Below are positions 1-64,000 of a DNA stretch of 64,000 nucleotides, piece by piece. A program made the translations under genes and the position numbers. The notes under the pieces are model-generated. The model was not told the DNA's origin and did not search any database. It worked only from the letters and a program-made list of their open reading frames with translations. How positions within the stretch are numbered: position 1 is the first letter of the stretch; each line of letters starts with the position of its first letter. This DNA comes from Beijerinckiaceae bacterium (lineage in GTDB: Bacteria > Pseudomonadota > Alphaproteobacteria > Rhizobiales > Beijerinckiaceae): positions 1 through 64,000 of the forward strand of contig JAIELD010000011.1 in NCBI GenBank assembly GCA_019753285.1, in the 5' to 3' direction.

Positions 1-368
1 GTCTCGCCGCTCCACGGCGCCACTTTTGGCAGATCCACCGCGAGATCGACGATGCCCTCGGCGAACCGGTTGTGGGCCTTGAGGTCGAACGGCAGTTCGC
101 CGGTCAGCGGTTTGCGCAGCACGGCCTTGCCCTTGGCGTCGTTATGCGCCGCGATGATGAGGTCCTCGACGATCTCGCGCTCTGCGGGCTGCAGGAGGCT
201 CTCGTCGATCGAGACGCGCTTCAGCGCGCCCTTGCCGGAGAGCGAGACCCTGACCATGCCGCCGCCGGACTGGCCCTCATAGAGCGCCGCCTCCATCTCG
301 GCCTGCATGTCGGCCATTTTCGCCTGCAGGCCCTGCACCTGCTTCATCATGCCCATGATGTCTTTCAT
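1..368 (-). CDS. ybaB: YbaB/EbfC nucleoid-associated protein, partial, unusual C-terminus
   Basis: YbaB/EbfC proteins are small dimeric DNA-binding proteins, usually encoded right after dnaX and before recR. The first 80 or so residues are typical: start MKDIMGMMKQ, a long N-terminal helix, the SGGGMV turn, then IVEDLIIAAHNDAKGKA. Family members normally finish within about 107 residues on a proline-rich tail ending in KLPF. Here the frame stays open for 122 codons to the window edge. After NDAKGKA (near position 122) it reads VLRKPLTGELPFDLKAHNRF and on, which I do not recognise as YbaB. The N-terminal call is firm. The tail could be a gene fusion, a recombination junction or an assembly join. 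It starts 38 bp downstream of the dnaX stop, so the two probably share a transcript. Confidence 0.75.
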   Translation of the reverse strand, partial: MKDIMGMMKQVQGLQAKMADMQAEMEAALYEGQSGGGMVRVSLSGKGALKRVSIDESLLQPAEREIVEDLIIAAHNDAKGKAVLRKPLTGELPFDLKAHNRFAEGIVDLAVDLPKVAPWSGE

Positions 369-406
369 CGGATGTCCTTATTTAAAAAAAGGGGCTGGCG
401 AGCATC

Positions 407-2284
407 TCAAAGATCGTCGTCCGTGTAGCCTGATTCCGATGGCTCATCCAGATAGGGCGTCTCGTCCTCGCCGGCCTCGGCGGCGGCCGCCTTCTGCTGG
501 ATGTTGACGATCTGCGCGCCGGGAAACTTCTCGAGCACGCTTCTGACAAACGGGTTGGAGCGAATGCCGCGCTCGGCTTCGGCTTGTCGCGCCTGGCTGC
601 GCTCGAAGAGCGTTTCGCCGCCCTCCTCCTGCGAGATCGCGACGGCCCAGCGGATGCCGGTCCATTCATCGAGAGCCTTCTTGATCTTGTTGGCAAGGTC
701 CGGCGCTGCCGTCGGCATGGCCGCGAACTCGAACGTGCCCATCTCGAAGCGCACGGGGCGCACATGGCGTTCGAGCACGATCTTGAGGTCGATCTCGCGC
801 CGCTCCTCCGCGAGCGCCACGAAATCCTCGAGCCGGCGCAGCACGAGCTTCGGCTCGCTCGCAGCGACCATCCTGGCGCTGGCGGGTGCAAGGTTGGTGT
901 GGGTCTCGAACTGGGGGCGCGCTGGCGACGGTGCGAAGCTCTGGATGGATGGCCCGCCGCCGGAGGCCAGCATACGAGATCCGCCGGAGGGCGGCGGCGG
1001 GGGAAGGGCGTTCGCCGGCGCGGCGGGGATGGAACCGCCGTCGCGCAGCAGCCGGATGGCCTCGTCCGGGGTTGGCAGGTCCGCCGCAAAGGCGAGGCGC
1101 ACCAGCAGCATTTCAGCGGCGGCGAGCGGACGCGGCGCAGCCTGCACCTCGGCGAGGCCCTTCAGCAGGATCTGCCAGGCTCGCGTCAGGATGCGCAGCG
1201 GCAGGTCCTTCGCGAAACCGAGCCCGCGCACGCGCTCGACCTCGGTCATGGACGGGTCTTTCGCCGCTTCGGCGACGAGCTTCAGCCGCGTGACGATATG
1301 CACGTATTCGGCAAGGTCCGAGACGATCACGGACGGGTCGGCGCCGTCCTTGTATTGCGCGCCGAGCTCGGCCAGCGCGGATTGGACGTCGCCGCGCATC
1401 AGATGCTCGAAGAGATCGATGACGCGTCCGCGATCGGCGAGGCCGAGCATGGCCCGCACCGTCTCGCCATCGACCTTGCCGGCGCCATGCGCGATCGCCT
1501 GGTCGAGCAGCGACAGCGCGTCGCGCACTGAGCCCTCGGCCGAGCGCGATATGATGCCGAGCGCTTCGGGTTCGGCGTCGACGCCCTCCAGCCGGCAGAT
1601 CTTGGCGAGGTGCTCGGCAAGCATGCCGGCGTCGATCCGGCGCAGATCGAAGCGCTGGCAGCGCGACAGCACGGTGATCGGCACCTTGCGGATTTCGGTC
1701 GTCGCGAACAGGAACTTCACATGCGGCGGCGGCTCCTCCAGCGTCTTCAGAAGGCCGTTGAACGCGGCCTTCGAGAGCATGTGCACCTCGTCGATGATGT
1801 AGACCTTGTTGCGCGCATAGGCCGGCTGGTAGCGCACGCTCTCTATGATCTCGCGGATGTCGTCGATGCCGGTGTGGGAAGCCGCGTCCATCTCGATCAC
1901 GTCGACGTGCCGCCCGTCTATGATCGCCTGGCAATGCCGGCCCGGCACGGCAAGGTCGATGGTCGGGCCGCCGGTGCCGTCCTCGCGCTCATAGTTGAAG
2001 GCGCGGGCGAGGATGCGGGCGGTCGTCGTCTTGCCGACGCCGCGAACGCCCGTGAAGATATAGGCCTGATGCACGCGGCCGACCGCGAAGGCGTTGGCGA
2101 GCGTTCTCACCATCGCCTCCTGGCCGATCAGGTCGTCGAAGATCTGCGGGCGATATTTGCGCGCGAGCACGCGATAGGCCGGTGCGGCCGCCGGCGTCTG
2201 CGGCGCGGAGAAGCCGAACATGCCGGGCTCGGCCGGGCCAGCATCGAGGAGCGTATCTGTCACGCTTGGAAGGGTATCAGCCAT
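407..2284 (-). CDS. dnaX: DNA polymerase III subunits gamma and tau
   Basis: This is the clamp-loader ATPase of the replicative polymerase, 625 residues. It shows the Walker A GVRGVGKTTT (about 79-88), Walker B with IIDEVHML (163-170) and sensor SRC (208-210). A proline-rich linker near 420-450 is followed by a C-terminal tau-like domain. The zinc-binding cysteine cluster usual after Walker A in the family is reduced to a single Cys (GRHCQAI). I recall this from rhizobial DnaX proteins, so it is probably lineage-typical rather than damage. The ATG at 2284 gives a 35-residue Ala/Pro-rich leader before the conserved YRVLARKYRP. An SRP RNA gene lies upstream and ybaB downstream on the same strand, the usual order in this group. 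Confidence 0.97.
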   Translation of the reverse strand: MADTLPSVTDTLLDAGPAEPGMFGFSAPQTPAAAPAYRVLARKYRPQIFDDLIGQEAMVRTLANAFAVGRVHQAYIFTGVRGVGKTTTARILARAFNYEREDGTGGPTIDLAVPGRHCQAIIDGRHVDVIEMDAASHTGIDDIREIIESVRYQPAYARNKVYIIDEVHMLSKAAFNGLLKTLEEPPPHVKFLFATTEIRKVPITVLSRCQRFDLRRIDAGMLAEHLAKICRLEGVDAEPEALGIISRSAEGSVRDALSLLDQAIAHGAGKVDGETVRAMLGLADRGRVIDLFEHLMRGDVQSALAELGAQYKDGADPSVIVSDLAEYVHIVTRLKLVAEAAKDPSMTEVERVRGLGFAKDLPLRILTRAWQILLKGLAEVQAAPRPLAAAEMLLVRLAFAADLPTPDEAIRLLRDGGSIPAAPANALPPPPPSGGSRMLASGGGPSIQSFAPSPARPQFETHTNLAPASARMVAASEPKLVLRRLEDFVALAEERREIDLKIVLERHVRPVRFEMGTFEFAAMPTAAPDLANKIKKALDEWTGIRWAVAISQEEGGETLFERSQARQAEAERGIRSNPFVRSVLEKFPGAQIVNIQQKAAAAEAGEDETPYLDEPSESGYTDDDL

Positions 2285-2445
2285 TCATGACCTCCGCCAC
2301 CGGCCAGGCGGCGCAGCGGTACGTCCGATGCACGATGTCCACCGCCGATGGCGGTTCGGACGATCGGCTCATCGGATGAGCGCCGACGGTGTCGCGATCG
2401 AAAAGAGGGAAATGCGTCAATGCGGCCTACCGCCGGCAAGGCCAT

Positions 2446-2550
2446 GGGTGGGAGGCTGGATCAATAACCCGTCCGTTCTCGTTAGGGCTGCTTCCTTCCG
2501 GACCTGACCCGGTTGGCGAGTGGTGCGTCCACTGCCAACCTCCCGAGCCT
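2446..2550 (-). ncRNA. ffs: Signal recognition particle RNA, small 4.5S type
   Basis: The minus strand carries the nearly invariant SRP domain IV core GGTCAGGTCCGGAAGGAAGC, followed by AGCCC. It is flanked by a GGTTGGC...GCCAACC helix and closed by a terminal helix pairing GGGAGG near 2540 with CCTCCC near 2455. The RNA binds Ffh and targets nascent membrane proteins. It sits in the dnaX-hrcA interval, a common alphaproteobacterial location. The ends are set from the terminal helix and may be off by a few bases. The rest of the 2285-2593 interval shows no other gene. Confidence 0.93.
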
Positions 2551-2593
2551 GATTTAGGATGCGCCGGGCTGCTTGGCAAGTGTCTCCACGGCC

Positions 2594-3664
2594 TCAGCGC
2601 GTCTCCGGCCCCTTGCCCTCCAGCATGCGGCTGACGACCTTGGCGGTGTAATCCACCATCGGCACGATGCGCCCGTAATTGAGCCGCGTCGGGCCGATCA
2701 CGCCGAGCACGCCGACGATCGTCTGGCTGGCGTCCCGGAACGGCGCGGCGATCATCGAGGAGCCCGAGAGCGAGAAGCGCTGGTTCTCCGAGCCGATGAA
2801 GATGCGCACGCCGTCCGCCACCTCGGCGCGGCTCAAAAGCTCGATCACGTCCTTCTGCGTCTCGAGGTCGGAGAACAGCAGCCTGATCCGGTCGAGATCC
2901 TCGATCGCGGTCAGGTCCTGCAGCAGATTGGCCTGCCCGCGCACGATGAGCTGCTGCGTGTCCGCGCCGCCCCAGCTCGCGAGCCCGGCATCGACCATCT
3001 TGGCGGTGAGCTGGTCAAGCTCGCTCTCCATCGTCGCCCGGCTCGTCTCGACATCCTGCTTCACCTCGGCGAGCGTTCGCCCTTTCAGCCTCGCGTTGAG
3101 GTAGTTCGCGGCTTCCGTGAGCGCGGAGGCTGGCAGACCGAGCGGCAGCTTCAGGACGCGGTTCTCGACCGAGCCATCCTCGCCGACGAGCACGACGAGC
3201 GCCTGTGTCGGATCGAGCCGCAGGAATTCGATGTGCTTCAGCCGCTTGTTGGCTTTGGAGGCCATGACGACGCCGGCCCCCTGCGACAGGCCGGAGAGAA
3301 GCTGCGAGGCTTCCTTCAGCACATCCTCGATCGACTGGCTGCGGCCGGCCGCTTTCACCTGCGCGTTGATGAGCGAGCGCTCATCCTGGCCGACATCGCC
3401 GATCTGCAGCAGCGCGTCGACGAAGAACCGGAGTCCGAGATCGGTCGGCAGGCGGCCTGCGCTGGTGTGCGGCGCGTAAAGGAGGCCGAGCGATTCCAGA
3501 TCCGACATCACGTTGCGGACAGAGGCAGCGGAAAGCGTCATCGGCAGCATGCGCGCGATGTTGCGGGAGCCGGCGGGCTCGCCTGAACTCAGATAGGTTT
3601 CGACGATGGCCCGGAAGATTTCGCGCGAGCGTTGATCGAGATCGGAGAGCGCGGATTTTTCCAT
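2594..3664 (-). CDS. hrcA: Heat-inducible transcription repressor HrcA
   Basis: HrcA represses groESL and dnaK-type operons through CIRCE elements and is itself controlled by GroEL. The 356-residue product has the winged-helix N-terminus ([16 protein letters not shown], then [13 protein letters not shown] and the conserved [10 protein letters not shown]) and the central GAF-like domain. The ATG at 3664 is preferred over the in-frame TTG one codon upstream. grpE, the frequent partner of hrcA, is not adjacent; the next genes on this strand are the SRP RNA and dnaX. I see no CIRCE inverted repeat in the 245-bp divergent region shared with rph, so autoregulation through CIRCE is not evident here. 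Confidence 0.96.
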
Positions 3665-3909
3665 CAATACAATGTTCGACCGTTCCGCTGATGTCTCGTC
3701 TCATTTAGGGGCGAACGCCCTGGTTAATCAAGTTTGCTGCGGCGCTCCGCGACAGGCGTCGCATGTATTGCCGTGTGTGCCTGTCCATCGGCGGAGCAAG
3801 GCGACGCATGCCGCTTGCCTGCGCAGGGCGGTCCGCCTAAAAGCGCTGACTTTCGCGGCAAGCCCGGGCGGGCTTGCGCGACGCTTTCAACAACAGCGGC
3901 GGACCCTTC

Positions 3910-4629
3910 ATGCGACCATCGAAACGCGCACCTGACGAATTGCGCAAGATCAGCCTGGAGCGCGGCGTGGCGCGCTATGCGGAAGGCTCCTGCCTCGTCA
4001 AGTTCGGCGAGACGCATGTGCTTTGCACGGCCTCGCTCGAGGAAAAGGCTCCGGGCTGGCTTCGCGGGCAGGGCAAGGGCTGGGTCACGGCCGAATACGC
4101 GATGCTGCCGCGCGCCACGCATGAGCGCACCCGGCGCGAGGTGACATCGGGCAAGCCGTCCGGACGCACGCAGGAAATCCAGCGCCTCGTCGGGCGCTCG
4201 CTGCGCGCGGTCACGGATTTGACGGCGATCGGCGAGCGCCAGATCACGGTCGATTGCGACGTCATCCAGGCGGATGGCGGCACCCGCACGGCTTCGATCA
4301 CCGGCGCCTGGGTCGCGCTGCATGATTGCATCCAGTGGATGAAGGCCCGCGACATGCTGAAGGGCGCGGGCCCGGCCCTGAAGGACCATGTCGCGGCGGT
4401 GTCCTGCGGCATCTATCAGGGCAAGCCCGTACTCGATCTCGATTATGCCGAGGACAGCGCCGCCGAGACTGACGCCAATTTCGTGATGACCGGCGCTGGC
4501 GGCATCGTCGAGGTGCAGGGCACGGCTGAGGGCGCACCCTTCAGCCAGGCTGAACTGATCGAGCTGCTCGGTCTTGCCGGCGGCGGCATCGCAAAGCTTG
4601 TCGAATTGCAGAAAATGGCGGTCATGTAG
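3910..4629 (+). CDS. rph: Ribonuclease PH
   Basis: RNase PH is a phosphorolytic 3'-5' exoribonuclease that trims tRNA precursors as a hexamer. The 239-residue product begins [12 protein letters not shown], the normal family start, so the ATG at 3910 is chosen over an in-frame ATG at 3874. Conserved blocks include [10 protein letters not shown], the RNA-contacting [18 protein letters not shown] region, and the phosphate-site sequence [19 protein letters not shown]. Length matches the family (about 238). It diverges from hrcA and is followed 2 bp later by rdgB, so the two are probably co-transcribed and translationally linked. Confidence 0.97.
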
Positions 4630-4631
4630 CG

Positions 4632-5282
4632 ATGGGCGCATCCGAGCCATCCTCCCGCCGCCGCTTGACCGGCAAGGTCGTCATCGCGACCCACAACCCC
4701 GGCAAGCTGAAGGAGATGCAGCATCTCCTCGGGCCCTATGGCGTCGAGGCCGTCTCCGCCGGCGAACTCGGCCTCGCCGAACCGGACGAGACCGGGACGA
4801 TGTTCGCCGAGAACGCCGCGATCAAGGCGCACGCCGCCGCCAGAGCCACCGGGCTTCCCGCTTTCGCCGATGATAGCGGCATCGTCGTCCATGCTCTCGA
4901 TGGCGCGCCGGGCCTGTTCTCGGCTCGCTGGGGCGGGCCTTCAAAAGATTTCGCCGCTGCGATGGCGCGCGTCAAACGTGAACTCGACGAGCGCGGCGTG
5001 CCCGCCGAGCAGCGTACGGCGCATTTCGTCTCGGCGCTCGTGATCGCCTGGCCCGATGGCCATGAGGAGCTGTTCGAAGGGCGCGTCCATGGCGCGCTCG
5101 TCCATCCTCCGCGCGGCGCGCAGGGCTTCGGTTACGACCCGATGTTCAGGCCCGACGGACACGAGAGGACGTTCGGCGAGATGAGTGCCGACGAAAAGCA
5201 TGGTTTGCCGCCGCTTGGCTCCGCCCTGTCGCACCGGGCGCGCGCTTTCGTGGCGCTGGCGGATGCCTGTCTTAAACGCTGA
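4632..5282 (+). CDS. rdgB: XTP/dITP (non-canonical purine NTP) pyrophosphatase, RdgB/HAM1 family
   Basis: This enzyme hydrolyses dITP, XTP and related deaminated purine nucleotides to monophosphates, cleaning the nucleotide pool. The hallmark THNPGK motif is at residues 20-25. It is followed by [22 protein letters not shown] with the metal-binding acidic pair, and by GFGYDPMF and SHRARA near the C-terminus. At 216 residues it is near the usual length, with about 13 extra residues before the core. It lies 2 bp after rph and 50 bp before hemW on the same strand, a conserved string in this group of bacteria. Confidence 0.97.
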
Positions 5283-5332
5283 TCTCTCCATTTCACACGC
5301 CATGCGTGACAGCATGGCCGGAACCCGCGATC

Positions 5333-6553
5333 ATGAACGTCAAATCGCTCATCAATCCGCTCACAGCCTATCTGCCGCGCGCCAAAACCGCCGGCGCGCT
5401 GCCGCCCTACGATGCCGGCTTCGGCGTCTACGTCCATTGGCCGTTCTGCCTCGCCAAATGCCCCTATTGCGATTTCAACAGCCATGTCCGGCATGCCAGG
5501 ATCGACGAGCAGCGCTATCTGGAGGCCTTTCGGCGCGAGATCGCCCATATGGCCGCGCTTGCGCCCGGCCGTCGCGTCACCAGCATCTTCATGGGCGGCG
5601 GCACGCCGTCCCTCATGTCGCCGGGCACCGTTGCCGGCATCCTCGACTGCATCGGCGAGAACTGGGAAGTGTCCCCGAAGGTTGAGGTGACGCTGGAGGC
5701 GAACCCCACCAGCGTCGAGGCGGAGCGCTTTCGCGGCTACCGCGCGGCCGGCGTCAACCGCATTTCGATGGGCATCCAGGCGCTCAACGATGCTGATCTC
5801 AAAGCGCTCGGTCGGATGCATACGGTCGAAGAGGCGATGCAGGCGGTCGATACGGCGTCGAAGATCTTCGAGCGCTATTCCTTCGATCTCATCTACGCCC
5901 GCTCGGGCCAGACGCCGGACGCCTGGCGGCGCGAGCTCACCGAGGGCATCGCCCGCGCGGCAGAACACCTCTCGCTGTACCAGTTGACGATCGAGGACGA
6001 GACGCCGTTCAAGAAGCTGCATCAGGCCGGCAAGCTCGTCATCCCCGACGACGATACGGCTCGCATCCTATATGATCTGACACAGGAGGTCTGCGAGCAG
6101 CACGGGATGCCGGCCTACGAAATCTCCAACCACGCCCGCAAGGGCGCGGAATGCCGGCACAACCTCGTCTACTGGCGCTATGGCGAATATGCCGGCATCG
6201 GTCCGGGCGCACATGGACGGCTTGTCACGTCGCGCGGGCGGCGGGCGCTTGCCATTGAGAAAAACCCGGAATGCTGGCTCAACTACGTGGCACGCGACGG
6301 CCACGGCGTGATCGAGGACGAGGCGCTCTCGAGCGAAGCCGAGGGCGACGAGTTCCTGCTGATGGGGCTCCGCCTCGCCGAAGGCATCGATCCGGAGCGC
6401 TATTCGGCCTTGAGCGGACGAACGCTGAACCCGGACAGGCTGGCGACCCTCGTCGCCGAGAAGCTGGTCGAGACGACGGCGGACGGCCGCGTGCGCGTCA
6501 CGCCGCACGGATTTCCGGTGCTCGACGCCGTGGTTGCTGACCTCGCGGCCTGA
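5333..6553 (+). CDS. hemW: Radical SAM heme chaperone HemW (coproporphyrinogen III oxidase-like)
   Basis: HemW is a radical-SAM-fold protein thought to insert heme into target proteins. It is often annotated as oxygen-independent coproporphyrinogen oxidase. The cluster-binding motif CLAKCPYC (Cys39, 43, 46 from this start) has the CX3CX2C spacing, preceded by VYVHWPF. The GGGTPS and EANPTS blocks and the C-terminal HemN-like domain are also present. Length is 406 residues with the ATG at 5333. A GTG at 5306 would add nine residues and cannot be excluded. The conserved rph-rdgB-hemW context supports HemW rather than true HemN. Confidence 0.94.
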   Translation: MNVKSLINPLTAYLPRAKTAGALPPYDAGFGVYVHWPFCLAKCPYCDFNSHVRHARIDEQRYLEAFRREIAHMAALAPGRRVTSIFMGGGTPSLMSPGTVAGILDCIGENWEVSPKVEVTLEANPTSVEAERFRGYRAAGVNRISMGIQALNDADLKALGRMHTVEEAMQAVDTASKIFERYSFDLIYARSGQTPDAWRRELTEGIARAAEHLSLYQLTIEDETPFKKLHQAGKLVIPDDDTARILYDLTQEVCEQHGMPAYEISNHARKGAECRHNLVYWRYGEYAGIGPGAHGRLVTSRGRRALAIEKNPECWLNYVARDGHGVIEDEALSSEAEGDEFLLMGLRLAEGIDPERYSALSGRTLNPDRLATLVAEKLVETTADGRVRVTPHGFPVLDAVVADLAA

Positions 6554-6682
6554 ACTCGCAATCTGTTGCGCGCACCGGCGGAAAAGCCGTGCTCCGTACC
6601 GGAAAAACCGCCTTGCAGGCACTGATTTGCTGCAATTTGTCCAAGATTTGTCCGAGTGCGGTCTTGCGCCACCCTCCGGTTC

Positions 6683-6712
6683 TTGTCACTAATCGACAAG
6701 AAACGGCATAAT
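6683..6712 (+). promoter_or_regulatory. Possible sigma-70 promoter of the dicarboxylate carrier
   Basis: TTGTCA at 6683-6688 and CATAAT at 6707-6712 are 18 bp apart and lie 32 bp upstream of the carrier start codon. The -35 element is part of a small inverted repeat TTGTC-N7-GACAA (6683-6699) that could bind a regulator. This is sequence resemblance only; the rest of the 190-bp gap shows no gene. Confidence 0.4.
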
Positions 6713-6744
6713 GATCAAAAACGAAATCTTGGGGACGAGCGCTC

Positions 6745-8076
6745 ATGCAGGCTGCAGCGGTTAAAACACCTTTCTACAAGCTTCTTTACGTGCAGGTGCT
6801 CGTCGCGATCGTCATCGGCGGCCTTATCGGCTGGCTCAACCCAAAGCTTGGCATCGCGCTCGAGCCGCTTGGCACGCTGTTCATCAAGCTGATCAAGATG
6901 CTGATCGGCCCCATCATCTTCTGCACCATCGTCACCGGCATCGCCGGTGTCTCCAACGCCAAGTCGGTCGGCACGGTCGGCGGTAAGGCAATCCTCTATT
7001 TCGAGATCGTCTCCACCTTCGCGCTCGTCATCGGCGTCGTCGTGGCGAATTTCTTCCAGCCCGGCGCCGGCTTCCAGGCGAAGGCGAGCAGCGCGGCCGA
7101 ACTTGCGACCGCGCAAACCTATATCGACAAGGCGAAGGGCGAGACGACGCTGAAATTCATCAGCGACATCATCCCAGACACCATGGTCGGCGCGTTCACC
7201 AACAAGGACCTCATCCTTCCGATCCTGTTCATCGCGCTGCTCTTCGGCTTCTCGCTGTTGAAGCTCGGCGAAAAGGCGCGTACGGTCCGCAGCCTCGTGG
7301 ATGAAATTTCGCATGTCCTCTTCGGCATGCTCGGCTACATCATGAAGCTCGCGCCGCTCGGCGCGCTTGGGGCCATGGCCTTCACGATCGGCCGTTACGG
7401 CCCGGCCGCGCTCGGCAACCTCTTCGGCCTCATCGCATTGTTCTATCTCACCGCCGCCATCTTCATCTTCGGCGTGCTCGGCACCATTGCCTACATGACC
7501 GGCTTCAACATCTTCAAGCTGCTGCGCTATCTCAAGAGCGAGCTGCTGCTGGTGCTTGGCACCTCTTCATCCGAGAGCGCGCTCGCCCCGCTGATGGACA
7601 AGCTCGAGCGTCTCGGCTGCGAGAAGTCGATCGTGCGCTTCGTGGTGCCGACCGGCTATTCCTTCAACCTTGATGGCACCAACATCTACATCACGCTTGC
7701 CGCGCTGTTCATCGCGCAGGCCTCCGGCGTCAGTCTGTCCTGGGGCGAGCAGGCGCTGCTCCTCGGCGTCGCGATGCTGACCTCGAAGGGCGCGTCCGGC
7801 GTCACGGGCTCGGGCTTCATCGTGCTTGCCGGCACGCTTGCCGCCGTCCATCCGGAGCTCGCCGTCGGCGTCTCCATGGTGTTCGGCATCGACAAGTTCA
7901 TGAGCGAGTGCCGGGCGCTCACCAACATCATCGGCAACAGCGTGGCGGCGATCGTCGTCTCCGCCTGGGAGAACGGGCTCGACCGGGCGCGCATGCACGC
8001 CGCGCTCAATGGCGAACTTCCGGAGCACGACCTCAACAGCTTCGCCGAGGTGGACGCGCCCGCAATGGCAGAGTAG
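6745..8076 (+). CDS. dctA: C4-dicarboxylate:cation symporter, DctA/DAACS family
   Basis: The 443-residue inner-membrane protein matches the dicarboxylate/amino acid:cation symporter family. It has the serine-rich re-entrant loop ([16 protein letters not shown]), the substrate motif [22 protein letters not shown], and the second hairpin [17 protein letters not shown]. Predicted role is proton- or sodium-coupled import of succinate, fumarate and malate. The DctA assignment within the family rests on overall pattern, and a glutamate/aspartate carrier is possible. It stands alone between hemW and a strong terminator. No dctB/dctD two-component genes are adjacent. Confidence 0.9.
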
Positions 8077-8100
8077 CAACGCGCAACTGGCGTGGAGACG

Positions 8101-8124
8101 GCCCGGCGCTTCGCCGGGCTTTTT
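8101..8124 (+). terminator. Rho-independent terminator after the dicarboxylate carrier
   Basis: A perfect 8-bp stem, GCCCGGCG/CGCCGGGC, with a three-base loop (8109-8111) is followed at once by five T residues. It lies 25 bp past the carrier stop codon and separates it from the acyl-CoA dehydrogenase gene. Confidence 0.9.
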
Positions 8125-8225
8125 CATGCGCTGGCTGCGACACGAAAATCGCTCACGGTTTTGCTGAAACTGTCCTAAACTCATCGGCATTCCATCAGGC
8201 GAAAACGAAAAAGAGGAAGCTTCCC

Positions 8226-9455
8226 ATGGACAATCCAGGCGGCAACACGGCCCCGAAGCTGAAGAGCCATTCGACGAAATCCGAGTTCGTATGGGCCGAT
8301 CCCTTCCTGCTCGAAGATCAGCTCGGCGAGGATGAGCGCCTGATCCGCGACAGCGCCGAGGCCTATGCCCAGTCCCGCCTCCTGCCGCGCGCCATCGAAG
8401 CCTATGCCAATGAGAACACCGACCGCGCCATCTTCAACGAGATGGGCGAGCTTGGCCTGCTCGGCGTGACAGTGCCGGAGGAATATGGCGGGGCCGGCGC
8501 CGGCTACGTCTCCTACGGCCTTGTCGCCCGCGCGGTCGAGCGCGTCGATTCGGGCTACCGCTCGATGATGAGCGTGCAATCCTCGCTCGTCATGTATCCG
8601 ATCTACGCCTATGGCGACGAGACGCAGCGCAAGACCTATTTGCCGAAACTCGCAAGTGGCGAATGGGTCGGCTGCTTCGGCCTCACCGAGCCCGATGCCG
8701 GCTCGGACCCCGCAGGCATGAAGACCCGCGCCGAGAAGGTTGCCGACGGCTACCGCCTCACCGGCTCCAAGATGTGGATCTCCAACAGCCCGATTGCCGA
8801 TGTGTTCGTCGTCTGGGCGAAGTCCGCCGCGCACAACAACGAGATTCGCGGCTTCATCCTGACAAAGGGCATGAAGGGCCTTTCCGCGCCGAAGATCGCC
8901 GGCAAGCTCTCGCTGCGCGCCTCGATCACCGGCGAGATCGTGATGGACGGCGTGATCGTGCCCGAAGAAAACCTGCTGCCGAACGTCTCGGGCCTCAAGG
9001 GCCCGTTCGGCTGCCTCAACCGTGCGCGCTACGGCATCAGCTGGGGCGTAATGGGCGCGGCGGAGGATTGCTGGCACCGCGCGCGCGGCTACACGCTGGA
9101 CCGCAAGCAGTTCGGCCGCCCGCTCGCCGCGACGCAACTCGTCCAGAAGAAGCTCGCCGACATGCAGACCGAGATCGCGCTTGGCCTGCAGGCCTCGCTC
9201 CGCGTCGGCCGCCTGTTCGACGAGGGCAAGGTCGCGCCCGAGATGATCTCGATCGTCAAGCGCAACAATTGCGGCAAGGCGCTCGACATTGCGCGACAGG
9301 CCCGCGACATGCACGGCGGCAACGGCATCGCCGGCGAATACCATGTGATGCGCCACATGCAGAACCTCGAGACGGTCAACACCTATGAGGGCACGCATGA
9401 CGTGCACGCGCTGATCCTCGGCCGTGCAATCACCGGCATCCAGGCGTTCTTCTAG
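8226..9455 (+). CDS. gcdH: Glutaryl-CoA dehydrogenase
   Basis: This FAD enzyme oxidatively decarboxylates glutaryl-CoA to crotonyl-CoA, passing electrons to electron-transfer flavoprotein. The 409-residue product has the acyl-CoA dehydrogenase blocks [14 protein letters not shown] and [18 protein letters not shown]. The C-terminal [19 protein letters not shown] carries the catalytic Glu, and the overall sequence is of GcdH type. The ATG at 8226 follows a purine-rich AAGAGGAAGC ribosome site; an in-frame extension upstream runs through the terminator and is not coding. Besides lysine and tryptophan breakdown, glutaryl-CoA is the expected end of the reductive nicotinate route encoded from 14 kb onward. 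That link is inference. Confidence 0.93.
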
Positions 9456-9460
9456 TCTCG

Positions 9461-9600
9461 GCCGCCCCACCCGGCCCTGCGGGCCACCCTCCCCTCGCGG
9501 GGAGGGAGTGTTCGCGTCCCATCCTGCAAGCGAAGCGGGCTCGATAGTCCCTCCCCGTGAGGGGAGGGTGGCTCGGCGCAGCCGAGGCGGGTGGGGCGGC
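9461..9600. repeat. 140-bp nested inverted repeat (dispersed intergenic element type)
   Basis: The outer arms GCCGCCCCACCCG (9461-9473) and CGGGTGGGGCGGC (9588-9600) are perfect inverted repeats. Inner arms around CCACCCTCCCCTCGCGGGGA (9482-9505) and its complement (9567 and before) pair with about one mismatch. Each inner arm is itself a hairpin. GC-rich palindromic elements of this style are scattered between genes in many Hyphomicrobiales. It fills most of the 220-bp gap before hisS and contains no gene. Confidence 0.8.
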
Positions 9601-9676
9601 GTGGCTTGCCCTTGCTCCCTTGCCTGCCGCGCGCTACCACGCTCGTCTCTATCTCTCTGCGTTTGAAAGCTTTCCC

Positions 9677-11194
9677 ATGTCCAATTCCGGCAAAGTCGCG
9701 CCGCGCCTGGCGCGCGGCTTCGGCGACAGAGGCCCTGCCGAGATCGCCGCCACCAACGCGATGATCGAGAAGATCAAAGCGGTCTACGAGCTTTACGGCT
9801 TCGAGGCGGTCGAGACGCCGTTCTTCGAATATACGGAAGCCTTGGGCAAGTTCCTGCCGGATACGGACCGGCCGAACGAGGGCGTGTTCTCGCTGCAGGA
9901 TGATGACGAGCAGTGGATGTCGCTCCGCTACGATTTGACTGCCCCGCTCGCGCGCTATGTGGCCGAGAATTTCGACCGCCTGCCGAAGCCCTATCGCAGC
10001 TACAGAGCCGGCTATGTGTTCCGCAACGAGAAGCCGGGCCCAGGCCGATTTCGTCAGTTCATGCAGTTCGATGCCGACACGGTCGGCGCGTCGAGCGTCG
10101 CGGCGGATGCCGAAATCTGCATGATGGCTGCCGACTGCATGGAGGCGGTGGGCATCAAGCGCGGCGACTACGTCATCAAGGTCAACAACCGCAAGGTGCT
10201 CGATGGCGTGATGGAGGCGATCGGCCTTGGCGGCGAGGAGAACGCGGGACGCAGGCTCACGGTGCTCAGGGCAATCGATAAGGCCGACAAGTTTCCGGTT
10301 GAGGAAATCAGGAAGCTCCTCGGAGTTGGGCGCTGGGATGGCGGCGAAGAAGGCAAGGGCGATTTTACGAAGGGGGCAAATTTGTTCCCTTGGCAGATCG
10401 ATGTGATTTTGGAACTGAAAATCGAATCGGAAGGAACTGGAGAGCAAACAGCAGTTTCTTTACCCTTGCCTGATGGAACTTCGTTGAGGGAAAAAAGCCC
10501 TTTATTTGCTGAGGGTCGCGATGAGCTATGGGAGATCCAAGCCCTCTTTAGGGCTTCAGGTTATGGAAACGACCGTATAAAAATCGACTCATCTGTCGTT
10601 CGCGGCCTCGAATACTACACAGGCCCCGTCTTCGAGGCGGAACTCACCTTCACCGTGCCGGACGAGAAGGGCAACCCCATCCGCTTCGGCTCGGTCGGCG
10701 GCGGCGGGCGTTATGACGGGCTCGTGCAGCGTTTCCGCGACGAGCCGGTGCCGGCGACCGGCTTCTCGGTCGGCGTCTCGCGCCTGCAGGCGGCGCTGAG
10801 CCATCTCGAAAAGGGCAAACAGAAGCATCATGGCCCCGTCGTCGTGCTCGTCATGGACAAGGAGCCGGAAGCGCAGGCCCGCTATCAGAACTTCGTGAGC
10901 CGGCTTCGCAGCGAGGGAATCGCGGCGGAAATGTATCTCGGGTCGGCGGGCATGAACGCGCAGTTGAAATACGCCGACAAGCGCAATTCTCTGGTTGCCG
11001 TCATTCAGGGCTCCAACGAGCGCGCCGAGGGCAAGGTCATCGTCAAAGACCTTGTTGCCGGGGCGGAACTCGCCAGCGCGGCGAAATCGATGGAGCGCGA
11101 GGCCTATCTTGCGCTGAAGGAGCGCTCGCAGATGCTGGTGGACGAAACGGCGCTGATCGAGACCGTGCGCGCGGTGATCGCGCGGCACCTCTGA
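9677..11194 (+). CDS. hisS: Histidyl-tRNA synthetase
   Basis: This is a class II aminoacyl-tRNA synthetase charging tRNA-His. The ATG at 9677 gives 505 residues, longer than the roughly 420 of the standard bacterial form. Motif 1 lies near [15 protein letters not shown]; motif 2 is [20 protein letters not shown]; the histidine-site sequence [14 protein letters not shown] and motif 3 ([11 protein letters not shown]) follow. Longer divergent HisRS proteins are known in an alphaproteobacterial clade that charges tRNA-His lacking G-1; membership here is inferred from length and clade. Positions 10381-10620 are compositionally odd: I count 112 G+C of 240 (47%), against 39 of 60 in the next block. 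A hisZ-hisG pair follows. Confidence 0.95.
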
Positions 11195-11195
11195 T

Positions 11196-11284
11196 CTGTC
11201 ATCCCGGACGAGCGCAGCGCGATCCGGGATCCAGAACCGTCGCAGGCCTCGATCCCAGCCCGGCTCTGCCGTGCGGGATGGCAG
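11196..11284. repeat. 89-bp nested palindromic intergenic repeat
   Basis: Perfect arms ATCCCGGA (11201-11208) and TCCGGGAT (11223-11230) enclose a GCGC-containing loop. Outer arms CTGTCATCCC (11196-11205) and GGGATGGCAG (11275-11284) pair with one mismatch, so alternative folds compete. The unit begins 2 bp after hisS and may act as a transcript-end hairpin. It resembles the dispersed repeats common in this bacterial order. Confidence 0.7.
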
Positions 11285-11379
11285 GGGCGTTTCCACCCCT
11301 CGTTAAGCCAATCCGTTAAAATGCGTCGCATCCGGCAGCTCGGCTTGATAAGAGAGCGCAGAATTCAAGAGTAGGCCCA

Positions 11380-12495
11380 TTGCCCACGCAGCAGAAACAG
11401 GATGAGTTGCTCGCGCTCTTTTCGCGCAACGCCTACCTGCGCGCCGAAACGAGCCTGCTGCAGCCTGTCGACCTGTTTCTCGATCTTTCCGGCGAGGATA
11501 TTCGCCGCCGGCTCTATCTGACGCAGGACGCGGACGGCCATGAGCTTTGCCTCAGGCCCGAATACACCATCCCCGTGGCGCGCGATTATCTTTCCTCCGG
11601 CAAGCCTGGCCGCGTCGCCGAACTGTCCTACCTCGGGCCTGTCTTCCGCCACCGCGTCGGCGAAAGCGGCGAATTCGTGCAGGCCGGCGTTGAATCCTTC
11701 GGGCGGGCGGATCGCGATGCCGCCGATGCGCAGATTTTCACCCTCGCATTCGAGGCGGCGCAGGCGATGGGCGATCAGTCGCCCAGGGCCCGCATCGGCG
11801 ACGTCGCGCTCATCACCGCCGTGCTCGGCGCGCTCGGCGTCGATGCCGCGCTCCACCGGCGACTGCTGCGCGCGCTCGCGGGTGGCAAACCGCATGCCGA
11901 GGCGTTGACGCCGCCGGCGGCTGTCGCGGATCGCTCAGGCGGCCTTTCGGCGTATTCCGGCGTGCTCACGGCCCTCAAGGGCACGGACGGTTCGGAGGCG
12001 CGCGCTTTCGTCAAAGACCTTCTCTCCATCGCCGGCATCAGCTCGGTTGGTGGGCGATCGGCGGCTGACATCGCGGAGCGCTTCCTGTCGCAGGCCGAGC
12101 GATCGGGCGGCGCGATGCCGGCCGAATCCCGCGCTGTGCTCGACCGCTTTCTGGCAATCGAGGGCGACCCGGATCATGTCTCGGCCGAGATGCGCGCTCT
12201 TGCGGCGGATGCGGGGCTCGACATCGAAAGCTTGCTCGACGCCTATGATGCCCGCATCGGCTTCATGGCGGCGCAGGGCATCGATCTTTCCGCGCTCACC
12301 ATGCAGACGCGCTTCGTGCGCAATCTCGATTACTACACGAGCTTCATCTTCGAATTTTCGAGCGCCGTGCCTGGAAAGCCATCGGTCGGCGGCGGCCGCT
12401 ATGATCGCCTGCTCGCACGGCTCGGCGCGGCGTCCGACATTCCCGCCATCGGTTTCGCCGTCTGGCTCGACCGCTTCGGAGGGCAGCCCGCATGA
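11380..12495 (+). CDS. hisZ: ATP phosphoribosyltransferase regulatory subunit
   Basis: HisZ is a catalytically inactive HisRS paralogue that binds short-form HisG and confers histidine feedback control on the first step of histidine synthesis. The 371-residue product has the class II synthetase-like core ([50 protein letters not shown]). It lacks an anticodon-binding domain. The start is a TTG at 11380; I see no better ATG before the conserved [11 protein letters not shown]. Its stop overlaps the hisG start by four bases, indicating translational coupling, as expected for a stoichiometric complex. Confidence 0.95.
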
Positions 12496-13460
12496 GCGAC
12501 AAGCTGATGATCGGCGTGCCATCCAAGGGCCGCCTGCAGGACAATACGCATGCCTTCTTCGCCCGCGCGGGGCTCAAGCTGGTCCGCGAGCGCGGTGAAC
12601 GCGATTATCGCGGCGGCATCGCCGGCTTCGATGCGGTGGAGGTGCAGTATCTCTCGGCCTCCGACATAGCGGGCGAGCTTGCGCGTGGCGGGGTGCATTT
12701 CGGCATCACCGGCGAGGACCTCATCCGCGAGAGCGTGAGCGATGCGGATGCCAAGGTCGTGATGTTGAGCCCGCTCGGCTTCGGCCACGCCAATGTGGTT
12801 GTCGCCGTGCCGCAGGCCTGGATCGACGTGCGCAGCATGGCGGATATCGAGGATGTCGCCGCCGATTTCCACGCCAGCAAGGGCCAGCGCATGCGGGTCG
12901 CGACCAAATACATCAATCTGACGCGTCGTCATTTCGCCGAGCACGGTGTCGCGGATTACCGCATCGTCGAGAGCCTTGGTGCGACGGAGGGTGCGCCGGC
13001 GGCCGGCACGGCCGAGATGGTCGTCGACATCACGACAACCGGCGCGACGCTCGCCGCCAATGCGCTCAAGATCGTCGATGATGGGGTGATCCTGAAATCG
13101 GAAGCCAATCTGGTCGCCGCGCGCCATGCTGCGTGGAGCGAGCCGGCGCTGGACGCCGCGCGCTCGATCCTCGCCCGCATCGCGGCGGAGGAGCGCGCCC
13201 GCACCACGCGAGAGGTGCGCGCCTGGCTCGGCGGCGATGTCGCCGATCTTGCAGCGGAGGCATCCAGCCTGTTCGGCGCGGCCATGCCGTTCGGCGGCTC
13301 GGCGCAGGCGATCAGCCTGCATTGCCGCACGGAACAGGCGATCGCTCTTGCCGATTGGCTGGTGACGCGCGGCGCGAGCCATGTGACGATCCAGACGCTC
13401 GATTATATCTTTTCGGCGCAGAACCCGCTTTATGAAAAACTGAGCGCGAGCTTGGCTTGA
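12492..13460 (+). CDS. hisG: ATP phosphoribosyltransferase catalytic subunit
   Basis: HisG condenses ATP with PRPP in the committed step of histidine biosynthesis. The product has the N-terminal GVPSKGRLQ and [16 protein letters not shown], with the PRPP-loop region [21 protein letters not shown]. At 322 residues it is longer than the roughly 210-residue HisZ-dependent form. The extra C-terminal segment (from about 235) could be an ACT-like fold, yet HisZ is present; I recall similarly long HisG proteins in rhizobia. It overlaps hisZ by ATGA and forms a hisS-hisZ-hisG block. Confidence 0.95.
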
Positions 13461-13509
13461 TAGGCCGGTGGGCGGCGCCTCACTCGTGTCGCAGTTGAAG
13501 GACCGAGCG

Positions 13510-13911
13510 ATGAACCTGAAGCTTTGCAACACGCTCCTGATCGCGATGGCCGGCCTGCTGCTCGGGCCTGCCATGGTCTCGGCGCAGGAGCCGGCCCTGT
13601 CGAAGACCTATAGCTCTTGCATGGATGCATCAGGCGGCGTCACCAGCGCCATGCTCGATTGCGCCGATAAGGAGCTGAAGCGTCAGGATGCCCGGCTCAA
13701 CAAGGCCTATCAGGAGCTTGCGAAAGCCCAGACGCCGAAGCGCCGCGACGAACTGAAAGCCGTGCAGCGCCTATGGATCCAGTTTCGCGACGCCAATTGT
13801 TCGTTCTACGAAGACCCGGACCGTGGAACGAGCGCGGCCATCGCGGCCTCCGGCTGCGTGCTCGCAGCCACCGCGGTTCGCGCTGCCGAGCTCGAGTCGC
13901 TCAAGGATTGA
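13510..13911 (+). CDS. Secreted LprI/DUF1311-family protein
   Basis: The 133-residue product has a clear signal peptide (MNLKLCNTLLIAMAGLLLGP, cleavage near AQEP). Its mature domain has four cysteines (SSCMD, LDCAD, ANCSF, SGCV) likely forming two disulfides, with the WIQFRDANC pattern of DUF1311. Some members of this family (LprI) inhibit lysozyme, but many have no known role, so function is left open. The ATG at 13510 is chosen because the signal peptide begins there. It sits 49 bp after hisG and before the operator-preceded enamidase gene. Confidence 0.8.
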   Translation: MNLKLCNTLLIAMAGLLLGPAMVSAQEPALSKTYSSCMDASGGVTSAMLDCADKELKRQDARLNKAYQELAKAQTPKRRDELKAVQRLWIQFRDANCSFYEDPDRGTSAAIAASGCVLAATAVRAAELESLKD

Positions 13912-13952
13912 CCGTGCCGAGTGGGGTGACAGGACCAGGCTTGCGCGATACC

Positions 13953-13966
13953 GTTTGCATACGAAC
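13953..13966. promoter_or_regulatory. Predicted operator upstream of the enamidase-like gene
   Basis: GTTTGCATACGAAC is an imperfect palindrome; the 16-mer CGTTTGCATACGAACG matches its own complement at 12 of 16 positions. It lies 23 bp before the start codon at 13990. Nearly the same sequence occurs at 20558 and 27753, upstream of the transport and catabolic operons, so a shared regulator is inferred. The adjacent MarR protein is the first candidate. Confidence 0.65.
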
Positions 13967-13989
13967 GATAGCCGCAGGGAAGCCCGCCC

Positions 13990-15186
13990 ATGTCCCATGA
14001 CGAACCCTCAGCATCTGGCGCGCCGACGAAGCTCGTCATCCGCAACATCGGCCTGCTGCTGAGCGGCGATCTTCAAAACCCGATCCTCGATGCGGACACG
14101 GTCGTCGCCATCGACGGGCGCATCACCGGCATCGGCAGGCAAAAGGATCTGGACACGGAGGGCGCAACCACGCTCATCGACGCGAACGGCGTCGCGCTGA
14201 CGCCCGGCCTCATCGACAGTCATGTCCACCCGGTCGCCGGCGACTGGACGCCGCGCCAGAGCCAGCTCAACTGGATCGATTCCTCGCTCCATGGCGGCGT
14301 CACCACCATGATCTCGGCCGGCGAGGTGCATACGCCTGGCCGCCCGCGCGATATCGTCGGCCTGAAGGCGATGGCGATCACGGCGCAGCGCTGCTTTTCG
14401 AATTTCCGAGCCAGCGGCGTCAAGGTGCATGCCGGTGCGCCGGTCATCGAGCCGGGCATGGAGGAGCATGATTTTGCCGAACTCGCCGCAGCCGGCGTCA
14501 GATTTCTCGGCGAGGTGGGTCTTGGCGGCGTAAAGGACGGGCCGACTGCGCGCAAGATGGTCGCCTGGGCGAGGCAATACGGCATCAACAGCACGATCCA
14601 CACCGGCGGGCCGTCCATTCCAGGCTCCGGCCTCATCGACAAGGACGTGGTGCTCGAAGCCGATACGGACATCATCGGGCATATCAATGGCGGGCATACT
14701 GCGCTGCCGGACGATCAGATCGTCAGCCTCTGCGAATGCTGCAAGCGCGGGCTCGAACTCGTGCATAACGGCAATGAGCGCGCCGCTCTGCTCACCCTGC
14801 GCACCGCGGCGGAGCTTGGCGAGCTGAACCGGGTCATTCTCGGCACGGACGGCCCGGCCGGCTCCGGCGTCCAGCCGCTCGGCATCATCCGCATGATTTC
14901 GATGCTCTCCTCGCTCGGCGGCGTTCCTGCCGAGATCGCGCTTTGCTTCGCGACCGGCAACACGGCGCGGCTGCGTGCGCTCGATTGCGGCCTCCTTGAA
15001 GTTGGCCGATCCGCCGACTTCGTTTTCATGGACAAGGCGCAGCACAGCGCGGGACGAGACCTGCTCCACAGCATCGCGCTCGGCGATCTGCCAGGCATCG
15101 GCATGACGGTCATCGACGGGATTGTGCGTTCGGGGCGCAGCCGCAACACGCCGCCCGCGACGCGCGTGCCGGCGATCGCCGGCTGA
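13990..15186 (+). CDS. ena: Enamidase-like amidohydrolase (tetrahydro-6-oxonicotinate ring opening)
   Basis: The 398-residue product closely resembles, from memory, the enamidase of Eubacterium barkeri nicotinate fermentation. That enzyme hydrolyses 1,4,5,6-tetrahydro-6-oxonicotinate to 2-formylglutarate and ammonia. Visible amidohydrolase features are DSHVHP (His78, His80), HGGVTTMISAGE, VGEVGLGGVK, IHTGG (His204), GHINGGHTALP (His231, His236), GTDGPAGSG (Asp287) and the C-terminal SRNTPP. Shared non-catalytic stretches such as SRNTPPA and HINGG make this more specific than a generic amidohydrolase call. It is transcribed convergently with marR, 4 bp apart. It carries the same operator as the two catabolic/transport operons, supporting a role after 6-hydroxynicotinate reductase. 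Confidence 0.85.
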   Translation: MSHDEPSASGAPTKLVIRNIGLLLSGDLQNPILDADTVVAIDGRITGIGRQKDLDTEGATTLIDANGVALTPGLIDSHVHPVAGDWTPRQSQLNWIDSSLHGGVTTMISAGEVHTPGRPRDIVGLKAMAITAQRCFSNFRASGVKVHAGAPVIEPGMEEHDFAELAAAGVRFLGEVGLGGVKDGPTARKMVAWARQYGINSTIHTGGPSIPGSGLIDKDVVLEADTDIIGHINGGHTALPDDQIVSLCECCKRGLELVHNGNERAALLTLRTAAELGELNRVILGTDGPAGSGVQPLGIIRMISMLSSLGGVPAEIALCFATGNTARLRALDCGLLEVGRSADFVFMDKAQHSAGRDLLHSIALGDLPGIGMTVIDGIVRSGRSRNTPPATRVPAIAG

Positions 15187-15189
15187 AAA

Positions 15190-15636
15190 TCAGGTCAGCT
15201 TCTTCAAAAGCCGCAGAAAGAGGCCGCGCTCCTCGGCGGACAGCGGATGCAGCGTTTCGGCAGAAATATGCTCGGCGGCGGCAAGCGCGCGCTCGTAGAT
15301 CGTCCTGCCATCCTCTGTCAGCGCCACCATCAGGCGGCGGCCATCCTCCGGATCGGGCGATGTGCTGGTCATGCCGCGTTTCGTCAGGCGGTCGATCACG
15401 CCCTTGATGGTCGCGGCGTCCATCGAGGTCTTGCGGCCGAGCAGGTTCTGCGAGCAGGGGCCGAGCTCGCTCAGCTTCGCCAGCGCGGCCCATTGCGTCG
15501 GCGTCAGATCCTCGATCATCAGTTTGGCGAAAATGGTCGTATGGCGCTGGTTGGCCTGGCGCAGGATATAGCCCACCTGCTCGTCGAGCGTGTAGCCGCT
15601 GTCGGAGTCAAGAGCGCGAAGCACCGAAACGGCCAT
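15190..15636 (-). CDS. MarR-family transcriptional regulator of the nicotinate block
   Basis: The 148-residue winged-helix protein has MarR features: LTPTQWAALAKLSELGPCSQNLLGRKTSMDAATIKGVIDRLTKRG (recognition region) and the beta-wing DPEDGRRLMVALTEDG. MarR proteins often bind small aromatic acids and dissociate from palindromic operators. It is the last gene after the ABC importer genes and lies next to the enamidase. Its own upstream gap of 55 bp holds the palindrome GACTATAGTC (15683-15692) overlapping the livF stop. MarR-type regulators govern nicotinate genes in other proteobacteria, so control of this block is a reasonable inference, unproven here. Confidence 0.9.
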   Translation of the reverse strand: MAVSVLRALDSDSGYTLDEQVGYILRQANQRHTTIFAKLMIEDLTPTQWAALAKLSELGPCSQNLLGRKTSMDAATIKGVIDRLTKRGMTSTSPDPEDGRRLMVALTEDGRTIYERALAAAEHISAETLHPLSAEERGLFLRLLKKLT

Positions 15637-15691
15637 GGCATCAACCTTATCGGAGCGCGACGTTGGAAGGCGCTCGTCGCTCGACTATAGT

Positions 15692-16426
15692 CTAAACCGC
15701 GAGGAATGCATCGCGAATATCCGGGCGAGCCTGAAAATCAGCCATTGTCCCGGCATACCGCACGGCGCCTTTCTCGATCACGGCGACGCGGTCCGAAATC
15801 AGCCGCGCGAAATGCAGGTTCTGTTCGCTGATGACGAGGCTGAGGCCGCTCGCTTTCATTTTGAGGATGATATCGGCCATCTGTTCGACGATCTTCGGCG
15901 CAAGGCCTTCGGACGGTTCGTCGAGCAGCACCAGCGAGGGATTGCCCATCAGGGTGCGGGCGATGGTCAGCATCTGCTGTTCGCCGCCGGACATGCGGCC
16001 GCCTTGCCTGCCGCGCAATTCGCGCAGATTGGGAAACACGTCGTAAAGCCGCTCTGGCGTCCAGGGTTCGAGGCCGGGACGCGGCGGCTGGACGCCGACG
16101 CTGAGGTTTTCTTCGACCGTGAGGTCGGTGAAGATACGGCGATCCTCCGGCACGTAGCCGAGGCCGCGCCGCACGATCTCGTAGGTCGGCAGGCCGGCGA
16201 TCGAGACGTTGTTGAAACTGATGTCGCCTTCCACCTTCGGCACGAGGCCCATGATCGAGCGGAACGTCGTCGATTTGCCTGCGCCGTTGCGCCCGAGCAG
16301 CGCCACCACCTCGCCGGGCTTCACCTCGATCGCCATGTCGAACAGGATGTGCGCCTGGCCATACCAGGCATTGAGCTTGTTGACGGCAAGGCCAAGGACG
16401 GCCGGGCTTTCGAAGGCCGCGCTCAT
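15692..16426 (-). CDS. livF: Branched-chain-type ABC transporter ATP-binding protein (LivF-like)
   Basis: The 244-residue ATPase has Walker A GRNGAGKST, signature MSGGEQQML, Walker B LVLLDEPSEGLAP and the LivF-typical order EDRRIFTDLTVEENL. It is one of two ATPases of a HAAT-family importer whose other parts lie just upstream on the same strand. Its start overlaps the livG stop by four bases. The substrate is inferred to be nicotinate or a derivative rather than leucine, because the operon shares an operator with the nicotinate catabolic genes. Confidence 0.95.
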   Translation of the reverse strand: MSAAFESPAVLGLAVNKLNAWYGQAHILFDMAIEVKPGEVVALLGRNGAGKSTTFRSIMGLVPKVEGDISFNNVSIAGLPTYEIVRRGLGYVPEDRRIFTDLTVEENLSVGVQPPRPGLEPWTPERLYDVFPNLRELRGRQGGRMSGGEQQMLTIARTLMGNPSLVLLDEPSEGLAPKIVEQMADIILKMKASGLSLVISEQNLHFARLISDRVAVIEKGAVRYAGTMADFQARPDIRDAFLAV

Positions 16427-17187
16427 GCGTGGCTCTCCGCATAGAGCGTGCCGGCACCGAGATAGACGGCCTGCACCTCGGCGCTGCGGCGCACGGCTTC
16501 CGGCAGGCCCTCGAAGATCAGCACGCCGCGATTGAGCACCATGATGCGGTCGGCGTGCTCGAACACCACATCCATGTCGTGCTCGGTGAACAGGATGCCG
16601 ATGGCGCGCGTCTTGGCGATGCGCGCGGCAAGGCTCATCAATTCGCCGCGCTCGCGCGGGGCCATGCCTGCGGCGGGCTCGTCCATCAGCAGCAGCTTTG
16701 GCTCGTTTGCGAGCGCGATGGCGAGTTCAAGACGCTTCAGATCGCCATAGGCGAGCTGGCGGCAGGGCCGGCCGGCGAATTCCGCCATGCCGACGAGATC
16801 GAGCAGCGCTTCCGCCTCGCGCGCGTGGAAGTGCCGCGCCGGCTTGCGCCAGACGGTGAGGAGCCGGTGATGCGAGAAAAGCGCCATCTGCACATTCTCG
16901 ATCACGGTCATCGACAGGAAGGTCTCGGTGATCTGGAAGGTGCGGCCGACGCCGAGCCGCCAGATGCGGCTGGGATCGAGGCCGCTCGTATCCACGCCAA
17001 GGATGCGGATCTCTCCCGCGCTGCGGCTCAACTGCCCGTTGATTATGTTGAAACAGGTGCTCTTGCCGGCCCCGTTCGGGCCGATCAAGGCCAACATCTC
17101 TCCAGCCTCGAGCGCAAAGCTGACATTGTCGACGACCTTGGGGCCGCCGAAGCTCTTGGTGAGGCCTTTGACCGAAAGCACCGTCAC
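16423..17187 (-). CDS. livG: Branched-chain-type ABC transporter ATP-binding protein (LivG-like)
   Basis: The 254-residue product begins at a GTG (17187), giving VTVLSVKGLTKSFGG. It has Walker A GPNGAGKST, the LivG-type GVGRTFQITETF, signature LAYGDLKRLELA, and LLLMDEPAAGMAP with the H-loop EHDMDVVFEHADRI. The same frame stays open far upstream under the permease gene; that extension is not coding. It overlaps the fused permease by four bases and livF by four, so the ATPases and permease should be made in fixed ratio. Confidence 0.95.
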   Translation of the reverse strand: MTVLSVKGLTKSFGGPKVVDNVSFALEAGEMLALIGPNGAGKSTCFNIINGQLSRSAGEIRILGVDTSGLDPSRIWRLGVGRTFQITETFLSMTVIENVQMALFSHHRLLTVWRKPARHFHAREAEALLDLVGMAEFAGRPCRQLAYGDLKRLELAIALANEPKLLLMDEPAAGMAPRERGELMSLAARIAKTRAIGILFTEHDMDVVFEHADRIMVLNRGVLIFEGLPEAVRRSAEVQAVYLGAGTLYAESHA

Positions 17188-19022
17188 GGCCTGACCTTCC
17201 GCCCGCCGAGGCCTTCGATCGCGCCGACGATGCCTTTGGGAAAGGCGACCACCAGCGCGACGATCAGCGCGCCGAGCGCCAGCTTCGAATAATCGGTCTG
17301 GCTCGTGAGCCAGATCGAGAGCGCTTTGAACACGAGCGCGCCGACGATGCCGCCGGAGACCGTCTCGATGCCGCCAAGCAGCACCATGACGAGGCCGTCG
17401 ACAGACAGCGGAATGCCGAGATTGTCTGGAAAGACGCTGCCCTTCGAAAATGTGTAGAGCGCGCCGGCCAGCGCCGCGAAGGTGCCTGCGACCACGAAGC
17501 TCGCCCACTGGATCGGTTGCCGGTCGAGCCCGATCGCCGCCGACCGCAATTGCGAGTCGCGCACCGCGCGGAAAGCGTAACCGAACGGCGAGAACACGAT
17601 GAGCCTGAGCACGGCGATCGCCGGCACGACGAGCGCCAATGTCAGCCAGTAGAAGCGCGCCGGGGTCGCGACGAAGGCGGCCGGCCAGAGGCCGAGCAAG
17701 CCATTGTCGCCGCCGGTCACCGCGTTCCACTGGAACGCGACGGACCAGGCGATCTGCGCAAAGGCGAGGGTGAGCATCGCGAAGTAGACGCCGGACAGCC
17801 TGACGCAGAACCAGCCGAACAGGAGCGCGCCGAGGCAGCCGAGCAGTGGGCCCGCGATGAGGGCCGCCAGCATGGGAGCGCCGAAGCTCTTCACCGCGAT
17901 CGCCGCGCCATAGGAGCCGAGGCCGAAATAGGCGGCATGTCCGAAAGAGACGAGCCCGCCGGTGCTGATCAGAAAATGCAGGCTCGCTGCGTAGAGCATG
18001 AAGATGAGGAGTTCGCTCGCGACCGAGAGCGCATAGTCGCCGGCCGCGAAGGGCAGCAGCGCCGCGAGTATCACCGCCGCCATCACGAGAAGACGCACCG
18101 AGCCGTCCAGCGGCCGCCAGGGCGCGGCGGCGCTCGCGTGCGCGCGCGTCGGCCCCTCCGCCTTCCCGAGCAGGCCCATCGGGCGGATGACGAGCACGAG
18201 CGCCATCACCAGAAAGACGAGGATGAGCGATATTTTGGGAAAGATGAGAATGCCGAACGCGTTGAGCTCCGAGACGAGGATCGCGGCAAGGAATGCGCCG
18301 ACGACATTGCCGAGCCCGCCGATCACCACCACGACGAACACTTCCGTGATGATGCGCAGATCCATCTGGTGCGTCACCGCCTCGCGCGGCAGTTGCAGCG
18401 CCCCGCCGAGCGCGGCGAGAAAGACACCGAGCGTGAACACGCTGGTGAACAGCCACTTCTGATTGACGCCGAGCGCCGCCACCATTTCCCGGTCCTGCGT
18501 CGCGGCTCTCACCAGCACGCCCCAGCGCGTGCGGCGGAACAGCAGAAAGAGCAGCAGAAGCACGAGCGGTCCGATGCCGATGAGGAACAGGTCGTAGGAC
18601 GGGAAGGGCAGGCCCATCACGTCGACCGCACCGCGAAAACCGGGCGCCCGGCGGCCGAGCAGGTCCTCCGGCCCCCAGATGAGGAGCGAAAGATCCTCCG
18701 CCGCCAACGTCAGGCCGAAGGTGGCGAGCAACTGGAATAGCTCCGGCGCGCGATAGATGCGGCGCAGCAAAAGCATTTCAAGGAGTGCGCCGACGAGCGC
18801 CACGACAAGGGCTGCGACGACGATCCCGCCCCAGAAGCCGAGCGCCCCGGACAGCCGCTCGGTGAGCGAATAGGCGACATACGCGCCGAGCATGTAGAAC
18901 GCGCCATGCGCGAAATTCACGATGCGCGTCACGCCGAAGATGATCGACAGCCCTGATGAGACCAGAAACAGCGACGCAGCGCTCGCGAGGCCTGCCAGAA
19001 ACTGCACGAGGTAGAAGTTCAA
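17184..19022 (-). CDS. Fused LivH-LivM permease of branched-chain-type ABC importer
   Basis: A single 612-residue protein carries both permease domains that are usually separate. The LivH-like half (about 1-290) runs from FYLVQFLAGLASAASLF through IIFGVTRIVNFAHGAFYMLGAY to VVVVIGGLGNVVGAFLAAILV. After a short linker, the LivM-like half (about 310-612) contains STGGLVSFGHAAYFGLGSY and ends with MVLLGGIETVSGGIVGALV. The TTG at 19022 is chosen because it follows a GAGGT-like site and the protein then starts at the first transmembrane segment. The open frame upstream runs into a repeat. Some alphaproteobacteria have this fusion. It overlaps livG by four bases. Confidence 0.9.
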   Translation of the reverse strand: MNFYLVQFLAGLASAASLFLVSSGLSIIFGVTRIVNFAHGAFYMLGAYVAYSLTERLSGALGFWGGIVVAALVVALVGALLEMLLLRRIYRAPELFQLLATFGLTLAAEDLSLLIWGPEDLLGRRAPGFRGAVDVMGLPFPSYDLFLIGIGPLVLLLLFLLFRRTRWGVLVRAATQDREMVAALGVNQKWLFTSVFTLGVFLAALGGALQLPREAVTHQMDLRIITEVFVVVVIGGLGNVVGAFLAAILVSELNAFGILIFPKISLILVFLVMALVLVIRPMGLLGKAEGPTRAHASAAAPWRPLDGSVRLLVMAAVILAALLPFAAGDYALSVASELLIFMLYAASLHFLISTGGLVSFGHAAYFGLGSYGAAIAVKSFGAPMLAALIAGPLLGCLGALLFGWFCVRLSGVYFAMLTLAFAQIAWSVAFQWNAVTGGDNGLLGLWPAAFVATPARFYWLTLALVVPAIAVLRLIVFSPFGYAFRAVRDSQLRSAAIGLDRQPIQWASFVVAGTFAALAGALYTFSKGSVFPDNLGIPLSVDGLVMVLLGGIETVSGGIVGALVFKALSIWLTSQTDYSKLALGALIVALVVAFPKGIVGAIEGLGGRKVRP

Positions 19023-19069
19023 GCGCTGACCTCGGCGGCAATTCCGATGGGTGCTGCCGATGCAGCATC

Positions 19070-19230
19070 GTCCCTCCCCCCATTCATGGCGGGGAGGGCA
19101 GGGTGGGGGGTGGACTGTCCACGCCGTCGCTCGCAAACAGGGCTGACAGGTTGGATCACGATTCCCAACTCGGCCGCATCCTCTAACGCCCCCCACCCGT
19201 AGCCTCCCTGCCGCAAGCGGGGTGAGGGAC
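19070..19230. repeat. GC-rich inverted repeat between binding-protein and permease genes
   Basis: The left unit (19070-19114) contains TCCCTCCCCCCATTCATGG, then GCGGGGAGGG and GGGTGGGGGG. The right unit (19187-19230) contains CGCCCCCCACCCGTAG and GCGGGGTGAGGGA. GGGTGGGGGG and CCCCCCACCC pair across about 70 bp. It fills most of the 244-bp gap inside the transport operon, so it will be transcribed and may set relative expression or mRNA stability. The style matches the element at 9461-9600. Confidence 0.65.
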
Positions 19231-19266
19231 GCTGGACGAGTGGTGGCAGTCGAGCGGCAGCGATGG

Positions 19267-20475
19267 TCACTGCGCGGGCCGCAGCTTCTTCACCTCTTCA
19301 TCCGACGGCAGGTATTTCAGCCCGTCGCGGTAGGTGAAATCAACCATCACGCCCTTGCCGTCCTTTTGGCTCGTCTTGCCGACGAAGGCGCCCAGCGTCG
19401 AATTATGGTCGGATTTGCGGTAGGTGACAGGCCCGAAGGGCGTCTTCACTTCGAGTCCTTCGGCCGCATCGACCAGCTTCTCGCTATCGGTCGAGTTGGC
19501 TTTCGCAAGCGCGGCCGCAGCCGACATCATGGTTGCATAGCCGACGACGGAGCCAAGGCGCGGATAATCGTTGAACTTCGCCTGATAGGCCTTGAGGAAG
19601 GCGTCATGTTCCGGCGTCTTCACGCCGCTCCATGGATAGCCGGTGACGATCCAGCCCTCCGGCGTCTCCTCCTTCAGCGGATCGAGATATTCAGGCTCGC
19701 CAGTGAGGAAGCTCACAACCGGCCGATCCTTGAACAGGCCGCGCGTATTGCCCTCGCGCACGAATTTGGTGAGGTCCGCGCCGAAGGTGACGTTGAGAAT
19801 GGCTTCCGGCTCGGCCTTGGCGACGGCCTGCGTGATCGCGCCGGCGTCGATCTTGCCCTGCGGCGGCCATTGCTCGTCGACCCACTGGATGTCGGGCCGT
19901 TTCGCGGACAGGAGTTGCTTGAATACCGCAACCGCCGACTGGCCATATTCGTAGTTCGGCGCGACCGTCGCCCATTTCTTGGCCGGCAGCTTTGAGGCTT
20001 CCTCCGCAAGCATGGCGGCCTGCACGTAATTGCTTGGCCTCAGGCGGAAGGTGTAGCGGTTGCCTTTCGACCAGGTGATCGCGTCGGTCAGCGGTTCGGC
20101 CGCGATGAAGAGGATTTTCTTCTGGTTGGCGAAATCGGCGACCGCAAGGCCGATATGCGAGAAGAAGGTGCCGGTGAGCATCACGACGCCGTCCTTGGAG
20201 ACGAGCTCGTTGGCGGTGGTCACCGCGTCGCCCGGCTTGCCGCCATCATCCTTCGAGATGACCTCCAGCATCTTGCCGTTGACGCCGCCCTTGGCGTTGA
20301 TCTCCTCGATGGCGAGCTGCCAGCCCTTGCGATAAGGCTCCGTGAAGGCGGGCAGCGCTGAATAGCTGTTGATCTCGCCGATCTTGATCTTGTCTTGCGC
20401 AGATACCGAGGTAGCTATCGTTGGCAGGCAAACAAAAACGATGCCTGCGACCAGTATAGATTGAAGCTTCTTCAT
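19267..20475 (-). CDS. Periplasmic substrate-binding protein of branched-chain-type ABC importer
   Basis: The 402-residue protein has a signal peptide (MKKLQSILVAGIVFVC, cleavage after SVSAQ) and a type I periplasmic-binding fold. Conserved features include IKIGEINSYS, EEINAKGGVNGK, LVSKDGVVMLTGTF and YEYGQSAVAVFKQLL. The ATG at 20475 follows AAGGGGCAAGC; an in-frame start nine codons upstream would spoil the signal peptide. It is the first gene of an operon with fused permease, two ATPases and MarR. Binding proteins of this kind carry amino acids, amides or aromatic acids. The shared operator suggests a pyridine carboxylate, unproven. Confidence 0.92.
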   Translation of the reverse strand: MKKLQSILVAGIVFVCLPTIATSVSAQDKIKIGEINSYSALPAFTEPYRKGWQLAIEEINAKGGVNGKMLEVISKDDGGKPGDAVTTANELVSKDGVVMLTGTFFSHIGLAVADFANQKKILFIAAEPLTDAITWSKGNRYTFRLRPSNYVQAAMLAEEASKLPAKKWATVAPNYEYGQSAVAVFKQLLSAKRPDIQWVDEQWPPQGKIDAGAITQAVAKAEPEAILNVTFGADLTKFVREGNTRGLFKDRPVVSFLTGEPEYLDPLKEETPEGWIVTGYPWSGVKTPEHDAFLKAYQAKFNDYPRLGSVVGYATMMSAAAALAKANSTDSEKLVDAAEGLEVKTPFGPVTYRKSDHNSTLGAFVGKTSQKDGKGVMVDFTYRDGLKYLPSDEEVKKLRPAQ

Positions 20476-20557
20476 TGCTTGCCCCTTGTTACAGACATTC
20501 ATGTGTTTGATGGCGCTTGTGGCCTGAAAAGAAAAGACGTCTCTTCAGAAAATTATT

Positions 20558-20571
20558 GTTTGTATGCAAAG
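20558..20571. promoter_or_regulatory. Predicted operator upstream of the ABC importer operon
   Basis: GTTTGTATGCAAAG lies 83 bp before the binding-protein start and 13 bp past the end of the upstream operon. The core TTTGTATGCAAA (20559-20570) differs at one position from the perfect palindrome at 27754-27765, and it matches the TTTGYATRCRAA pattern also seen at 13954-13965. Confidence 0.65.
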
Positions 20572-20583
20572 CATTAGCGGCGC

Positions 20584-21168
20584 TCAGCGCAACCCGTCCT
20601 CTCCTTTGACCTCATCCTTCTTCAGTCCGCCGATGCGCGGCAGGGGCCGCCCGCCGCTCGTCACCGCGATGGCGACCATGATCTCGTCCGCGCGCGGCGC
20701 ATCGGGCAGACGCACCTCCATCCCGTCGAAATGGCTGCGCACGAAGGCGGCGTCCTTGTGGCCGAGAGGGATGTCGAGCGCGACGCCGAGCCCGCCGCGC
20801 TTCTTCGAGGAGGGGATGAGCGCCGCGCCCTTGCCGAGCGCCCTGCGGACCGGCGCGCCCATCTTCGGGTGCAGCAGCGCCGCCGCATGCTCGAGCTCGC
20901 CGTTTTCGCCGACAGCCGCCGCCTTGCCATAGCTCTCGACGCTATGGGCGTCGATGCCGAGCGCCACGACCGCGCGCTCCGTCAGCAACGCTCCGAGTTC
21001 CTCGCCCGCATCGATCAGCGCATCGAGCGCCTCGACGTATTTGCCGGCGAACGGGTTCGCGATCACGGCGATGGCGGCAGCGCGCCGCACGGGCGGATCG
21101 ATCGCGCGGCCCATCTCGCTGCGTGTCTCCTCGACGATGGTGACGATCTTGCGGATCGAGACGCTCAT
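20584..21168 (-). CDS. DUF1185 (AA_synth) family protein, second copy
   Basis: The 194-residue protein belongs to the conserved DUF1185/'amino acid synthesis' family, whose biochemical role I do not know. Shared blocks with its upstream neighbour are AVIANPFAGKYVEALDALID, SYGKAAAVGENGELEHAAAL, ALIPSSKKRGG, FVRSHFDGMEVRLPDAPRAD and the C-terminal DEVKGEDGLR. It has no signal peptide or membrane segment, so is cytosolic. It is the last gene of the catabolic operon and overlaps the first DUF1185 copy by four bases. Two tandem copies suggest a heteromer. An enzymatic role after ring opening is a guess from context. Confidence 0.85.
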   Translation of the reverse strand: MSVSIRKIVTIVEETRSEMGRAIDPPVRRAAAIAVIANPFAGKYVEALDALIDAGEELGALLTERAVVALGIDAHSVESYGKAAAVGENGELEHAAALLHPKMGAPVRRALGKGAALIPSSKKRGGLGVALDIPLGHKDAAFVRSHFDGMEVRLPDAPRADEIMVAIAVTSGGRPLPRIGGLKKDEVKGEDGLR

Positions 21169-21749
21169 CGGAGGCCATCCTCGCCCTTGACGTCGCTCGC
21201 TTTCAGCCCGCCGGCGCGGTCATGGATGCGCGCGCCGGTCGTCATCACCAGCGCCAGCAGCAATTCGTCGGCGCGCGGCGCGTCGGGGATGCCGATTTCG
21301 ACGCTGTCGAAATGGCTGCGCACGTAAGATGCGTTGATGTGCGTGACGGGGATGTCGAGGCGGCTGCCCGGCCCCGCGACCTTCTTCGACGAGGGGACGA
21401 TGGCTTTTGCGCCGCCCAGCGCCTCGCGCATGGCGTAGCCGCCGGGCACGTGCCAGAGCGCGCCATGCTCGACCTCGCCGGCGCTGCCGACGATCGCGCC
21501 CTTGCCGTAACCCTGGATCGCACCGACATCGCCGCCGAGCGCCTTAATCAGCGCCAGGGCCATATCGAGCCCGAGCGGCTTCAAATCGTCTGAAAAGCCG
21601 ATGATGTCCTCGACATAGCGTCCCGCGAACGGGTTGGCGATCACGCTCAGGATCGCGCCGCGCAGATAGGGGCGCGCCTGCCTAGGGCCGCCCTCGTGGT
21701 GGATTTCCTCGATCGTCAGCAGGCGTTTGCGCTCGATCACGTCAGGCAT
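21165..21749 (-). CDS. DUF1185 (AA_synth) family protein, first copy
   Basis: The 194-residue paralogue of the next gene has blocks SVIANPFAGRYVEDIIGFSD, QGYGKGAIVGSAGEVEHGAL, AIVPSSKKVAGPGSRLDIPV, YVRSHFDSVEIGIPDAPRAD and the ending KASDVKGEDGLR. The start MPDVIERK at 21749 is chosen by alignment with the paralogue; the frame is open further upstream inside UPF0280. It overlaps UPF0280 by eight bases and the second copy by four. Family function is unknown to me. The glycine-rich PFAGRY and SSKK segments look like ligand-binding sites, and both copies keep them. Confidence 0.85.
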   Translation of the reverse strand: MPDVIERKRLLTIEEIHHEGGPRQARPYLRGAILSVIANPFAGRYVEDIIGFSDDLKPLGLDMALALIKALGGDVGAIQGYGKGAIVGSAGEVEHGALWHVPGGYAMREALGGAKAIVPSSKKVAGPGSRLDIPVTHINASYVRSHFDSVEIGIPDAPRADELLLALVMTTGARIHDRAGGLKASDVKGEDGLR

Positions 21750-22626
21750 GGATGGCAGCCTCTTGAAGTCGGAATGGCCGGTCGGTGCTGGCGTCCGTCG
21801 CGAGCGTCGTCCCGGAAAGGTGCAGCGACGCCGCTTCAATCAAGCCGCTGCGCTTCAGATGCTCCGCCATCGCCAGCCCGTTCGCAAGAGCGTCCTCGAT
21901 CTCGCTTCGACGCAGCGGCCCGAGCGCGATCGTTACGAGCCTGTTGCCGAGGTCGCTCTGCGGATCGAGATCGCAGGCCTGCTGCCGCGTGACGGCTGGA
22001 TGGCCGGGCAGATCGACCGCGTTGGCGATGATCGTCGCGGCCGCGTCCGCCTCCGCCGCGCTTTGCGCGAGCACCGTCACGGCATCCGCGATGCCGCGCG
22101 AGAAGGAGCGCCCATGCCGGCCGCTCGTCGCGATGCCTCGCACGGGCGAGCGCCCGTCGATGCGTGCGATGCCCACCACCTCGCCTTTGCCTGGGTCGCC
22201 GATCATCGCCGCAGAGAACCGCGCCGTTGGCGACAATAAAAGCGCGATGTCCCCGCCATTATTGACATAGGCTTTCTCGAGTGTCGCCGCCTCTGCCATC
22301 GCCGCAAGAATCGCGTCGGCGACCGCGCCGGCGACGGCGGCCATGGGCGTGATAAAATGGTCTGCCGCAAACGGCACGACCGCCGCTTCCATGCGCCGCG
22401 CCACCGGGCCGCTGACGACGGACAGACCCGGCCGCGCCTGCCGCCGCAGCGCCTCAAGCTCCGAGCACAACTCGCCAAGCACCGGATCGAAGCGCCGGAT
22501 AGCGGCTCGATGGGCCTTGATGATCTCGACATCCGCGCCGAAGGTCTCAATGATGAGGTCGATCGGCCCGTGCTGCAGGTGGAGCCTGCCATCGGCGAGG
22601 AGAGCGTGTTGCGGAGCGTCTCTCAT
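21742..22626 (-). CDS. UPF0280 family protein
   Basis: The 294-residue protein matches the UPF0280 family, whose fold is related to ApbE-type FMN transferases but whose function is not established. Visible blocks are GPIDLIIETFGADVEIIKAH, FITPMAAVAGAVADAILAAM, KAYVNNGGDIALLLSP, RGIATSGRHGRSFSRGIADA and ANAVDLPGHPA. ApbE-like enzymes use a GGD-type motif, and NNGGDIAL is intact here. It overlaps the 6-hydroxynicotinate reductase stop (ATGA), so it is translated with it. Maturing a flavin or acting directly on a pathway intermediate are both open; neither is shown. Confidence 0.88.
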   Translation of the reverse strand: MRDAPQHALLADGRLHLQHGPIDLIIETFGADVEIIKAHRAAIRRFDPVLGELCSELEALRRQARPGLSVVSGPVARRMEAAVVPFAADHFITPMAAVAGAVADAILAAMAEAATLEKAYVNNGGDIALLLSPTARFSAAMIGDPGKGEVVGIARIDGRSPVRGIATSGRHGRSFSRGIADAVTVLAQSAAEADAAATIIANAVDLPGHPAVTRQQACDLDPQSDLGNRLVTIALGPLRRSEIEDALANGLAMAEHLKRSGLIEAASLHLSGTTLATDASTDRPFRLQEAAIHA

Positions 22627-24080
22627 GCGCCGGCCCGCCGAAGGGCGGTGATCGCCGGCGATTGCGTCACCTGCCGCCCGCTTTCCTCGTCGAGGATGTC
22701 GTCGAGTGGCCGGATATGGTCGAGATGCCCGCCGAGCGCCGCGTAGTCGGCGAGTGTCATGGTGAACTCGATCGGCGCGACGAGAGCCGGCGTCGGTACG
22801 TAGCCGAAGGCGTTCTCGGGCAGGGCGAGCACGTCGACCATGAAGGTGATGCCGCCGCCCGGCCAGACATAAACCGGCGCGCCGCCGGCAGTGACGGTTG
22901 TCAGCGCGTCTTTCACCGAGCGCGTGAGGCGAACCGGATTTTCAGTGACGCCGGCCCTGAGCGATCCGCCGGCTCCAGCCATGAACAGCACGGAGCAGAG
23001 CGCCGGCTCGCAATTCTCGCTGATGAGCTCGACCGAACGCCTGAGGTCGGCGGGAAGCGGCGTCTCGACCGGATTGAGCCGCTCGTCGAGCCGGAAGAAG
23101 GCGTGCTGCTCGCCGGTCGTCGACACCATGAGCAGCGTCATCCCGGGCCAGGCCTTGTCCGGATTGAAGCCGGCTACGATCTCCAGCGGGTCGGTGATGT
23201 CGGTGCCGCCCCAACCGGAGCCAGGCTGCGCGACGTGAAAATACCGGCCCGGCGTCGAGCGGCGGCCCTTCATCCTGATGCCCGTCTCGCGGATGTCGAG
23301 CATCTTGCCGGCCTGATGCTCGGACAGAACGCCGGTGATGTGATCGTCGACCACCACCACCTCGTCGACCTTGCCGTGCCATTGCTTGGCGAACATGCCG
23401 ATCGTGGCGGAGCCGCAGCCGACGCGCATGCGGGCCTCGGTCTCGCCGTTGACGATCGGCGGTTGTCCAGCCTGCACGATGAGCGTCGCGCCATCGTCGA
23501 CGTTGAGTTCGACGGCCTTGCCGTTGCAGAGGTCCATCAGCACCTCGCAGGTGACGCGCCCCTCCTTCTTGCCGCCATGCGTCAGATGGTTGACGCCGCC
23601 GAGCGAGAGCATCTGCGAGCCATATTCGCCGGTCATCACATGACCGACCGGCTCGCCATCGGCGCGCACGAGGCTGCGCTCCGGCCCAATGAAACGGTCC
23701 GTGTCGATCTTCACCTTGACGCCGCAGTAGGAGTAGATGCCCTCCGTCACGACCGTCACCATGTCGACGCCGTCGACCTTCGAGGAGACGATGAAGGGAG
23801 CGGGCTTGTAGTCGGGATAGGTCGTGCCCGCACCGATCGCCGTGACGAACGGGTTGGAGGCGCGGATGAGGTCGCCGTCCCAATCGCCGCCGCCTTCAAG
23901 GAATGGAACCACCGTTCCACCACCGCTGACGGTCCGCTCCAGCAGAATATGCGGATCGACGCGCACGAGCTCGCCGTTTTCATTGGCGTAGCGGTCGCAG
24001 GCCCCGCTCATGCCGGGCTTGATGTAGCAGAGCACCGGGCATGCGTCGCAGCGAATCTTGCCATCCGGCGGGGCGCTCAC
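22623..24080 (-). CDS. hnr: 6-hydroxynicotinate reductase
   Basis: The 485-residue product resembles the iron-sulfur 6-hydroxynicotinate reductase of nicotinate-fermenting Eubacterium, which reduces 6-hydroxynicotinate to 1,4,5,6-tetrahydro-6-oxonicotinate. A cysteine cluster Cys11, 14, 18, 28 (CDACPVLC...GAC) looks like a [4Fe-4S] ligand set. Later conserved stretches include TYPDYKPAPFIVSSKVDGVD, EGIYSYCGVKVKIDTDRFIG and MRVGCGSATIGMFAKQW. A GTG at 24080 overlaps the stop of the molybdenum hydroxylase gene. The recognisable pairing with enamidase and a nicotinate-dehydrogenase-type hydroxylase makes this the anchor of the pathway call. Confidence 0.9.
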   Translation of the reverse strand: MSAPPDGKIRCDACPVLCYIKPGMSGACDRYANENGELVRVDPHILLERTVSGGGTVVPFLEGGGDWDGDLIRASNPFVTAIGAGTTYPDYKPAPFIVSSKVDGVDMVTVVTEGIYSYCGVKVKIDTDRFIGPERSLVRADGEPVGHVMTGEYGSQMLSLGGVNHLTHGGKKEGRVTCEVLMDLCNGKAVELNVDDGATLIVQAGQPPIVNGETEARMRVGCGSATIGMFAKQWHGKVDEVVVVDDHITGVLSEHQAGKMLDIRETGIRMKGRRSTPGRYFHVAQPGSGWGGTDITDPLEIVAGFNPDKAWPGMTLLMVSTTGEQHAFFRLDERLNPVETPLPADLRRSVELISENCEPALCSVLFMAGAGGSLRAGVTENPVRLTRSVKDALTTVTAGGAPVYVWPGGGITFMVDVLALPENAFGYVPTPALVAPIEFTMTLADYAALGGHLDHIRPLDDILDEESGRQVTQSPAITALRRAGA

Positions 24081-26857
24081 GAGGCTTCGCCCTTTGCCGC
24101 GAGAATGGCGCTGCGCACCCGGTCCGGCGTCGCGGGGATCTGCCTGATGCGCGCCCCAGTCGCGAAATGGATTGCGTTGAGGATGGCCGGCGCGGTCGGG
24201 ATCAGCGCTTGCTCGCCGATGCCTTTTGCGCCGTAGGGGCCGATGGAGGAAGCGTCCTCGATCAGGATCGAGGTGACCGGCGGCATGTCGCCTATGGTCG
24301 GGATGAGATAGTCGTGCAGGTTCTCGCCCCCGCCCGGGAAGAACTCCTCCATCAGCGCAAGGCCGAGGCCCTGCGCCGCGCCGCCCTCTATCTGGCCTTC
24401 CACAAGCGTCGGGTTGATCGCCTTGCCGACATCGTGGGCGCAGATGAGATGCAGCACCTTCACGCGGCCAAGCTCGATGTCGACCTCGATTTCGGCAAGA
24501 TGCGCGCCATAGCCGAACACCGCGTAGGGCTCGCCCTGGCCATCCGCGTCGAGGCTCGTCGTCGGCGGATCGAAGGTCTCCTCGACCTCGATGACGAAGC
24601 CGCGCCTGTTGACAGGCATAGCGCCGAGCTCGATCGTTCGCGCGGCCGGGCCTTCACCGATCAGGAGAGCGCCGTCCCTTACCGCGATCGGCGCGTCATC
24701 GCCGGCATTGGCGAGACGCAGCATCGCCGCCCGCATGGCGCTGCCGGCAAGATACGCCGCCTTGCCGCTGATGAAGGTCTGGCGAGAGGCGGACGTCTTG
24801 CCGCAATCGGGCGTGAGGTCGGTATCTGCGCCGACGAGATCGAACCGGTCGAGCGGCAGGCCGAGCGCGTCGGCGCAAATCTGCGGGATAACCGTGTTCG
24901 AGCCCTGGCCGATGTCCACAGCGCCCTGGAACAGCGTCAGCCTGCCGTCCGGCTTCAAACCGAGCCGAATGGTCGAGGGGTTCGAGAGCGAGGTGTTGCC
25001 GCAACCATACCACATGCCGGCGACGCCGACGCCGCAACGATGCGGGCCGGTCGCGTTGGCATTGAAACGGTTCGCGGCCTCACGCTTCGCCAGCCAGTGC
25101 GGGCGGAGCGCCTCGAGGCAGGCGCGATAACCGACGCCATCGGCAAAGACCTGGCCGGTCACGGTCGGCAGGCCGGTTTGCAGCGCATTGAAGATGCGAA
25201 AGTCGAGCGGGTCCATGCCAAGCTTCAAGGCAAGCTCGTCATAGAGTTGCTCCTGCGCCACCGCGCTCTGCGGCACGCCGAAGCCGCGAAATGCGCCGGA
25301 TGGCACGAGATGCGTGTGGATCGCTCGCGCAACGGCCTTGTAATGCGGCACATGATAGGGGCCGGATGCGTGCACCGGCACGCGGTTGGCGACGGTCGGT
25401 CCCCAGGAGGCGTAGGCGCCCGTGTTGAAATCGCCCCTGAAATCGATGCCGGTCAGCTTGCCGTCCTGCGTCGCACCGACCTTCATGCGGATCAGCGAGG
25501 GGTGCCGCTTGGTCGTCGTCATGATCGATTCGGCGCGCGAATAGACCATGCGCACCGGATGGTTCAGATGCCAGGCCGCGAGCGCGATGAAGGGCTGCAC
25601 GGAAAGATCGAGCTTCGCGCCGAAACCGCCGCCGACCGCTGTCGGGATGATCCGCACCTGCTCCGGCGCGATGCCGAGGATTTTCGCGATGTCGTCGCGG
25701 TCCATGTAGGGCGACTGCGTGCAGGCCTTGACCTCGATGCGGTTGCCGACGCGACGGGCAAAGCCGGCCTCCGGCTCGATATAGGCGTGTTCGACGAAGC
25801 CGGACTGGAAAACACCCTCCACCACGACGTCAGCCGCCGCGAGCCCGGCCTCGGCATCGCCGCGCATCACCCTGCCCTGCGCCAGCACATTCCCGGCGCG
25901 TGACGGGTGAACGAGGGCAGCATCCGCGGCAAGCGCCGCTTCGACGGTGACGACGGCAGGCAGTGGCATGAAGTCGATCGGAAAGGCGGAGGCGTCGAAG
26001 CGCGCCATCGCGGCCTCGGTGCCGACGACGAGCGCCACGGCATCGCCGCGAAACCGCGCGACGCTCTCGGCCAGCGCCGGCTGGTCGGCGAATGGCGGAA
26101 TGACGCCGAAGCAATTCTCGCCCGGTATGTCCATCGCGGTGAAGACGGCGACGATCCCCTCATGTTTAGCCACATAAGCGTCGGTGTCGCCGATGGTGAA
26201 GCGCGCATGGGGGTGCGGCGAGCGGATGGTGCGGCAAACGTAAGAATCGACAGGCCAGTCATCGGCCCCGAAGACATCCTCGCCCGTGACCTTGCGTTGG
26301 CCGTCGAGGCGCTCGACCCTTGCGCCGACGGCTGCGCCCGTCCGGGCCTCATCCGCGATCGGCGCATGGGCGTTCATCACCGCTTCGATGATCTTGCGAT
26401 AGCCGGTGCAGCGGCAGAGCACGCCGCCGAGCGCATCCATGGTTTCTGCCTCGCTCGGTTGGGGCGAGCGACGCAGCAGCGCCAGCGCCGCAAGCAGCAT
26501 GGCAGGCGTGCAGATGCCGCACTGCGCCGCGCCGTGCCTCAGGAACGAGCGCTGCAGCGTCTGCATCTCCGGTAGACCATTCAGCCCTTCGATCGTCTCG
26601 ATGAGAGCCCCTTCCGCCCGCGCGGCCGGCACGAGGCAGGCGCAGACGGGTTCACCGTCCATCAGCACCGTGCAGGCACCGCAATCGCCTGCATCGCAGC
26701 CGACCTTCGTGCCCTTGAGGCCGAAATCGTCACGCAGCACCTGTGTCAGACGCTTCAGAGGCGAGCCTTGATGGACGAGCGCCTCGCCATTCACGGTAAC
26801 GACCGTGGAATGCGCGGAACGGGCGGTGAAATCGGTCGTGGAAGAGCGGTCCAGCAT
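24077..26857 (-). CDS. Nicotinate dehydrogenase-like fused [2Fe-2S]/molybdopterin subunit
   Basis: The 926-residue protein joins two subunits of a xanthine-dehydrogenase-family hydroxylase. Residues 1-165 carry two [2Fe-2S] sites (Cys54, 59, 62, 74 and Cys113, 116, 148, 150, with CDAGDCGACT, QCGICTPAM, CRCTGY). The remainder is the molybdopterin domain with GGGFGAKLD, FRGFGVPQ, DIGQGSNTVIP and the catalytic-Glu region KGIGEQALIPTAP. It should hydroxylate nicotinate at C6 using water, given its neighbours. From sequence alone, another N-heterocycle is possible. The ATG at 26857 overlaps the FAD-subunit stop by one base; an upstream in-frame start is less likely. Confidence 0.88.
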   Translation of the reverse strand: MLDRSSTTDFTARSAHSTVVTVNGEALVHQGSPLKRLTQVLRDDFGLKGTKVGCDAGDCGACTVLMDGEPVCACLVPAARAEGALIETIEGLNGLPEMQTLQRSFLRHGAAQCGICTPAMLLAALALLRRSPQPSEAETMDALGGVLCRCTGYRKIIEAVMNAHAPIADEARTGAAVGARVERLDGQRKVTGEDVFGADDWPVDSYVCRTIRSPHPHARFTIGDTDAYVAKHEGIVAVFTAMDIPGENCFGVIPPFADQPALAESVARFRGDAVALVVGTEAAMARFDASAFPIDFMPLPAVVTVEAALAADAALVHPSRAGNVLAQGRVMRGDAEAGLAAADVVVEGVFQSGFVEHAYIEPEAGFARRVGNRIEVKACTQSPYMDRDDIAKILGIAPEQVRIIPTAVGGGFGAKLDLSVQPFIALAAWHLNHPVRMVYSRAESIMTTTKRHPSLIRMKVGATQDGKLTGIDFRGDFNTGAYASWGPTVANRVPVHASGPYHVPHYKAVARAIHTHLVPSGAFRGFGVPQSAVAQEQLYDELALKLGMDPLDFRIFNALQTGLPTVTGQVFADGVGYRACLEALRPHWLAKREAANRFNANATGPHRCGVGVAGMWYGCGNTSLSNPSTIRLGLKPDGRLTLFQGAVDIGQGSNTVIPQICADALGLPLDRFDLVGADTDLTPDCGKTSASRQTFISGKAAYLAGSAMRAAMLRLANAGDDAPIAVRDGALLIGEGPAARTIELGAMPVNRRGFVIEVEETFDPPTTSLDADGQGEPYAVFGYGAHLAEIEVDIELGRVKVLHLICAHDVGKAINPTLVEGQIEGGAAQGLGLALMEEFFPGGGENLHDYLIPTIGDMPPVTSILIEDASSIGPYGAKGIGEQALIPTAPAILNAIHFATGARIRQIPATPDRVRSAILAAKGEAS

Positions 26858-27705
26858 CACGCCACGCCTCCGCTCTTGCCTTCGGCGCACAGATCGACCG
26901 CGCGCCTAACCAGCGCCAATGCGGCATCGTGCCTGTAGGGCCCGGTTGCCCGGACATCGTCGATTGGGCTGAGCTCTGCGAGATACGCCGCGTCCACGGC
27001 GTCGCCGAGCCCGGACAGGGCCGGCTTTCCCATGAGCGCGGCTTCCGCGAGCGGCAGGCGTCGTGCAACCGGGGAACAGGCCCCGACGGCGATCCGCGCC
27101 TGTCGCACGACGCCCCCGGCGTCGGTTTCGAGTAGAACCGCGACCATCACGATCGAGATGACGAGGTACCGTCGCGCGCCGAGCTTCAGGAATATGGATC
27201 GCGCAGCGGCAGGCTCCGGCACGAGGATCGCTGTCATGATCTCGCCCGGCGCGCGCAGGGTGCGGCGATTGCCGGTGATGAAGTCGCGCAGCGGAATTCG
27301 GCGGATGCCGCCCAGCGACCGGAGTTCGACCTCAGCCTCGAGGATGAGAAGCGCCGGCACGCCGTCCGCCGCGGGCGAGGCGTTGCAGAGATTGCCGGCG
27401 AGCGTCGCGCGGTTCTGGATCTGCACCGAGCCGATCTCGCGTGCGGCCTGCTTCAGCGCGGCGAAGGCGGGCGGAAGATCGGCGGCGATGAGCGCAGCCC
27501 AGGTGACGCCGGCTCCGATCCGGATGAAGCCATCGGCGCGGCTGATGCCCCTGCAGGCGTCAAGTCCGCCAATGTCGATGAACCGGCCTTGAAGCTCGAC
27601 ATCGCCGGCGGCCGGGAAAATGTCCGTGCCGCCCGCGAACACCCTGACGCCCGGCTCGCTCGCCAGTCGGAGCGTCTCGTCGAGGTCAAGCGGGCGTGAC
27701 AGCAT
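26857..27705 (-). CDS. FAD-binding subunit of the molybdenum hydroxylase
   Basis: The 282-residue protein is the CoxM/XdhB-type FAD subunit that passes electrons from the Fe-S centres to an acceptor. It shows the two flavin motifs of the family, FAGGTDIFPA near residue 20-29 and the variant GSVQIQNRATLAGNLCNASPAADG near 93-116, and a C-terminal domain with ATGPYRHDAALALVRRAV. It is the first gene of a six-gene operon preceded by the perfect palindrome at 27754-27765. It uses an ATG 48 bp downstream of that site. Its stop overlaps the fused Fe-S/Mo subunit, its structural partner. Confidence 0.92.
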   Translation of the reverse strand: MLSRPLDLDETLRLASEPGVRVFAGGTDIFPAAGDVELQGRFIDIGGLDACRGISRADGFIRIGAGVTWAALIAADLPPAFAALKQAAREIGSVQIQNRATLAGNLCNASPAADGVPALLILEAEVELRSLGGIRRIPLRDFITGNRRTLRAPGEIMTAILVPEPAAARSIFLKLGARRYLVISIVMVAVLLETDAGGVVRQARIAVGACSPVARRLPLAEAALMGKPALSGLGDAVDAAYLAELSPIDDVRATGPYRHDAALALVRRAVDLCAEGKSGGVA

Positions 27706-27752
27706 CGGCTCGCATCTCCCAAACGAGCAGCCATGGAGGTGGAGTCCAACTC

Positions 27753-27766
27753 GTTTGTATACAAAT
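27753..27766. promoter_or_regulatory. Predicted operator upstream of the nicotinate catabolic operon
   Basis: GTTTGTATACAAAT contains the perfect 12-bp palindrome TTTGTATACAAA (27754-27765), 48 bp before the first start codon of the operon. Closely related sites precede the ABC importer operon (20558) and the enamidase gene (13953). Cores of this kind are bound by winged-helix repressors of MarR or GntR type. Confidence 0.7.
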
Positions 27767-27812
27767 GTTCTAATGCAGCCCGGCGCTTGTCAAGCCGGGA
27801 TTTGTCCGCTTC

Positions 27813-27959
27813 TCAGTTTCGGATGGCCCAGCGTATGGCGTAGGCGACGACGCCGAGCGCCAGAACGCTCAGCACCCATATGCCCGCGAACCAGGCGAGC
27901 CGCATGGCAAGGCCGAGGCGGCTCTTTTCCGGCACCGGTCGAGGGGCGATCCTGCGCAT
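27813..27959 (-). CDS. DUF2474 small membrane protein associated with cytochrome bd
   Basis: This 48-residue peptide (start MRRIAPRPVPEKSRLGLAMR) has a basic N-terminus and one transmembrane helix (LAWFAGIWVLSVLALGVVAY). Peptides of this size and type follow cydB in many genomes and, like CydX, are thought to be small subunits of the oxidase. Its ATG overlaps the cydB stop (TGATG), which supports translation from the same message. The fit to DUF2474 is by length, position and the tryptophan in the helix. Confidence 0.8.
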   Translation of the reverse strand: MRRIAPRPVPEKSRLGLAMRLAWFAGIWVLSVLALGVVAYAIRWAIRN

Positions 27960-28966
27960 CAATGATACCCTGATCCGTGAGCGTTCACCTTGCCTCGAAA
28001 CACCCAGTAAGAATAGACGGTGTAGATCAAAATGAGCGGAATGAGTACCGCCGCGCCGACGAGAAGGAAGCCGAGGCTGGCATCGGGCGCAGCCGCCTCC
28101 CAGATGGTGATCGAGCTGGGCACGATATAAGGGTAGAAGCTGATGCCGAGCCCGATATAGGAGAGCACGAACAGCGCCAGCGCGGCGAGAAACGGCATGA
28201 GTTCGTGCCGCGTGGTCAGGCCCTTGAACAGCAGGAACGCTGCGCCTGCGACGAGCAGCGGCACCGGGGCGGTGTAGATGATCTGCGGGAAGGCGAGCCA
28301 GCGCTCCATGAAGGCAGCCTTGAGAAAAGGCGTCCAGAGGCTGACCGCAGCGATCAGCACAAGTGTGACGATGGCGCAGACCTTGGCAAAATCGTAGGCG
28401 CGATCCTGCACATGACCCTCTGCCTTGTAGATGAGCCAGCATGCCCCGAGCAGCGCATAGCCAAAGACGAGCGCGACGCCGGTGAGCAGGCTGAACGGGG
28501 TGAGCCAATCCCACCACCCGCCGGAATAGGCGCGGCCCGCGACCGGAATGCCTTGGACGAGCGCGCCGAGCGCGATGCCCTGCGCGAAGGTCGCGACTGT
28601 CGAACCGAAGGCGAAGGCGATATCCCAGAGGAACTGCCCGCGCACCGTCTTCCAGCGATATTCGAACGCGACGCCGCGGAAGATGAGCGCCAGCAGCATG
28701 ATGGTGATGGGGGCGTAGAGCGCCGGCATGATGACCGCGTAGGCAAGCGGAAAGACCGCGAACAGCCCGCCGCCGCCGAGCACCAGCCAGGTTTCGTTGC
28801 CATCCCAGACCGGGGCGACCGAGTTCATCATCTCGTCGCGATGCTTTTCGCCCTTCACGAAGGGGAAGAGGATGCCGATGCCGAGATCGAAGCCGTCGAG
28901 GACGACATAGGCGAGGACGGCGAAGGCGATGAGCCCTGCCCAGATGAAGGGAAGGTCGAGGCTCAT
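27959..28966 (-). CDS. cydB: Cytochrome bd-type quinol oxidase subunit II (CioB/CydB)
   Basis: The 335-residue integral membrane protein is subunit II of a cytochrome bd-family terminal oxidase. It begins MSLDLPFIWAGLIAFAVLAY, continues with VLDGFDLGIGILFPF and NSVAPVWDGNETWLVLGGGG, and contains eight or more hydrophobic helices. The WDGNETWLV motif is typical of CydB. It overlaps cydA by four bases and the DUF2474 peptide by one. The set transfers electrons from quinol to oxygen with high affinity and, in this subfamily, low cyanide sensitivity. Confidence 0.95.
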   Translation of the reverse strand: MSLDLPFIWAGLIAFAVLAYVVLDGFDLGIGILFPFVKGEKHRDEMMNSVAPVWDGNETWLVLGGGGLFAVFPLAYAVIMPALYAPITIMLLALIFRGVAFEYRWKTVRGQFLWDIAFAFGSTVATFAQGIALGALVQGIPVAGRAYSGGWWDWLTPFSLLTGVALVFGYALLGACWLIYKAEGHVQDRAYDFAKVCAIVTLVLIAAVSLWTPFLKAAFMERWLAFPQIIYTAPVPLLVAGAAFLLFKGLTTRHELMPFLAALALFVLSYIGLGISFYPYIVPSSITIWEAAAPDASLGFLLVGAAVLIPLILIYTVYSYWVFRGKVNAHGSGYH

Positions 28967-30357
28967 AGCTGTCCTCCCGCGGTTTCCATGGCCGGAGCCG
29001 GCATGATGCCGGAGGCGCGCACCGGCTGGCTCGGCGGTATGCCGGGCTCCGCGGGCCCCGCGCCCTTGTTCATCAGCCTCAAGATGTAGAACAGCCCCGC
29101 GCCGAACACCGCGAAGTAGACGATGATGAAAGCCACGAGAGACGAGCCGACCGCCGCCGCGCCGACCGGCGAGATCGAGTCGCTGGTGCGCAGCAGGCCA
29201 TAGACCGTGTAGGGCTGTCGTCCGGATTCCGTCGTGATCCAGCCGGCGAGCACGGCGACGAACCCTGCCGGGCCCATCAAAACCGCCGCGCGCTGGATCC
29301 AGCGGTTTTCATAGAGCGTGCCTTTCCAGCGCAAGAACAGACTCCAGAGGCCAAGGCCCAAAATGGCCATGCCGATGCCGACCATCACCCTGAACGTCCA
29401 GAACACGAGCGCCACCGGCGGGCGCTGGTCGGCTGGCCATTCCTTCAGGCCCTTGACCTTGCCATCGAGCGAATGGGTCAGGATGATGCTGCCGAGCTTG
29501 GGGATTTCGATCGCGTAATCCGTGCGTTCTGCCTTCTCGTTCGGCCAGCCGAACAGGATGAGCGGCGCGCCCTCATGCGTCTCGAAATGACCTTCCATGG
29601 CGGCGATCTTGGCCGGCTGATGTTCGAGCGTGTTGACGCCGTGCATGTCGCCTGCAGCGATCTGCAGCGGTGCCACGATCGCCGCCATCCACATCGCCAT
29701 GGAGAACATGAGGCGCGCATGCTCCTTCTCGCGTCCGCGCAGCAGATGCAGCGCGCCGACCGCGCCGACGACGAGGGCCGTCGTGAGATAGGCCGCGAGC
29801 AGCATGTGGACGAGGCGATAGGGGAAGGACGGGTTAAAGATCACCGCCCACCAGTCGAGCGGGATGAACTGCCCCTTTTCATTAAACCCGTAGCCCGCCG
29901 GCGTCTGCATCCAGCTGTTGACGGCGAGAATCCAGAAGGCGGACATGAAGGTGCCGAAGGCGACCATCGCGGTCGCGAGGAAGTGCAAGGTCGGTCCGAC
30001 GCGCTCGCGGCCGAACAGCATCACGCCGAGAAATCCCGCTTCGAGGAAGAAGGCCGACAACACCTCGTAGCCCATCAGCGGGCCGAGCACCGGGCCGACC
30101 TTGTCGGCATAGACGCTCCAGTTGGTGCCGAACTGGTAGCTCATCACGATGCCGGAGACGACGCCCATGCCGAAGGCGAGCGCGAAGATCTTTTTCCAAT
30201 AATTGAAGACGTCGAGATAGATCGAGCGTCCCGTCGCGAGCGACAGGCCGTTGAGCACGAAGAGATAGCTCGCAAGGCCGATCGAGAAGGCCGGAAATAT
30301 GATGTGGAAGCTGACCGTGAATGCGAATTGAATGCGCGCGAGCATGAGGGCGTCCAT
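28963..30357 (-). CDS. cydA: Cytochrome bd-type quinol oxidase subunit I (cyanide-insensitive, CioA type)
   Basis: The 464-residue subunit I carries the heme sites and quinol-binding loop. It shows ARIQFAFTVSFHIIFPAFSI (heme ligand His), GMGVVSGIVMSYQFGTNW, FFLEAGFLGVMLFG and the GWITTESGRQPYTVYGLLRT loop motif. The length and short periplasmic Q-loop fit the CioA rather than the E. coli long-loop form. Two in-frame ATGs exist. AAGGAG (30365-30370) is only 1 bp from the first (30363) but 7 bp from the second (30357), so 30357 is preferred. The upstream regulator gene overlaps this start region. Confidence 0.94.
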   Translation of the reverse strand: MDALMLARIQFAFTVSFHIIFPAFSIGLASYLFVLNGLSLATGRSIYLDVFNYWKKIFALAFGMGVVSGIVMSYQFGTNWSVYADKVGPVLGPLMGYEVLSAFFLEAGFLGVMLFGRERVGPTLHFLATAMVAFGTFMSAFWILAVNSWMQTPAGYGFNEKGQFIPLDWWAVIFNPSFPYRLVHMLLAAYLTTALVVGAVGALHLLRGREKEHARLMFSMAMWMAAIVAPLQIAAGDMHGVNTLEHQPAKIAAMEGHFETHEGAPLILFGWPNEKAERTDYAIEIPKLGSIILTHSLDGKVKGLKEWPADQRPPVALVFWTFRVMVGIGMAILGLGLWSLFLRWKGTLYENRWIQRAAVLMGPAGFVAVLAGWITTESGRQPYTVYGLLRTSDSISPVGAAAVGSSLVAFIIVYFAVFGAGLFYILRLMNKGAGPAEPGIPPSQPVRASGIMPAPAMETAGGQL

Positions 30358-30359
30358 CG

Positions 30360-30971
30360 TCATTCTCCTTCGTTCGTCGTCTGCGACCGGCCAAACGCCG
30401 ACCGGGCCGGGCGTGATCGTTTGAGACCGGGTATCAGCGTCAGCCGGTCCTTCATTTCCAAAATCTTCTGCACCTTGGCGCCGAGCGAGAGGAGCTGGGC
30501 GAGGCGATCCGTGTCGAGGCGCTTCACATCATCGTACCAGTCCGTGACAAGCTCAATAACCCCCGCCATTTCGCGCATGCGCTGCTGGGCATAGGTCTCA
30601 TCCGGTGAGGATGGCTGCTGCATCACGAGTTCACGCAGCACCGAGAGCGTCGGATCGATCTCGCGCTTCTTGCGCTCCTCGACGAGGGTGCGCAGGATCT
30701 CCCAGATGTCGGCCGGCGTGTGGAAATAGTCGCGCCGGTCGTCGGGCAAGTGCTTCAGCCGAACGAGGTTCCAGGCCTGCAATTCCTTGAGGCCCATCGA
30801 GACATTGGAGCGCGAGAAGCCGAGCTGGTCGACGATGTCGTCGGCGTTGAGCGGCTCGCTTGAAATGAACAGCAGGGCATAAATCTGCCCGACCGTGCGG
30901 TTGATGCCCCAGCGCGACCCCATCTCTCCGAAATGCAGGACGAAATCCTGCGTCATCGACGTCAGTTTCAT
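30360..30971 (-). CDS. GbsR/MarR-family transcriptional regulator
   Basis: The 203-residue winged-helix protein has the GbsR-type N-terminus (FGEMGSRWGINRTVGQIYAL LFIS region), recognition helix ADDIVDQLGFSRSNVSMGLKELQ and wing LKHLPDDRRDYF. It overlaps the start region of cydA, so it is co-transcribed with the oxidase and likely controls it. A perfect 8-bp inverted repeat begins 12 bp upstream of its start. The signal sensed is not evident. A C-terminal extension after residue 150 (LDTDRLAQLLSLGAKVQKIL) looks helical and could mediate dimerisation. Confidence 0.9.
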   Translation of the reverse strand: MKLTSMTQDFVLHFGEMGSRWGINRTVGQIYALLFISSEPLNADDIVDQLGFSRSNVSMGLKELQAWNLVRLKHLPDDRRDYFHTPADIWEILRTLVEERKKREIDPTLSVLRELVMQQPSSPDETYAQQRMREMAGVIELVTDWYDDVKRLDTDRLAQLLSLGAKVQKILEMKDRLTLIPGLKRSRPARSAFGRSQTTNEGE

Positions 30972-30982
30972 GAGGGTTCTCT

Positions 30983-31004
30983 AATTTCAGTATTTTCTGA
31001 AATT
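30983..31004. promoter_or_regulatory. Predicted operator of the GbsR-type regulator
   Basis: AATTTCAG (30983-30990) and CTGAAATT (30997-31004) form a perfect 8-bp inverted repeat with a 6-bp spacer, 12 bp upstream of the regulator's start codon. The size fits a winged-helix dimer. Autoregulation of the regulator-oxidase operon is inferred. Confidence 0.7.
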
Positions 31005-31162
31005 TCTATATCGAATGACATCGTTCATGTCCAGCCTGAAGGCGTCGCGCCCGCTCGTTTTCATTGACGAAACGCCAATAAACGCGTGGTAGACGTGTGC
31101 CTGCCGCCGGTATGGAGCGGCGCGATGGGCAAATCTGCTCCAAAAAGGCCTTGAAGATTGCA

Positions 31163-32581
31163 ATGACCGACAGGATACGGCCCTTGATCATGTGCGGCGG
31201 CTCCGGCACCCGGCTCTGGCCGGTCTCGCGCGATTCCATGCCGAAGCAGTTCTCGCCCCTGCTCGGCCAGCTCTCGACCTTCCAGGAAACGGTGAAGCGC
31301 GTCGCCGATCCGCAGCTATTCGGACGGCCGCTCATCGTCGCCAATGTCGAGCACGCCTTCATCATCCAGCGCCAGTTGCGCGATATCGACCTCGATGCGG
31401 ACCTGCTGCTCGAGCCGTTCGGCCAGGATTCGGCGCCTGCGATCATCGCCGGCAGCCTGCTCATCGCCGAGGAAGATCCCGAAACGCTCGTGCTCGTCCT
31501 TGCTGCGGATCATCTGGTGCGGGATGTCGCCGGCTTCCATCGCTCGGTACGCGACGGCATGGCGGCCGCCAGGGCTGGCTCCATCGTCACGCATGGCGTG
31601 GTTCCGACCTATCCCGCAACCGGCTACGGCTACATCGAGCGCGGCGAGGCGATCGACGGCGCGGCGGCGAGGGTGAAGGCGTTCATCGAGAAGCCGGACG
31701 CGGAGGCGGCGACCCGTTTCGTCCTTGCGGGCTATCTTTGGAATTCCGGCAACTTCCTGTTCAAGGCGACAACTCTGATCGAGGAATATGGCAGGTTCGA
31801 TCCAGCCTCGCTCGATGCGGCAAGGGCGGCCGTCGCGGGTCGCGGCGGAGCGCCGACCGCGCCGGTCCTCGAAGCAGGCGCGTTCGGCCGCACGACCAAG
31901 CGCTCGATCGATTATGCGGTGATGGACCGCACCGCGCTCGCCGCCAACGTCAAGGCGGCATATGACTGGTCGGACATCGGTACCTGGGATGCGCTCTGGG
32001 ATGTCGGCGACAAGGATGCGGATGGCAACGTCCAGAGCGGCAACACCAAGCTCGTCGCATCGTCCGATAATTTCGTCTCATCGAGCGGGCAGCTCACGAC
32101 GCTCATCGGCGTCAGCAAGCTGATCGTCGTGGCGACGCAGGATGCGATCCTGATAACCGCCAAGGACAAGAGCGCCGACGTCAAGGAACTCGTCGGCGTG
32201 CTCAAGGCGGAAAAACGGCTGGAGGCGACGCAGCATCCGGTCATCCACCGGCCATGGGGCTGGTTCCAGACGCTGGATGTCGGACCGCGCTTCAAGGTGC
32301 GCCGCGTCGTCGTCTATCCGCAGGGCCAGCAATCGATGATGCTGCATCACCACCGCGCCGAACATTGGATCATCGTCAAGGGCACGGCCGAGATCATCAT
32401 CGGCGACAAGCCGCAGATCGTGGCCGAGAACGAGTCCGTCTACATTCCGCTCGGCCATCCGCATCGTCTGCGCAATCCCGGTTTGATCGACCTCGAGATC
32501 GTCGAGGTCCAGACCGGCAGCTATCTCGACGAGCATGACATCGTCCGGCTCGAAGAGGGCGACAGGCCGCTGCCCCATTGA
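31163..32581 (+). CDS. manC: Mannose-1-phosphate guanylyltransferase / mannose-6-phosphate isomerase
   Basis: The 472-residue bifunctional enzyme makes GDP-mannose for surface polysaccharides. The N-terminal nucleotidyltransferase has MCGGSGTRLWPVSRDSMPKQF and the YGYIERG and FIEKPD blocks. The C-terminal cupin domain (RPWGWFQTLDVGPRFKVRR, MMLHHHRAEHWIIVKGTAEI) is the type II phosphomannose isomerase. The ATG at 31163 directly precedes TDRIRPLIMCGG; an in-frame extension upstream is not conserved in kind. It diverges from the cytochrome bd regulator and overlaps the AGE-family gene by four bases. Confidence 0.95.
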   Translation: MTDRIRPLIMCGGSGTRLWPVSRDSMPKQFSPLLGQLSTFQETVKRVADPQLFGRPLIVANVEHAFIIQRQLRDIDLDADLLLEPFGQDSAPAIIAGSLLIAEEDPETLVLVLAADHLVRDVAGFHRSVRDGMAAARAGSIVTHGVVPTYPATGYGYIERGEAIDGAAARVKAFIEKPDAEAATRFVLAGYLWNSGNFLFKATTLIEEYGRFDPASLDAARAAVAGRGGAPTAPVLEAGAFGRTTKRSIDYAVMDRTALAANVKAAYDWSDIGTWDALWDVGDKDADGNVQSGNTKLVASSDNFVSSSGQLTTLIGVSKLIVVATQDAILITAKDKSADVKELVGVLKAEKRLEATQHPVIHRPWGWFQTLDVGPRFKVRRVVVYPQGQQSMMLHHHRAEHWIIVKGTAEIIIGDKPQIVAENESVYIPLGHPHRLRNPGLIDLEIVEVQTGSYLDEHDIVRLEEGDRPLPH

Positions 32582-33741
32582 GTGACGCCTTGCAAAACGA
32601 GCCGGCGGCTCCCGTGCGCCTCGCCAGTCTCAAAAGCTGGATGATCGAAGACGTGCTGCCCTTCTGGGCGAGCGTCGGCTTCAACCGGCGCACCGGCCTC
32701 TTCCATGAACGGCTGTCGCTCGATGGCGCGCCCGATCCTTCCGCCTCGTTGCGGCTGCGCGTCCAGTTCCGGCAGATCTACGTCTACAGCCACGCGCAGT
32801 GCCTCGGCTGGTTCGGGGGCGGCGGTGAATTGGCTCTGAAAACGCTGCGACGGCTTCGGGAGACCGCCTTCCGGGACGGCGGCTTCGTCCATGCCCTGCG
32901 GGCCGATGGCAGCGTCGAGGATGATCGTTTCGACAGCTATGACCACGCATTCGCCGTGCTCGCACTCTCCTGGCTGCTGAAGGCGACCGGCGACGCCGCC
33001 GTCCGGGCGATGCTCGACGAGGTGATCGCCTTCGTCGATGCACGGCTCACCCATGCTGACGGCGCGTTGCTCGAGGGCGAGCCGCACAGGCTGCCGCGCC
33101 GGCAAAACCCGCAGATGCACTGGTTCGAGGCGATGCTGGCGCTGCATCACTGCACGGGGCGTCCCGACGCGCTCATCCGCGCGGCGCGTATCCGCACCCT
33201 GTTCGAGCGCCAGCTGTTCGACCGGGTGACCGGGAACCTCCGTGAATATTTCGAGGATGACTGGACGCCGGCACGAGGCGCTGCAGGCGCGAGCATCGAG
33301 CCTGGCCATCAGGCCGAATGGGTGTGGCTTCTCCGGACGCATGACCGGCTTGCCGGATTTCAAGCGAGCCCCGATGCGTCCCGGCTGCTCGCCGCCGCGC
33401 TGCGTTTCCGCGATCCGTCGAGCGGTTTGCTGGTCGATGAGGTCGACGCGGACGGAGCTGTGCGTCGCGGCACACGCCGCTCATGGCTCCAGACCGAGCT
33501 CTGCAAGGCGCAGATTGCTGAATTCGAGGCTGGTCTTGCGAGCCGGGATGCGCCGATCGGGGCGCTGGCGGCCCTCGAGACTCATCATTTGCGCAAGCCG
33601 TTTACCGCCGGCTGGATCGACCAGCTCGATGAACGCGGCGCGCCGGTCTCGATCCATGTACCGGCGAGCATCCTCTATCACGTCTTCACGACGGTGGCCG
33701 AGGCCGAGCGGGTTCTCGGGCCGACGGAGGCCGCGCCATGA
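32578..33741 (+). CDS. AGE-family sugar epimerase/isomerase (mannose-6-phosphate isomerase-like)
   Basis: The 387-residue (alpha/alpha)6-barrel protein belongs to the N-acylglucosamine 2-epimerase family. Blocks seen: [52 protein letters not shown] and [13 protein letters not shown], which carry the barrel's conserved histidines and arginine. Family members act on N-acetylglucosamine, mannose, cellobiose or mannose-6-phosphate. Overlap with manC at TTGA favours a mannose/fructose isomerase role feeding GDP-mannose synthesis, but anmK downstream leaves an amino-sugar substrate possible. The start is a TTG overlapping the manC stop. Confidence 0.85.
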
Positions 33742-34865
33742 AGCCAGTCTGGGCGATCGGCCTGATGACCGGAACGGTGCTCGACGGAATGATCGATATC
33801 GCCGCGATCAGGACGGACGGCGTCGAGATCGCCGAGTTCGGTCCATGGGCGCTGAAGCCGTATCCGCAATCGCTCCGCGCCCTGCTGCCGGAGGTGGTCG
33901 ACGCCGCGCGGCGCTGGAATTTCGAAGGCGCGGAACCTGCCATCTTCGCCGAAGCCGAACGACTGCTCACCATCGCGCAATCCGATGCGGTCATCGAGTT
34001 TCTCGGTGAGCATTGCCTCGAACCCGCAGAGATCTCCGCGATCGGCTTCCATGGCCAGACGGTTCTCCATCGCGCTCCGGCCCCCTCGCGCTGCGGTGAT
34101 ACCCGCCAGCTTGGCGATGGCGCGCTGATGGCGGCCCGCACCGGCATCGACGTGGTCCATGATTTTCGCAGCGCCGATGTCAGGGCAGGCGGGCAGGGCG
34201 CGCCGCTCGCCGCCACCTACCATGTTGCGCTGCTCCGCCGCCTTTCTTCGGGAGGTGATGCGGCGGTGCTCAACCTCGGCGGCGTCGGCAACATCACCTG
34301 GTGGGATGGCAAGGAGCAGATCGTCTCGTTCGACACAGGTCCGGCCAACGGCCCGCTCAACGATTGGATCAAGCGTCATGGCGCGGGCGAGATGGATGTC
34401 GACGGCGCTCTTGGCCTTGCGGGCAGCGTCGACGAGGCTCGGCTTGCCCGCCTGCTCGACCATTCCTACATGCGTGCGCCCTACCCCAAATCGCTCGACC
34501 GATACGACTTCACCGCCGATATGGCGGCGGGGCTTTCGCTCGAGGACGGAGCCGCGCTGCTCACCGCCTTCACGGCCGGAGCGGCCGGATGCGCGCTCGA
34601 TATTTTACCGGCGCGCCCGAGGCGGCTGATCGTGTGCGGCGGAGGCCGGAAAAACCCCGCCATCATGCAGGCCATAGCGACGCGTGCGTCGGTCGAGGCG
34701 CTCCCAGCCGAAGCGGTCGGCTGGCGCGGCGATGCAGTCGAGGCAGAGCTTTTCGCCTGGCTCGCGGTGCGCAGGCTCGCCGGCCTGCCGATCAGCTTTC
34801 CGCTTACGACCGGCGTTCCCGAGCCGATGATGGGGGGCCTCATCAACCGGCACGCCCAGGGCTGA
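33738..34865 (+). CDS. anmK: Anhydro-N-acetylmuramic acid kinase
   Basis: AnmK phosphorylates and opens 1,6-anhydro-MurNAc released during cell-wall turnover, giving MurNAc-6-phosphate. The 375-residue product has the ATPase-fold motifs [13 protein letters not shown] at the N-terminus (the usual consensus reads SGTSLDG, so TGTVLDG is a small departure), [22 protein letters not shown] and [14 protein letters not shown], and the C-terminal [14 protein letters not shown]. It overlaps the AGE-family gene by four bases and converges on the leuD-like gene 13 bp away. Confidence 0.93.
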
Positions 34866-34877
34866 GATGCGGCTGCT

Positions 34878-35489
34878 TCAACCAGCCGCGGGCAGCACCC
34901 AGGGGCAGCGCGCGAGATAATCCGTCGACCACGCATCGATCTCGTCGCGATGGCTCATCGTGAGGTCGAGATCGTTCCAGCCATTGAGCAGCTTCAGCCG
35001 CCAGACCGGATCGACCGAAAAGCCGACCACCTCGCCCGCGCCCGAAATCATCTGCGTCTCGAGATCGACGGCGAGGGTGAGCAATCCCGCGTCGAGCGCG
35101 CCGAGCAGCCTTTCGGCGTCATCTTCGCTGACGCGGGCCGGGAGCAGGCCGTTATTGACCATGTTGGAGGCGAAGATGTCGCCGAAGCTCGGCGCGATCA
35201 CGCAAGAGAAGCCGAAATCCATCAGCGCGTAGACCGCCGCCTCGCGCGACGAGCCGCCGCCGAAGTTGCGCCGGGCGACCAGGATGCGCGCGCCGGCTCG
35301 TTCCGGGCTATCGAGCGGCAGCCCGAGCGGCTCGCAGTCAGGCCCGAAGCGCAGGCCATGCAGGAGAAAGCCGCCATAGCCTGCGGCGCGCGGCTGCTGC
35401 ATGAAGCGCGCGGGGATGATCTGGTCCGTGTCGACATTGGCGATCGGCAGCGGGCAGGCGATCGCCTCGATGCGCCGGACGGGCTTCAT
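34878..35489 (-). CDS. LeuD-like hydratase small subunit (catabolic paralogue)
   Basis: The 203-residue swivelling-domain protein is homologous to isopropylmalate isomerase LeuD, with IANVDTDQIIPARFMQ, NFGGGSSREAAVYALMDFGF and CVIAPSFGDIF. In E. coli LeuD the segment after SSRE reads HAPWAL, here AAVYAL. The loop GFGAHLFNDWRF is replaced by GYGGFLLHGLRF. Both contact or border the substrate pocket in this family, so a different substrate is likely. Context (a lyase of the isocitrate lyase superfamily, GntR, ABC importer; no leuB/leuA) favours a catabolic hydratase such as dimethylmaleate or citraconate hydratase. Exact substrate unknown. Confidence 0.88.
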   Translation of the reverse strand: MKPVRRIEAIACPLPIANVDTDQIIPARFMQQPRAAGYGGFLLHGLRFGPDCEPLGLPLDSPERAGARILVARRNFGGGSSREAAVYALMDFGFSCVIAPSFGDIFASNMVNNGLLPARVSEDDAERLLGALDAGLLTLAVDLETQMISGAGEVVGFSVDPVWRLKLLNGWNDLDLTMSHRDEIDAWSTDYLARCPWVLPAAG

Positions 35490-36919
35490 CAGGATCGATC
35501 TCCGTCGAGATAGCGCCGAGCGTCGGTCAGCCGGCCTGCGACAGCGGCCGCCGCGACCATGGCGGGCGACATGATGTGGGTGCGGGAACCCGGCCCCTGC
35601 CGGCCCTTGAAGTTGCGGTTCGTGGTCGATGCGGAGCGCTCTCCGGGCTTCATGAGGTCGCCATTCATGCCGACGCACATGGAGCAGCCTGATTCGACCC
35701 ATTCCAGCCCTGCCGCCGTGAAGATGCGGTCGAGACCTTCCTCCTCCGCCTGCCGCTTGACGAGCGAGGAGCCCGGCGAGACGAGGCCTGGAACGCTCGC
35801 CTTTCGCCCTTTGAGGATGGCGGCGGCGGAGCGCAAATCCTCGATCCTCGCATTTGTGCAGGATCCGATGAACACGCGATCGATGGCGATATCGCCGAGC
35901 GGCTGGCCGGGCTTGAGGCCCATATAGGCGATGGCGTCACGGATATGCGCGGCGCGGGCTGCGTCGGGAACGGCCGCCGGGTCGGGTACGTGCGCGTCGA
36001 TCGGGGCGGCGTCCTGCGGGCTGGTGCCCCAGGTCACGGTCGGAAGGATGTCGCGCGCTTCGAGCACGATCTCCTTGTCGAACGTCGCGCCGGCATCGCC
36101 CTGGAAGCTGAGCCACTCGGCGGCAGCCGCCTCGAATTGAGGCCCTTTTGGCGCGTAGGGGCGCTCGCGCAGATAGCGAAGCGTCGTTTCGTCCGGCGCG
36201 ACCATGCCGCAGCGCGCGCCGGCCTCGATCGAGAGGTTGCACAGCGTCATCCTGCCTTCCATCGACAAGTCGCGGATCGCGGACCCCGCATATTCGATGG
36301 CATGGCCCTGCGCGCCGTCGGCCCCGATGCGGGCGATGAGGCTCAGCGCGATATCCTTGGCGCCGATGCCCGGTCCGAGTTTCCCTTCGACGCTGATCCC
36401 CATCCGCCTCGGCTTGCGCTGCCAGAGCGTGCCTGTCGAAAGCACATGCCCGACCTCCGACGCGCCGATGCCGAAGGCGAATGCGCCGAACGCGCCATGA
36501 GTCGAGGTATGGCTGTCGCCGCACACGATCACCAGCCCCGGCAGCGTCAGTCCTTGCTCGGGGCCGACGACATGGACGATGCCCTGGCGCGGATCGTCGA
36601 GACCGAAGAGATGGACGCCGTGGCGACGGCAATTCGCCTCGAGTTGCCCGACCATGCGGCGGATGCCTTCATCAGAAATTCCAGCGCTCCGGTTCCGCGT
36701 CGGCACGTAGTGGTCGGCGATTCCGAAGGTGAGATCCGGCTGGGCGACGCGGGCCTCGCGCGCTTTCAGCATCGCGAAGGCGTGATGCGACCCCTCATGC
36801 ACGAAATGCCGATCGACCCAGATCAGGGTTTCACCATCGTCGCGCGTCAGGATCGCATGCGCGTCCCACAGTTTGTCGAACAGGGTGCGTGGCTCGGCGT
36901 CCGGTCGTTCTGCCATCAT
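35489..36919 (-). CDS. LeuC-like hydratase large subunit, [4Fe-4S] (catabolic paralogue)
   Basis: The 476-residue aconitase-superfamily protein has the Fe-S cysteines in IGSCTNARIEDL and ESGCSMCVGMNGD, plus IVCGDSHTSTHGAFGAFAFG and NRNFKGRQGPGSRTH. The region equivalent to HLVHEVTSPQAF of E. coli LeuC reads HFVHEGSHHAFAM, a departure near the active site. With the LeuD-like subunit (overlap TGATG) it forms a dehydratase/isomerase. The gene order hydratase-lyase rather than leuCDB argues against leucine synthesis. A hydratase making a methylated malate for the neighbouring lyase is the best reading. Confidence 0.9.
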   Translation of the reverse strand: MMAERPDAEPRTLFDKLWDAHAILTRDDGETLIWVDRHFVHEGSHHAFAMLKAREARVAQPDLTFGIADHYVPTRNRSAGISDEGIRRMVGQLEANCRRHGVHLFGLDDPRQGIVHVVGPEQGLTLPGLVIVCGDSHTSTHGAFGAFAFGIGASEVGHVLSTGTLWQRKPRRMGISVEGKLGPGIGAKDIALSLIARIGADGAQGHAIEYAGSAIRDLSMEGRMTLCNLSIEAGARCGMVAPDETTLRYLRERPYAPKGPQFEAAAAEWLSFQGDAGATFDKEIVLEARDILPTVTWGTSPQDAAPIDAHVPDPAAVPDAARAAHIRDAIAYMGLKPGQPLGDIAIDRVFIGSCTNARIEDLRSAAAILKGRKASVPGLVSPGSSLVKRQAEEEGLDRIFTAAGLEWVESGCSMCVGMNGDLMKPGERSASTTNRNFKGRQGPGSRTHIMSPAMVAAAAVAGRLTDARRYLDGDRS

Positions 36920-36927
36920 CGTCAGGC

Positions 36928-37830
36928 CTATTCGGCGGCTGCCTTGGGCAGGCTGGAGCGTGGACCTGCCGGCCGGTCGTAGCTCTTGCCGCGCTCGAGG
37001 ATCGCATCGGTTCCGATTACCGCGTTGAGGCCGGCAAAGTCGAACATGCCCGCTTTGAACGGCGCGGTCGTGCCATGGGCGACGAGGCTGCTGAAATACG
37101 CCTGAAGATGACGGGCGAGCGCCCGGACCGCGCCGCCGGGGAAGATGGCGAGGCTGAAGCCGATCGCCTCGAGATCGGCGGCGCTGATGATCGGCGTCTT
37201 GCCGCCCTCGACCATGTTGGCGAGGAGAGGCTTGCGCCCGAGCACCTCGACGAGGCTGTGCATCTGCTCGACGGACTCCGGGGCCTCCACGAAGAGAACG
37301 TCGGCCCCTGCATCCGCATAGAGCGCGGCGCGTTCGATGGCGGGCGCGAACCCCTCGACGGCGATGGCGTCCGTGCGCGCGATGATCAGCGTCTCGGCGC
37401 TTCGGCGTGTATCGACCGCAGCCTTGATCTTGCCGGCCATCTCGCCTGGCGACACCAGCGTCTTGCCGGCGAGGTGACCGCAGCGCTTGGGCGCAGCCTG
37501 ATCCTCGATCTGGATGGCGCTCGCGCCGCTGCGCTCGAACTTGCGGACCATGCGTTCGACGTTGAGCGCGTTTCCGAACCCGTCATCGGCATCGACGATG
37601 ATCGGCAGCCCCACCCTGTCGCGGATGAGCGCGACGGTCTCGGCAACCTCGCTCATTGATACGAGTCCGATATCGGGCTGGCCGAGACGGGTATAGGCGA
37701 TGCTCGCGCCCGAGAGATAGATCGCCTCGGCACCGGCCTGTTCGGCGAGCAGAGCGCTCAATGCGTCATAGACGCCGGGCGCGAGAACGATGCGCTCGTC
37801 GCCCAGCCGGGATCGCAGCGAAACAGGCAT
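36928..37830 (-). CDS. Isocitrate lyase/PEP mutase superfamily lyase (dimethylmalate or methylisocitrate lyase-like)
   Basis: The 300-residue TIM-barrel enzyme has the superfamily metal site DADDGFGNALNV, IQIEDQ and the lyase hallmark PKRCGH with the catalytic Cys. These point to C-C cleavage of a 2-hydroxy (methyl-substituted) acid to pyruvate (or glyoxylate) plus a second acid, rather than a phosphonate mutase. The start has GGAGGGAAC immediately upstream. It lies 8 bp before leuC on the same strand, so the product of the LeuCD-like hydratase is the probable substrate. In E. barkeri, dimethylmaleate hydratase and 2,3-dimethylmalate lyase form such a pair. That parallel is inference. Confidence 0.9.
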   Translation of the reverse strand: MPVSLRSRLGDERIVLAPGVYDALSALLAEQAGAEAIYLSGASIAYTRLGQPDIGLVSMSEVAETVALIRDRVGLPIIVDADDGFGNALNVERMVRKFERSGASAIQIEDQAAPKRCGHLAGKTLVSPGEMAGKIKAAVDTRRSAETLIIARTDAIAVEGFAPAIERAALYADAGADVLFVEAPESVEQMHSLVEVLGRKPLLANMVEGGKTPIISAADLEAIGFSLAIFPGGAVRALARHLQAYFSSLVAHGTTAPFKAGMFDFAGLNAVIGTDAILERGKSYDRPAGPRSSLPKAAAE

Positions 37831-38024
37831 CGTTCCCTCCTCCAGGCATCCCTGCGCGATCGACGCGGCATCGATGCTTCATTGCGGCAAGGCGGCACTG
37901 ATTTCCGCTTGAGCCGCGTCGATGCGGACACCATATTGAACGCTCGGAATGCACCTGAAGTTGTATGTTGTTTATAACGACCTGACAAGATATGACGGCA
38001 GTCGAGGGAAGCGGGAGCTGATCG

Positions 38025-38813
38025 TTGAAGCCAGCCGGAGCCAATATCGACACTGATCAGATCGCTCCGCTTCATCATCAGGTCTATGTCGTGCTCCGCC
38101 AGCAGATCAGCGAAGGGGTGTACCCCCGCGACCGCAGCATTCCGGGCGAGGTCGAACTCTCGAAGCTCTTCAACGTCTCCCGCATCACCATTCGCCGTGC
38201 GCTGGAGCGGCTGAAGAACGAAGGCCTCGTCAGCCGCAGGCAGGGCAAGGGCACCTTCGCCGAGACGGCGATCCCGACCAAGCCCATCCGCGCCAATCTC
38301 CAAGGCATTCTGGAAAATTTGCTCGCGATGGGGCTGAAGACCCAGGTTCGCGTCATCGAATTCGGCTATGTCGGAGCCTCGCCCGACATCGCAGCCGAGA
38401 TGCAGGTTGCGCCGGGCACGCTGCTGCAGAAAGCGGTGCGGGTGCGATCCTACAAGGACGAGCCGTTCTCCTATCTGACGACCTATGTCCCTGAGGACAT
38501 CGGCCGCTCCTACTCACAGGGTGATCTCTCGGCCCAGCCCCTGCTCGCCTTGCTGGAGCGGGCCGGCGTCACGGTCTCGGCCGCCGACCAGACGATTTCG
38601 GCGCGCCTCGCGGACCCAATCGTCGCACCGCTGCTCGGCGTCGAGACGGGAGCCGCGCTGCTTTCCGTGCGCCGCCTCGTGCGCGACCAGACGGACAGGC
38701 CCGTGGAGCACCTTCAGGCGCTCTACCGGCCGGATGCCTATGAATACCAGATCTCGATGTCGCGCATCACCAAGGCGAAGTCGAAGATCTGGATACCGGA
38801 TGCGACGGGATGA
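38025..38813 (+). CDS. GntR-family regulator, HutC/UTRA type
   Basis: The 262-residue protein has an N-terminal winged helix (PLHHQVYVVLRQQISEG, LSKLFNVSRITIRRALERLKNEGLVSRRQGKGTF) and a UTRA ligand domain (MGLKTQVRVIEFGYVGAS, LQKAVRVRSYKDEPFSYLTTYVP, ending YRPDAYEYQISMSR). The TTG start at 38025 follows GGGAG at good spacing; no ATG fits. It diverges from the lyase-leuCD operon and precedes the polyamine-type ABC importer, and probably controls both in response to the transported acid. The 194-bp divergent gap holds AT-rich TTGTATGTTGTTTATAAC (37962-37979) but no clean palindrome. Confidence 0.92.
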   Translation: MKPAGANIDTDQIAPLHHQVYVVLRQQISEGVYPRDRSIPGEVELSKLFNVSRITIRRALERLKNEGLVSRRQGKGTFAETAIPTKPIRANLQGILENLLAMGLKTQVRVIEFGYVGASPDIAAEMQVAPGTLLQKAVRVRSYKDEPFSYLTTYVPEDIGRSYSQGDLSAQPLLALLERAGVTVSAADQTISARLADPIVAPLLGVETGAALLSVRRLVRDQTDRPVEHLQALYRPDAYEYQISMSRITKAKSKIWIPDATG

Positions 38814-38889
38814 CCCATTTTCGCGCAAGCCGATGTCCCTTGGCGCGGTTCGTGATGGCGCGATTCGTGCCTGCCGGAACGCGATCGAA

Positions 38890-39714
38890 ATGATGACCAG
38901 CCACGCCCTCACCCTCGCGCTGCAACGCCTCGCCCACGGGGCGATGGTCGCCGCAGCGCTGCTCGTCATCCTGCTGCCGGTGGTGCTGATCGTCTGGCTG
39001 TCATTCTTCACCAACGAGGTGCTTGCGCTGCCGCCGGAAGGCTATTCGCTGCGCTGGTACCAGGCGCTCGCAGGCCAGCCGCAATTTCTGGCCGGCTTCC
39101 GCCTCAGCGCGATCGTCGCTGTCGCCGCGACCATGATCAGCCTCCTTGTCACCATTCCGGCCGCGCTCGTCATGGCGCGGATGGAGGGGCGCGGCAGGGA
39201 AATTCTCACCAACATATTGATGTCGCCCTTGATCGTCCCGGCCATCGTCGTCGGCTCCGGCCTATACATCGCTTTTGTCGAATTCGAGATCGCGACCGAC
39301 ATCCAGTTGAACGGCGCGACGCTCGGCCTCATCGCAGGCCATGCCCTGATCACCCTGCCATGGAGCCTCCGGCTGCTGCTCGCCAACCTCGGCGGGCTCA
39401 ATCCCGCGCTCAACGAGGCGGCTCTGTCGCTCGGCGCAACACCGTTGGTGGCGGCGCTCAAGGTCACTTTGCCGGTAATCTGGCCGGGGCTCGTCGCGGC
39501 GGCGCTGTTCTGCTTCGTCGTCAGCTTCAGCAATGTCGAGCTCTCGCTCTTCCTCGTCGCGCCGGGGCAGACGACCCTTCCCATCGCGCTGCTGCAGTAT
39601 CTGCAATGGAAGATCGACCCGCTGATCGCGGCCGTCTCCACCTTGCAGATCCTGATCGTCGCGGGGGCGCTGCTCGTCACGAACCGTTTCGTCAGCCTGG
39701 CGAAGGTCGTCTGA
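38890..39714 (+). CDS. ABC transporter permease, PotC-like
   Basis: The 274-residue inner-membrane protein has six predicted helices and the EAA-type cytoplasmic loop LNEAALSLGATPLVAALKVTLPVIWPG. It begins at either of two adjacent ATGs (38890/38893) or at 38833; the first transmembrane segment starts shortly after the chosen one. With the other permease at 41859 it forms the channel of a spermidine/putrescine-type importer. The next gene starts at its stop codon (TGATG). The substrate is inferred to be the organic acid degraded by the LeuCD-like/lyase pair. Confidence 0.88.
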   Translation: MMTSHALTLALQRLAHGAMVAAALLVILLPVVLIVWLSFFTNEVLALPPEGYSLRWYQALAGQPQFLAGFRLSAIVAVAATMISLLVTIPAALVMARMEGRGREILTNILMSPLIVPAIVVGSGLYIAFVEFEIATDIQLNGATLGLIAGHALITLPWSLRLLLANLGGLNPALNEAALSLGATPLVAALKVTLPVIWPGLVAAALFCFVVSFSNVELSLFLVAPGQTTLPIALLQYLQWKIDPLIAAVSTLQILIVAGALLVTNRFVSLAKVV

Positions 39715-40811
39715 TGGCGACGCTGCGGCTCGATGGACTCGGCAAGAGCTACGGCGATGTCACCGTCGTCGAAAACGTCTCGCTCGATGTCGCCGATGGC
39801 GAGTTCCTCGTGCTGCTCGGCCCCTCGGGCTGCGGCAAGACGACGACCCTGCGCATGATCGCGGGCTTCGTCGAGGCGAGCGCCGGCAGGGTGCTGATCG
39901 GCGCGCGCGACGTGACGGGCGAGCCGCCCTATCGCCGCAACATCGGGCTCGTCTTCCAGAGTTATGCGCTGTTTCCGCATCTCACCGTGTTCGAGAACAC
40001 GGCCTTCGGACTGAGGCGCAGGAAGATCGGTGAAGCGGAGGTCAAGAGCCGTGTCGAGCGCGCGCTGGCCCTCGTCCGGCTGGATGGTCTTGCCGCCCGC
40101 TATCCAAAGCAATTGTCGGGCGGCCAGCAGCAGCGCGTCGCCATCGCCCGCGCTCTCGTGATCGAGCCTGACATCCTGCTGCTCGACGAACCCTTGTCGA
40201 ACCTCGACGCGCAGCTCAGGATCGAGGTTCGCAGCGAGCTGCGCCGGCTGCAGAAATCGCTCGGCATCACGACGATCATGGTGACACACGATCAGGAGGA
40301 GGCGATGAGCGTCGCCGATCGCCTCGTCGTGCTCCAGTCGGGGCGCGTGCAACAGGTCGGCTCGGCGCTCGATCTCTATCTGCGGCCTGCCAACCGCTTC
40401 GTCGCAGGCTTCATCGGCCGCGGCAATTTTCTCGAAGGCGTCGCGTTGGAGGCAGGCTTCAGGAGCGCGCAGGGCACGGTCTTTCCCTGTGGGGCCCCGG
40501 CCGGCTCGGTCGGCACCCTTCTGCTGCGGCCGGAGCATGTGGGCCTCCATCGGCAGCAAGGCCACGGCATGTTTGCCGGGCGGATCGAGAGCGTGCGGTT
40601 CCTCGCATCCTCCTTCGACATCGCCGTCGTTCTTGCCGCAGGCGACCGCCTCCAGGCTCAGCTGCCGGCGACGCCCGGCGCGATGCGGGAGAACTGGCAG
40701 GCGGGCGACGAGACGTTCGTTGCAATCGATCCTGCCGCGATGACGCTGTTGCAAAACGACACCGGCCATGCAGACTTGAATTCACAGAACCAAAAAGGGG
40801 TATCGCCATGA
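39714..40811 (+). CDS. ABC transporter ATP-binding protein, PotA-like
   Basis: The 365-residue ATPase shows Walker A GPSGCGKTT, Q-loop FQSYALFPHLTVFEN, signature LSGGQQQRV, Walker B ILLLDEPLSNLDA and switch VTHDQEEAMS. A C-terminal TOBE-type regulatory domain follows (LLLRPEHVGLH). These mark the PotA/UgpC group. It overlaps the preceding permease by one base and the binding-protein gene by four, giving a tightly coupled transporter operon. Confidence 0.94.
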   Translation: MATLRLDGLGKSYGDVTVVENVSLDVADGEFLVLLGPSGCGKTTTLRMIAGFVEASAGRVLIGARDVTGEPPYRRNIGLVFQSYALFPHLTVFENTAFGLRRRKIGEAEVKSRVERALALVRLDGLAARYPKQLSGGQQQRVAIARALVIEPDILLLDEPLSNLDAQLRIEVRSELRRLQKSLGITTIMVTHDQEEAMSVADRLVVLQSGRVQQVGSALDLYLRPANRFVAGFIGRGNFLEGVALEAGFRSAQGTVFPCGAPAGSVGTLLLRPEHVGLHRQQGHGMFAGRIESVRFLASSFDIAVVLAAGDRLQAQLPATPGAMRENWQAGDETFVAIDPAAMTLLQNDTGHADLNSQNQKGVSP

Positions 40812-41854
40812 CGACTACGCTGACGAGACGAAACTTCGGCATTGCGGCTGGCACGGCGCTCGGCGCCGCCACGCTCGGCCTTCGCGGCGCGCTGGCGCAG
40901 GCCGGCGGGCAGATCGTCGTCGGCACCTGGGGCGGGGATTACCAGAACCTGCAGCAGGCCAATGTCGTCGACACGATCGTCAAGCCGCTCGGCGTCGATG
41001 TGGTGTTCGACACGGCCAACGACACGGTGCGCAAGACCAAGCTGATGGCGGAAAAGCGCCTCCCGCGCGGCACGCTCGACGTCGTCGCGCTCACCGCGTC
41101 CGGCAGCTACGAGATGTTCAAGAACGAGGCGCTGCTCGAACTCGACGAAAGCAGGATTCCGAACGCCAAATACGTGCTGCCGCACCTGAGGACCAAATAC
41201 TCGGTGCCGCATATCTATACCGGCCGCGTGATCCTGTACAATCCGAAGCTGATCAAGACGCCCCCGACCTCCTATGCCGATCTCTGGAAGCCGGAGAACG
41301 CCGGCAAGGTCGGCGTGATCGACATCCAGTACCAGACGACAATCGAATCCGCCGCGATGATCAATGGCGGCACCTTGAAGAACTACGAGCCGGGCAAGGA
41401 GAAGCTGCTCGAACTGAAGAAGATGGGCGTCAAGATCTACCCGACAAACGAGGCGATGGCGCAGGCCCTGAAGACCGAGGAGGTCGGCATGTGCATCATG
41501 TGGCGCGCCCGCGGCGTGCAGTGGCAGACGGCCGGCATCCCGGTCGAGATCGTCTACCCGAAGGAAGGCGTGGTGCTCTACGTCTCCGAGATGGCGATCC
41601 CCAAGAATGCCAAGAACAAGGACGGCGCTTACGCCTATCTCAACGCAGTGCTCGATCCGCGTGCGCAGACCGCGTTCGCGAAAAGCTTCGGCTACACGCC
41701 GACCGTGAGCAACGTCACGCTCGAGCCTGATCTCGTGCCGAAGGTCGGCTTCACGCCTGAGCAGATCAAGAGCTCCATGGTGCAGGACCAGGATTATCTC
41801 AGCCAGAACGATCCGCAGTTGCAGGAATGGTGGAACAAGGTCTTCAAGGCCTGA
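40808..41854 (+). CDS. Extracellular solute-binding protein, PotD-like
   Basis: The 348-residue protein begins with a twin-arginine-like export signal (TRRNFGIAAGTALGAATL, cleavage near ALAQA) and continues IVVGTWGGDYQNLQQANVV, typical of family 1 binding proteins of spermidine/putrescine type. The ending LQEWWNKVFKA is also typical. Such proteins bind polyamines, but many paralogues in this order bind organic acids or amino-acid derivatives. The setting next to a hydratase/lyase pathway suggests the latter. It overlaps the ATPase gene by four bases. Confidence 0.9.
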   Translation: MTTTLTRRNFGIAAGTALGAATLGLRGALAQAGGQIVVGTWGGDYQNLQQANVVDTIVKPLGVDVVFDTANDTVRKTKLMAEKRLPRGTLDVVALTASGSYEMFKNEALLELDESRIPNAKYVLPHLRTKYSVPHIYTGRVILYNPKLIKTPPTSYADLWKPENAGKVGVIDIQYQTTIESAAMINGGTLKNYEPGKEKLLELKKMGVKIYPTNEAMAQALKTEEVGMCIMWRARGVQWQTAGIPVEIVYPKEGVVLYVSEMAIPKNAKNKDGAYAYLNAVLDPRAQTAFAKSFGYTPTVSNVTLEPDLVPKVGFTPEQIKSSMVQDQDYLSQNDPQLQEWWNKVFKA

Positions 41855-41858
41855 TGCG

Positions 41859-42737
41859 GTGACGGCGATCGCGGCAGGACCGATCGCGCCGTCCATGCGG
41901 GCGAGGGGAGGCACGGCGTTGCCGCTCCTCGTCCCCGCGACGCTCATCGTGCTCGTTTTCCTGGCCGCGCCGCTGCTGATCTTGCTGCGCTACAGCTTCA
42001 ATCGGTTCGTGCCGGGCCAGTTCATGGTCGAGGCGTTCACGCTCGAGAACTACGCCAAGTTCTTCACCGATCCTTATTACTTCGCGGTGCTGCGCACGAC
42101 GCTTCTGATGTCGGTGGGCGTGACGCTCGCCTGCATCGTCCTCGCCTTTCCGCTGGCGCAGGTGATCGCGCGTGCGAGCCCGCGCTCGAAGCCCATGCTC
42201 ATCATCCTCGTCATCGTGCCCCTCTTCATCGGCAACGCGGTGAGGGCTGCGGGCTGGATGGTCGCCTTCGGGCAGAAGGGGCTGGTCAACACGGCCCTTG
42301 CCGGCCTCGGCATCCAGCCGGTGACGCTCATGTACACGCCTGCCGCCGTGTTCTTCGGCATCATCTCGGTCAACCTGCCCTATGTCGTGCTCACGCTGCA
42401 AAGCGTGCTCGAAGGGATCGACGCGCATCTTGGCGAGGCGTCGCAAAGCCTCGGCGCGGGGCGCTTCGAAACCTGGCGGCTGGTGACGCTGCCGCTCGCC
42501 ATGCCGGGCCTCATCGCCGCAGCGGTGTTGAGTTTCATCCTCACCATGAACGCCTATGCGACGCCCTTGCTGCTCGGCGGCCCGCAGTTCCAGATGATGG
42601 CGCCCGTGGTCGCGACGACCATTCTCAGCCAGAACAACTGGCCGTTCGGTGCGAGTATCGCCTTCATCCTGATGGTGGTGACGCTCTGCCTGACGGCTGC
42701 GATGAATCTCATCGTGGCGCGCAGATATGGCCGCTGA
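41859..42737 (+). CDS. ABC transporter permease, PotB-like
   Basis: The 292-residue membrane protein has the EAA loop LGEASQSLGAGRFETWRLVTLPLAMPG and about six helices, starting LPLLVPATLIVLVFLAAPLL. A GTG at 41859, 4 bp after the binding-protein stop, is the start; no ATG fits. It completes the importer (permease, ATPase, binding protein, permease) that begins at 38890. Confidence 0.9.
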   Translation: MTAIAAGPIAPSMRARGGTALPLLVPATLIVLVFLAAPLLILLRYSFNRFVPGQFMVEAFTLENYAKFFTDPYYFAVLRTTLLMSVGVTLACIVLAFPLAQVIARASPRSKPMLIILVIVPLFIGNAVRAAGWMVAFGQKGLVNTALAGLGIQPVTLMYTPAAVFFGIISVNLPYVVLTLQSVLEGIDAHLGEASQSLGAGRFETWRLVTLPLAMPGLIAAAVLSFILTMNAYATPLLLGGPQFQMMAPVVATTILSQNNWPFGASIAFILMVVTLCLTAAMNLIVARRYGR

Positions 42738-42759
42738 CAGCCTCGCTATGCACCGGCGA

Positions 42760-43395
42760 TCATAGATAAGCCGGCATGCCATGCGCGCGAACGAACGCGT
42801 CGATCTGATCGGCGAGAAAGCGATCGATATCGATCGGATGGGCTAATGCACCGCCAAGTTCGCGCTGGTGCAGCAAGAGCATGATGACGGGCATCAGAAG
42901 CATCAGTGCGGCATGGCGGGCGTTGCTGTCCGGCCGCATTTCGCCGGCGGCCTGATGCGCCTCCAGCCGAGCTGTCAACGCTTCGATCGACGGTTCCAGC
43001 AGCGCCTCGACGACCTTCGGACCAAGCACCGAGTTCCCCAGGCCTTCGGTCAGCGCAAGGGAATGAAGCTCGCCAAGCCCGAATTGGTCGAACCCCAAAC
43101 GCAAATGCTCGAGGAACGCCGTCATCGAAGGGGCAAGGCCTTCGAGCGATTGACGAGCCTGCGCGAGATAAGGCTCCGCATTCTGCCGCGCCTGATCGAG
43201 AACGGCGGCAATCACGTCTTCGCGCCGTCCGAAATAGTGCTGCAGCATCGAAAGCGAGACTTCGGCCGATTGAGCGAGTTCCCGATAGGAAGCGTGCATC
43301 GCATCACGCTGCGAAAGCCGTTTGGCGATCCGCGCCACGATCTCCTGGCGGCGGGCGTCATGATCGCGGCTCTTTGAGCCCGGCGGACGACCCAT
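42760..43395 (-). CDS. TetR-family transcriptional regulator
   Basis: The 211-residue protein has an N-terminal helix-turn-helix (SYRELAQSAEVSLSMLQHYFGRREDVI) and a helical ligand domain. The unusual basic start MGRPPGSKSRDHDARRQEIV could add DNA contacts. It diverges from the TspO-like gene across a 117-bp AT-rich gap containing ATTTAAAT (43459-43466), and is the natural candidate to control it. It lies convergent with the PotB-like permease. The ligand is not evident. Confidence 0.9.
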   Translation of the reverse strand: MGRPPGSKSRDHDARRQEIVARIAKRLSQRDAMHASYRELAQSAEVSLSMLQHYFGRREDVIAAVLDQARQNAEPYLAQARQSLEGLAPSMTAFLEHLRLGFDQFGLGELHSLALTEGLGNSVLGPKVVEALLEPSIEALTARLEAHQAAGEMRPDSNARHAALMLLMPVIMLLLHQRELGGALAHPIDIDRFLADQIDAFVRAHGMPAYL

Positions 43396-43512
43396 CTTCC
43401 CTTGTTTCCTTCTTGTCAGGCTGAACCGCCGGCGTCAGGCGGGACTTGCGCCATCATAATTTAAATGGTACATATGACCTATAAAATCATCAACGAGACA
43501 AGGAGCCTTTTC

Positions 43513-44058
43513 ATGACCGCGGACATCGAACGTTCGGAGCACCACCCCGTAGCAGATCGCGTCCCGCGATACCTGTGGTGGCATGGTGTGCTGTTCTGGT
43601 TTGCTGTCAATGCTCCAGGCTTCCTCATCGGTTGGCGTGAACGGCTCTTTACAGGCTTCAGGGTACCGCCCCTGCGCCCGCCCGGCGCGTTCTTCCCGGT
43701 GATCTGGTTCGTCATCACCATCTGCACGATCCAGGCGGGGATGCGCATTTTGAACAACCGGCAGCTTCCTCATCGTCGTCTGCATCTGTGGCTGCAGGGC
43801 CTGTTCTGGCTGGATTTCGCGATCTTTCCTTATTTTTTCTTCGCGAAGTCCAGCACGATCATCGGCGGAGTGCTGACGCAGGCCATTTTCCTGCTCGCTC
43901 TCGCCGAAGTCATGACGCTGTGGCGCGATGACAGGGCGGCGGCCAAACTGATGCTCCCGCTGCTGGCCTGGGGCGCGTTTGCCGGCCTCTATGTGTCGAC
44001 ATGGCAGATGCTCCACAATCCCGACCCGTATCTCGGGTTGCCTGCCGTGTTTCGCTGA
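43513..44058 (+). CDS. TspO/MBR-like membrane protein
   Basis: The 181-residue protein has five hydrophobic segments and the PPGAFFPVIWFVITICTIQ stretch resembling the PPGWVF..VWTILY signature of TspO/MBR proteins, which bind tetrapyrroles and cholesterol-like ligands and influence stress responses. It is longer than typical TspO (about 160) and less tryptophan-rich, so it may be a divergent member. AGGAG (43501-43505) lies 7 bp before the ATG at 43513, which decides this start over two in-frame ATGs upstream. A divergent TetR gene probably controls it. Confidence 0.72.
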   Translation: MTADIERSEHHPVADRVPRYLWWHGVLFWFAVNAPGFLIGWRERLFTGFRVPPLRPPGAFFPVIWFVITICTIQAGMRILNNRQLPHRRLHLWLQGLFWLDFAIFPYFFFAKSSTIIGGVLTQAIFLLALAEVMTLWRDDRAAAKLMLPLLAWGAFAGLYVSTWQMLHNPDPYLGLPAVFR

Positions 44059-44105
44059 ACGGTCGATCCTGCCTGCTTCCCCTCAAGGTCAGGCACCCTC
44101 TTCCA

Positions 44106-45371
44106 TCATGCTTTCAGCTCGTTCTTCATGAACGCGCCGCCCTTCATGATCATGGGCATGTGCCTGCCCTGGCCCGTTAGAAGCGAGATGTCCTTCAAGG
44201 GGTTGCCGTCGACCACGATGAGGTCGGCGAGCGCGCCGGGTGCGACCACGCCGATCTCGCCCTTCATCTGGCAGATTTCCGCCGCGATGCCGGTGGCGGA
44301 TTGGATGATCTCCTGCGCCGGCAGGACGCGGGCGCGGATGTTGAACTCCTCCGACTGGTGGCGATGCATCGCGCCGAGGAGGTCCGAGCCGTAGCCCATC
44401 CTGACGCCGGCCTTCTGGTAGATTTCGAGCGATTTGAGCCCGCCGTCGCGAACGGTCGAGATCTTGGCGACCGACTCCGGCGGAAGGCCAAGCTCCGCGC
44501 CTTCGATCGCCAGATATTCGAAGGTCACCAGCGTCGGCACGACGAACGCGCCCTTCTTCTTGATGAGCTTTGCCGTGGCGGGGGTGACGAGATTGCCGTG
44601 CTCGACCGAGAGGACACCGCATTCGACCGCGCGCCGGATCGCCTCGTCGGTATAGAGATGTGCGGCCACATAGGTGTGGAACATCGCCGCCTCCTCGACC
44701 ACGGCGAGGAGCTCCTCCTGCGAGAACTGCAGATAGGAGATCGGATCGGTCGGCGATGACACGCCGCCATTCGCCATGATCTTGATGAACTGCGCCCCGG
44801 CCTTGAGCTCCTCGCGCGCCGCCTTGCGCACCTCGGGCACACCGTCGACGAGGCGTCCCATATTGCCGAGATTGCGCCCGACGAGGCGCATGTCGCGGCT
44901 GTCGAAGCGGCCGCGCCAGTCGCTGTGGCCGCCGGTCGGAGAGAGGGCCTTGCCGCAGATCACCAGCCTCGGGCTCGGAAACAGCCCCTCATCGACCGCC
45001 ATCTGCATGCCGATCTCGGCACCGGCAAGATCGCGCACCGTGGTGAAGCCGCGCATCAGCATGCCTTTCAGAATCGGCATGGCGCGCGCCGCGACGAGCG
45101 CGTCCGGCAGCATCGCCATCTTTGCGAAGCTGACATCCGAGGCGAGCACATGGACATGGCAGTCGATCAGCCCGGGCATGAGCGTCGCGCCCTTGAGGTC
45201 GATCACCGTGGCACCGGCCGGCTTGACCTTTTTGGCGGAGACCTCGACGATCCGCTCACCTTCGATCATCACATTCATGCCCTCGACCGGCTTGTCGGTC
45301 GTGCCATCGACGATGGCGGCGTTCTGGATCAGGATGCGGGCGGGGGAAGCAGCGGAACTCGTCATGGACAT
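44106..45371 (-). CDS. Metal-dependent amidohydrolase (prolidase/imidazolonepropionase-like group)
   Basis: The roughly 421-residue product is an amidohydrolase-fold enzyme: PGLIDCHVHV (two metal-binding His), GFTTVRDLAGAE, FIKIMANGGVSSP (candidate carboxylated Lys), YVAAHLYTDEAI, SVEHGNLV and MGYGSDLLG (Asp). The group includes peptidases and hydrolases of cyclic amides, and no substrate can be assigned. The start is MSMTSSA (45371) or MTSSA (45365); an extension to 45428 is unlikely. It diverges from mtgA across about 100 bp. Confidence 0.88.
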   Translation of the reverse strand: MSMTSSAASPARILIQNAAIVDGTTDKPVEGMNVMIEGERIVEVSAKKVKPAGATVIDLKGATLMPGLIDCHVHVLASDVSFAKMAMLPDALVAARAMPILKGMLMRGFTTVRDLAGAEIGMQMAVDEGLFPSPRLVICGKALSPTGGHSDWRGRFDSRDMRLVGRNLGNMGRLVDGVPEVRKAAREELKAGAQFIKIMANGGVSSPTDPISYLQFSQEELLAVVEEAAMFHTYVAAHLYTDEAIRRAVECGVLSVEHGNLVTPATAKLIKKKGAFVVPTLVTFEYLAIEGAELGLPPESVAKISTVRDGGLKSLEIYQKAGVRMGYGSDLLGAMHRHQSEEFNIRARVLPAQEIIQSATGIAAEICQMKGEIGVVAPGALADLIVVDGNPLKDISLLTGQGRHMPMIMKGGAFMKNELKA

Positions 45372-45473
45372 CACCGTTCTGGCACAAGAGAAAAGCCAAT
45401 TAGAGCAGGGATTTTTATCATCGCCCATGCTTTTGTCGCCGAGCGGTGAAACTCATGTGCATGACGATCCTTC

Positions 45474-46208
45474 ATGACGATCCGCCCGCCGCCGCGCGGG
45501 GCGGCTGAGGACGGAGCCAATGGCGAGGGTCGTGTCGAGCGTATCACGATGGTGAGCCTGCTTGCCGGGCTCCTTCGCTGGGGCTGGAGGCTGGTGCTCG
45601 CCGGCCTCGTCCTTTTCGTGGTGCTTGTCGTGCTCGGCCGGTTTCTGCCGCTGCCCTCGACGCTGATGCTCGGCCGCTGGGCGACCGGCAAGGAGGTGAC
45701 GCGCATCTGGCAACCGCTGGAGGCGATGTCGCCCGCCCTCGTCTCCGGCGTCGTCGCCTCGGAGGATCAGCGCTTCTGCCAGCATCGCGGCGTCGATTTC
45801 GTGGCGCTGGAGGAGGTGCTCTCCGACGAGGACGGCCCGTCCCGCGGTGCATCCACCGTCACGATGCAGGTCGCCAAGAACATGTTCCTCTGGCCCGGGC
45901 GCTCCTATCTGCGCAAGGGCCTCGAAATTCCCGTCGCGCTCGTCATCGATTTCATCTGGGGCAAGAAGCGAGTGATGGAGGTCTACCTAAACGTCGCCGA
46001 ATGGGGCGAAGGGCTGTTCGGCGCAGAGGCCGCCGCCCAGCATTACTATCGAAAATCCGCGCGCGCGCTTAGCGAGGCGGAGGCGGCGCGGATGGTCGCG
46101 GCCCTGCCCAATCCGTTCACGCGGGCGGCGGACCGCTCCAGCACCGGCTCGCGCCGCGTGCTGCGGCGGATGGACGATGTCGCCGGGCTGACGGATTGCG
46201 TGCGCTGA
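45474..46208 (+). CDS. mtgA: Monofunctional biosynthetic peptidoglycan transglycosylase
   Basis: MtgA polymerises lipid II glycan strands without transpeptidase activity. The 244-residue protein has one N-terminal transmembrane helix (LLRWGWRLVLAGLVLFVVLV), then the GT51 domain: ASEDQRFCQHRGVDF with the catalytic Glu, GASTVTMQVAKNMFLWPGRS and KKRVMEVYLNVAEWGEGLFG. Two starts are possible, 45474 and MVSLLAG at 45549; the first leaves a longer cytoplasmic tail. Confidence 0.94.
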   Translation: MTIRPPPRGAAEDGANGEGRVERITMVSLLAGLLRWGWRLVLAGLVLFVVLVVLGRFLPLPSTLMLGRWATGKEVTRIWQPLEAMSPALVSGVVASEDQRFCQHRGVDFVALEEVLSDEDGPSRGASTVTMQVAKNMFLWPGRSYLRKGLEIPVALVIDFIWGKKRVMEVYLNVAEWGEGLFGAEAAAQHYYRKSARALSEAEAARMVAALPNPFTRAADRSSTGSRRVLRRMDDVAGLTDCVR

Positions 46209-46226
46209 CGCTCCGCCTCGTCGGCC

Positions 46227-48161
46227 TCACGCGCTCTGCATCAGGCGCTGCGCGGGCTTGTCGGCAGGCATCTGCGCATCGGCGAGGCATCGAGCCGCGT
46301 CGCCGAGCGTTTCGACAAAATGGTCCGCGTCGCCTGCATTCGACATGTCGGTGACCGCTGCGGCTTGTCCCGGAAAGAAGCCGGCGATGTAGAGAACATG
46401 CGGCACGTGCTTGCGCAGGCGCCGGATCACGGCCCGGGTCGATTGCGGCGTGGAGCTCGTCGATATGGTGCAGACGCAGACGGCGGCGATGTCGACATTG
46501 GTGATGCTCTTCACCGCATCATAGGCGACGCCCGCATAATCGAGCACGACGGTGCGCCGCGCGCGTTTCGTCAGCAATTGCGAGAGCAGGCGCGCGGCGC
46601 TGATGTCGAAAGGCCCACGCCCCGCGACGCAGAGCACCGCGCCATTGCCGTCGATCGCTGCGCTGGCGGGAGCCGTCTCCTTTCCGCCGGCAGGCGCATC
46701 GTCGTAATCCTCGAGGTCGAGCACGAGCTGCGCGATCGTCTCGTTGACCATCGCGACCTGCGCGCGGTCGAGCACGCCGCGCATGTGATCGGCGGCGGCG
46801 AGGCGAAGCCCTTCGAGCGCGACCTCGTCGAAATAGGCCGACAGAGGCCGCTCTTTCAGGATCGTCTCCGCATAACTGACGATGCTGTCGGCGTCGCCGG
46901 CCAGCATTCGCTGATAGAAGCTCTGCGCCGGGGTGAGCGCCGGGCGGTTTCCGAGCATCACATCGATGAATTCGAGCCGGTCGATGTGCCGACCGAGCAC
47001 CACGACGCAAAGCGTAAGCGGGGTCGACAGCAGCAGGCCCATCGGCCCCCAGAGCCAGGTCCAGAAGATCGCCGAGAGCACGACCGCCAGCGGAGACAGG
47101 CCGGTGCTGTGGCCGTAGACGAGCGGCTCCACGAACTGCCCGATGATGAGGTCGCTGGCAAGGAACAGCGCGCCGGTCCACAGCACCATCGACCAGCCGG
47201 GATCGACCGCGGCCGCAAGCAGGATGGGTGGGAAGGCCGACATGAACGCCCCGACATAGGGCACGAAGCGCAGCAGCATCGCCATCACGCCCCAGACGAA
47301 GGGGCTCGGCACGCCGAGGCTGTAGAGCCCGACGCCGACGATGACGCCGAAGATGAAGTTCAGTGCGAGCTGCGCCAGGAAATAGCGGCTGAGCCTGCTC
47401 GCGGCATCATCCATCGCAACCGTCGTCCGGTGGAGGTCGCCGGAGCCCATCAGCCGGATCAGCCTGTCGCGCAGATCGTCGCGCTGCAGGAGGCCGAAGA
47501 TCGCGACCACGATGATGATGAGGAGATTGGTGAGCGGTCCGATCACGGGCGTCACGATGCGCTGCGCAAGATCGATCGGCGAGAGGGTCGGCTCCTTCAC
47601 CTGCACGGCGAGCGGGGCTGGCTCGTTGGTTGCCTGCTCGGCCGGCTTGTGATCCGTCGTCGCCCTGGCGCGGTTGCCATATCGCTCGACGAAGGCGCTG
47701 AGGCGGCCGATCGTCATCTCCTGCGCCGTGTCGAGCTTCTTCTGGATCGTCATCTGATAGCGCGGCAGGTCTTCTGCGAGTTGCGCGACCTGCGTGCCGA
47801 GCGCGACGCCGAGCCCTGCAAACAGGCTGATCGCGAGAAGGACCGGGATGAGTGTCGCCGGCACTTTCGGAATGCGCCATCGGCGCAGCAGCCCAACCAT
47901 CGGCGCGAGCACGAAGGTGAGGAGCAGCGCCACCGCGATCGGGATCAGCACCTCGCGCGCGAAATAGAGCACGAAGACGATGAGGACGGTCGCCGCAAGC
48001 GGCATGGCCCCGGCCGAAGCGACTGATTGAATGCGGATAGGGTCCGGCGTCCCGGATCTTATCGGCGTGATGCTGCTGGCCAATGGCGTCGTCCGCTCTG
48101 CGCGATCCGGACAATCCGGGCTGATGCTGGAATGTTCGACGAACGCGAGGCAGGCGCGCAA
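46227..48161 (-). CDS. AI-2E family membrane protein with C-terminal cytoplasmic domain
   Basis: The product (up to 644 residues) has the eight-helix AI-2 exporter/permease-family core, including VLIPIAVALLLTFVLAPMVG, LRFVPYVGAFMSAFPPI, IGQFVEPLVYGHSTGLSPLAV and LLLSTPLTLCVVVLGRHI. The core normally ends about here, near residue 400. An additional 240 residues form a soluble domain: a helical part, YQRMLAGDADSIVSYAETIL, then a Rossmann-like part, GAVLCVAGRGPFDISAARLL. The frame opens with TTG at 48161 and the true start may be further in. What it transports is unknown. Confidence 0.88.
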   Translation of the reverse strand: MRACLAFVEHSSISPDCPDRAERTTPLASSITPIRSGTPDPIRIQSVASAGAMPLAATVLIVFVLYFAREVLIPIAVALLLTFVLAPMVGLLRRWRIPKVPATLIPVLLAISLFAGLGVALGTQVAQLAEDLPRYQMTIQKKLDTAQEMTIGRLSAFVERYGNRARATTDHKPAEQATNEPAPLAVQVKEPTLSPIDLAQRIVTPVIGPLTNLLIIIVVAIFGLLQRDDLRDRLIRLMGSGDLHRTTVAMDDAASRLSRYFLAQLALNFIFGVIVGVGLYSLGVPSPFVWGVMAMLLRFVPYVGAFMSAFPPILLAAAVDPGWSMVLWTGALFLASDLIIGQFVEPLVYGHSTGLSPLAVVLSAIFWTWLWGPMGLLLSTPLTLCVVVLGRHIDRLEFIDVMLGNRPALTPAQSFYQRMLAGDADSIVSYAETILKERPLSAYFDEVALEGLRLAAADHMRGVLDRAQVAMVNETIAQLVLDLEDYDDAPAGGKETAPASAAIDGNGAVLCVAGRGPFDISAARLLSQLLTKRARRTVVLDYAGVAYDAVKSITNVDIAAVCVCTISTSSTPQSTRAVIRRLRKHVPHVLYIAGFFPGQAAAVTDMSNAGDADHFVETLGDAARCLADAQMPADKPAQRLMQSA

Positions 48162-48226
48162 TGTTCCGTCGTCACGGTCTCAGCGCTCCATTCTGCTCCT
48201 GTTTCGGCGTCGTGTCGGGCTTGAGG

Positions 48227-49525
48227 TCAGTCGACCGTGTTCCCGTGCAGCCGATCGCGCAGGCGGAACCAGTGCGTCATCAGCGGCAGGAACCAGGGCC
48301 GCCCGTCATAGAAGGGCAGGGCCGTGAAGGGAATGTCGTCGAAGGCCGTCGCGCCGCCCTTGTCACCCAGCACCTTGAGGGCGAGCTTGTGGCCGAGATA
48401 GGGCATCAGCGCCACGCCCGAGCCGTTGCAGCCGAGCGCGTACCAGAGCCCGTCGCGCTGGCCGATGCCCGGCAGATCGCTGCGCGTCATGGCGATGTTG
48501 CCGGTCCAGACATGGCTCACCGCCGTGCCCTTGAGCGCAGGGAAGATTGCCTTGAGCTCTTTTTCGAGCCGCATCGCCGCCTCGTCGAGCGGGATGGGGT
48601 GGAGCGCCGCTCGCCCGCCGAGGATGATGCGCTTTCCGTCCGGCGATGGGCGATAATAGAGATGCTTCTCGCGCGTCTCGACGATCATGCGCCCGTTCGG
48701 AATGAGATCGGAGACACGGTTCTCGCCGATCTCTTCTGTCGCGATCAGGAAGCTCGGAAATGGCACGAGGCGTTTCGCCAGCCGTTTCACGGGCTTGCCG
48801 GAATAGCCGTTGGTGGTGACGAGGACCGTTTCGGCCACGATCGCGCCGCGGCTGGTTTCAACGTCGAAGCCTCGTCCGTTTCGGGCGACGCGGGTCACAG
48901 GCGTGTAGCCGGCTACCAAAACGCCTGCCTTGCGCGCGGTGGCGAGCAGCCCCTGCTGGAACAGGGCCGGATGCAGGCCCGCATGCGAATGGAAGATGAG
49001 CCCGCCCTGATAGCAATCGGCCGAAATTTCGCGCCGCATGTCCGACTTCTCGATCACGTCGACCGGCAGGCCGACATCGCGTCGGAGTTTGTCGGCCTCC
49101 CGGCCCATCGTGTCATAATCGGCGGTGGTCCATGCGCCGCGAAGACGGCCGACCGGCTTCAGCTTGGCATCGATCTCTTCATCGGCGACGAGCGCCTTGG
49201 CGAAGTCGAGCGAGGCCATGCCTTCGAGGATCAAGGCCTTGGCCTTCGCCGCGCCGTATTTGGCGACGAGCGCGGAATATGAGAGCCGATGGCCATGCCC
49301 GATCATGCCGCCCGAGCGGCTCGATGCGCCGAAGCCCGGCGGTCCTGCCTCGCAAACGACGACAGAGCGCCCGGCGCGCGCCAAGGTGAGCGCCGCAGAC
49401 AGCCCCGCATAGCCGCCGCCGATGATGACGACATCCGCTTTCGCCGGTAGGGCGACCGCCTGTTCGGCTTCACGCGGGGCGGCGTCCCACCAATAAGGCG
49501 TCGTCGCCAGTGCGGTGATGTCCAT
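48227..49525 (-). CDS. FAD-dependent amine oxidoreductase (DAO superfamily, PuuB-like)
   Basis: The 432-residue flavoprotein begins MDITALATTPYWWDAAPREA, with the FAD-binding VVIIGGGYAGLSAALTLARAG and CEAGPPGFGASSRSGGMIG, and ends with PGIGQRDGLWYALGCNGSGV. This layout fits gamma-glutamylputrescine oxidase and related D-amino acid or amine oxidases. The ATG at 49525 precedes the conserved start; a longer frame to 49573 is unlikely. It diverges from the SDR gene and may degrade the compound imported by the dipeptide-type transporter downstream of that gene. Substrate is open. Confidence 0.9.
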   Translation of the reverse strand: MDITALATTPYWWDAAPREAEQAVALPAKADVVIIGGGYAGLSAALTLARAGRSVVVCEAGPPGFGASSRSGGMIGHGHRLSYSALVAKYGAAKAKALILEGMASLDFAKALVADEEIDAKLKPVGRLRGAWTTADYDTMGREADKLRRDVGLPVDVIEKSDMRREISADCYQGGLIFHSHAGLHPALFQQGLLATARKAGVLVAGYTPVTRVARNGRGFDVETSRGAIVAETVLVTTNGYSGKPVKRLAKRLVPFPSFLIATEEIGENRVSDLIPNGRMIVETREKHLYYRPSPDGKRIILGGRAALHPIPLDEAAMRLEKELKAIFPALKGTAVSHVWTGNIAMTRSDLPGIGQRDGLWYALGCNGSGVALMPYLGHKLALKVLGDKGGATAFDDIPFTALPFYDGRPWFLPLMTHWFRLRDRLHGNTVD

Positions 49526-49629
49526 GAAATGTCTCGACCCCGGCTGAAAAGCGCGGCCATATTGGCCCCGCATGCATATTGGCCCGCCCCGCTGCCGGAG
49601 GGCCAGACTTTTTTAGCGGATATTCAGCG

Positions 49630-50343
49630 ATGCTCGACCTCTCGAACCGCGTCATCCTCATCTCGGGCGCGAGCCGTGGCATAGGCCGGGCGATCGCGGA
49701 GGCGCTTTACGCGCGCGGCTGCAGGCTCAGCCTCGGCGTGCGCGACGCCGCCAGACTCGACGATTTCAGCGGTGGCAAGGACGAAAGCCGTCTCCATGTC
49801 GGCCATTACGATGCCGAAAGCTGGGCTTCGCACAAGGATTGGGTTGCGGATGCGGTCGACCGCTTCGGCCAGATCGACGGGCTCGTCAACAATGCCGGCA
49901 TCAGCAGCGCCATGACGCTGCGCACGGCTGACGAGGCGGCGCTGGACACCGTCTGGGCGGTCAACTGCAAGGCACCGCTCAACATGATCCGCGAGACCCT
50001 GCCGTATCTGGAAAAAAGCGGCAGCGGGCGCATCGTCAACGTCGCTTCGCTCTCGGGCAAGCGCGTGAAGAACGACAACGTCGCCTATGCCATGTCGAAA
50101 TTCGCGGTTGTGGCGCTGACGCATGCGGTGCGGCGCATCGGCTGGGAGCATGGCGTCAGGGCGACGGCGCTCTGCCCGAGCTTCGTTGCGACCGACATGA
50201 CGGCGGGGTCGGCGAAGATCGCCGCCTCCGAGATGTCCTCGCCCGCAGATATCGCCGAACTCGTGGCGACGGTGATGGCCCTGCCGAACACCGCCTCCGT
50301 CGCAGAACTTCTGGTCAACTGCCGGCTGGAGGATATGGTCTAG
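49630..50343 (+). CDS. Short-chain dehydrogenase/reductase
   Basis: The 237-residue Rossmann enzyme has the SDR cofactor motif SGASRGIGRAIAEAL, NNAGIS, and the catalytic Ser-Tyr-Lys set (VASLSG and YAMSK). The acidic or basic residue after the second strand (GVRDAARLD) suggests an NADP preference, but weakly. The ATG at 49630 begins at the first beta strand. It precedes the dipeptide-type ABC genes by about 90 bp and could belong to the same unit. The substrate cannot be told. Confidence 0.92.
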   Translation: MLDLSNRVILISGASRGIGRAIAEALYARGCRLSLGVRDAARLDDFSGGKDESRLHVGHYDAESWASHKDWVADAVDRFGQIDGLVNNAGISSAMTLRTADEAALDTVWAVNCKAPLNMIRETLPYLEKSGSGRIVNVASLSGKRVKNDNVAYAMSKFAVVALTHAVRRIGWEHGVRATALCPSFVATDMTAGSAKIAASEMSSPADIAELVATVMALPNTASVAELLVNCRLEDMV

Positions 50344-50436
50344 CGGCTGGAAGGATTATTCCCCGCCCTCTTGCATGTCGGGCGCAAATGCCAGCACTAT
50401 CCACGCCTCAGTTTTGTTGAATGGGGAAAGCAATCG

Positions 50437-51984
50437 ATGAAGATCAAATTGTTCGGCGCGCTCGTCGCATCGTCGCTGCTGCTGGCCTCGCCGGTCATGG
50501 CGCAGAAGAAGTCGCTGGTGATCGGCATGGGCTCAGCCGATGCCGGCAAGCTCGACCCGCATCTAGCCTCGACGACGCCGGATAAAGGCCTGCTCAACTA
50601 TGTCTTCAACGGTCTCGTCCGTATCAAGCCCGGCGAGGCGAGCCCCGACTTCATCGAGCCGGACCTTGCCGAAAGCTGGACCTCCAATGCCAACGGCACC
50701 GAATGGACCTTCAAGATCCGCGCCGGCGTCCAGTGCCACCATAATTACGGGCCATTCACGGCGGAGGATGCCGCTTTCTCGCTGAAGCGGGCCGCGACCA
50801 AGACGACATCGTCCTATTCGGGCGACTTCGCCTCCGTGAGCAATGTCGAGGCGGTGGATCCGACGACGCTCAAGATCACGCTCAAGAACCCCGTCGCCGG
50901 CTTCCTCGGCTATGTCGCCAACATCAATGGCGGCAACATGGTCTGCAAGAAGGCCGCCGAGGAGATGGGCGAGAATTTCGGCAAGAAGCCGATCGGCACC
51001 GGGCCGTTCGAGTTCGCCGAATATCAGCCGCAGCAATATGTGAAGCTCGTCGCCAACAAGAAGTATTTCCGCGGCGCGCCGCAGCTCGAGGATATCACCT
51101 TCCGCTACATTCCGGCTGATTCCAGCCGCGACCTCGCCTTCCAGTCGGGCGAGCTCGACATGATCTACGGCAAGCAGGACCAGTCCTGGGTCGATCGCAC
51201 CTCCAAGCTTCCGGGCGTCAAGGTGAAGGCGATGGAGCCGGGCGAATTGTCCTCGCTCTATCTCAACATCCAGAGCAAGCCGCTCGACGACATCCGCGTC
51301 CGTCAGGCGATCGCGCATGCGATCGACCGCAAATCGATCGTGCAGTTCAAGGGCGCCGGCTCCTCGCGCGAGGCGGTCTCGGTCGTGCCGTCCGGCTATC
51401 TCGGCACGGATGAGAAGGCTCCGCTCTACGAGTTCGATCTCGCCAAGTCTAAGAAGCTCCTCGCCGATGCGGGCTACCCCAACGGCGTGACGATCAAGAC
51501 GATCCACACCACGCTCACCGGCATGCAGACGTTGATCGAGGCGGTGCAGGCGCAGCTTAAAAAGGCTGGCATCACGCTCGACATCGAGCTCGTCGAGCAT
51601 GCGACCTATCATTCGCAGATCCGCAAGGGCCTGTCGCAGGTGGTGCATTATCAAGCGGCCCGCTTTCCCGTCGCCGACGTTTACCTGACGCAGTTCTTCG
51701 ATTCCGCCTCGATCGTCGGCACGCCGACGGCGGTGACGAACTTCACGAACTGCAACGTGGCGGATGCCGAAATCCGCGCTGCGCGCATCGAAACCGATCC
51801 GGCGAAACAGAAGGCGCTCTGGAAGACGGCGCAGGAGAAACTCGTCAAGGAAGTCTGCGCGGTGCCGGTCTACGAGCAGCTCCAGCTCTGGGCCTGGAAG
51901 GACAATCTCGATCTCGGCTACGAGCTGCACGGCTCGTTGAACCTCTCGCCGGCAATCACCGAAAAGACCCGTTTCACGAAATGA
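50437..51984 (+). CDS. Dipeptide/opine-type ABC transporter substrate-binding protein
   Basis: The 515-residue family 5 binding protein has a signal peptide (MKIKLFGALVASSLLLASPV, cleavage at MAQ). Conserved features are GKLDPHLAS, LVRIKPGE, ESWTSNANGTEWTFKIRAGV, NGVTIKTIH and the C-terminal PVYEQLQLWAWKDNL. GGGGAAAG before the ATG at 50437 supports this start. Members carry peptides, opines, nickel or glutathione. It is followed by two permeases and a fused ATPase, and preceded by an SDR and a divergent amine oxidase, which hints at an amine or opine rather than peptides. Confidence 0.93.
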   Translation: MKIKLFGALVASSLLLASPVMAQKKSLVIGMGSADAGKLDPHLASTTPDKGLLNYVFNGLVRIKPGEASPDFIEPDLAESWTSNANGTEWTFKIRAGVQCHHNYGPFTAEDAAFSLKRAATKTTSSYSGDFASVSNVEAVDPTTLKITLKNPVAGFLGYVANINGGNMVCKKAAEEMGENFGKKPIGTGPFEFAEYQPQQYVKLVANKKYFRGAPQLEDITFRYIPADSSRDLAFQSGELDMIYGKQDQSWVDRTSKLPGVKVKAMEPGELSSLYLNIQSKPLDDIRVRQAIAHAIDRKSIVQFKGAGSSREAVSVVPSGYLGTDEKAPLYEFDLAKSKKLLADAGYPNGVTIKTIHTTLTGMQTLIEAVQAQLKKAGITLDIELVEHATYHSQIRKGLSQVVHYQAARFPVADVYLTQFFDSASIVGTPTAVTNFTNCNVADAEIRAARIETDPAKQKALWKTAQEKLVKEVCAVPVYEQLQLWAWKDNLDLGYELHGSLNLSPAITEKTRFTK

Positions 51985-51990
51985 CACCTG

Positions 51991-52016
51991 GCTGGCCGGC
52001 TCTGCCGGCCGGCTTT
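51991..52016 (+). terminator. Hairpin attenuator between binding-protein and permease genes
   Basis: GCTGGCCGGC (51991-52000), loop TCT, and GCCGGCCGGC (52004-52013) form a 10-bp stem with one G-T wobble, followed by TTT. The short T run suggests partial termination, which would give more binding protein than permease, as is usual in such operons. Confidence 0.5.
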
Positions 52017-52044
52017 CGTGAGGCTCCATGACCGCCGCCCCTGA

Positions 52045-52983
52045 ATGACCGCATTCCTGATCAGACGCCTGGGCTTTGCGCTCATCACGCTTTTTGCCGT
52101 GCTGACGCTCGTCTTCGTGCTGGTGCGGATCGTGCCCGGCGACCCGGCGCAGGTCATTCTCGGCGATCAGGCGAGCCGCGAGGCGATCGAGGCCCTGCGC
52201 GAGCGGCTCGGCCTCAACCTGCCGCTGCACCAGCAATACGCCGTCTTCCTCTGGGGCGCGCTCAAGGGCGATTGGGGCGTGTCGATGATCAGCGGGCGCC
52301 CGGTGATCCAGGAGGTGCTGAATGTGCTCCCCTGGACGATCGAGCTGACGCTGCTCTCGCTCGTCATGGGCATCGCGGTCGGCGTGCCGCTCGGGGTGGC
52401 GGCGGCCGTGCGCCGCAACCGCTTCACCGATTATGCGGCCCGCATCGGCTCGCTGCTGGGTCTATCCTTCCCGCCCTTCGTCTCGGCGCTGCTGCTGTTG
52501 CTCGCCTTCGCGATCGGGCTCAGATGGTTTCCGGTCATCAGCGGCGGGCGCGGCAGTTTTGATGCCTGGTACCAGTCGATCACCCTGCCTGCGATCAATC
52601 TCGGCATCATCAGCGCCGCCTACATCACCCGCGTGACGCGCTCGGCGATGCTGGAGGTGCTGCAGGAGGATTATGTCCGCACCGCGCGGGCAAAGGGCGT
52701 GCCCTGGGTCGTGGTCGTGTGGCGACATGCGCTGCGCAATGCGCTCATCCCGGTCATTACGATCATCGGGCTCTATCTCGGCATTCTCATCGGCAATTCG
52801 GTGCTGACCGAGATCGTGTTCAGCCGGCCGGGCCTCGGCAAGCTGATCATCGGCGCGCTCAACCAGCGCGATTACCCGATGCTGCAGGGCATGATGGTCA
52901 TCTACACGCTCGTCGTCGTCGTGGTGAATCTTGCAACCGACATCGCCTATGGCATCGCCGATCCGAGGGTGAAGTTCCAATGA
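52045..52983 (+). CDS. Dipeptide-type ABC transporter permease, DppB-like
   Basis: The 312-residue inner-membrane protein begins MTAFLIRRLGFALITLFAVL, typical of DppB, with RIVPGDPAQ and GLNLPLHQQY in the first periplasmic loop and the EAA loop EVLQEDYVRTARAKGVPWVVVVWRHALRNALIPV. It overlaps the next permease by four bases. It lies about 60 bp past the binding-protein gene behind a hairpin. Confidence 0.95.
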   Translation: MTAFLIRRLGFALITLFAVLTLVFVLVRIVPGDPAQVILGDQASREAIEALRERLGLNLPLHQQYAVFLWGALKGDWGVSMISGRPVIQEVLNVLPWTIELTLLSLVMGIAVGVPLGVAAAVRRNRFTDYAARIGSLLGLSFPPFVSALLLLLAFAIGLRWFPVISGGRGSFDAWYQSITLPAINLGIISAAYITRVTRSAMLEVLQEDYVRTARAKGVPWVVVVWRHALRNALIPVITIIGLYLGILIGNSVLTEIVFSRPGLGKLIIGALNQRDYPMLQGMMVIYTLVVVVVNLATDIAYGIADPRVKFQ

Positions 52984-53882
52984 CGGACACGCTCGCCACA
53001 TCGCCCGGCCCATCACCGCCACGCCGCTCGCCGGCGCTCTATCTCTGGCGTTCGGTGCTGAGCGCCTTCAACGCCAACAAGACGTCCTGGGTCGGGCTCG
53101 TCATCTTTCTCATCGTCGTGGTGCTTGCGATCCTCGCGCCCCTCATCGCGCCGCAAGACCCACTGGAGCAGAACGTGCTCGAGCGGCTGAAGCCGCCTTC
53201 GGCCGAGTTCTGGTTTGGCACCGACAATTTCGGCCGCGATATCCTCTCGCGTCTGCTGGTGGGTGCGCGCATCTCGCTCGTCATCGGCATCGCCTCCACC
53301 CTGCTCGCCATGATCGGCGGCTCGATCATCGGCATGTTCGCAGGCTGGCGCGGCGGGAGAATCGACACGATCATCATGCAGGTGATGGACATCCTGCTCG
53401 CCTTTCCCTCGCTCATCCTCGGCCTCATCATCGTTGCGATGCTGGGGCCGTCGCTGCTCAACATCATCGTCGCCATCGCACTGACCTCGATTCCGCCCTT
53501 CGCCCGCATCGCGAGAGCGCCGACCATAGCTATGAAGGAGAGGGAGTTCGTGGATGCCTGCCGGGCGCTCGGCTTCTCAGATCTGCGCATCCTCGCCGGC
53601 CACATCCTGCCAAACATATTGCCGGAGATCCTGGTGATGGGCTCGCTCTGGATGGCGAACGCCATCCGCACCGAGGCCTCGCTCGCCTTCATCGGTCTTG
53701 GGGTCAAGCCGCCGACGCCGACCTGGGGCGGCATGATCCGCGAGGGTTTCGAGAACATCCTCGACAGCTCCTGGCTGGTGCTTGCGCCGAGCGCCGCGAT
53801 CCTCATCGTCGTGTTTGCGCTCAACCTGCTCGGCGACGGGCTGCGCGACGCGATCGACCCCAAGCTGAAGGGCGAGGGATGA
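52980..53882 (+). CDS. Dipeptide-type ABC transporter permease, DppC-like
   Basis: The 300-residue partner permease has the DppC hallmarks [33 protein letters not shown] and the EAA loop [24 protein letters not shown], ending [17 protein letters not shown]. The ATG at 52980 overlaps the DppB-like stop. The frame is open upstream inside the previous gene, but the conserved N-terminus starts here. Its stop overlaps the ATPase start. Confidence 0.95.
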
Positions 53883-55690
53883 GCGTGGAGAGCGTCCTTT
53901 CAGTCCGCGACCTGACGACCTCGTTCAGGGTCGACGGCCAGTGGCGCAGTGTCGTCCAGAAACTCTCCTTCGATGTCGGCCGGCACGAGACGGTGGCGAT
54001 CGTCGGCGAATCGGGCTCGGGCAAGAGTGTGACCGCGCTTTCCGCCATGCGGCTGCTGCCTGCCGCCAACAGCCGGACCGAGGGCGAGATCCTGTTCGAG
54101 GGGCGCAACCTCCTCGCGCTGCCGGAAGACGAGATGCGGAGTCTGCGCGGCAACCGCATGGCGATGATCTTCCAGGAGCCGATGACAAGCCTCAACCCGG
54201 TGCTCACCATCGGCTTCCAGCTCGCAGAAACGCTTCGCTACCATCGCGGCCTGAAACGCGAGGCAGCCCGCGCCGAGACGCTGCGCATCCTCGATCGTGT
54301 GCGCATCCCGAGCGCCGCCTCGCGCATCGATCAATTTCCGCACCAGATGTCCGGCGGCATGCGCCAGCGGGTGATGATCGCGATGAGCCTTGCCTGCAGG
54401 CCGCAGCTTCTCATTGCCGACGAGCCGACCACCGCGCTCGACGTGACCATTCAGGCCGAGGTGCTCGAGCTCATCAAGCTGCTGCAGGAAGAGGAGGGCA
54501 TGTCGGTCGTCTTCATCACGCACGATATGGGCGTGGTTGCGGAAACCGCCGACCGCGTGATCGTGATGCTGAAGGGCCGCAAGATCGAAGAGGGGCGAAC
54601 GGAAGAGATTTTCCACGTTCCGGCCGCACCCTACACCCGCGCGCTCCTGGCCGCCGTGCCCCGGCTCGGCGCGATGCGCGGCAAGCCGCTGCCGGAACCG
54701 TTCGCGATCGTTGACCCGGCGTCGGGGGAGCCTGAGCCTCAGCCCATGATCAATCTCTCGGTCGACGCCAGCGCGCCGCCGCTTCTTCAGGTCTCCAATC
54801 TGGTGACGCGCTTCGAGGTCCGCGCCGGATTGTTCTCCAAGGTCATCGCCCGCGTCCATGCGGTCGAGAACGTTTCATTCGATTTGCAGCCTGGCGAGAC
54901 CCTGGCGCTGGTCGGCGAATCCGGCTGCGGCAAGTCGACGACCGGCCGCTCCATTCTCAGGCTGCTGGAGCCGCTCGAAGGCGTCGTCCGCTTCGAGGGC
55001 GAGGACATCCGTGCGATGGGCAAGGATGCGCTGCGCCAGATGCGCCACCGCATGCAGATGATCTTCCAGGACCCGTTCGCCAGCCTCAATCCGCGCAAGA
55101 CGGTCGGCCGCGCCATCGCCGAGCCGATCGTCGTGCATGGGCTTGCGAGCCCGTCCGAGGCGGAGCATCGCGTCGCCGAACTGCTGCGCCGCGTCGGCCT
55201 GCTGCCGGAAATGGCGCAGCGTTTTCCGCATGAGTTTTCCGGCGGTCAACGGCAGCGCGTCTGCATTGCCCGCGCGCTGGCGCTGAACCCGAAGCTGATC
55301 GTCGCCGACGAGGCGGTCTCGGCGCTCGATGTCTCGATCAAGGCGCAGGTCGTTAACCTGCTTATGGAGCTGCAGGCCGAGATGGGTCTTTCCTATCTCT
55401 TCATCTCGCACGACATGGCAGTGGTCGAGCGGGTCAGCCACCGCATCGCGGTGATGTATCTTGGCGAGATCGTCGAGATCGGCCCGCGCGATGCCATCAT
55501 CAACGCCCCGGCCCATGACTATACGAGGAAGCTGCTCGCCGCCGTGCCGGTGCCGGACCCCTCGCGCCGCTCGGCGCGGCGCGGCCTGTCGGTGACGGAG
55601 CTTCCGACCGCGATGCGCCCGGCTGACTATGTTCACCCGGTGCGCGAGTGGCGAGACCTTGGCGGCGGGCACATGGTCATGCAATCGTGA
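53879..55690 (+). CDS. Fused dual ATP-binding protein of dipeptide-type ABC transporter (DppDF fusion)
   Basis: The 603-residue protein carries two complete ATPase domains in one chain. The first (about 1-270) has [31 protein letters not shown] and [14 protein letters not shown]. The second (about 300-590) has [32 protein letters not shown] and [13 protein letters not shown]; the last has Ala where most have Glu-Pro (DEAV rather than DEPV), which is a common variant in the DppF half. One gene thus serves both sites. It overlaps the preceding permease by four bases. Confidence 0.95.
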
Positions 55691-55738
55691 GCTCGCGCCG
55701 TTAAGACTCCATTGCCGCCAACCGTCGAGGAGACCGCG

Positions 55739-56194
55739 ATGCTCGTTCTTGCCTTCCTGATCGGCGTGGTCGCCGGCATGCGGACCTTGATGGCACCAAC
55801 CGCCATCGCCTTTGCCGCGACGCTTGGAAAGCTCCAGCTCGACGGAAGCTGGCTTGCGTTCTTTGCCTCGCGCTACACGCCGTGGATCGCGACGTTCTTG
55901 GCGCTGGGCGAACTTTACACTGACAAGCTGCCGACGACGCCGAGCCGAAAGGTGCCGGTACAATTCGCGGCGCGGCTCGTCAGCGGCGGGCTGTCCGGCG
56001 CGGCGATCGGGTTGTCCGCAGGCTCGCTCTGGAGCGGCCTTGCGCTCGGCGTCGCCGGGGCGCTGGTCGGCACGTTCGCCGGCTCCGCCGCACGCGGTCG
56101 GATGGCTGCGGCGTTCGGCAATGACCGCCCCGCCGCCTTCATCGAGGACGCCGTGGCCATCATCGGCGCGATCGTCATCGTGGTGTTGCTGTGA
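55739..56194 (+). CDS. DUF4126-type small membrane protein
   Basis: The 151-residue protein is hydrophobic, with about four transmembrane segments (MLVLAFLIGVVAGMRTLMAP at the start; EDAVAIIGAIVIVVLL at the end) and several small glycine-rich stretches. It fits DUF4126-like membrane proteins of unknown function by size and the GMRT and LAPTA-type start. The stop overlaps the GTG start of the next flavoprotein gene, suggesting co-translation, but I cannot infer a shared task. Confidence 0.75.
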   Translation: MLVLAFLIGVVAGMRTLMAPTAIAFAATLGKLQLDGSWLAFFASRYTPWIATFLALGELYTDKLPTTPSRKVPVQFAARLVSGGLSGAAIGLSAGSLWSGLALGVAGALVGTFAGSAARGRMAAAFGNDRPAAFIEDAVAIIGAIVIVVLL

Positions 56195-57573
56195 GCCGGT
56201 CGTTCGACGCCATCATCGTGGGCGCGGGGCAGGCAGGGCCGGCGCTTGCCGGCCGGCTGACTGCTGCCGGTATGCAGGTCGCGCTCATCGAGCGCAAGCT
56301 CGTCGGCGGCACCTGCGTCAACACCGGCTGCATGCCGACGAAGGCGCTCGTCGCCAGCGCCTACGCAGCGCATCTCGCTCGCCGCGCAGCCGACTTCGGC
56401 GTGAGTACGGGCGCGGTCGGCATCGACATGAAGGCGGTTACGGCCCGCGCCCATGCCGTGACGATGAAAGCGCGCACCGGCAATGAAACCTGGCTCGCCG
56501 GTATGAAGGGCATGACCTTCATGCGCGGCCATGCCCGTTTCACCGGCCCGCGCTCCATCACGGTCAATGGCGAAACGCTCTGCGCGCCGCGCATCTTCCT
56601 CAATGTCGGCGGCCGCGCAAGCGTACCCGACATGCCGGGAGTGAAGGACATTCCCTATCTCGACAACACGGACATCGTCGCGCTCGACGTGGTGCCGGAG
56701 CACCTCGTCGTTGTCGGCGGCAGCTATATCGGTCTTGAATTCGCGCAGATGTATCGCCGCTTCGGCGCGGAGGTGACGGTGGTCGAGCGTGGCGAGAGGC
56801 TGATCGCCCGCGAGGATCCCGACATCTCGGATGCCGTGCGCCAGATCCTTGAGGATGAGGGCATCGCGATCAGGACCGGCGCGGACTGCATCGGCTTTGC
56901 CCGCCATGAACGCGGCGTGGCGGTCTCGGTCAATTGTGCAGCCGGCGAACCCGCCATCATCGGCAGCCATGTGCTGCTGGCGGTCGGCCGCCGGCCCAAC
57001 ACCGACGACCTCGGGCTCGACGCTGCCGGCATCAAGACCGATGCGCGCGGCTACATCACGGTGGACGACCGGCTGGAGACCAATGTCGAGGGTGTCTATG
57101 CGCTCGGCGACTGCAACGGGCGCGGTGCGTTCACGCACACGGCCTACAATGATTTCGAGATCGTCGCCGCCAACCTGCTCGACGGTGAGAACCGCAAGGT
57201 GAGCGAGCGCATTGCCGGCTATGCGCTTTACATCGATCCGCCGCTCGGGCGTGTCGGCCTCACCGAGGCACATGCGAGGGCGAGGGTCCGGAACCCTCTC
57301 GTCTCGGTCCGCCCGATGACGCGCGTCGGTCGCGCGGTCGAGAAGGGCGAGACCAAGGGCTTCATGAAGATCGTGGCCGATGGCGACACGCGTCGCATTC
57401 TCGGCGCCGCCTTTCTCGGCACCGGAGGTGACGAGGCGATCCACGGCGTGCTGGACATGATGAATGTCGGCGCTTCGCTTGATGCGCTTCGCTGGGCGGT
57501 GCCGATCCACCCGACCGTATCGGAACTCATTCCGACCATTCTGCTCGGCCTCAAACCGGCTCCCGAGCACTGA
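56191..57573 (+). CDS. Pyridine nucleotide-disulfide oxidoreductase, mercuric-reductase-like
   Basis: The 460-residue class I flavoprotein disulfide reductase has GAGQAGPALAGRLTAAG, the redox-active GGTCVNTGCMPTKAL, NAD(P) motif VVGGSYIGLEFAQMYRRFG and the C-terminal dimer motif AVPIHPTVSEL with the active His. It lacks the N-terminal metal-binding domain and the C-terminal vicinal cysteines that mark true MerA, so mercury reduction is not supported. It starts at GTG, overlapping the DUF4126 gene, and its 3' end overlaps oxyR by 23 bp on the other strand. Substrate unknown; perhaps a thiol or quinone stress enzyme. Confidence 0.9.
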   Translation: MSRSFDAIIVGAGQAGPALAGRLTAAGMQVALIERKLVGGTCVNTGCMPTKALVASAYAAHLARRAADFGVSTGAVGIDMKAVTARAHAVTMKARTGNETWLAGMKGMTFMRGHARFTGPRSITVNGETLCAPRIFLNVGGRASVPDMPGVKDIPYLDNTDIVALDVVPEHLVVVGGSYIGLEFAQMYRRFGAEVTVVERGERLIAREDPDISDAVRQILEDEGIAIRTGADCIGFARHERGVAVSVNCAAGEPAIIGSHVLLAVGRRPNTDDLGLDAAGIKTDARGYITVDDRLETNVEGVYALGDCNGRGAFTHTAYNDFEIVAANLLDGENRKVSERIAGYALYIDPPLGRVGLTEAHARARVRNPLVSVRPMTRVGRAVEKGETKGFMKIVADGDTRRILGAAFLGTGGDEAIHGVLDMMNVGASLDALRWAVPIHPTVSELIPTILLGLKPAPEH

Positions 57574-58507
57574 AAGACGATGCCCGCTCATGCGCGGCCT
57601 CCTGGTGCGACTGGCGCAGCGTGTCCGCCGAGCGGCGCACGACTTCTGAGATGGCGAGCAACTGCTTTGCGAGCGGGCTCGTCCTGCGCCAGACCATGCC
57701 GATCGTTCGCGACGGCTTGGGCGTCCGGAAACGCGCGAGCGAGACGGCCGCCGAGCGCGTTTCGACGGCTACAGCCATCTCGGGGATGAGCGTCACGCCG
57801 ATGCCGGCGCTCACCATCTGGACCAGCGTGGTGAGGGAGCTGCCATGCATCAACTCGCGCGGCGGGCTGGGGCTCATGTTGCAGAACGCCAGAGCCTGAT
57901 CGCGAAAGCAATGGCCCTCTTCCAGCAGCAGGAGGCGCATGGCGCGCAGCGCCTCGCCGCTCGGCACCGGCTTGCCTGCATCCTCCGCCGGCCGCACCAG
58001 CACGAACTCTTCGGAAAAGAGCGCGATCTCGGTAAGGGACGGTTCGGAGACCGGCAGGGCGACGATCGCCGTCTCCAACCTGCCCTCGCGCACCTCCTCG
58101 ATGAGGCGGGGCGTCATCGCCTCGCGGACATGAATATCGAGACCGTCGTGAAGCCGCGAGAGCTCGCCGAGAATCGTCGGCAGCAGATAGGGCGCGATCG
58201 TCGGGATCACGCCGATGCCGAGCCGGCCGCTGAGGCCTTCCCGTGAGGCGCGGGCCATGTCGAAGAGTTCATCGACGGAACGGAGGATATCACGGCAGCG
58301 GAGTGCGAAATCCTCGCCGAAGCTGGTGAGGCGCACCTGTTTCGGGCCGCGTTCGAACAAGCTCGTGCCGAGCGCCTCCTCCATTTCCCTGATCTGGACG
58401 GACAGCGCCGGCTGCGAAATGGAGCACGCATCGGCGGCGCGGCCGAAATGTCCGTGCCTGGCCAGCGCCTCGAAATAGCGAAGCTGTTTCAGCGTCAGGT
58501 TTGTCAT
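57551..58507 (-). CDS. oxyR: Hydrogen peroxide-sensing LysR-type activator OxyR
   Basis: The 318-residue LysR protein has the HTH FGRAADACSISQPALSVQIR. In the sensor domain, GHCFRDQALAFC gives Cys200 and Cys209, with the same spacing as the Cys199/Cys208 peroxide-sensing pair of E. coli OxyR. The divergent neighbour is katG, the classic OxyR target in this group. The ATG at 58507 lies at the edge of a predicted OxyR site. The 3' end overlaps the flavoprotein gene tail-to-tail by 23 bp. Confidence 0.95.
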   Translation of the reverse strand: MTNLTLKQLRYFEALARHGHFGRAADACSISQPALSVQIREMEEALGTSLFERGPKQVRLTSFGEDFALRCRDILRSVDELFDMARASREGLSGRLGIGVIPTIAPYLLPTILGELSRLHDGLDIHVREAMTPRLIEEVREGRLETAIVALPVSEPSLTEIALFSEEFVLVRPAEDAGKPVPSGEALRAMRLLLLEEGHCFRDQALAFCNMSPSPPRELMHGSSLTTLVQMVSAGIGVTLIPEMAVAVETRSAAVSLARFRTPKPSRTIGMVWRRTSPLAKQLLAISEVVRRSADTLRQSHQEAAHERASSFSAREPV

Positions 58508-58542
58508 AACCTTAAACTATCGCAACAATCAGAAAATACAAA
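58506..58542. promoter_or_regulatory. Candidate OxyR binding site in the oxyR-katG interval
   Basis: ATAA-N7-CTAT at 58506-58520 matches the ATAG-N7-CTAT half-operator at 7 of 8 defined bases. Twenty-two base pairs on, ATCA-N7-CAAA (58528-58542) is a weaker second half. Position between divergent oxyR and katG fits dual control. The 231-bp interval holds no other gene. Confidence 0.4.
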
Positions 58543-58612
58543 TTAAGGTAATGGAACTTTGTGCTAGAGATAATGCAACGCCCGCGAAAACCGTCACACG
58601 CCAAGTTTATGA

Positions 58613-60949
<2,337 letters not shown>

Positions 60950-61042
60950 CGCACCTGCCGATGTCGGGCGGCCGGCTTGAGCCGCGCCGCCCGCATCCTC
61001 CCGCAGCGCCGATAGCCGCCACTGCGCTAGCGGGCGCGGAGC

Positions 61043-61612
61043 TTATCTGATGCCCTTGGCGACGAGCCGCGCCGCATCGGCGATCTCCTCGCTCGTCGCC
61101 GGGTCGTTCACTGCGCGCGCCATCGTGACCGCGCCGGTCAACAGCGCCAGCAGCGCGATCGCTTTGACGCGGCGCTCCTCTTCGCTCCCCTCGAGCCCTG
61201 CCGCCGTCGCGGTGATGATGTCGCCAAGCTCCCGCTCATAGGCGGCGCGCACCTCCGCATCCGAGCGGGCGACCTCGCCCGTCAGGCTCTGCAGCGTGCA
61301 GCTTCCGGCCATGTCGACCGTTCGCCGGTCACCGAGATAGAAATCGATGAACATCTCGCGCCACGCCGCGCCATGTGTGGCCGTCATCGTCTCAATGTGC
61401 CGACGGACACCTTGCAGGCCGGTGATCACCGCCTCGCGAAACACGGCCGCCTTCGACTTGAAATGCGCGTAGAACGCGCCCGAGGTGACGCCCGCCTCCT
61501 TTGCCAGCGCATCGACCCCGACGCCGCCATAACCATGGCTGCGGAACCCGCGGCCGGCTCCTTCCAGGATGCGGGACCGGCTTTCCTCCTTGCGTGGTGA
61601 GACGTTCGACAT
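61043..61612 (-). CDS. TetR-family repressor
   Basis: The 189-residue protein has the HTH VGVDALAKEAGVTSGAFYAHFKSKAAVF and a C-terminal ligand domain with the GSCTLQSLTGEVARSDAEVR stretch found in a subgroup of such repressors. Two perfect ATAACGATCGTTAT palindromes lie 20-59 bp upstream, in the divergent region facing the tautomerase/hydrolase genes, so autoregulation and control of those genes are likely. The inducer is not evident; electrophilic or chlorinated compounds fit the neighbours. Confidence 0.93.
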   Translation of the reverse strand: MSNVSPRKEESRSRILEGAGRGFRSHGYGGVGVDALAKEAGVTSGAFYAHFKSKAAVFREAVITGLQGVRRHIETMTATHGAAWREMFIDFYLGDRRTVDMAGSCTLQSLTGEVARSDAEVRAAYERELGDIITATAAGLEGSEEERRVKAIALLALLTGAVTMARAVNDPATSEEIADAARLVAKGIR

Positions 61613-61631
61613 GGCTGATTCCAGAATATTT

Positions 61632-61671
61632 ATAACGATCGTTATGTAAGTCTTTCCATAACGATCGTTAT
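61632..61671. promoter_or_regulatory. Two tandem perfect TetR operators
   Basis: ATAACGATCGTTAT occurs twice without a mismatch, at 61632-61645 and 61658-61671; each is a perfect 14-bp palindrome. The centres are 26 bp apart, about two and a half helical turns. They sit just upstream of the divergent tetR gene and the genes to the right. Confidence 0.88.
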
Positions 61672-61726
61672 ATGACGAGCGTCACGTCCACGCAAGGACG
61701 GCGATTTCAATCCCGAGGAGGCCGCC

Positions 61727-61876
61727 ATGGCCAAGGCTTTCGTTTTCAGAACTGCAGCTCGCCATCCGCTTTGCCGACTATCCGGCGCTCGATCTCGACA
61801 CGCTCATCCGCGAGCCGCCGGGCGTCCGCTCATAACGAGGATATCCAGCATGCCCATCACCACTCAGTCGACGTAG
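61727..61876 (+). pseudogene. Likely decayed coding remnants downstream of the TetR operators
   Basis: A good ribosome site (GAGGAGGCCGCC) precedes ATG 61727, whose frame starts MAKAFVFRTAA, like small oxidoreductases, then becomes arginine-rich and non-protein-like, ending at 61876. Another frame in the same stretch reads SELQLAIRFADYPALDLDTL and stops at 61835, looking like a genuine C-terminus. A second site (GAGGATATCCAGC) precedes ATG 61850, giving only MPITTQST then stop. The pattern suggests genes reduced by deletion or frameshift; the parent families are uncertain. Confidence 0.35.
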
Positions 61877-61892
61877 GGCGTTGGTCGGACAG

Positions 61893-62081
61893 ATGCTCCC
61901 TTCCAGGATCACCCAACCCATCAGCGGGCGCGAAGCGACCCTGCTCACCGTTTTCGCGATCGCCGCCAGCATTGCGACCGTCGGCGCGATCGAAGCCTTC
62001 AGCATAATCCATCCGGCCAAAGCCGAAGCGGCCGAAGCAGGGCCGTACGATGAGCCCGAGACGTTCGAGCTCGTGTTTTGA
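61893..62081 (+). CDS. Small hypothetical membrane protein
   Basis: This 62-residue frame begins MLPSRITQPISGREATLLTV, has one hydrophobic segment (LLTVFAIAASIATVGAIEAF) and an acidic tail ending ETFELVF. It could be a real single-span peptide; a TTG at 61881 would add four residues. The codon pattern is GC-rich like the neighbours. I do not recognise a family. It lies inside the apparently decayed stretch, 56 bp before the hydrolase gene, so it may instead be a remnant. Confidence 0.4.
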   Translation: MLPSRITQPISGREATLLTVFAIAASIATVGAIEAFSIIHPAKAEAAEAGPYDEPETFELVF

Positions 62082-62137
62082 AACAAGTCCGGCGCGCTGC
62101 TTCTGCGCGGCCCGAGCCAACACAAGAGGATCATATC

Positions 62138-63073
62138 ATGCGTATTTTTGCTTTAGCGGCCGCCGCGCTGGCGGCCGGCCTGATGCTGGCCGCCCCGGCG
62201 GCGCGGGCTGACGAGAGGACCCATTACCGCACTGCCGAGGTCGGCGGTGTAAAGGTTTTCTATCGCGAGGCGGGCCAGAAGGGCGCACCGAAAGTGCTGT
62301 TGCTGCATGGTTGGGGCGCGTCCTCCTTCATGTTCCGCAACCTCATCCCCGAGCTCGCGAAGACGTATCATGTCGTCGCGCCCGATCTGCCCGGCTTCGG
62401 CCTCACCGAAGCGCCGCCGCGCGGCAGCTTCAAATATGATTTCGATCATCTTGCCGATGTGATCGACAGCTTCACCGAAGCGAAGGGATTCGATCGCTAC
62501 GCGGTCTATATTTTCGATTATGGTGCGCCGACCGGCCTCCGCCTTGCGCTGCGTCATCCGGAGCGGATCACGGCCATCATCAGCCAGAACGGCAACGCCT
62601 ATGAAGAGGGGCTGAGCACGGGTTGGACTCCGATCCGAAAATACTGGTCCGATCCGAGCGACGAGAACCGGAACGCGCTGCGCGGCTTCATGACGCTGCA
62701 GACCAACAAATGGCAATATGAAGAGGGCGTGCCTGACAAAAGCCTGATCGAGCCGGAGGCGTATCTGTCGAGTCAGGCGGGGTTCGACAAGCCCGGCAAC
62801 CTCGACATCCAGCTTGATCTCTTCGGCGACTACAAATCCAATGTCGCGCTCTATCCAAAATTCCAGGCGTATTTTCGCGAACGCAAGCCGCCGCTGCTTG
62901 CGGTATGGGGCAAGAACGACCCGTTCTTCCTGCCGGCCGGGGCCGAGGCCTTCAAGCGCGACAACCCCAACGCCGAGGTCCGCTTCTTCGACACAGGACA
63001 TTTTGCCCTGGAAACGCATAACGCCGAGATCGCTGCCGCGATCATGGCTTTCCTCGGCAAGCTTCCGCGCTAG
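62138..63073 (+). CDS. Exported alpha/beta hydrolase (haloalkane dehalogenase/epoxide hydrolase-like)
   Basis: The 311-residue protein has a signal peptide (MRIFALAAAALAAGLMLAAP, cleavage after ARA). Its alpha/beta-hydrolase core has the oxyanion segment LLLHGWGASS, nucleophile elbow IFDYGAPTG with Asp127, acid region WGKNDPFFLP and catalytic His in DTGHFALETH. An Asp nucleophile is the mark of dehalogenases and epoxide hydrolases rather than esterases. The ATG at 62138 follows AAGAGGATC. It is followed by a tautomerase gene and may be controlled by the TetR protein. Substrate unknown. Confidence 0.88.
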   Translation: MRIFALAAAALAAGLMLAAPAARADERTHYRTAEVGGVKVFYREAGQKGAPKVLLLHGWGASSFMFRNLIPELAKTYHVVAPDLPGFGLTEAPPRGSFKYDFDHLADVIDSFTEAKGFDRYAVYIFDYGAPTGLRLALRHPERITAIISQNGNAYEEGLSTGWTPIRKYWSDPSDENRNALRGFMTLQTNKWQYEEGVPDKSLIEPEAYLSSQAGFDKPGNLDIQLDLFGDYKSNVALYPKFQAYFRERKPPLLAVWGKNDPFFLPAGAEAFKRDNPNAEVRFFDTGHFALETHNAEIAAAIMAFLGKLPR

Positions 63074-63147
63074 GCAGGCAGCGAGGCTTGCCATCGGCGA
63101 CGACCGATACGCCGTCGCCGCTCATCACTCAAAACGGAGACACCAGC

Positions 63148-63531
63148 ATGCCCTTCGTCCGCATCAGCCATCCATCCGGTAAGCCGGCAAACTATCGTGC
63201 AGCGCTGTCCGAGAGCGTTCACGAGGCCATGATCGATACGTTCGATGTTCCGGTCGACGACAGGTTTCAGATCCTTACCGAACACGCCGCCGCTGCCGAG
63301 ATCGTGCATCCGGCAAGCTATCTCGGCGTCAGCTATTCGGACGATCTCGTGATGATCCAGATCACCTGCTCGTTCGGGCGGTCGGTCGATACGAAGAAGG
63401 CCCTCTACAAAGCGATCTGCGATCGTATCTCGCAGAGCGTCGGCCTGAGGCGCGAGGACATCATCATCAACCTCGTCGAGACCGGACGCGAGAACTGGTC
63501 GTTCGGCAATGGGCTTGCGGCCTATGTCTGA
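63148..63531 (+). CDS. Tautomerase-superfamily protein
   Basis: The 127-residue protein starts MPFVRISHPSG, so after Met removal it has the N-terminal catalytic Pro of the 4-oxalocrotonate tautomerase superfamily. The single chain is about twice the 60-residue unit. The C-terminal ENWSFGNGLAAYV is typical of a group annotated as tautomerases in TetR/alpha-beta hydrolase clusters. The ATG at 63148 is chosen because it puts Pro second; a longer frame to 63088 would bury it. It lies 74 bp after the hydrolase gene. Confidence 0.88.
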   Translation: MPFVRISHPSGKPANYRAALSESVHEAMIDTFDVPVDDRFQILTEHAAAAEIVHPASYLGVSYSDDLVMIQITCSFGRSVDTKKALYKAICDRISQSVGLRREDIIINLVETGRENWSFGNGLAAYV

Positions 63532-63538
63532 CCTTTGA

Positions 63539-64000
63539 TCAGCTCGCCAGCGCGATTGTCCGGGCCGGTTCCGATGCGCCGGCAACGACGTGCAGCCGCT
63601 CGCCGCTGGTGATCGCCTGAAAGGTCTCGGCAGGGCCTGGCCGGCCAAAAATGAAACCCTGCACCTTGGCGCAGCGGCGCGCGATCAGGAAATCGAGCTG
63701 CTCGACGGTTTCGACCCCCTCCACCACCACCTCGACGCCAAGATTGCGCCCCAGCAGCATCACGGCCTTGATGATCGCCGCGGCATGAGGGCTCGTCGAT
63801 AGTTCGGCGACGAAGGAGCGGTCGACCTTGATGCGGTCGAACGGGAAGGCGTGAAGCGTCGAGAGCGACGAATATCCGGTGCCGAAATCGTCCATGGCAA
63901 TGGTGATGCCGAGCGCCTTGAGGCGACGCAGAACGGCGAGCGTCCGCGTCACGTCCCGCATCATCAGCGTCTCCGTGATCTCGAGCTCGAGCCGGCTCGG
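63539..64000 (-). CDS. EAL-domain cyclic-di-GMP phosphodiesterase, 5' end cut by window
   Basis: The C-terminal 153 codons of an EAL domain are visible and run off the right edge. From the edge inward: RLELEITETLMM, ALGITIAMDDFGTGYSSLST with the DDFGTGYSS metal-binding block, FPFDRIKVDRSFV, and VEVVVEGVETVEQLDFL with the catalytic Glu. All residues expected in the visible part of an active phosphodiesterase are present. The tail after VQGFIFGRP is short. Upstream sensor or GGDEF domains cannot be seen. It converges with the tautomerase gene, 8 bp apart. Confidence 0.93.
   Translation of the reverse strand, partial: PSRLELEITETLMMRDVTRTLAVLRRLKALGITIAMDDFGTGYSSLSTLHAFPFDRIKVDRSFVAELSTSPHAAAIIKAVMLLGRNLGVEVVVEGVETVEQLDFLIARRCAKVQGFIFGRPGPAETFQAITSGERLHVVAGASEPARTIALAS

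Follow-up and report, generated by a model that had tools for sequence, protein, structure and literature searches.

What do the proteins encoded by three genes that overlap a 6-hydroxynicotinate reductase gene (hnr) contribute to nicotinate breakdown? The question is raised by a 64-kb stretch of Beijerinckiaceae DNA (the window, 64,000 nucleotides in full), in which hnr is followed by one gene of the UPF0280 family and two of the DUF1185 family. An earlier note, made from the sequence alone, took the three products to be needed together with Hnr and proposed them as candidates for steps of the pathway that had no visible enzyme. Here, genome surveys, fold comparison and conserved residues were used to assign the three proteins separately.

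Organization of the locus

The genes to which the analysis refers are the following.

8223..9455 (start approximate), plus strand: glutaryl-CoA dehydrogenase, from matches to solved sequences
13990..15186, plus strand: ENA, amidohydrolase, likely the enamidase that opens the 1,4,5,6-tetrahydro-6-oxonicotinate ring (Amidohydro_1 and context)
15190..15636, minus strand: MarR-family regulator, with relatives in other hnr loci
15692..20502, minus strand: ABC uptake system of the branched-chain amino acid type, likely for nicotinate uptake
19267-20502, minus strand: binding protein of this uptake system
20584..21168, minus strand: DUF1185-B (PF06684), 194 residues, candidate enzyme after ring opening (2-formylglutarate)
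21165..21749, minus strand: DUF1185-A (PF06684), 194 residues, ATG at 21749, in the clade of BB2672/3byq
21742..22626, minus strand: UPF0280 (COG2122, ApbE fold), 294 residues, partner of Hnr
22623..24080, minus strand: hnr, 6-hydroxynicotinate reductase-like, 485 residues
24077..26890, minus strand: molybdoenzyme with fused [2Fe-2S] and Mo domains, likely the large subunit of nicotinate dehydrogenase, assigned by family only
26857..27705, minus strand: FAD subunit of the molybdoenzyme, family match

The coupling of the three genes to hnr by overlaps of 4-8 bp was confirmed by reading the sequence: hnr and UPF0280 share 4 bp, UPF0280 and DUF1185-A 8 bp, and the two DUF1185 genes 4 bp. On its other side, hnr overlaps the upstream molybdoenzyme gene by 4 bp (24077-24080).

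Some 4.5 kb separate the enamidase gene from that for glutaryl-CoA dehydrogenase. The product of the latter matched nine solved sequences (1.6e-111 to 6.6e-219), eight of them so named (one of the eight as 'putative'), and stayed below the cut-off of the one NCBIfam glutaryl-CoA dehydrogenase model that it matched. A relative with 78-90% identity was present near hnr in three of 80 loci, these 80 being the nearest among at least 587 relatives. The gene fits an outlet through glutarate, the route described for nicotinate breakdown in the account of PMC3511419. We also considered a LeuC-like and isocitrate-lyase-family pair with a LeuD-like reading frame seen by eye (34878-37830), which we take to resemble a dimethylmalate dehydratase/lyase pair, as a lower pathway of the E. 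barkeri type, in which 2-formylglutarate is reduced and not taken to glutarate. Among the hnr loci read, a relative of this pair was found near only one (L196, LeuC 57% identical), and the pair is therefore probably unrelated.

UPF0280 as a partner of Hnr

The same 68 of 385 alphaproteobacterial genomes held both hnr (E <= 1e-20) and UPF0280 (E <= 1e-10, 65 of the 68 above the curated cut-off), and their neighbourhood is thus not due to chance. Second pieces of split matches (hnr of G028; UPF0280 of G087, G292, G194, G358 and G064) were dropped before counting; the 68 genomes are spread over 42 of 277 genera, and kinship makes them non-independent samples. UPF0280 was located within 464 bp 3' of hnr, on the same contig and strand, in 67 genomes; in the remaining one the genes are split over contigs. 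A further eight hnr genomes all carried UPF0280, two of them as partial matches at contig ends; the eight include the genomes of the two 21-kb hnr loci with no adjacent UPF0280 (L070 and L107). Among 60 genomes of an acidobacterial phylum, four held UPF0280, once adjoining hnr (the anchor genome) and three times adjoining DUF39, the latter three scoring under the cut-off of NF003322 (E 3e-17 to 8e-22); no hnr or DUF39 genome in this set was without it. The expectation that UPF0280 belongs with Hnr was thus upheld in 68/68 and 8/8 genomes, and UPF0280 looks like a partner that Hnr cannot do without.

The UPF0280 protein of the window scored 384.3 bits against NF003322 (curated cut-off 290), and its AlphaFold2 model had a pLDDT of 94.3. 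This model matched 2o34 with Z 19.8 and the flavin transferases ApbE, Ftp and FmnB with Z 16.5-13.8 (rmsd 3.3-3.8, 205-222 residues aligned), the next match reaching 8.4. With hhalign, UPF0280 and ApbE were paired at 80% probability (E 1.4e-5) with alignment of the ATSG and AD..[AS]T motifs. The fold relationship to ApbE proposed beforehand was therefore borne out on the predicted model. UPF0280 gave no match to PF02424 or to any Pfam family at E 0.001, and the HILDP loop, the histidine of which is invariant in eight ApbE rows, occurred in none of 37 UPF0280 rows. ApbE clients carry the motif D..[ST]GA[TS]; its [ST]GA[TS] core was found in none of 136 Hnr sequences. Since His loop and Hnr motif are both missing, covalent flavin transfer by UPF0280 would have to proceed without two hallmarks of ApbE. 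ApbE itself (PF02424) was absent from seven of 13 hnr genomes tested, including G361, G197 and G381 (single contig, 100% complete). Residues that do not vary among 37 UPF0280 rows, from hnr as well as DUF39 neighbourhoods, include M95, G100, G125, D126, S168, S174, S176, G178 and D194. Taken together, a maturation or cofactor role for Hnr fits UPF0280 best.

As for Hnr, eight cysteines are conserved (C11, C14, C18, C28, C119, C178, C222 and C357), and of 26 plasmid relatives with 64-71% identity, 17 carry its name. The Hnr of E. barkeri contains covalent flavin. Canonical SGAT flavinylation was rejected for the Hnr proteins studied here, with the motif in 0/136 sequences and T226 of a GSAT sequence replaced by A or S in 16/136. 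Homology to DUF39 (PF01837) was likewise dismissed, the hhalign probability being 0.5% with a shallow DUF39 profile of three rows. The AlphaFold2 model of Hnr was poor (pLDDT 60.2), with best structural matches of Z <= 3.0. The protein of Bradyrhizobiaceae SG-6C is given as 42% identical to E. barkeri Hnr in PMC3511419.

Two DUF1185 copies with different distributions

Both DUF1185 proteins matched PF06684 far above its cut-off of 27 bits (B 248.6, A 220.6). As noted earlier they are of equal length, 194 residues, and they are 48% identical; B is 70% identical to the solved SPO0826/2qtp. A and B fall into separate clades (B-clade node support 0.55), and both keep the invariant residues of the family: R6, K82, H94, R108, E162 and R178 were identical in 243/243 rows, some genes being counted through two loci.

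Orthologues of ENA (>=69% identity), itself known from family and context, were present in 30 of the 68 hnr genomes. DUF1185-B, defined after inspection of the table as >=58% identical to the window copy and within its clade, was found in 30/30 of these versus 2/38 hnr genomes without enamidase, or three if G104 is counted, the tandem B copy of which (56%) falls just below the rule in a genome lacking an enamidase orthologue. For G185 and G279, an unlinked copy meets the rule, the one adjoining the enamidase having been located through Pfam alone and left unextracted; the G079 sequence is a contig-end fragment, a second G367 copy was not extracted, and a sub-cut-off PF06684 match in G056 (E 5.4e-4) was left out, giving 81 instead of 82 genomes. 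Among the 80 hnr loci closest to the window (of at least 587 relatives, and skewed to Bradyrhizobium), all 47 that hold an enamidase also hold DUF1185-B. In a separate sample, no enamidase was detected in 8/24 genomes that carry DUF1185-B, namely five MAGs and three isolates (L070, L116 and L118), with A and B of L116 and L118 accompanied by a caprolactamase-like HyuAB pair. The 1.8-Mb genome G453 showed an enamidase fragment and no DUF1185. DUF1185-B follows the enamidase more than it follows hnr.

DUF1185-A was detected in 35 of the same 80 closest loci and occurred in enamidase-bearing and enamidase-less hnr genomes alike; among the copies extracted, none of the A clade was found in 8/30 enamidase-bearing genomes. 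B stood without A in 36 of the 80 loci, mostly of Bradyrhizobium. The heteromeric enzyme suggested for the two copies is not supported by these B-only loci, by the separate clades and by the invariant residues kept in both, and an obligatory A/B heteromer is argued against by the B-only and A-only loci. Nor did the trio hold together as a single unit needed with hnr: 9/68 hnr genomes lack DUF1185, and DUF1185-B tracks the enamidase. The neighbourhood survey that had been suggested tied UPF0280 to hnr and DUF1185-B to the enamidase.

Sixty unlinked DUF1185 loci gave a raw tally of an alpha/beta hydrolase beside 18, an enamidase-like amidohydrolase beside seven and an enamidase orthologue beside two (27/60), with none of these three kinds beside the other 33. 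Alpha/beta hydrolases made up 19/108 neighbour proteins, and hydrolases and oxygenase components led the tally. For copy B, the genome comparisons strengthen the earlier suggestion of 2-formylglutarate as a DUF1185 substrate; with B tied to the enamidase, 2-formylglutarate is a sensible guess for its substrate.

Proposed roles and alternatives

The best explanation, to which we give about an even chance, is a reductive nicotinate operon in which UPF0280 would be a dedicated maturase of Hnr, DUF1185-B a catalyst acting after ring opening, and DUF1185-A a related activity or helper. The genes, their coupling, the co-occurrence and, on a predicted model, the UPF0280 fold are observations; all reactions given to UPF0280 and DUF1185, and the substrates, are inferred. 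Nicotinate would be converted to 6-hydroxynicotinate by the molybdoenzyme, then to 1,4,5,6-tetrahydro-6-oxonicotinate by Hnr and to 2-formylglutarate and NH3 by the enamidase; loss of CO2 would yield glutarate semialdehyde, which would be taken via glutarate to glutaryl-CoA. UPF0280, with its ApbE fold and conserved Asp/Thr metal-type site, may load or modify the redox cofactor of Hnr (flavin, or Fe-S/persulfide), and its relatives probably do likewise for the unrelated DUF39 enzyme. DUF1185-B, a putative hexamer with a conserved His/Arg/Glu cluster at the dimer interface, would most likely decarboxylate 2-formylglutarate, or else handle the enol or aldehyde, and DUF1185-A would be dispensable in many lineages. 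A bolder version, which we regard as doubtful, would make UPF0280 a second class of ApbE-fold modifying enzymes, without the His loop, that places an essential redox modification (possibly covalent flavin) on Hnr and DUF39, and DUF1185 a new family of chorismate-mutase-fold decarboxylases for 2-formyl diacids in several N-heterocycle pathways.

UPF0280 could instead be a structural subunit or electron-transfer partner that stays in complex with Hnr. The order hnr-UPF0280 in 67/68 genomes, the 4-bp overlap in the window and the missing ApbE His loop are compatible with this, and constant co-occurrence suits a subunit equally well; however, the invariant residues are common to hnr and DUF39 contexts, and chemistry kept unchanged for two unrelated clients is more readily expected of an enzyme than of a subunit that merely docks. 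We consider the subunit reading rather unlikely.

For DUF1185, a role as accessory or stimulating factor for aldehyde dehydrogenases, without catalysis of decarboxylation, is suggested by TgnF, a DUF1185 protein that stimulates TgnE-dependent succinic semialdehyde oxidation according to PMC7913881 (citing Perchat 2018), and by aldehyde dehydrogenase genes in 14/60 unlinked loci. Hydrolases were commoner than these genes beside unlinked DUF1185, however, aldehyde dehydrogenase references were matched at only 1/80 hnr loci (the closest 80 of at least 587), and the ionisable nature of the invariant residues is in keeping with an active site; we judge this role unlikely. Against decarboxylation by DUF1185, in turn, the release of succinic semialdehyde in the trigonelline pathway is credited to a hydrolase, which would leave TgnF another role. 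The authors who described HcdD, a DUF1185 protein of a coumarin pathway, could not demonstrate an effect; the family therefore need not consist of decarboxylases. DUF1185-B might also assist the enamidase when the ring is opened or the product tautomerises, as hydrolysis helper or enol/keto isomerase, with CO2 then lost spontaneously; beta-formyl acids can shed CO2 unaided. The chorismate mutase-like fold (PMC2954203) is in line with this, as is the position of ENA 58-349 bp from DUF1185-B in six genomes without the tandem (G357, G279, G185, G065, G007 and G001), yet the E. barkeri enamidase product is described as (S)-2-formylglutarate (PMC9304392, PMC7356986), and such help seems to us improbable. 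Least probable by far is the proposal in PMC2954203 that DUF1185 proteins are sensors responding to pH or salt, or serve in amino-acid metabolism. It is based on a cluster of histidines, hexamer behaviour and the proximity of branched-chain amino-acid transport genes; such genes, where they were met in the hnr loci read, form part of catabolic clusters, and hydrolases and oxygenase components predominate beside unlinked DUF1185.

The links of UPF0280 to Hnr and of DUF1185-B to the enamidase make testable enzyme candidates of two old families of unknown function. Through its one-to-one partnership with Hnr, UPF0280 acquires a client in addition to DUF39 that is open to assay in vitro, and the residues common to both contexts point to a site for mutation. 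The link of DUF1185-B to the enamidase, and of many other members to other hydrolases, proposes one reaction class, the handling of 2-formyl diacids, for a family whose members turn up in gene clusters for the degradation of nicotinate, of trigonelline-like compounds and of other rings.

Comparison with known systems

We found no assigned reaction for UPF0280/COG2122 or DUF1185 in the literature, although their structures are more than 10 years old. The description of both as families of unknown function holds in this sense and needs qualification in two respects, the genetic role of COG2122 in homocysteine synthesis, together with DUF39 and NIL-ferredoxin (PMC5764234), and the stimulating effect reported for TgnF. 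The nicotinate route via 1,4,5,6-tetrahydro-6-oxonicotinate is that of E. barkeri, Azorhizobium and Bradyrhizobiaceae SG-6C, and the pathway account in PMC3511419 gives UPF0280 and DUF1185 neither role nor name. The homocysteine system is alike in that the same family is the genetic partner of one enzyme, with UPF0280 adjoining DUF39 in 3/3 DUF39 genomes, whereas the client here, Hnr, showed no homology to DUF39 in the profile comparison. ApbE, Ftp and FmnB resemble UPF0280 in fold (Z about 16) and in the two shared motifs but differ in the PF02424 match, the His loop and the motif of the client. The trigonelline pathway leads to a C4 and not a C5 semialdehyde and uses another hydrolase. It is alike in placing a DUF1185 protein, TgnF, in an N-heterocycle pathway near semialdehyde oxidation, as reported in PMC7913881.

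Layout of the hnr cluster

The genes concerned, with their coordinates in the window, are the following.

Genes of the hnr region and their strands
27705-26857, minus: molybdoenzyme FAD subunit, first in reading order
26890-24077, minus: molybdoenzyme fused [2Fe-2S]/Mo subunit, second
24080-22623, minus: hnr-like gene (6-hydroxynicotinate reductase-like), third
22626-21742, minus: UPF0280, 3' of hnr
21749-21165, minus: DUF1185-A, 3' of UPF0280
21168-20584, minus: DUF1185-B, 3' of DUF1185-A
20502-15692, minus: ABC uptake system, 3' of DUF1185-B
minus: MarR gene, after the ABC uptake system in reading order
13990-15186, plus: ENA, amidohydrolase (likely enamidase), opposite in direction to the hnr genes
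8223-9455, plus: glutaryl-CoA dehydrogenase, its score short of the cut-off set for the matching NCBIfam model of that enzyme

The overlaps by which the earlier note had joined the trio to hnr were confirmed: 4 bp for hnr/UPF0280, 8 bp for UPF0280/DUF1185-A and 4 bp for DUF1185-A/-B. Glutaryl-CoA dehydrogenase relatives lie near hnr in loci L051, L093 and L118. The window also holds LeuC-like and isocitrate-lyase-family genes (34878-37830, minus), accompanied by two ORFs judged by eye, one LeuD-like and, farther on, one GntR-like; the set resembles a dimethylmalate-type dehydratase/lyase, and among the hnr loci read only one had a relative nearby.

UPF0280 co-occurs with hnr

Among 385 genomes drawn from the class (Alphaproteobacteria), relatives of the window Hnr (E ≤ 1e-20) were found in 68 and UPF0280 (model NF003322, E ≤ 1e-10) also in 68, 65 of these above the NF003322 cut-off; the two sets of genomes were identical. 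UPF0280 lay on the same contig and strand as hnr, at most 464 bp 3' of it, in 67 of the 68, and in the remaining genome the two were split across contigs. That UPF0280 goes with hnr is thus borne out by the neighbourhood survey.

Gene order was tallied in 80 named hnr loci, the best 80 of at least 587 relatives and skewed to Bradyrhizobium; scoring order alone, without demanding short gaps, gave hnr-UPF0280-A-B in 34, hnr-UPF0280-B in 34 and other arrangements in 12. Two 21-kb loci without adjacent UPF0280 belong to genomes that hold it elsewhere, for L070 as a copy whose matched frame is interrupted by a single TAG and for L107 beside a DUF1185 pair on a different contig from hnr. The hnr gene at G028:C1:2969814-2971207 is split over two frames, and that at G358:C1:659473-660876 has one in-frame stop, the G358 UPF0280 match likewise being in two pieces. 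Some hnr-UPF0280 units have a Rieske-type oxygenase gene close to their 3' end (L184, L185, L102, L200, L220 and L033, in the last at 16070-17137); in several of these it occupies the place of DUF1185-A. Finally, one ORF cluster has a member near hnr in 15 of these best 80 of at least 587 loci, mostly Bradyrhizobium and including L045, L046 and L047; the single member scanned proved to be a nicotinate phosphoribosyltransferase, which supports nicotinate as the substrate.

DUF1185-B accompanies the enamidase

DUF1185 (PF06684) was present in 82 of the 385 genomes, in 81 above its cut-off; these 81 comprise 59 of the 68 hnr genomes and 22 of the 317 others. All 19 tandem pairs in the survey were in hnr genomes. 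No DUF1185 was found in nine of the 68 hnr genomes, and completeness was 90-100% for eight of the nine; Hnr and UPF0280 can therefore work without it, and the earlier note's claim that the whole trio is needed together with hnr is not supported as stated.

Copies A and B share 48% identity and fall into separate clades, A with BB2672 and B with SPO0826 (70% identical; B node support 0.55). An ENA orthologue (≥69% identical) occurred in 30 of the 68 hnr genomes. DUF1185-B, scored at ≥58% identity by a rule set after the table was seen, was present in all 30 and in 2 of the 38 ENA-less ones (3 if the 56% copy of G104 is counted). A-clade copies occurred in ENA-bearing and ENA-less hnr genomes and were missing from some of each. 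Among the best 80 of at least 587 loci, B was found in all 47 holding ENA; for the 24 with B and no ENA inside the locus, ENA was present elsewhere in 16 genomes and not in 8, of which five are MAGs and the others, L070, L116 and L118, isolates. In G453, whose genome measures 1.8 Mb, a fragment of ENA was found and DUF1185 was not.

L116 and L118 hold A, B and HyuA/HyuB. Of the hnr loci read, 17 of the 29 lacking ENA contained a HyuA relative, against none of the 11 with ENA, and the L034 HyuA/HyuB pair is closest to caprolactamase, with scores below its cut-offs. HyuA/HyuB is a possible alternative lactam-opening module and may provide a second way of opening the ring. Caprolactamase-like HyuA, often as HyuA/HyuB, was seen in hnr loci that are enamidase-less in the stretch read: L034 (15008-18843), L116, L118, L193-L199, L201, L207, L210-L212, L215-L217 and L222.

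Sixty DUF1185 loci away from hnr were read, one of them, L124, being the end piece of a split hnr cluster. In 18, DUF1185 neighbours a relative of the alpha/beta hydrolase found in the R. etli locus L040; 7 have an enamidase-like amidohydrolase beside it, 2 have the ENA orthologue there, and 33 show none of the three. A relative of the L040 aldehyde dehydrogenase was present in 14. By raw count, the commonest Pfam hits among the 108 adjoining proteins scanned were alpha/beta hydrolases (19), flavin reductases (9) and luciferase-like monooxygenases (7). We infer that the common element of DUF1185 contexts is an amide/lactam hydrolase releasing a 2-formyl diacid or like product. In L134 and L148 the DUF1185 closest to copy A adjoins flavin amine-oxidase-like genes, a context unlike the hydrolase loci.

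A candidate reaction for DUF1185-B

The enamidase product is given as (S)-2-formylglutarate (PMC9304392, PMC7356986), and the Azorhizobium route is given as leading to glutarate (PMC3511419), which requires the loss of one carboxyl. For this step DUF1185-B is the leading candidate, with slightly less than even chances that it catalyses the decarboxylation. A DUF1185 hexamer is described with conserved Glu, Arg and His at the dimer interface (PMC2954203). In that numbering, which we take as chain number minus one, Glu90, Glu92, His93, His98, His144, Arg172 and Arg176 show 96-100% conservation across 243 DUF1185 rows; His174 falls outside the set of positions conserved to at least 90%. All 243 rows share lysine K82. 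Of the 35 rows that belong to neither the A nor the B clade, 10 carry Thr in place of H100 (His98 of PMC2954203). Judged by sequence, neither copy looks like a dead subunit.

A proposed role for UPF0280

The AF2 model of UPF0280 (pLDDT 94.3) matched DVU1097 (2o34; Z 19.8) and the flavin transferases ApbE, Ftp and FmnB (Z 16.5-13.8; next match 8.4). A sequence-profile search of the PDB recovered 2o34 and did not find ApbE; profile comparison with eight ApbE sequences gave 80%, E 1.4e-5, over 97 columns. Across 37 UPF0280 sequences, three of them associated with the homocysteine-synthesis enzyme DUF39, residues M95, V98, A99, G100, A103, G125, D126, S168, G172, S174, S176, G178, A193 and D194 are invariant. 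Among 60 acidobacterial-phylum genomes sampled around the hnr MAG G385, DUF39 (PF01837) was present in 3 and Hnr in 1, the anchor genome G385 itself; UPF0280 was found in these 4 and was absent from the other 56. In all 3 DUF39 genomes a UPF0280-family gene adjoins DUF39 (L243, 2424-3167; L244, 465-1208; L245, 739-1443), scoring 62-77 bits on NF003322, below cut-off.

The Hnr of E. barkeri has been described as containing several Fe-S clusters and a covalently attached flavin. Eight cysteines are conserved in Hnr, six invariantly and two in 135 and 134 of 136 sequences, and none of the 136 contains a [ST]GA[TS] motif. Of 13 hnr genomes tested for ApbE, 6 had it and it was not found in the other 7 (G361, G197, G381, G379, G163, G385 and G000), which rules out a canonical ApbE as the general explanation. 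Co-occurrence, fold, invariant residues, DUF39 context and the ApbE and Hnr-motif results together lead us to favour a maturation role for UPF0280, which we consider somewhat probable; flavin transfer, one version of that role, is rather unlikely. The main rival, in which UPF0280 would be a stable subunit, appears less likely still.

Comparison with known systems

Searches made mostly outside subscription journals found no paper whose title, abstract or examined text gives UPF0280 or DUF1185 a step in the nicotinate pathway. Their adjacency to hnr is probably already in print in part; within the reach of the searches, both the co-occurrence counts and the finding that the trio divides between Hnr and enamidase are new. 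According to PMC7913881, TgnF, a DUF1185 protein of A. baylyi, stimulates TgnE-dependent succinic semialdehyde oxidation, and for HcdD, also DUF1185, its authors saw no such stimulation. As PMC5764234 reports, methionine rescues mutants of COG2122, the UPF0280 family, as it does DUF39 mutants; the same source attributes the proposed persulfide role to others and states that the ApbE homology seems not to extend to the flavin-binding region. In our profile comparison, UPF0280 retains the ATSG and AD..[AS]T segments of ApbE but lacks the HILDP loop bearing its invariant His.
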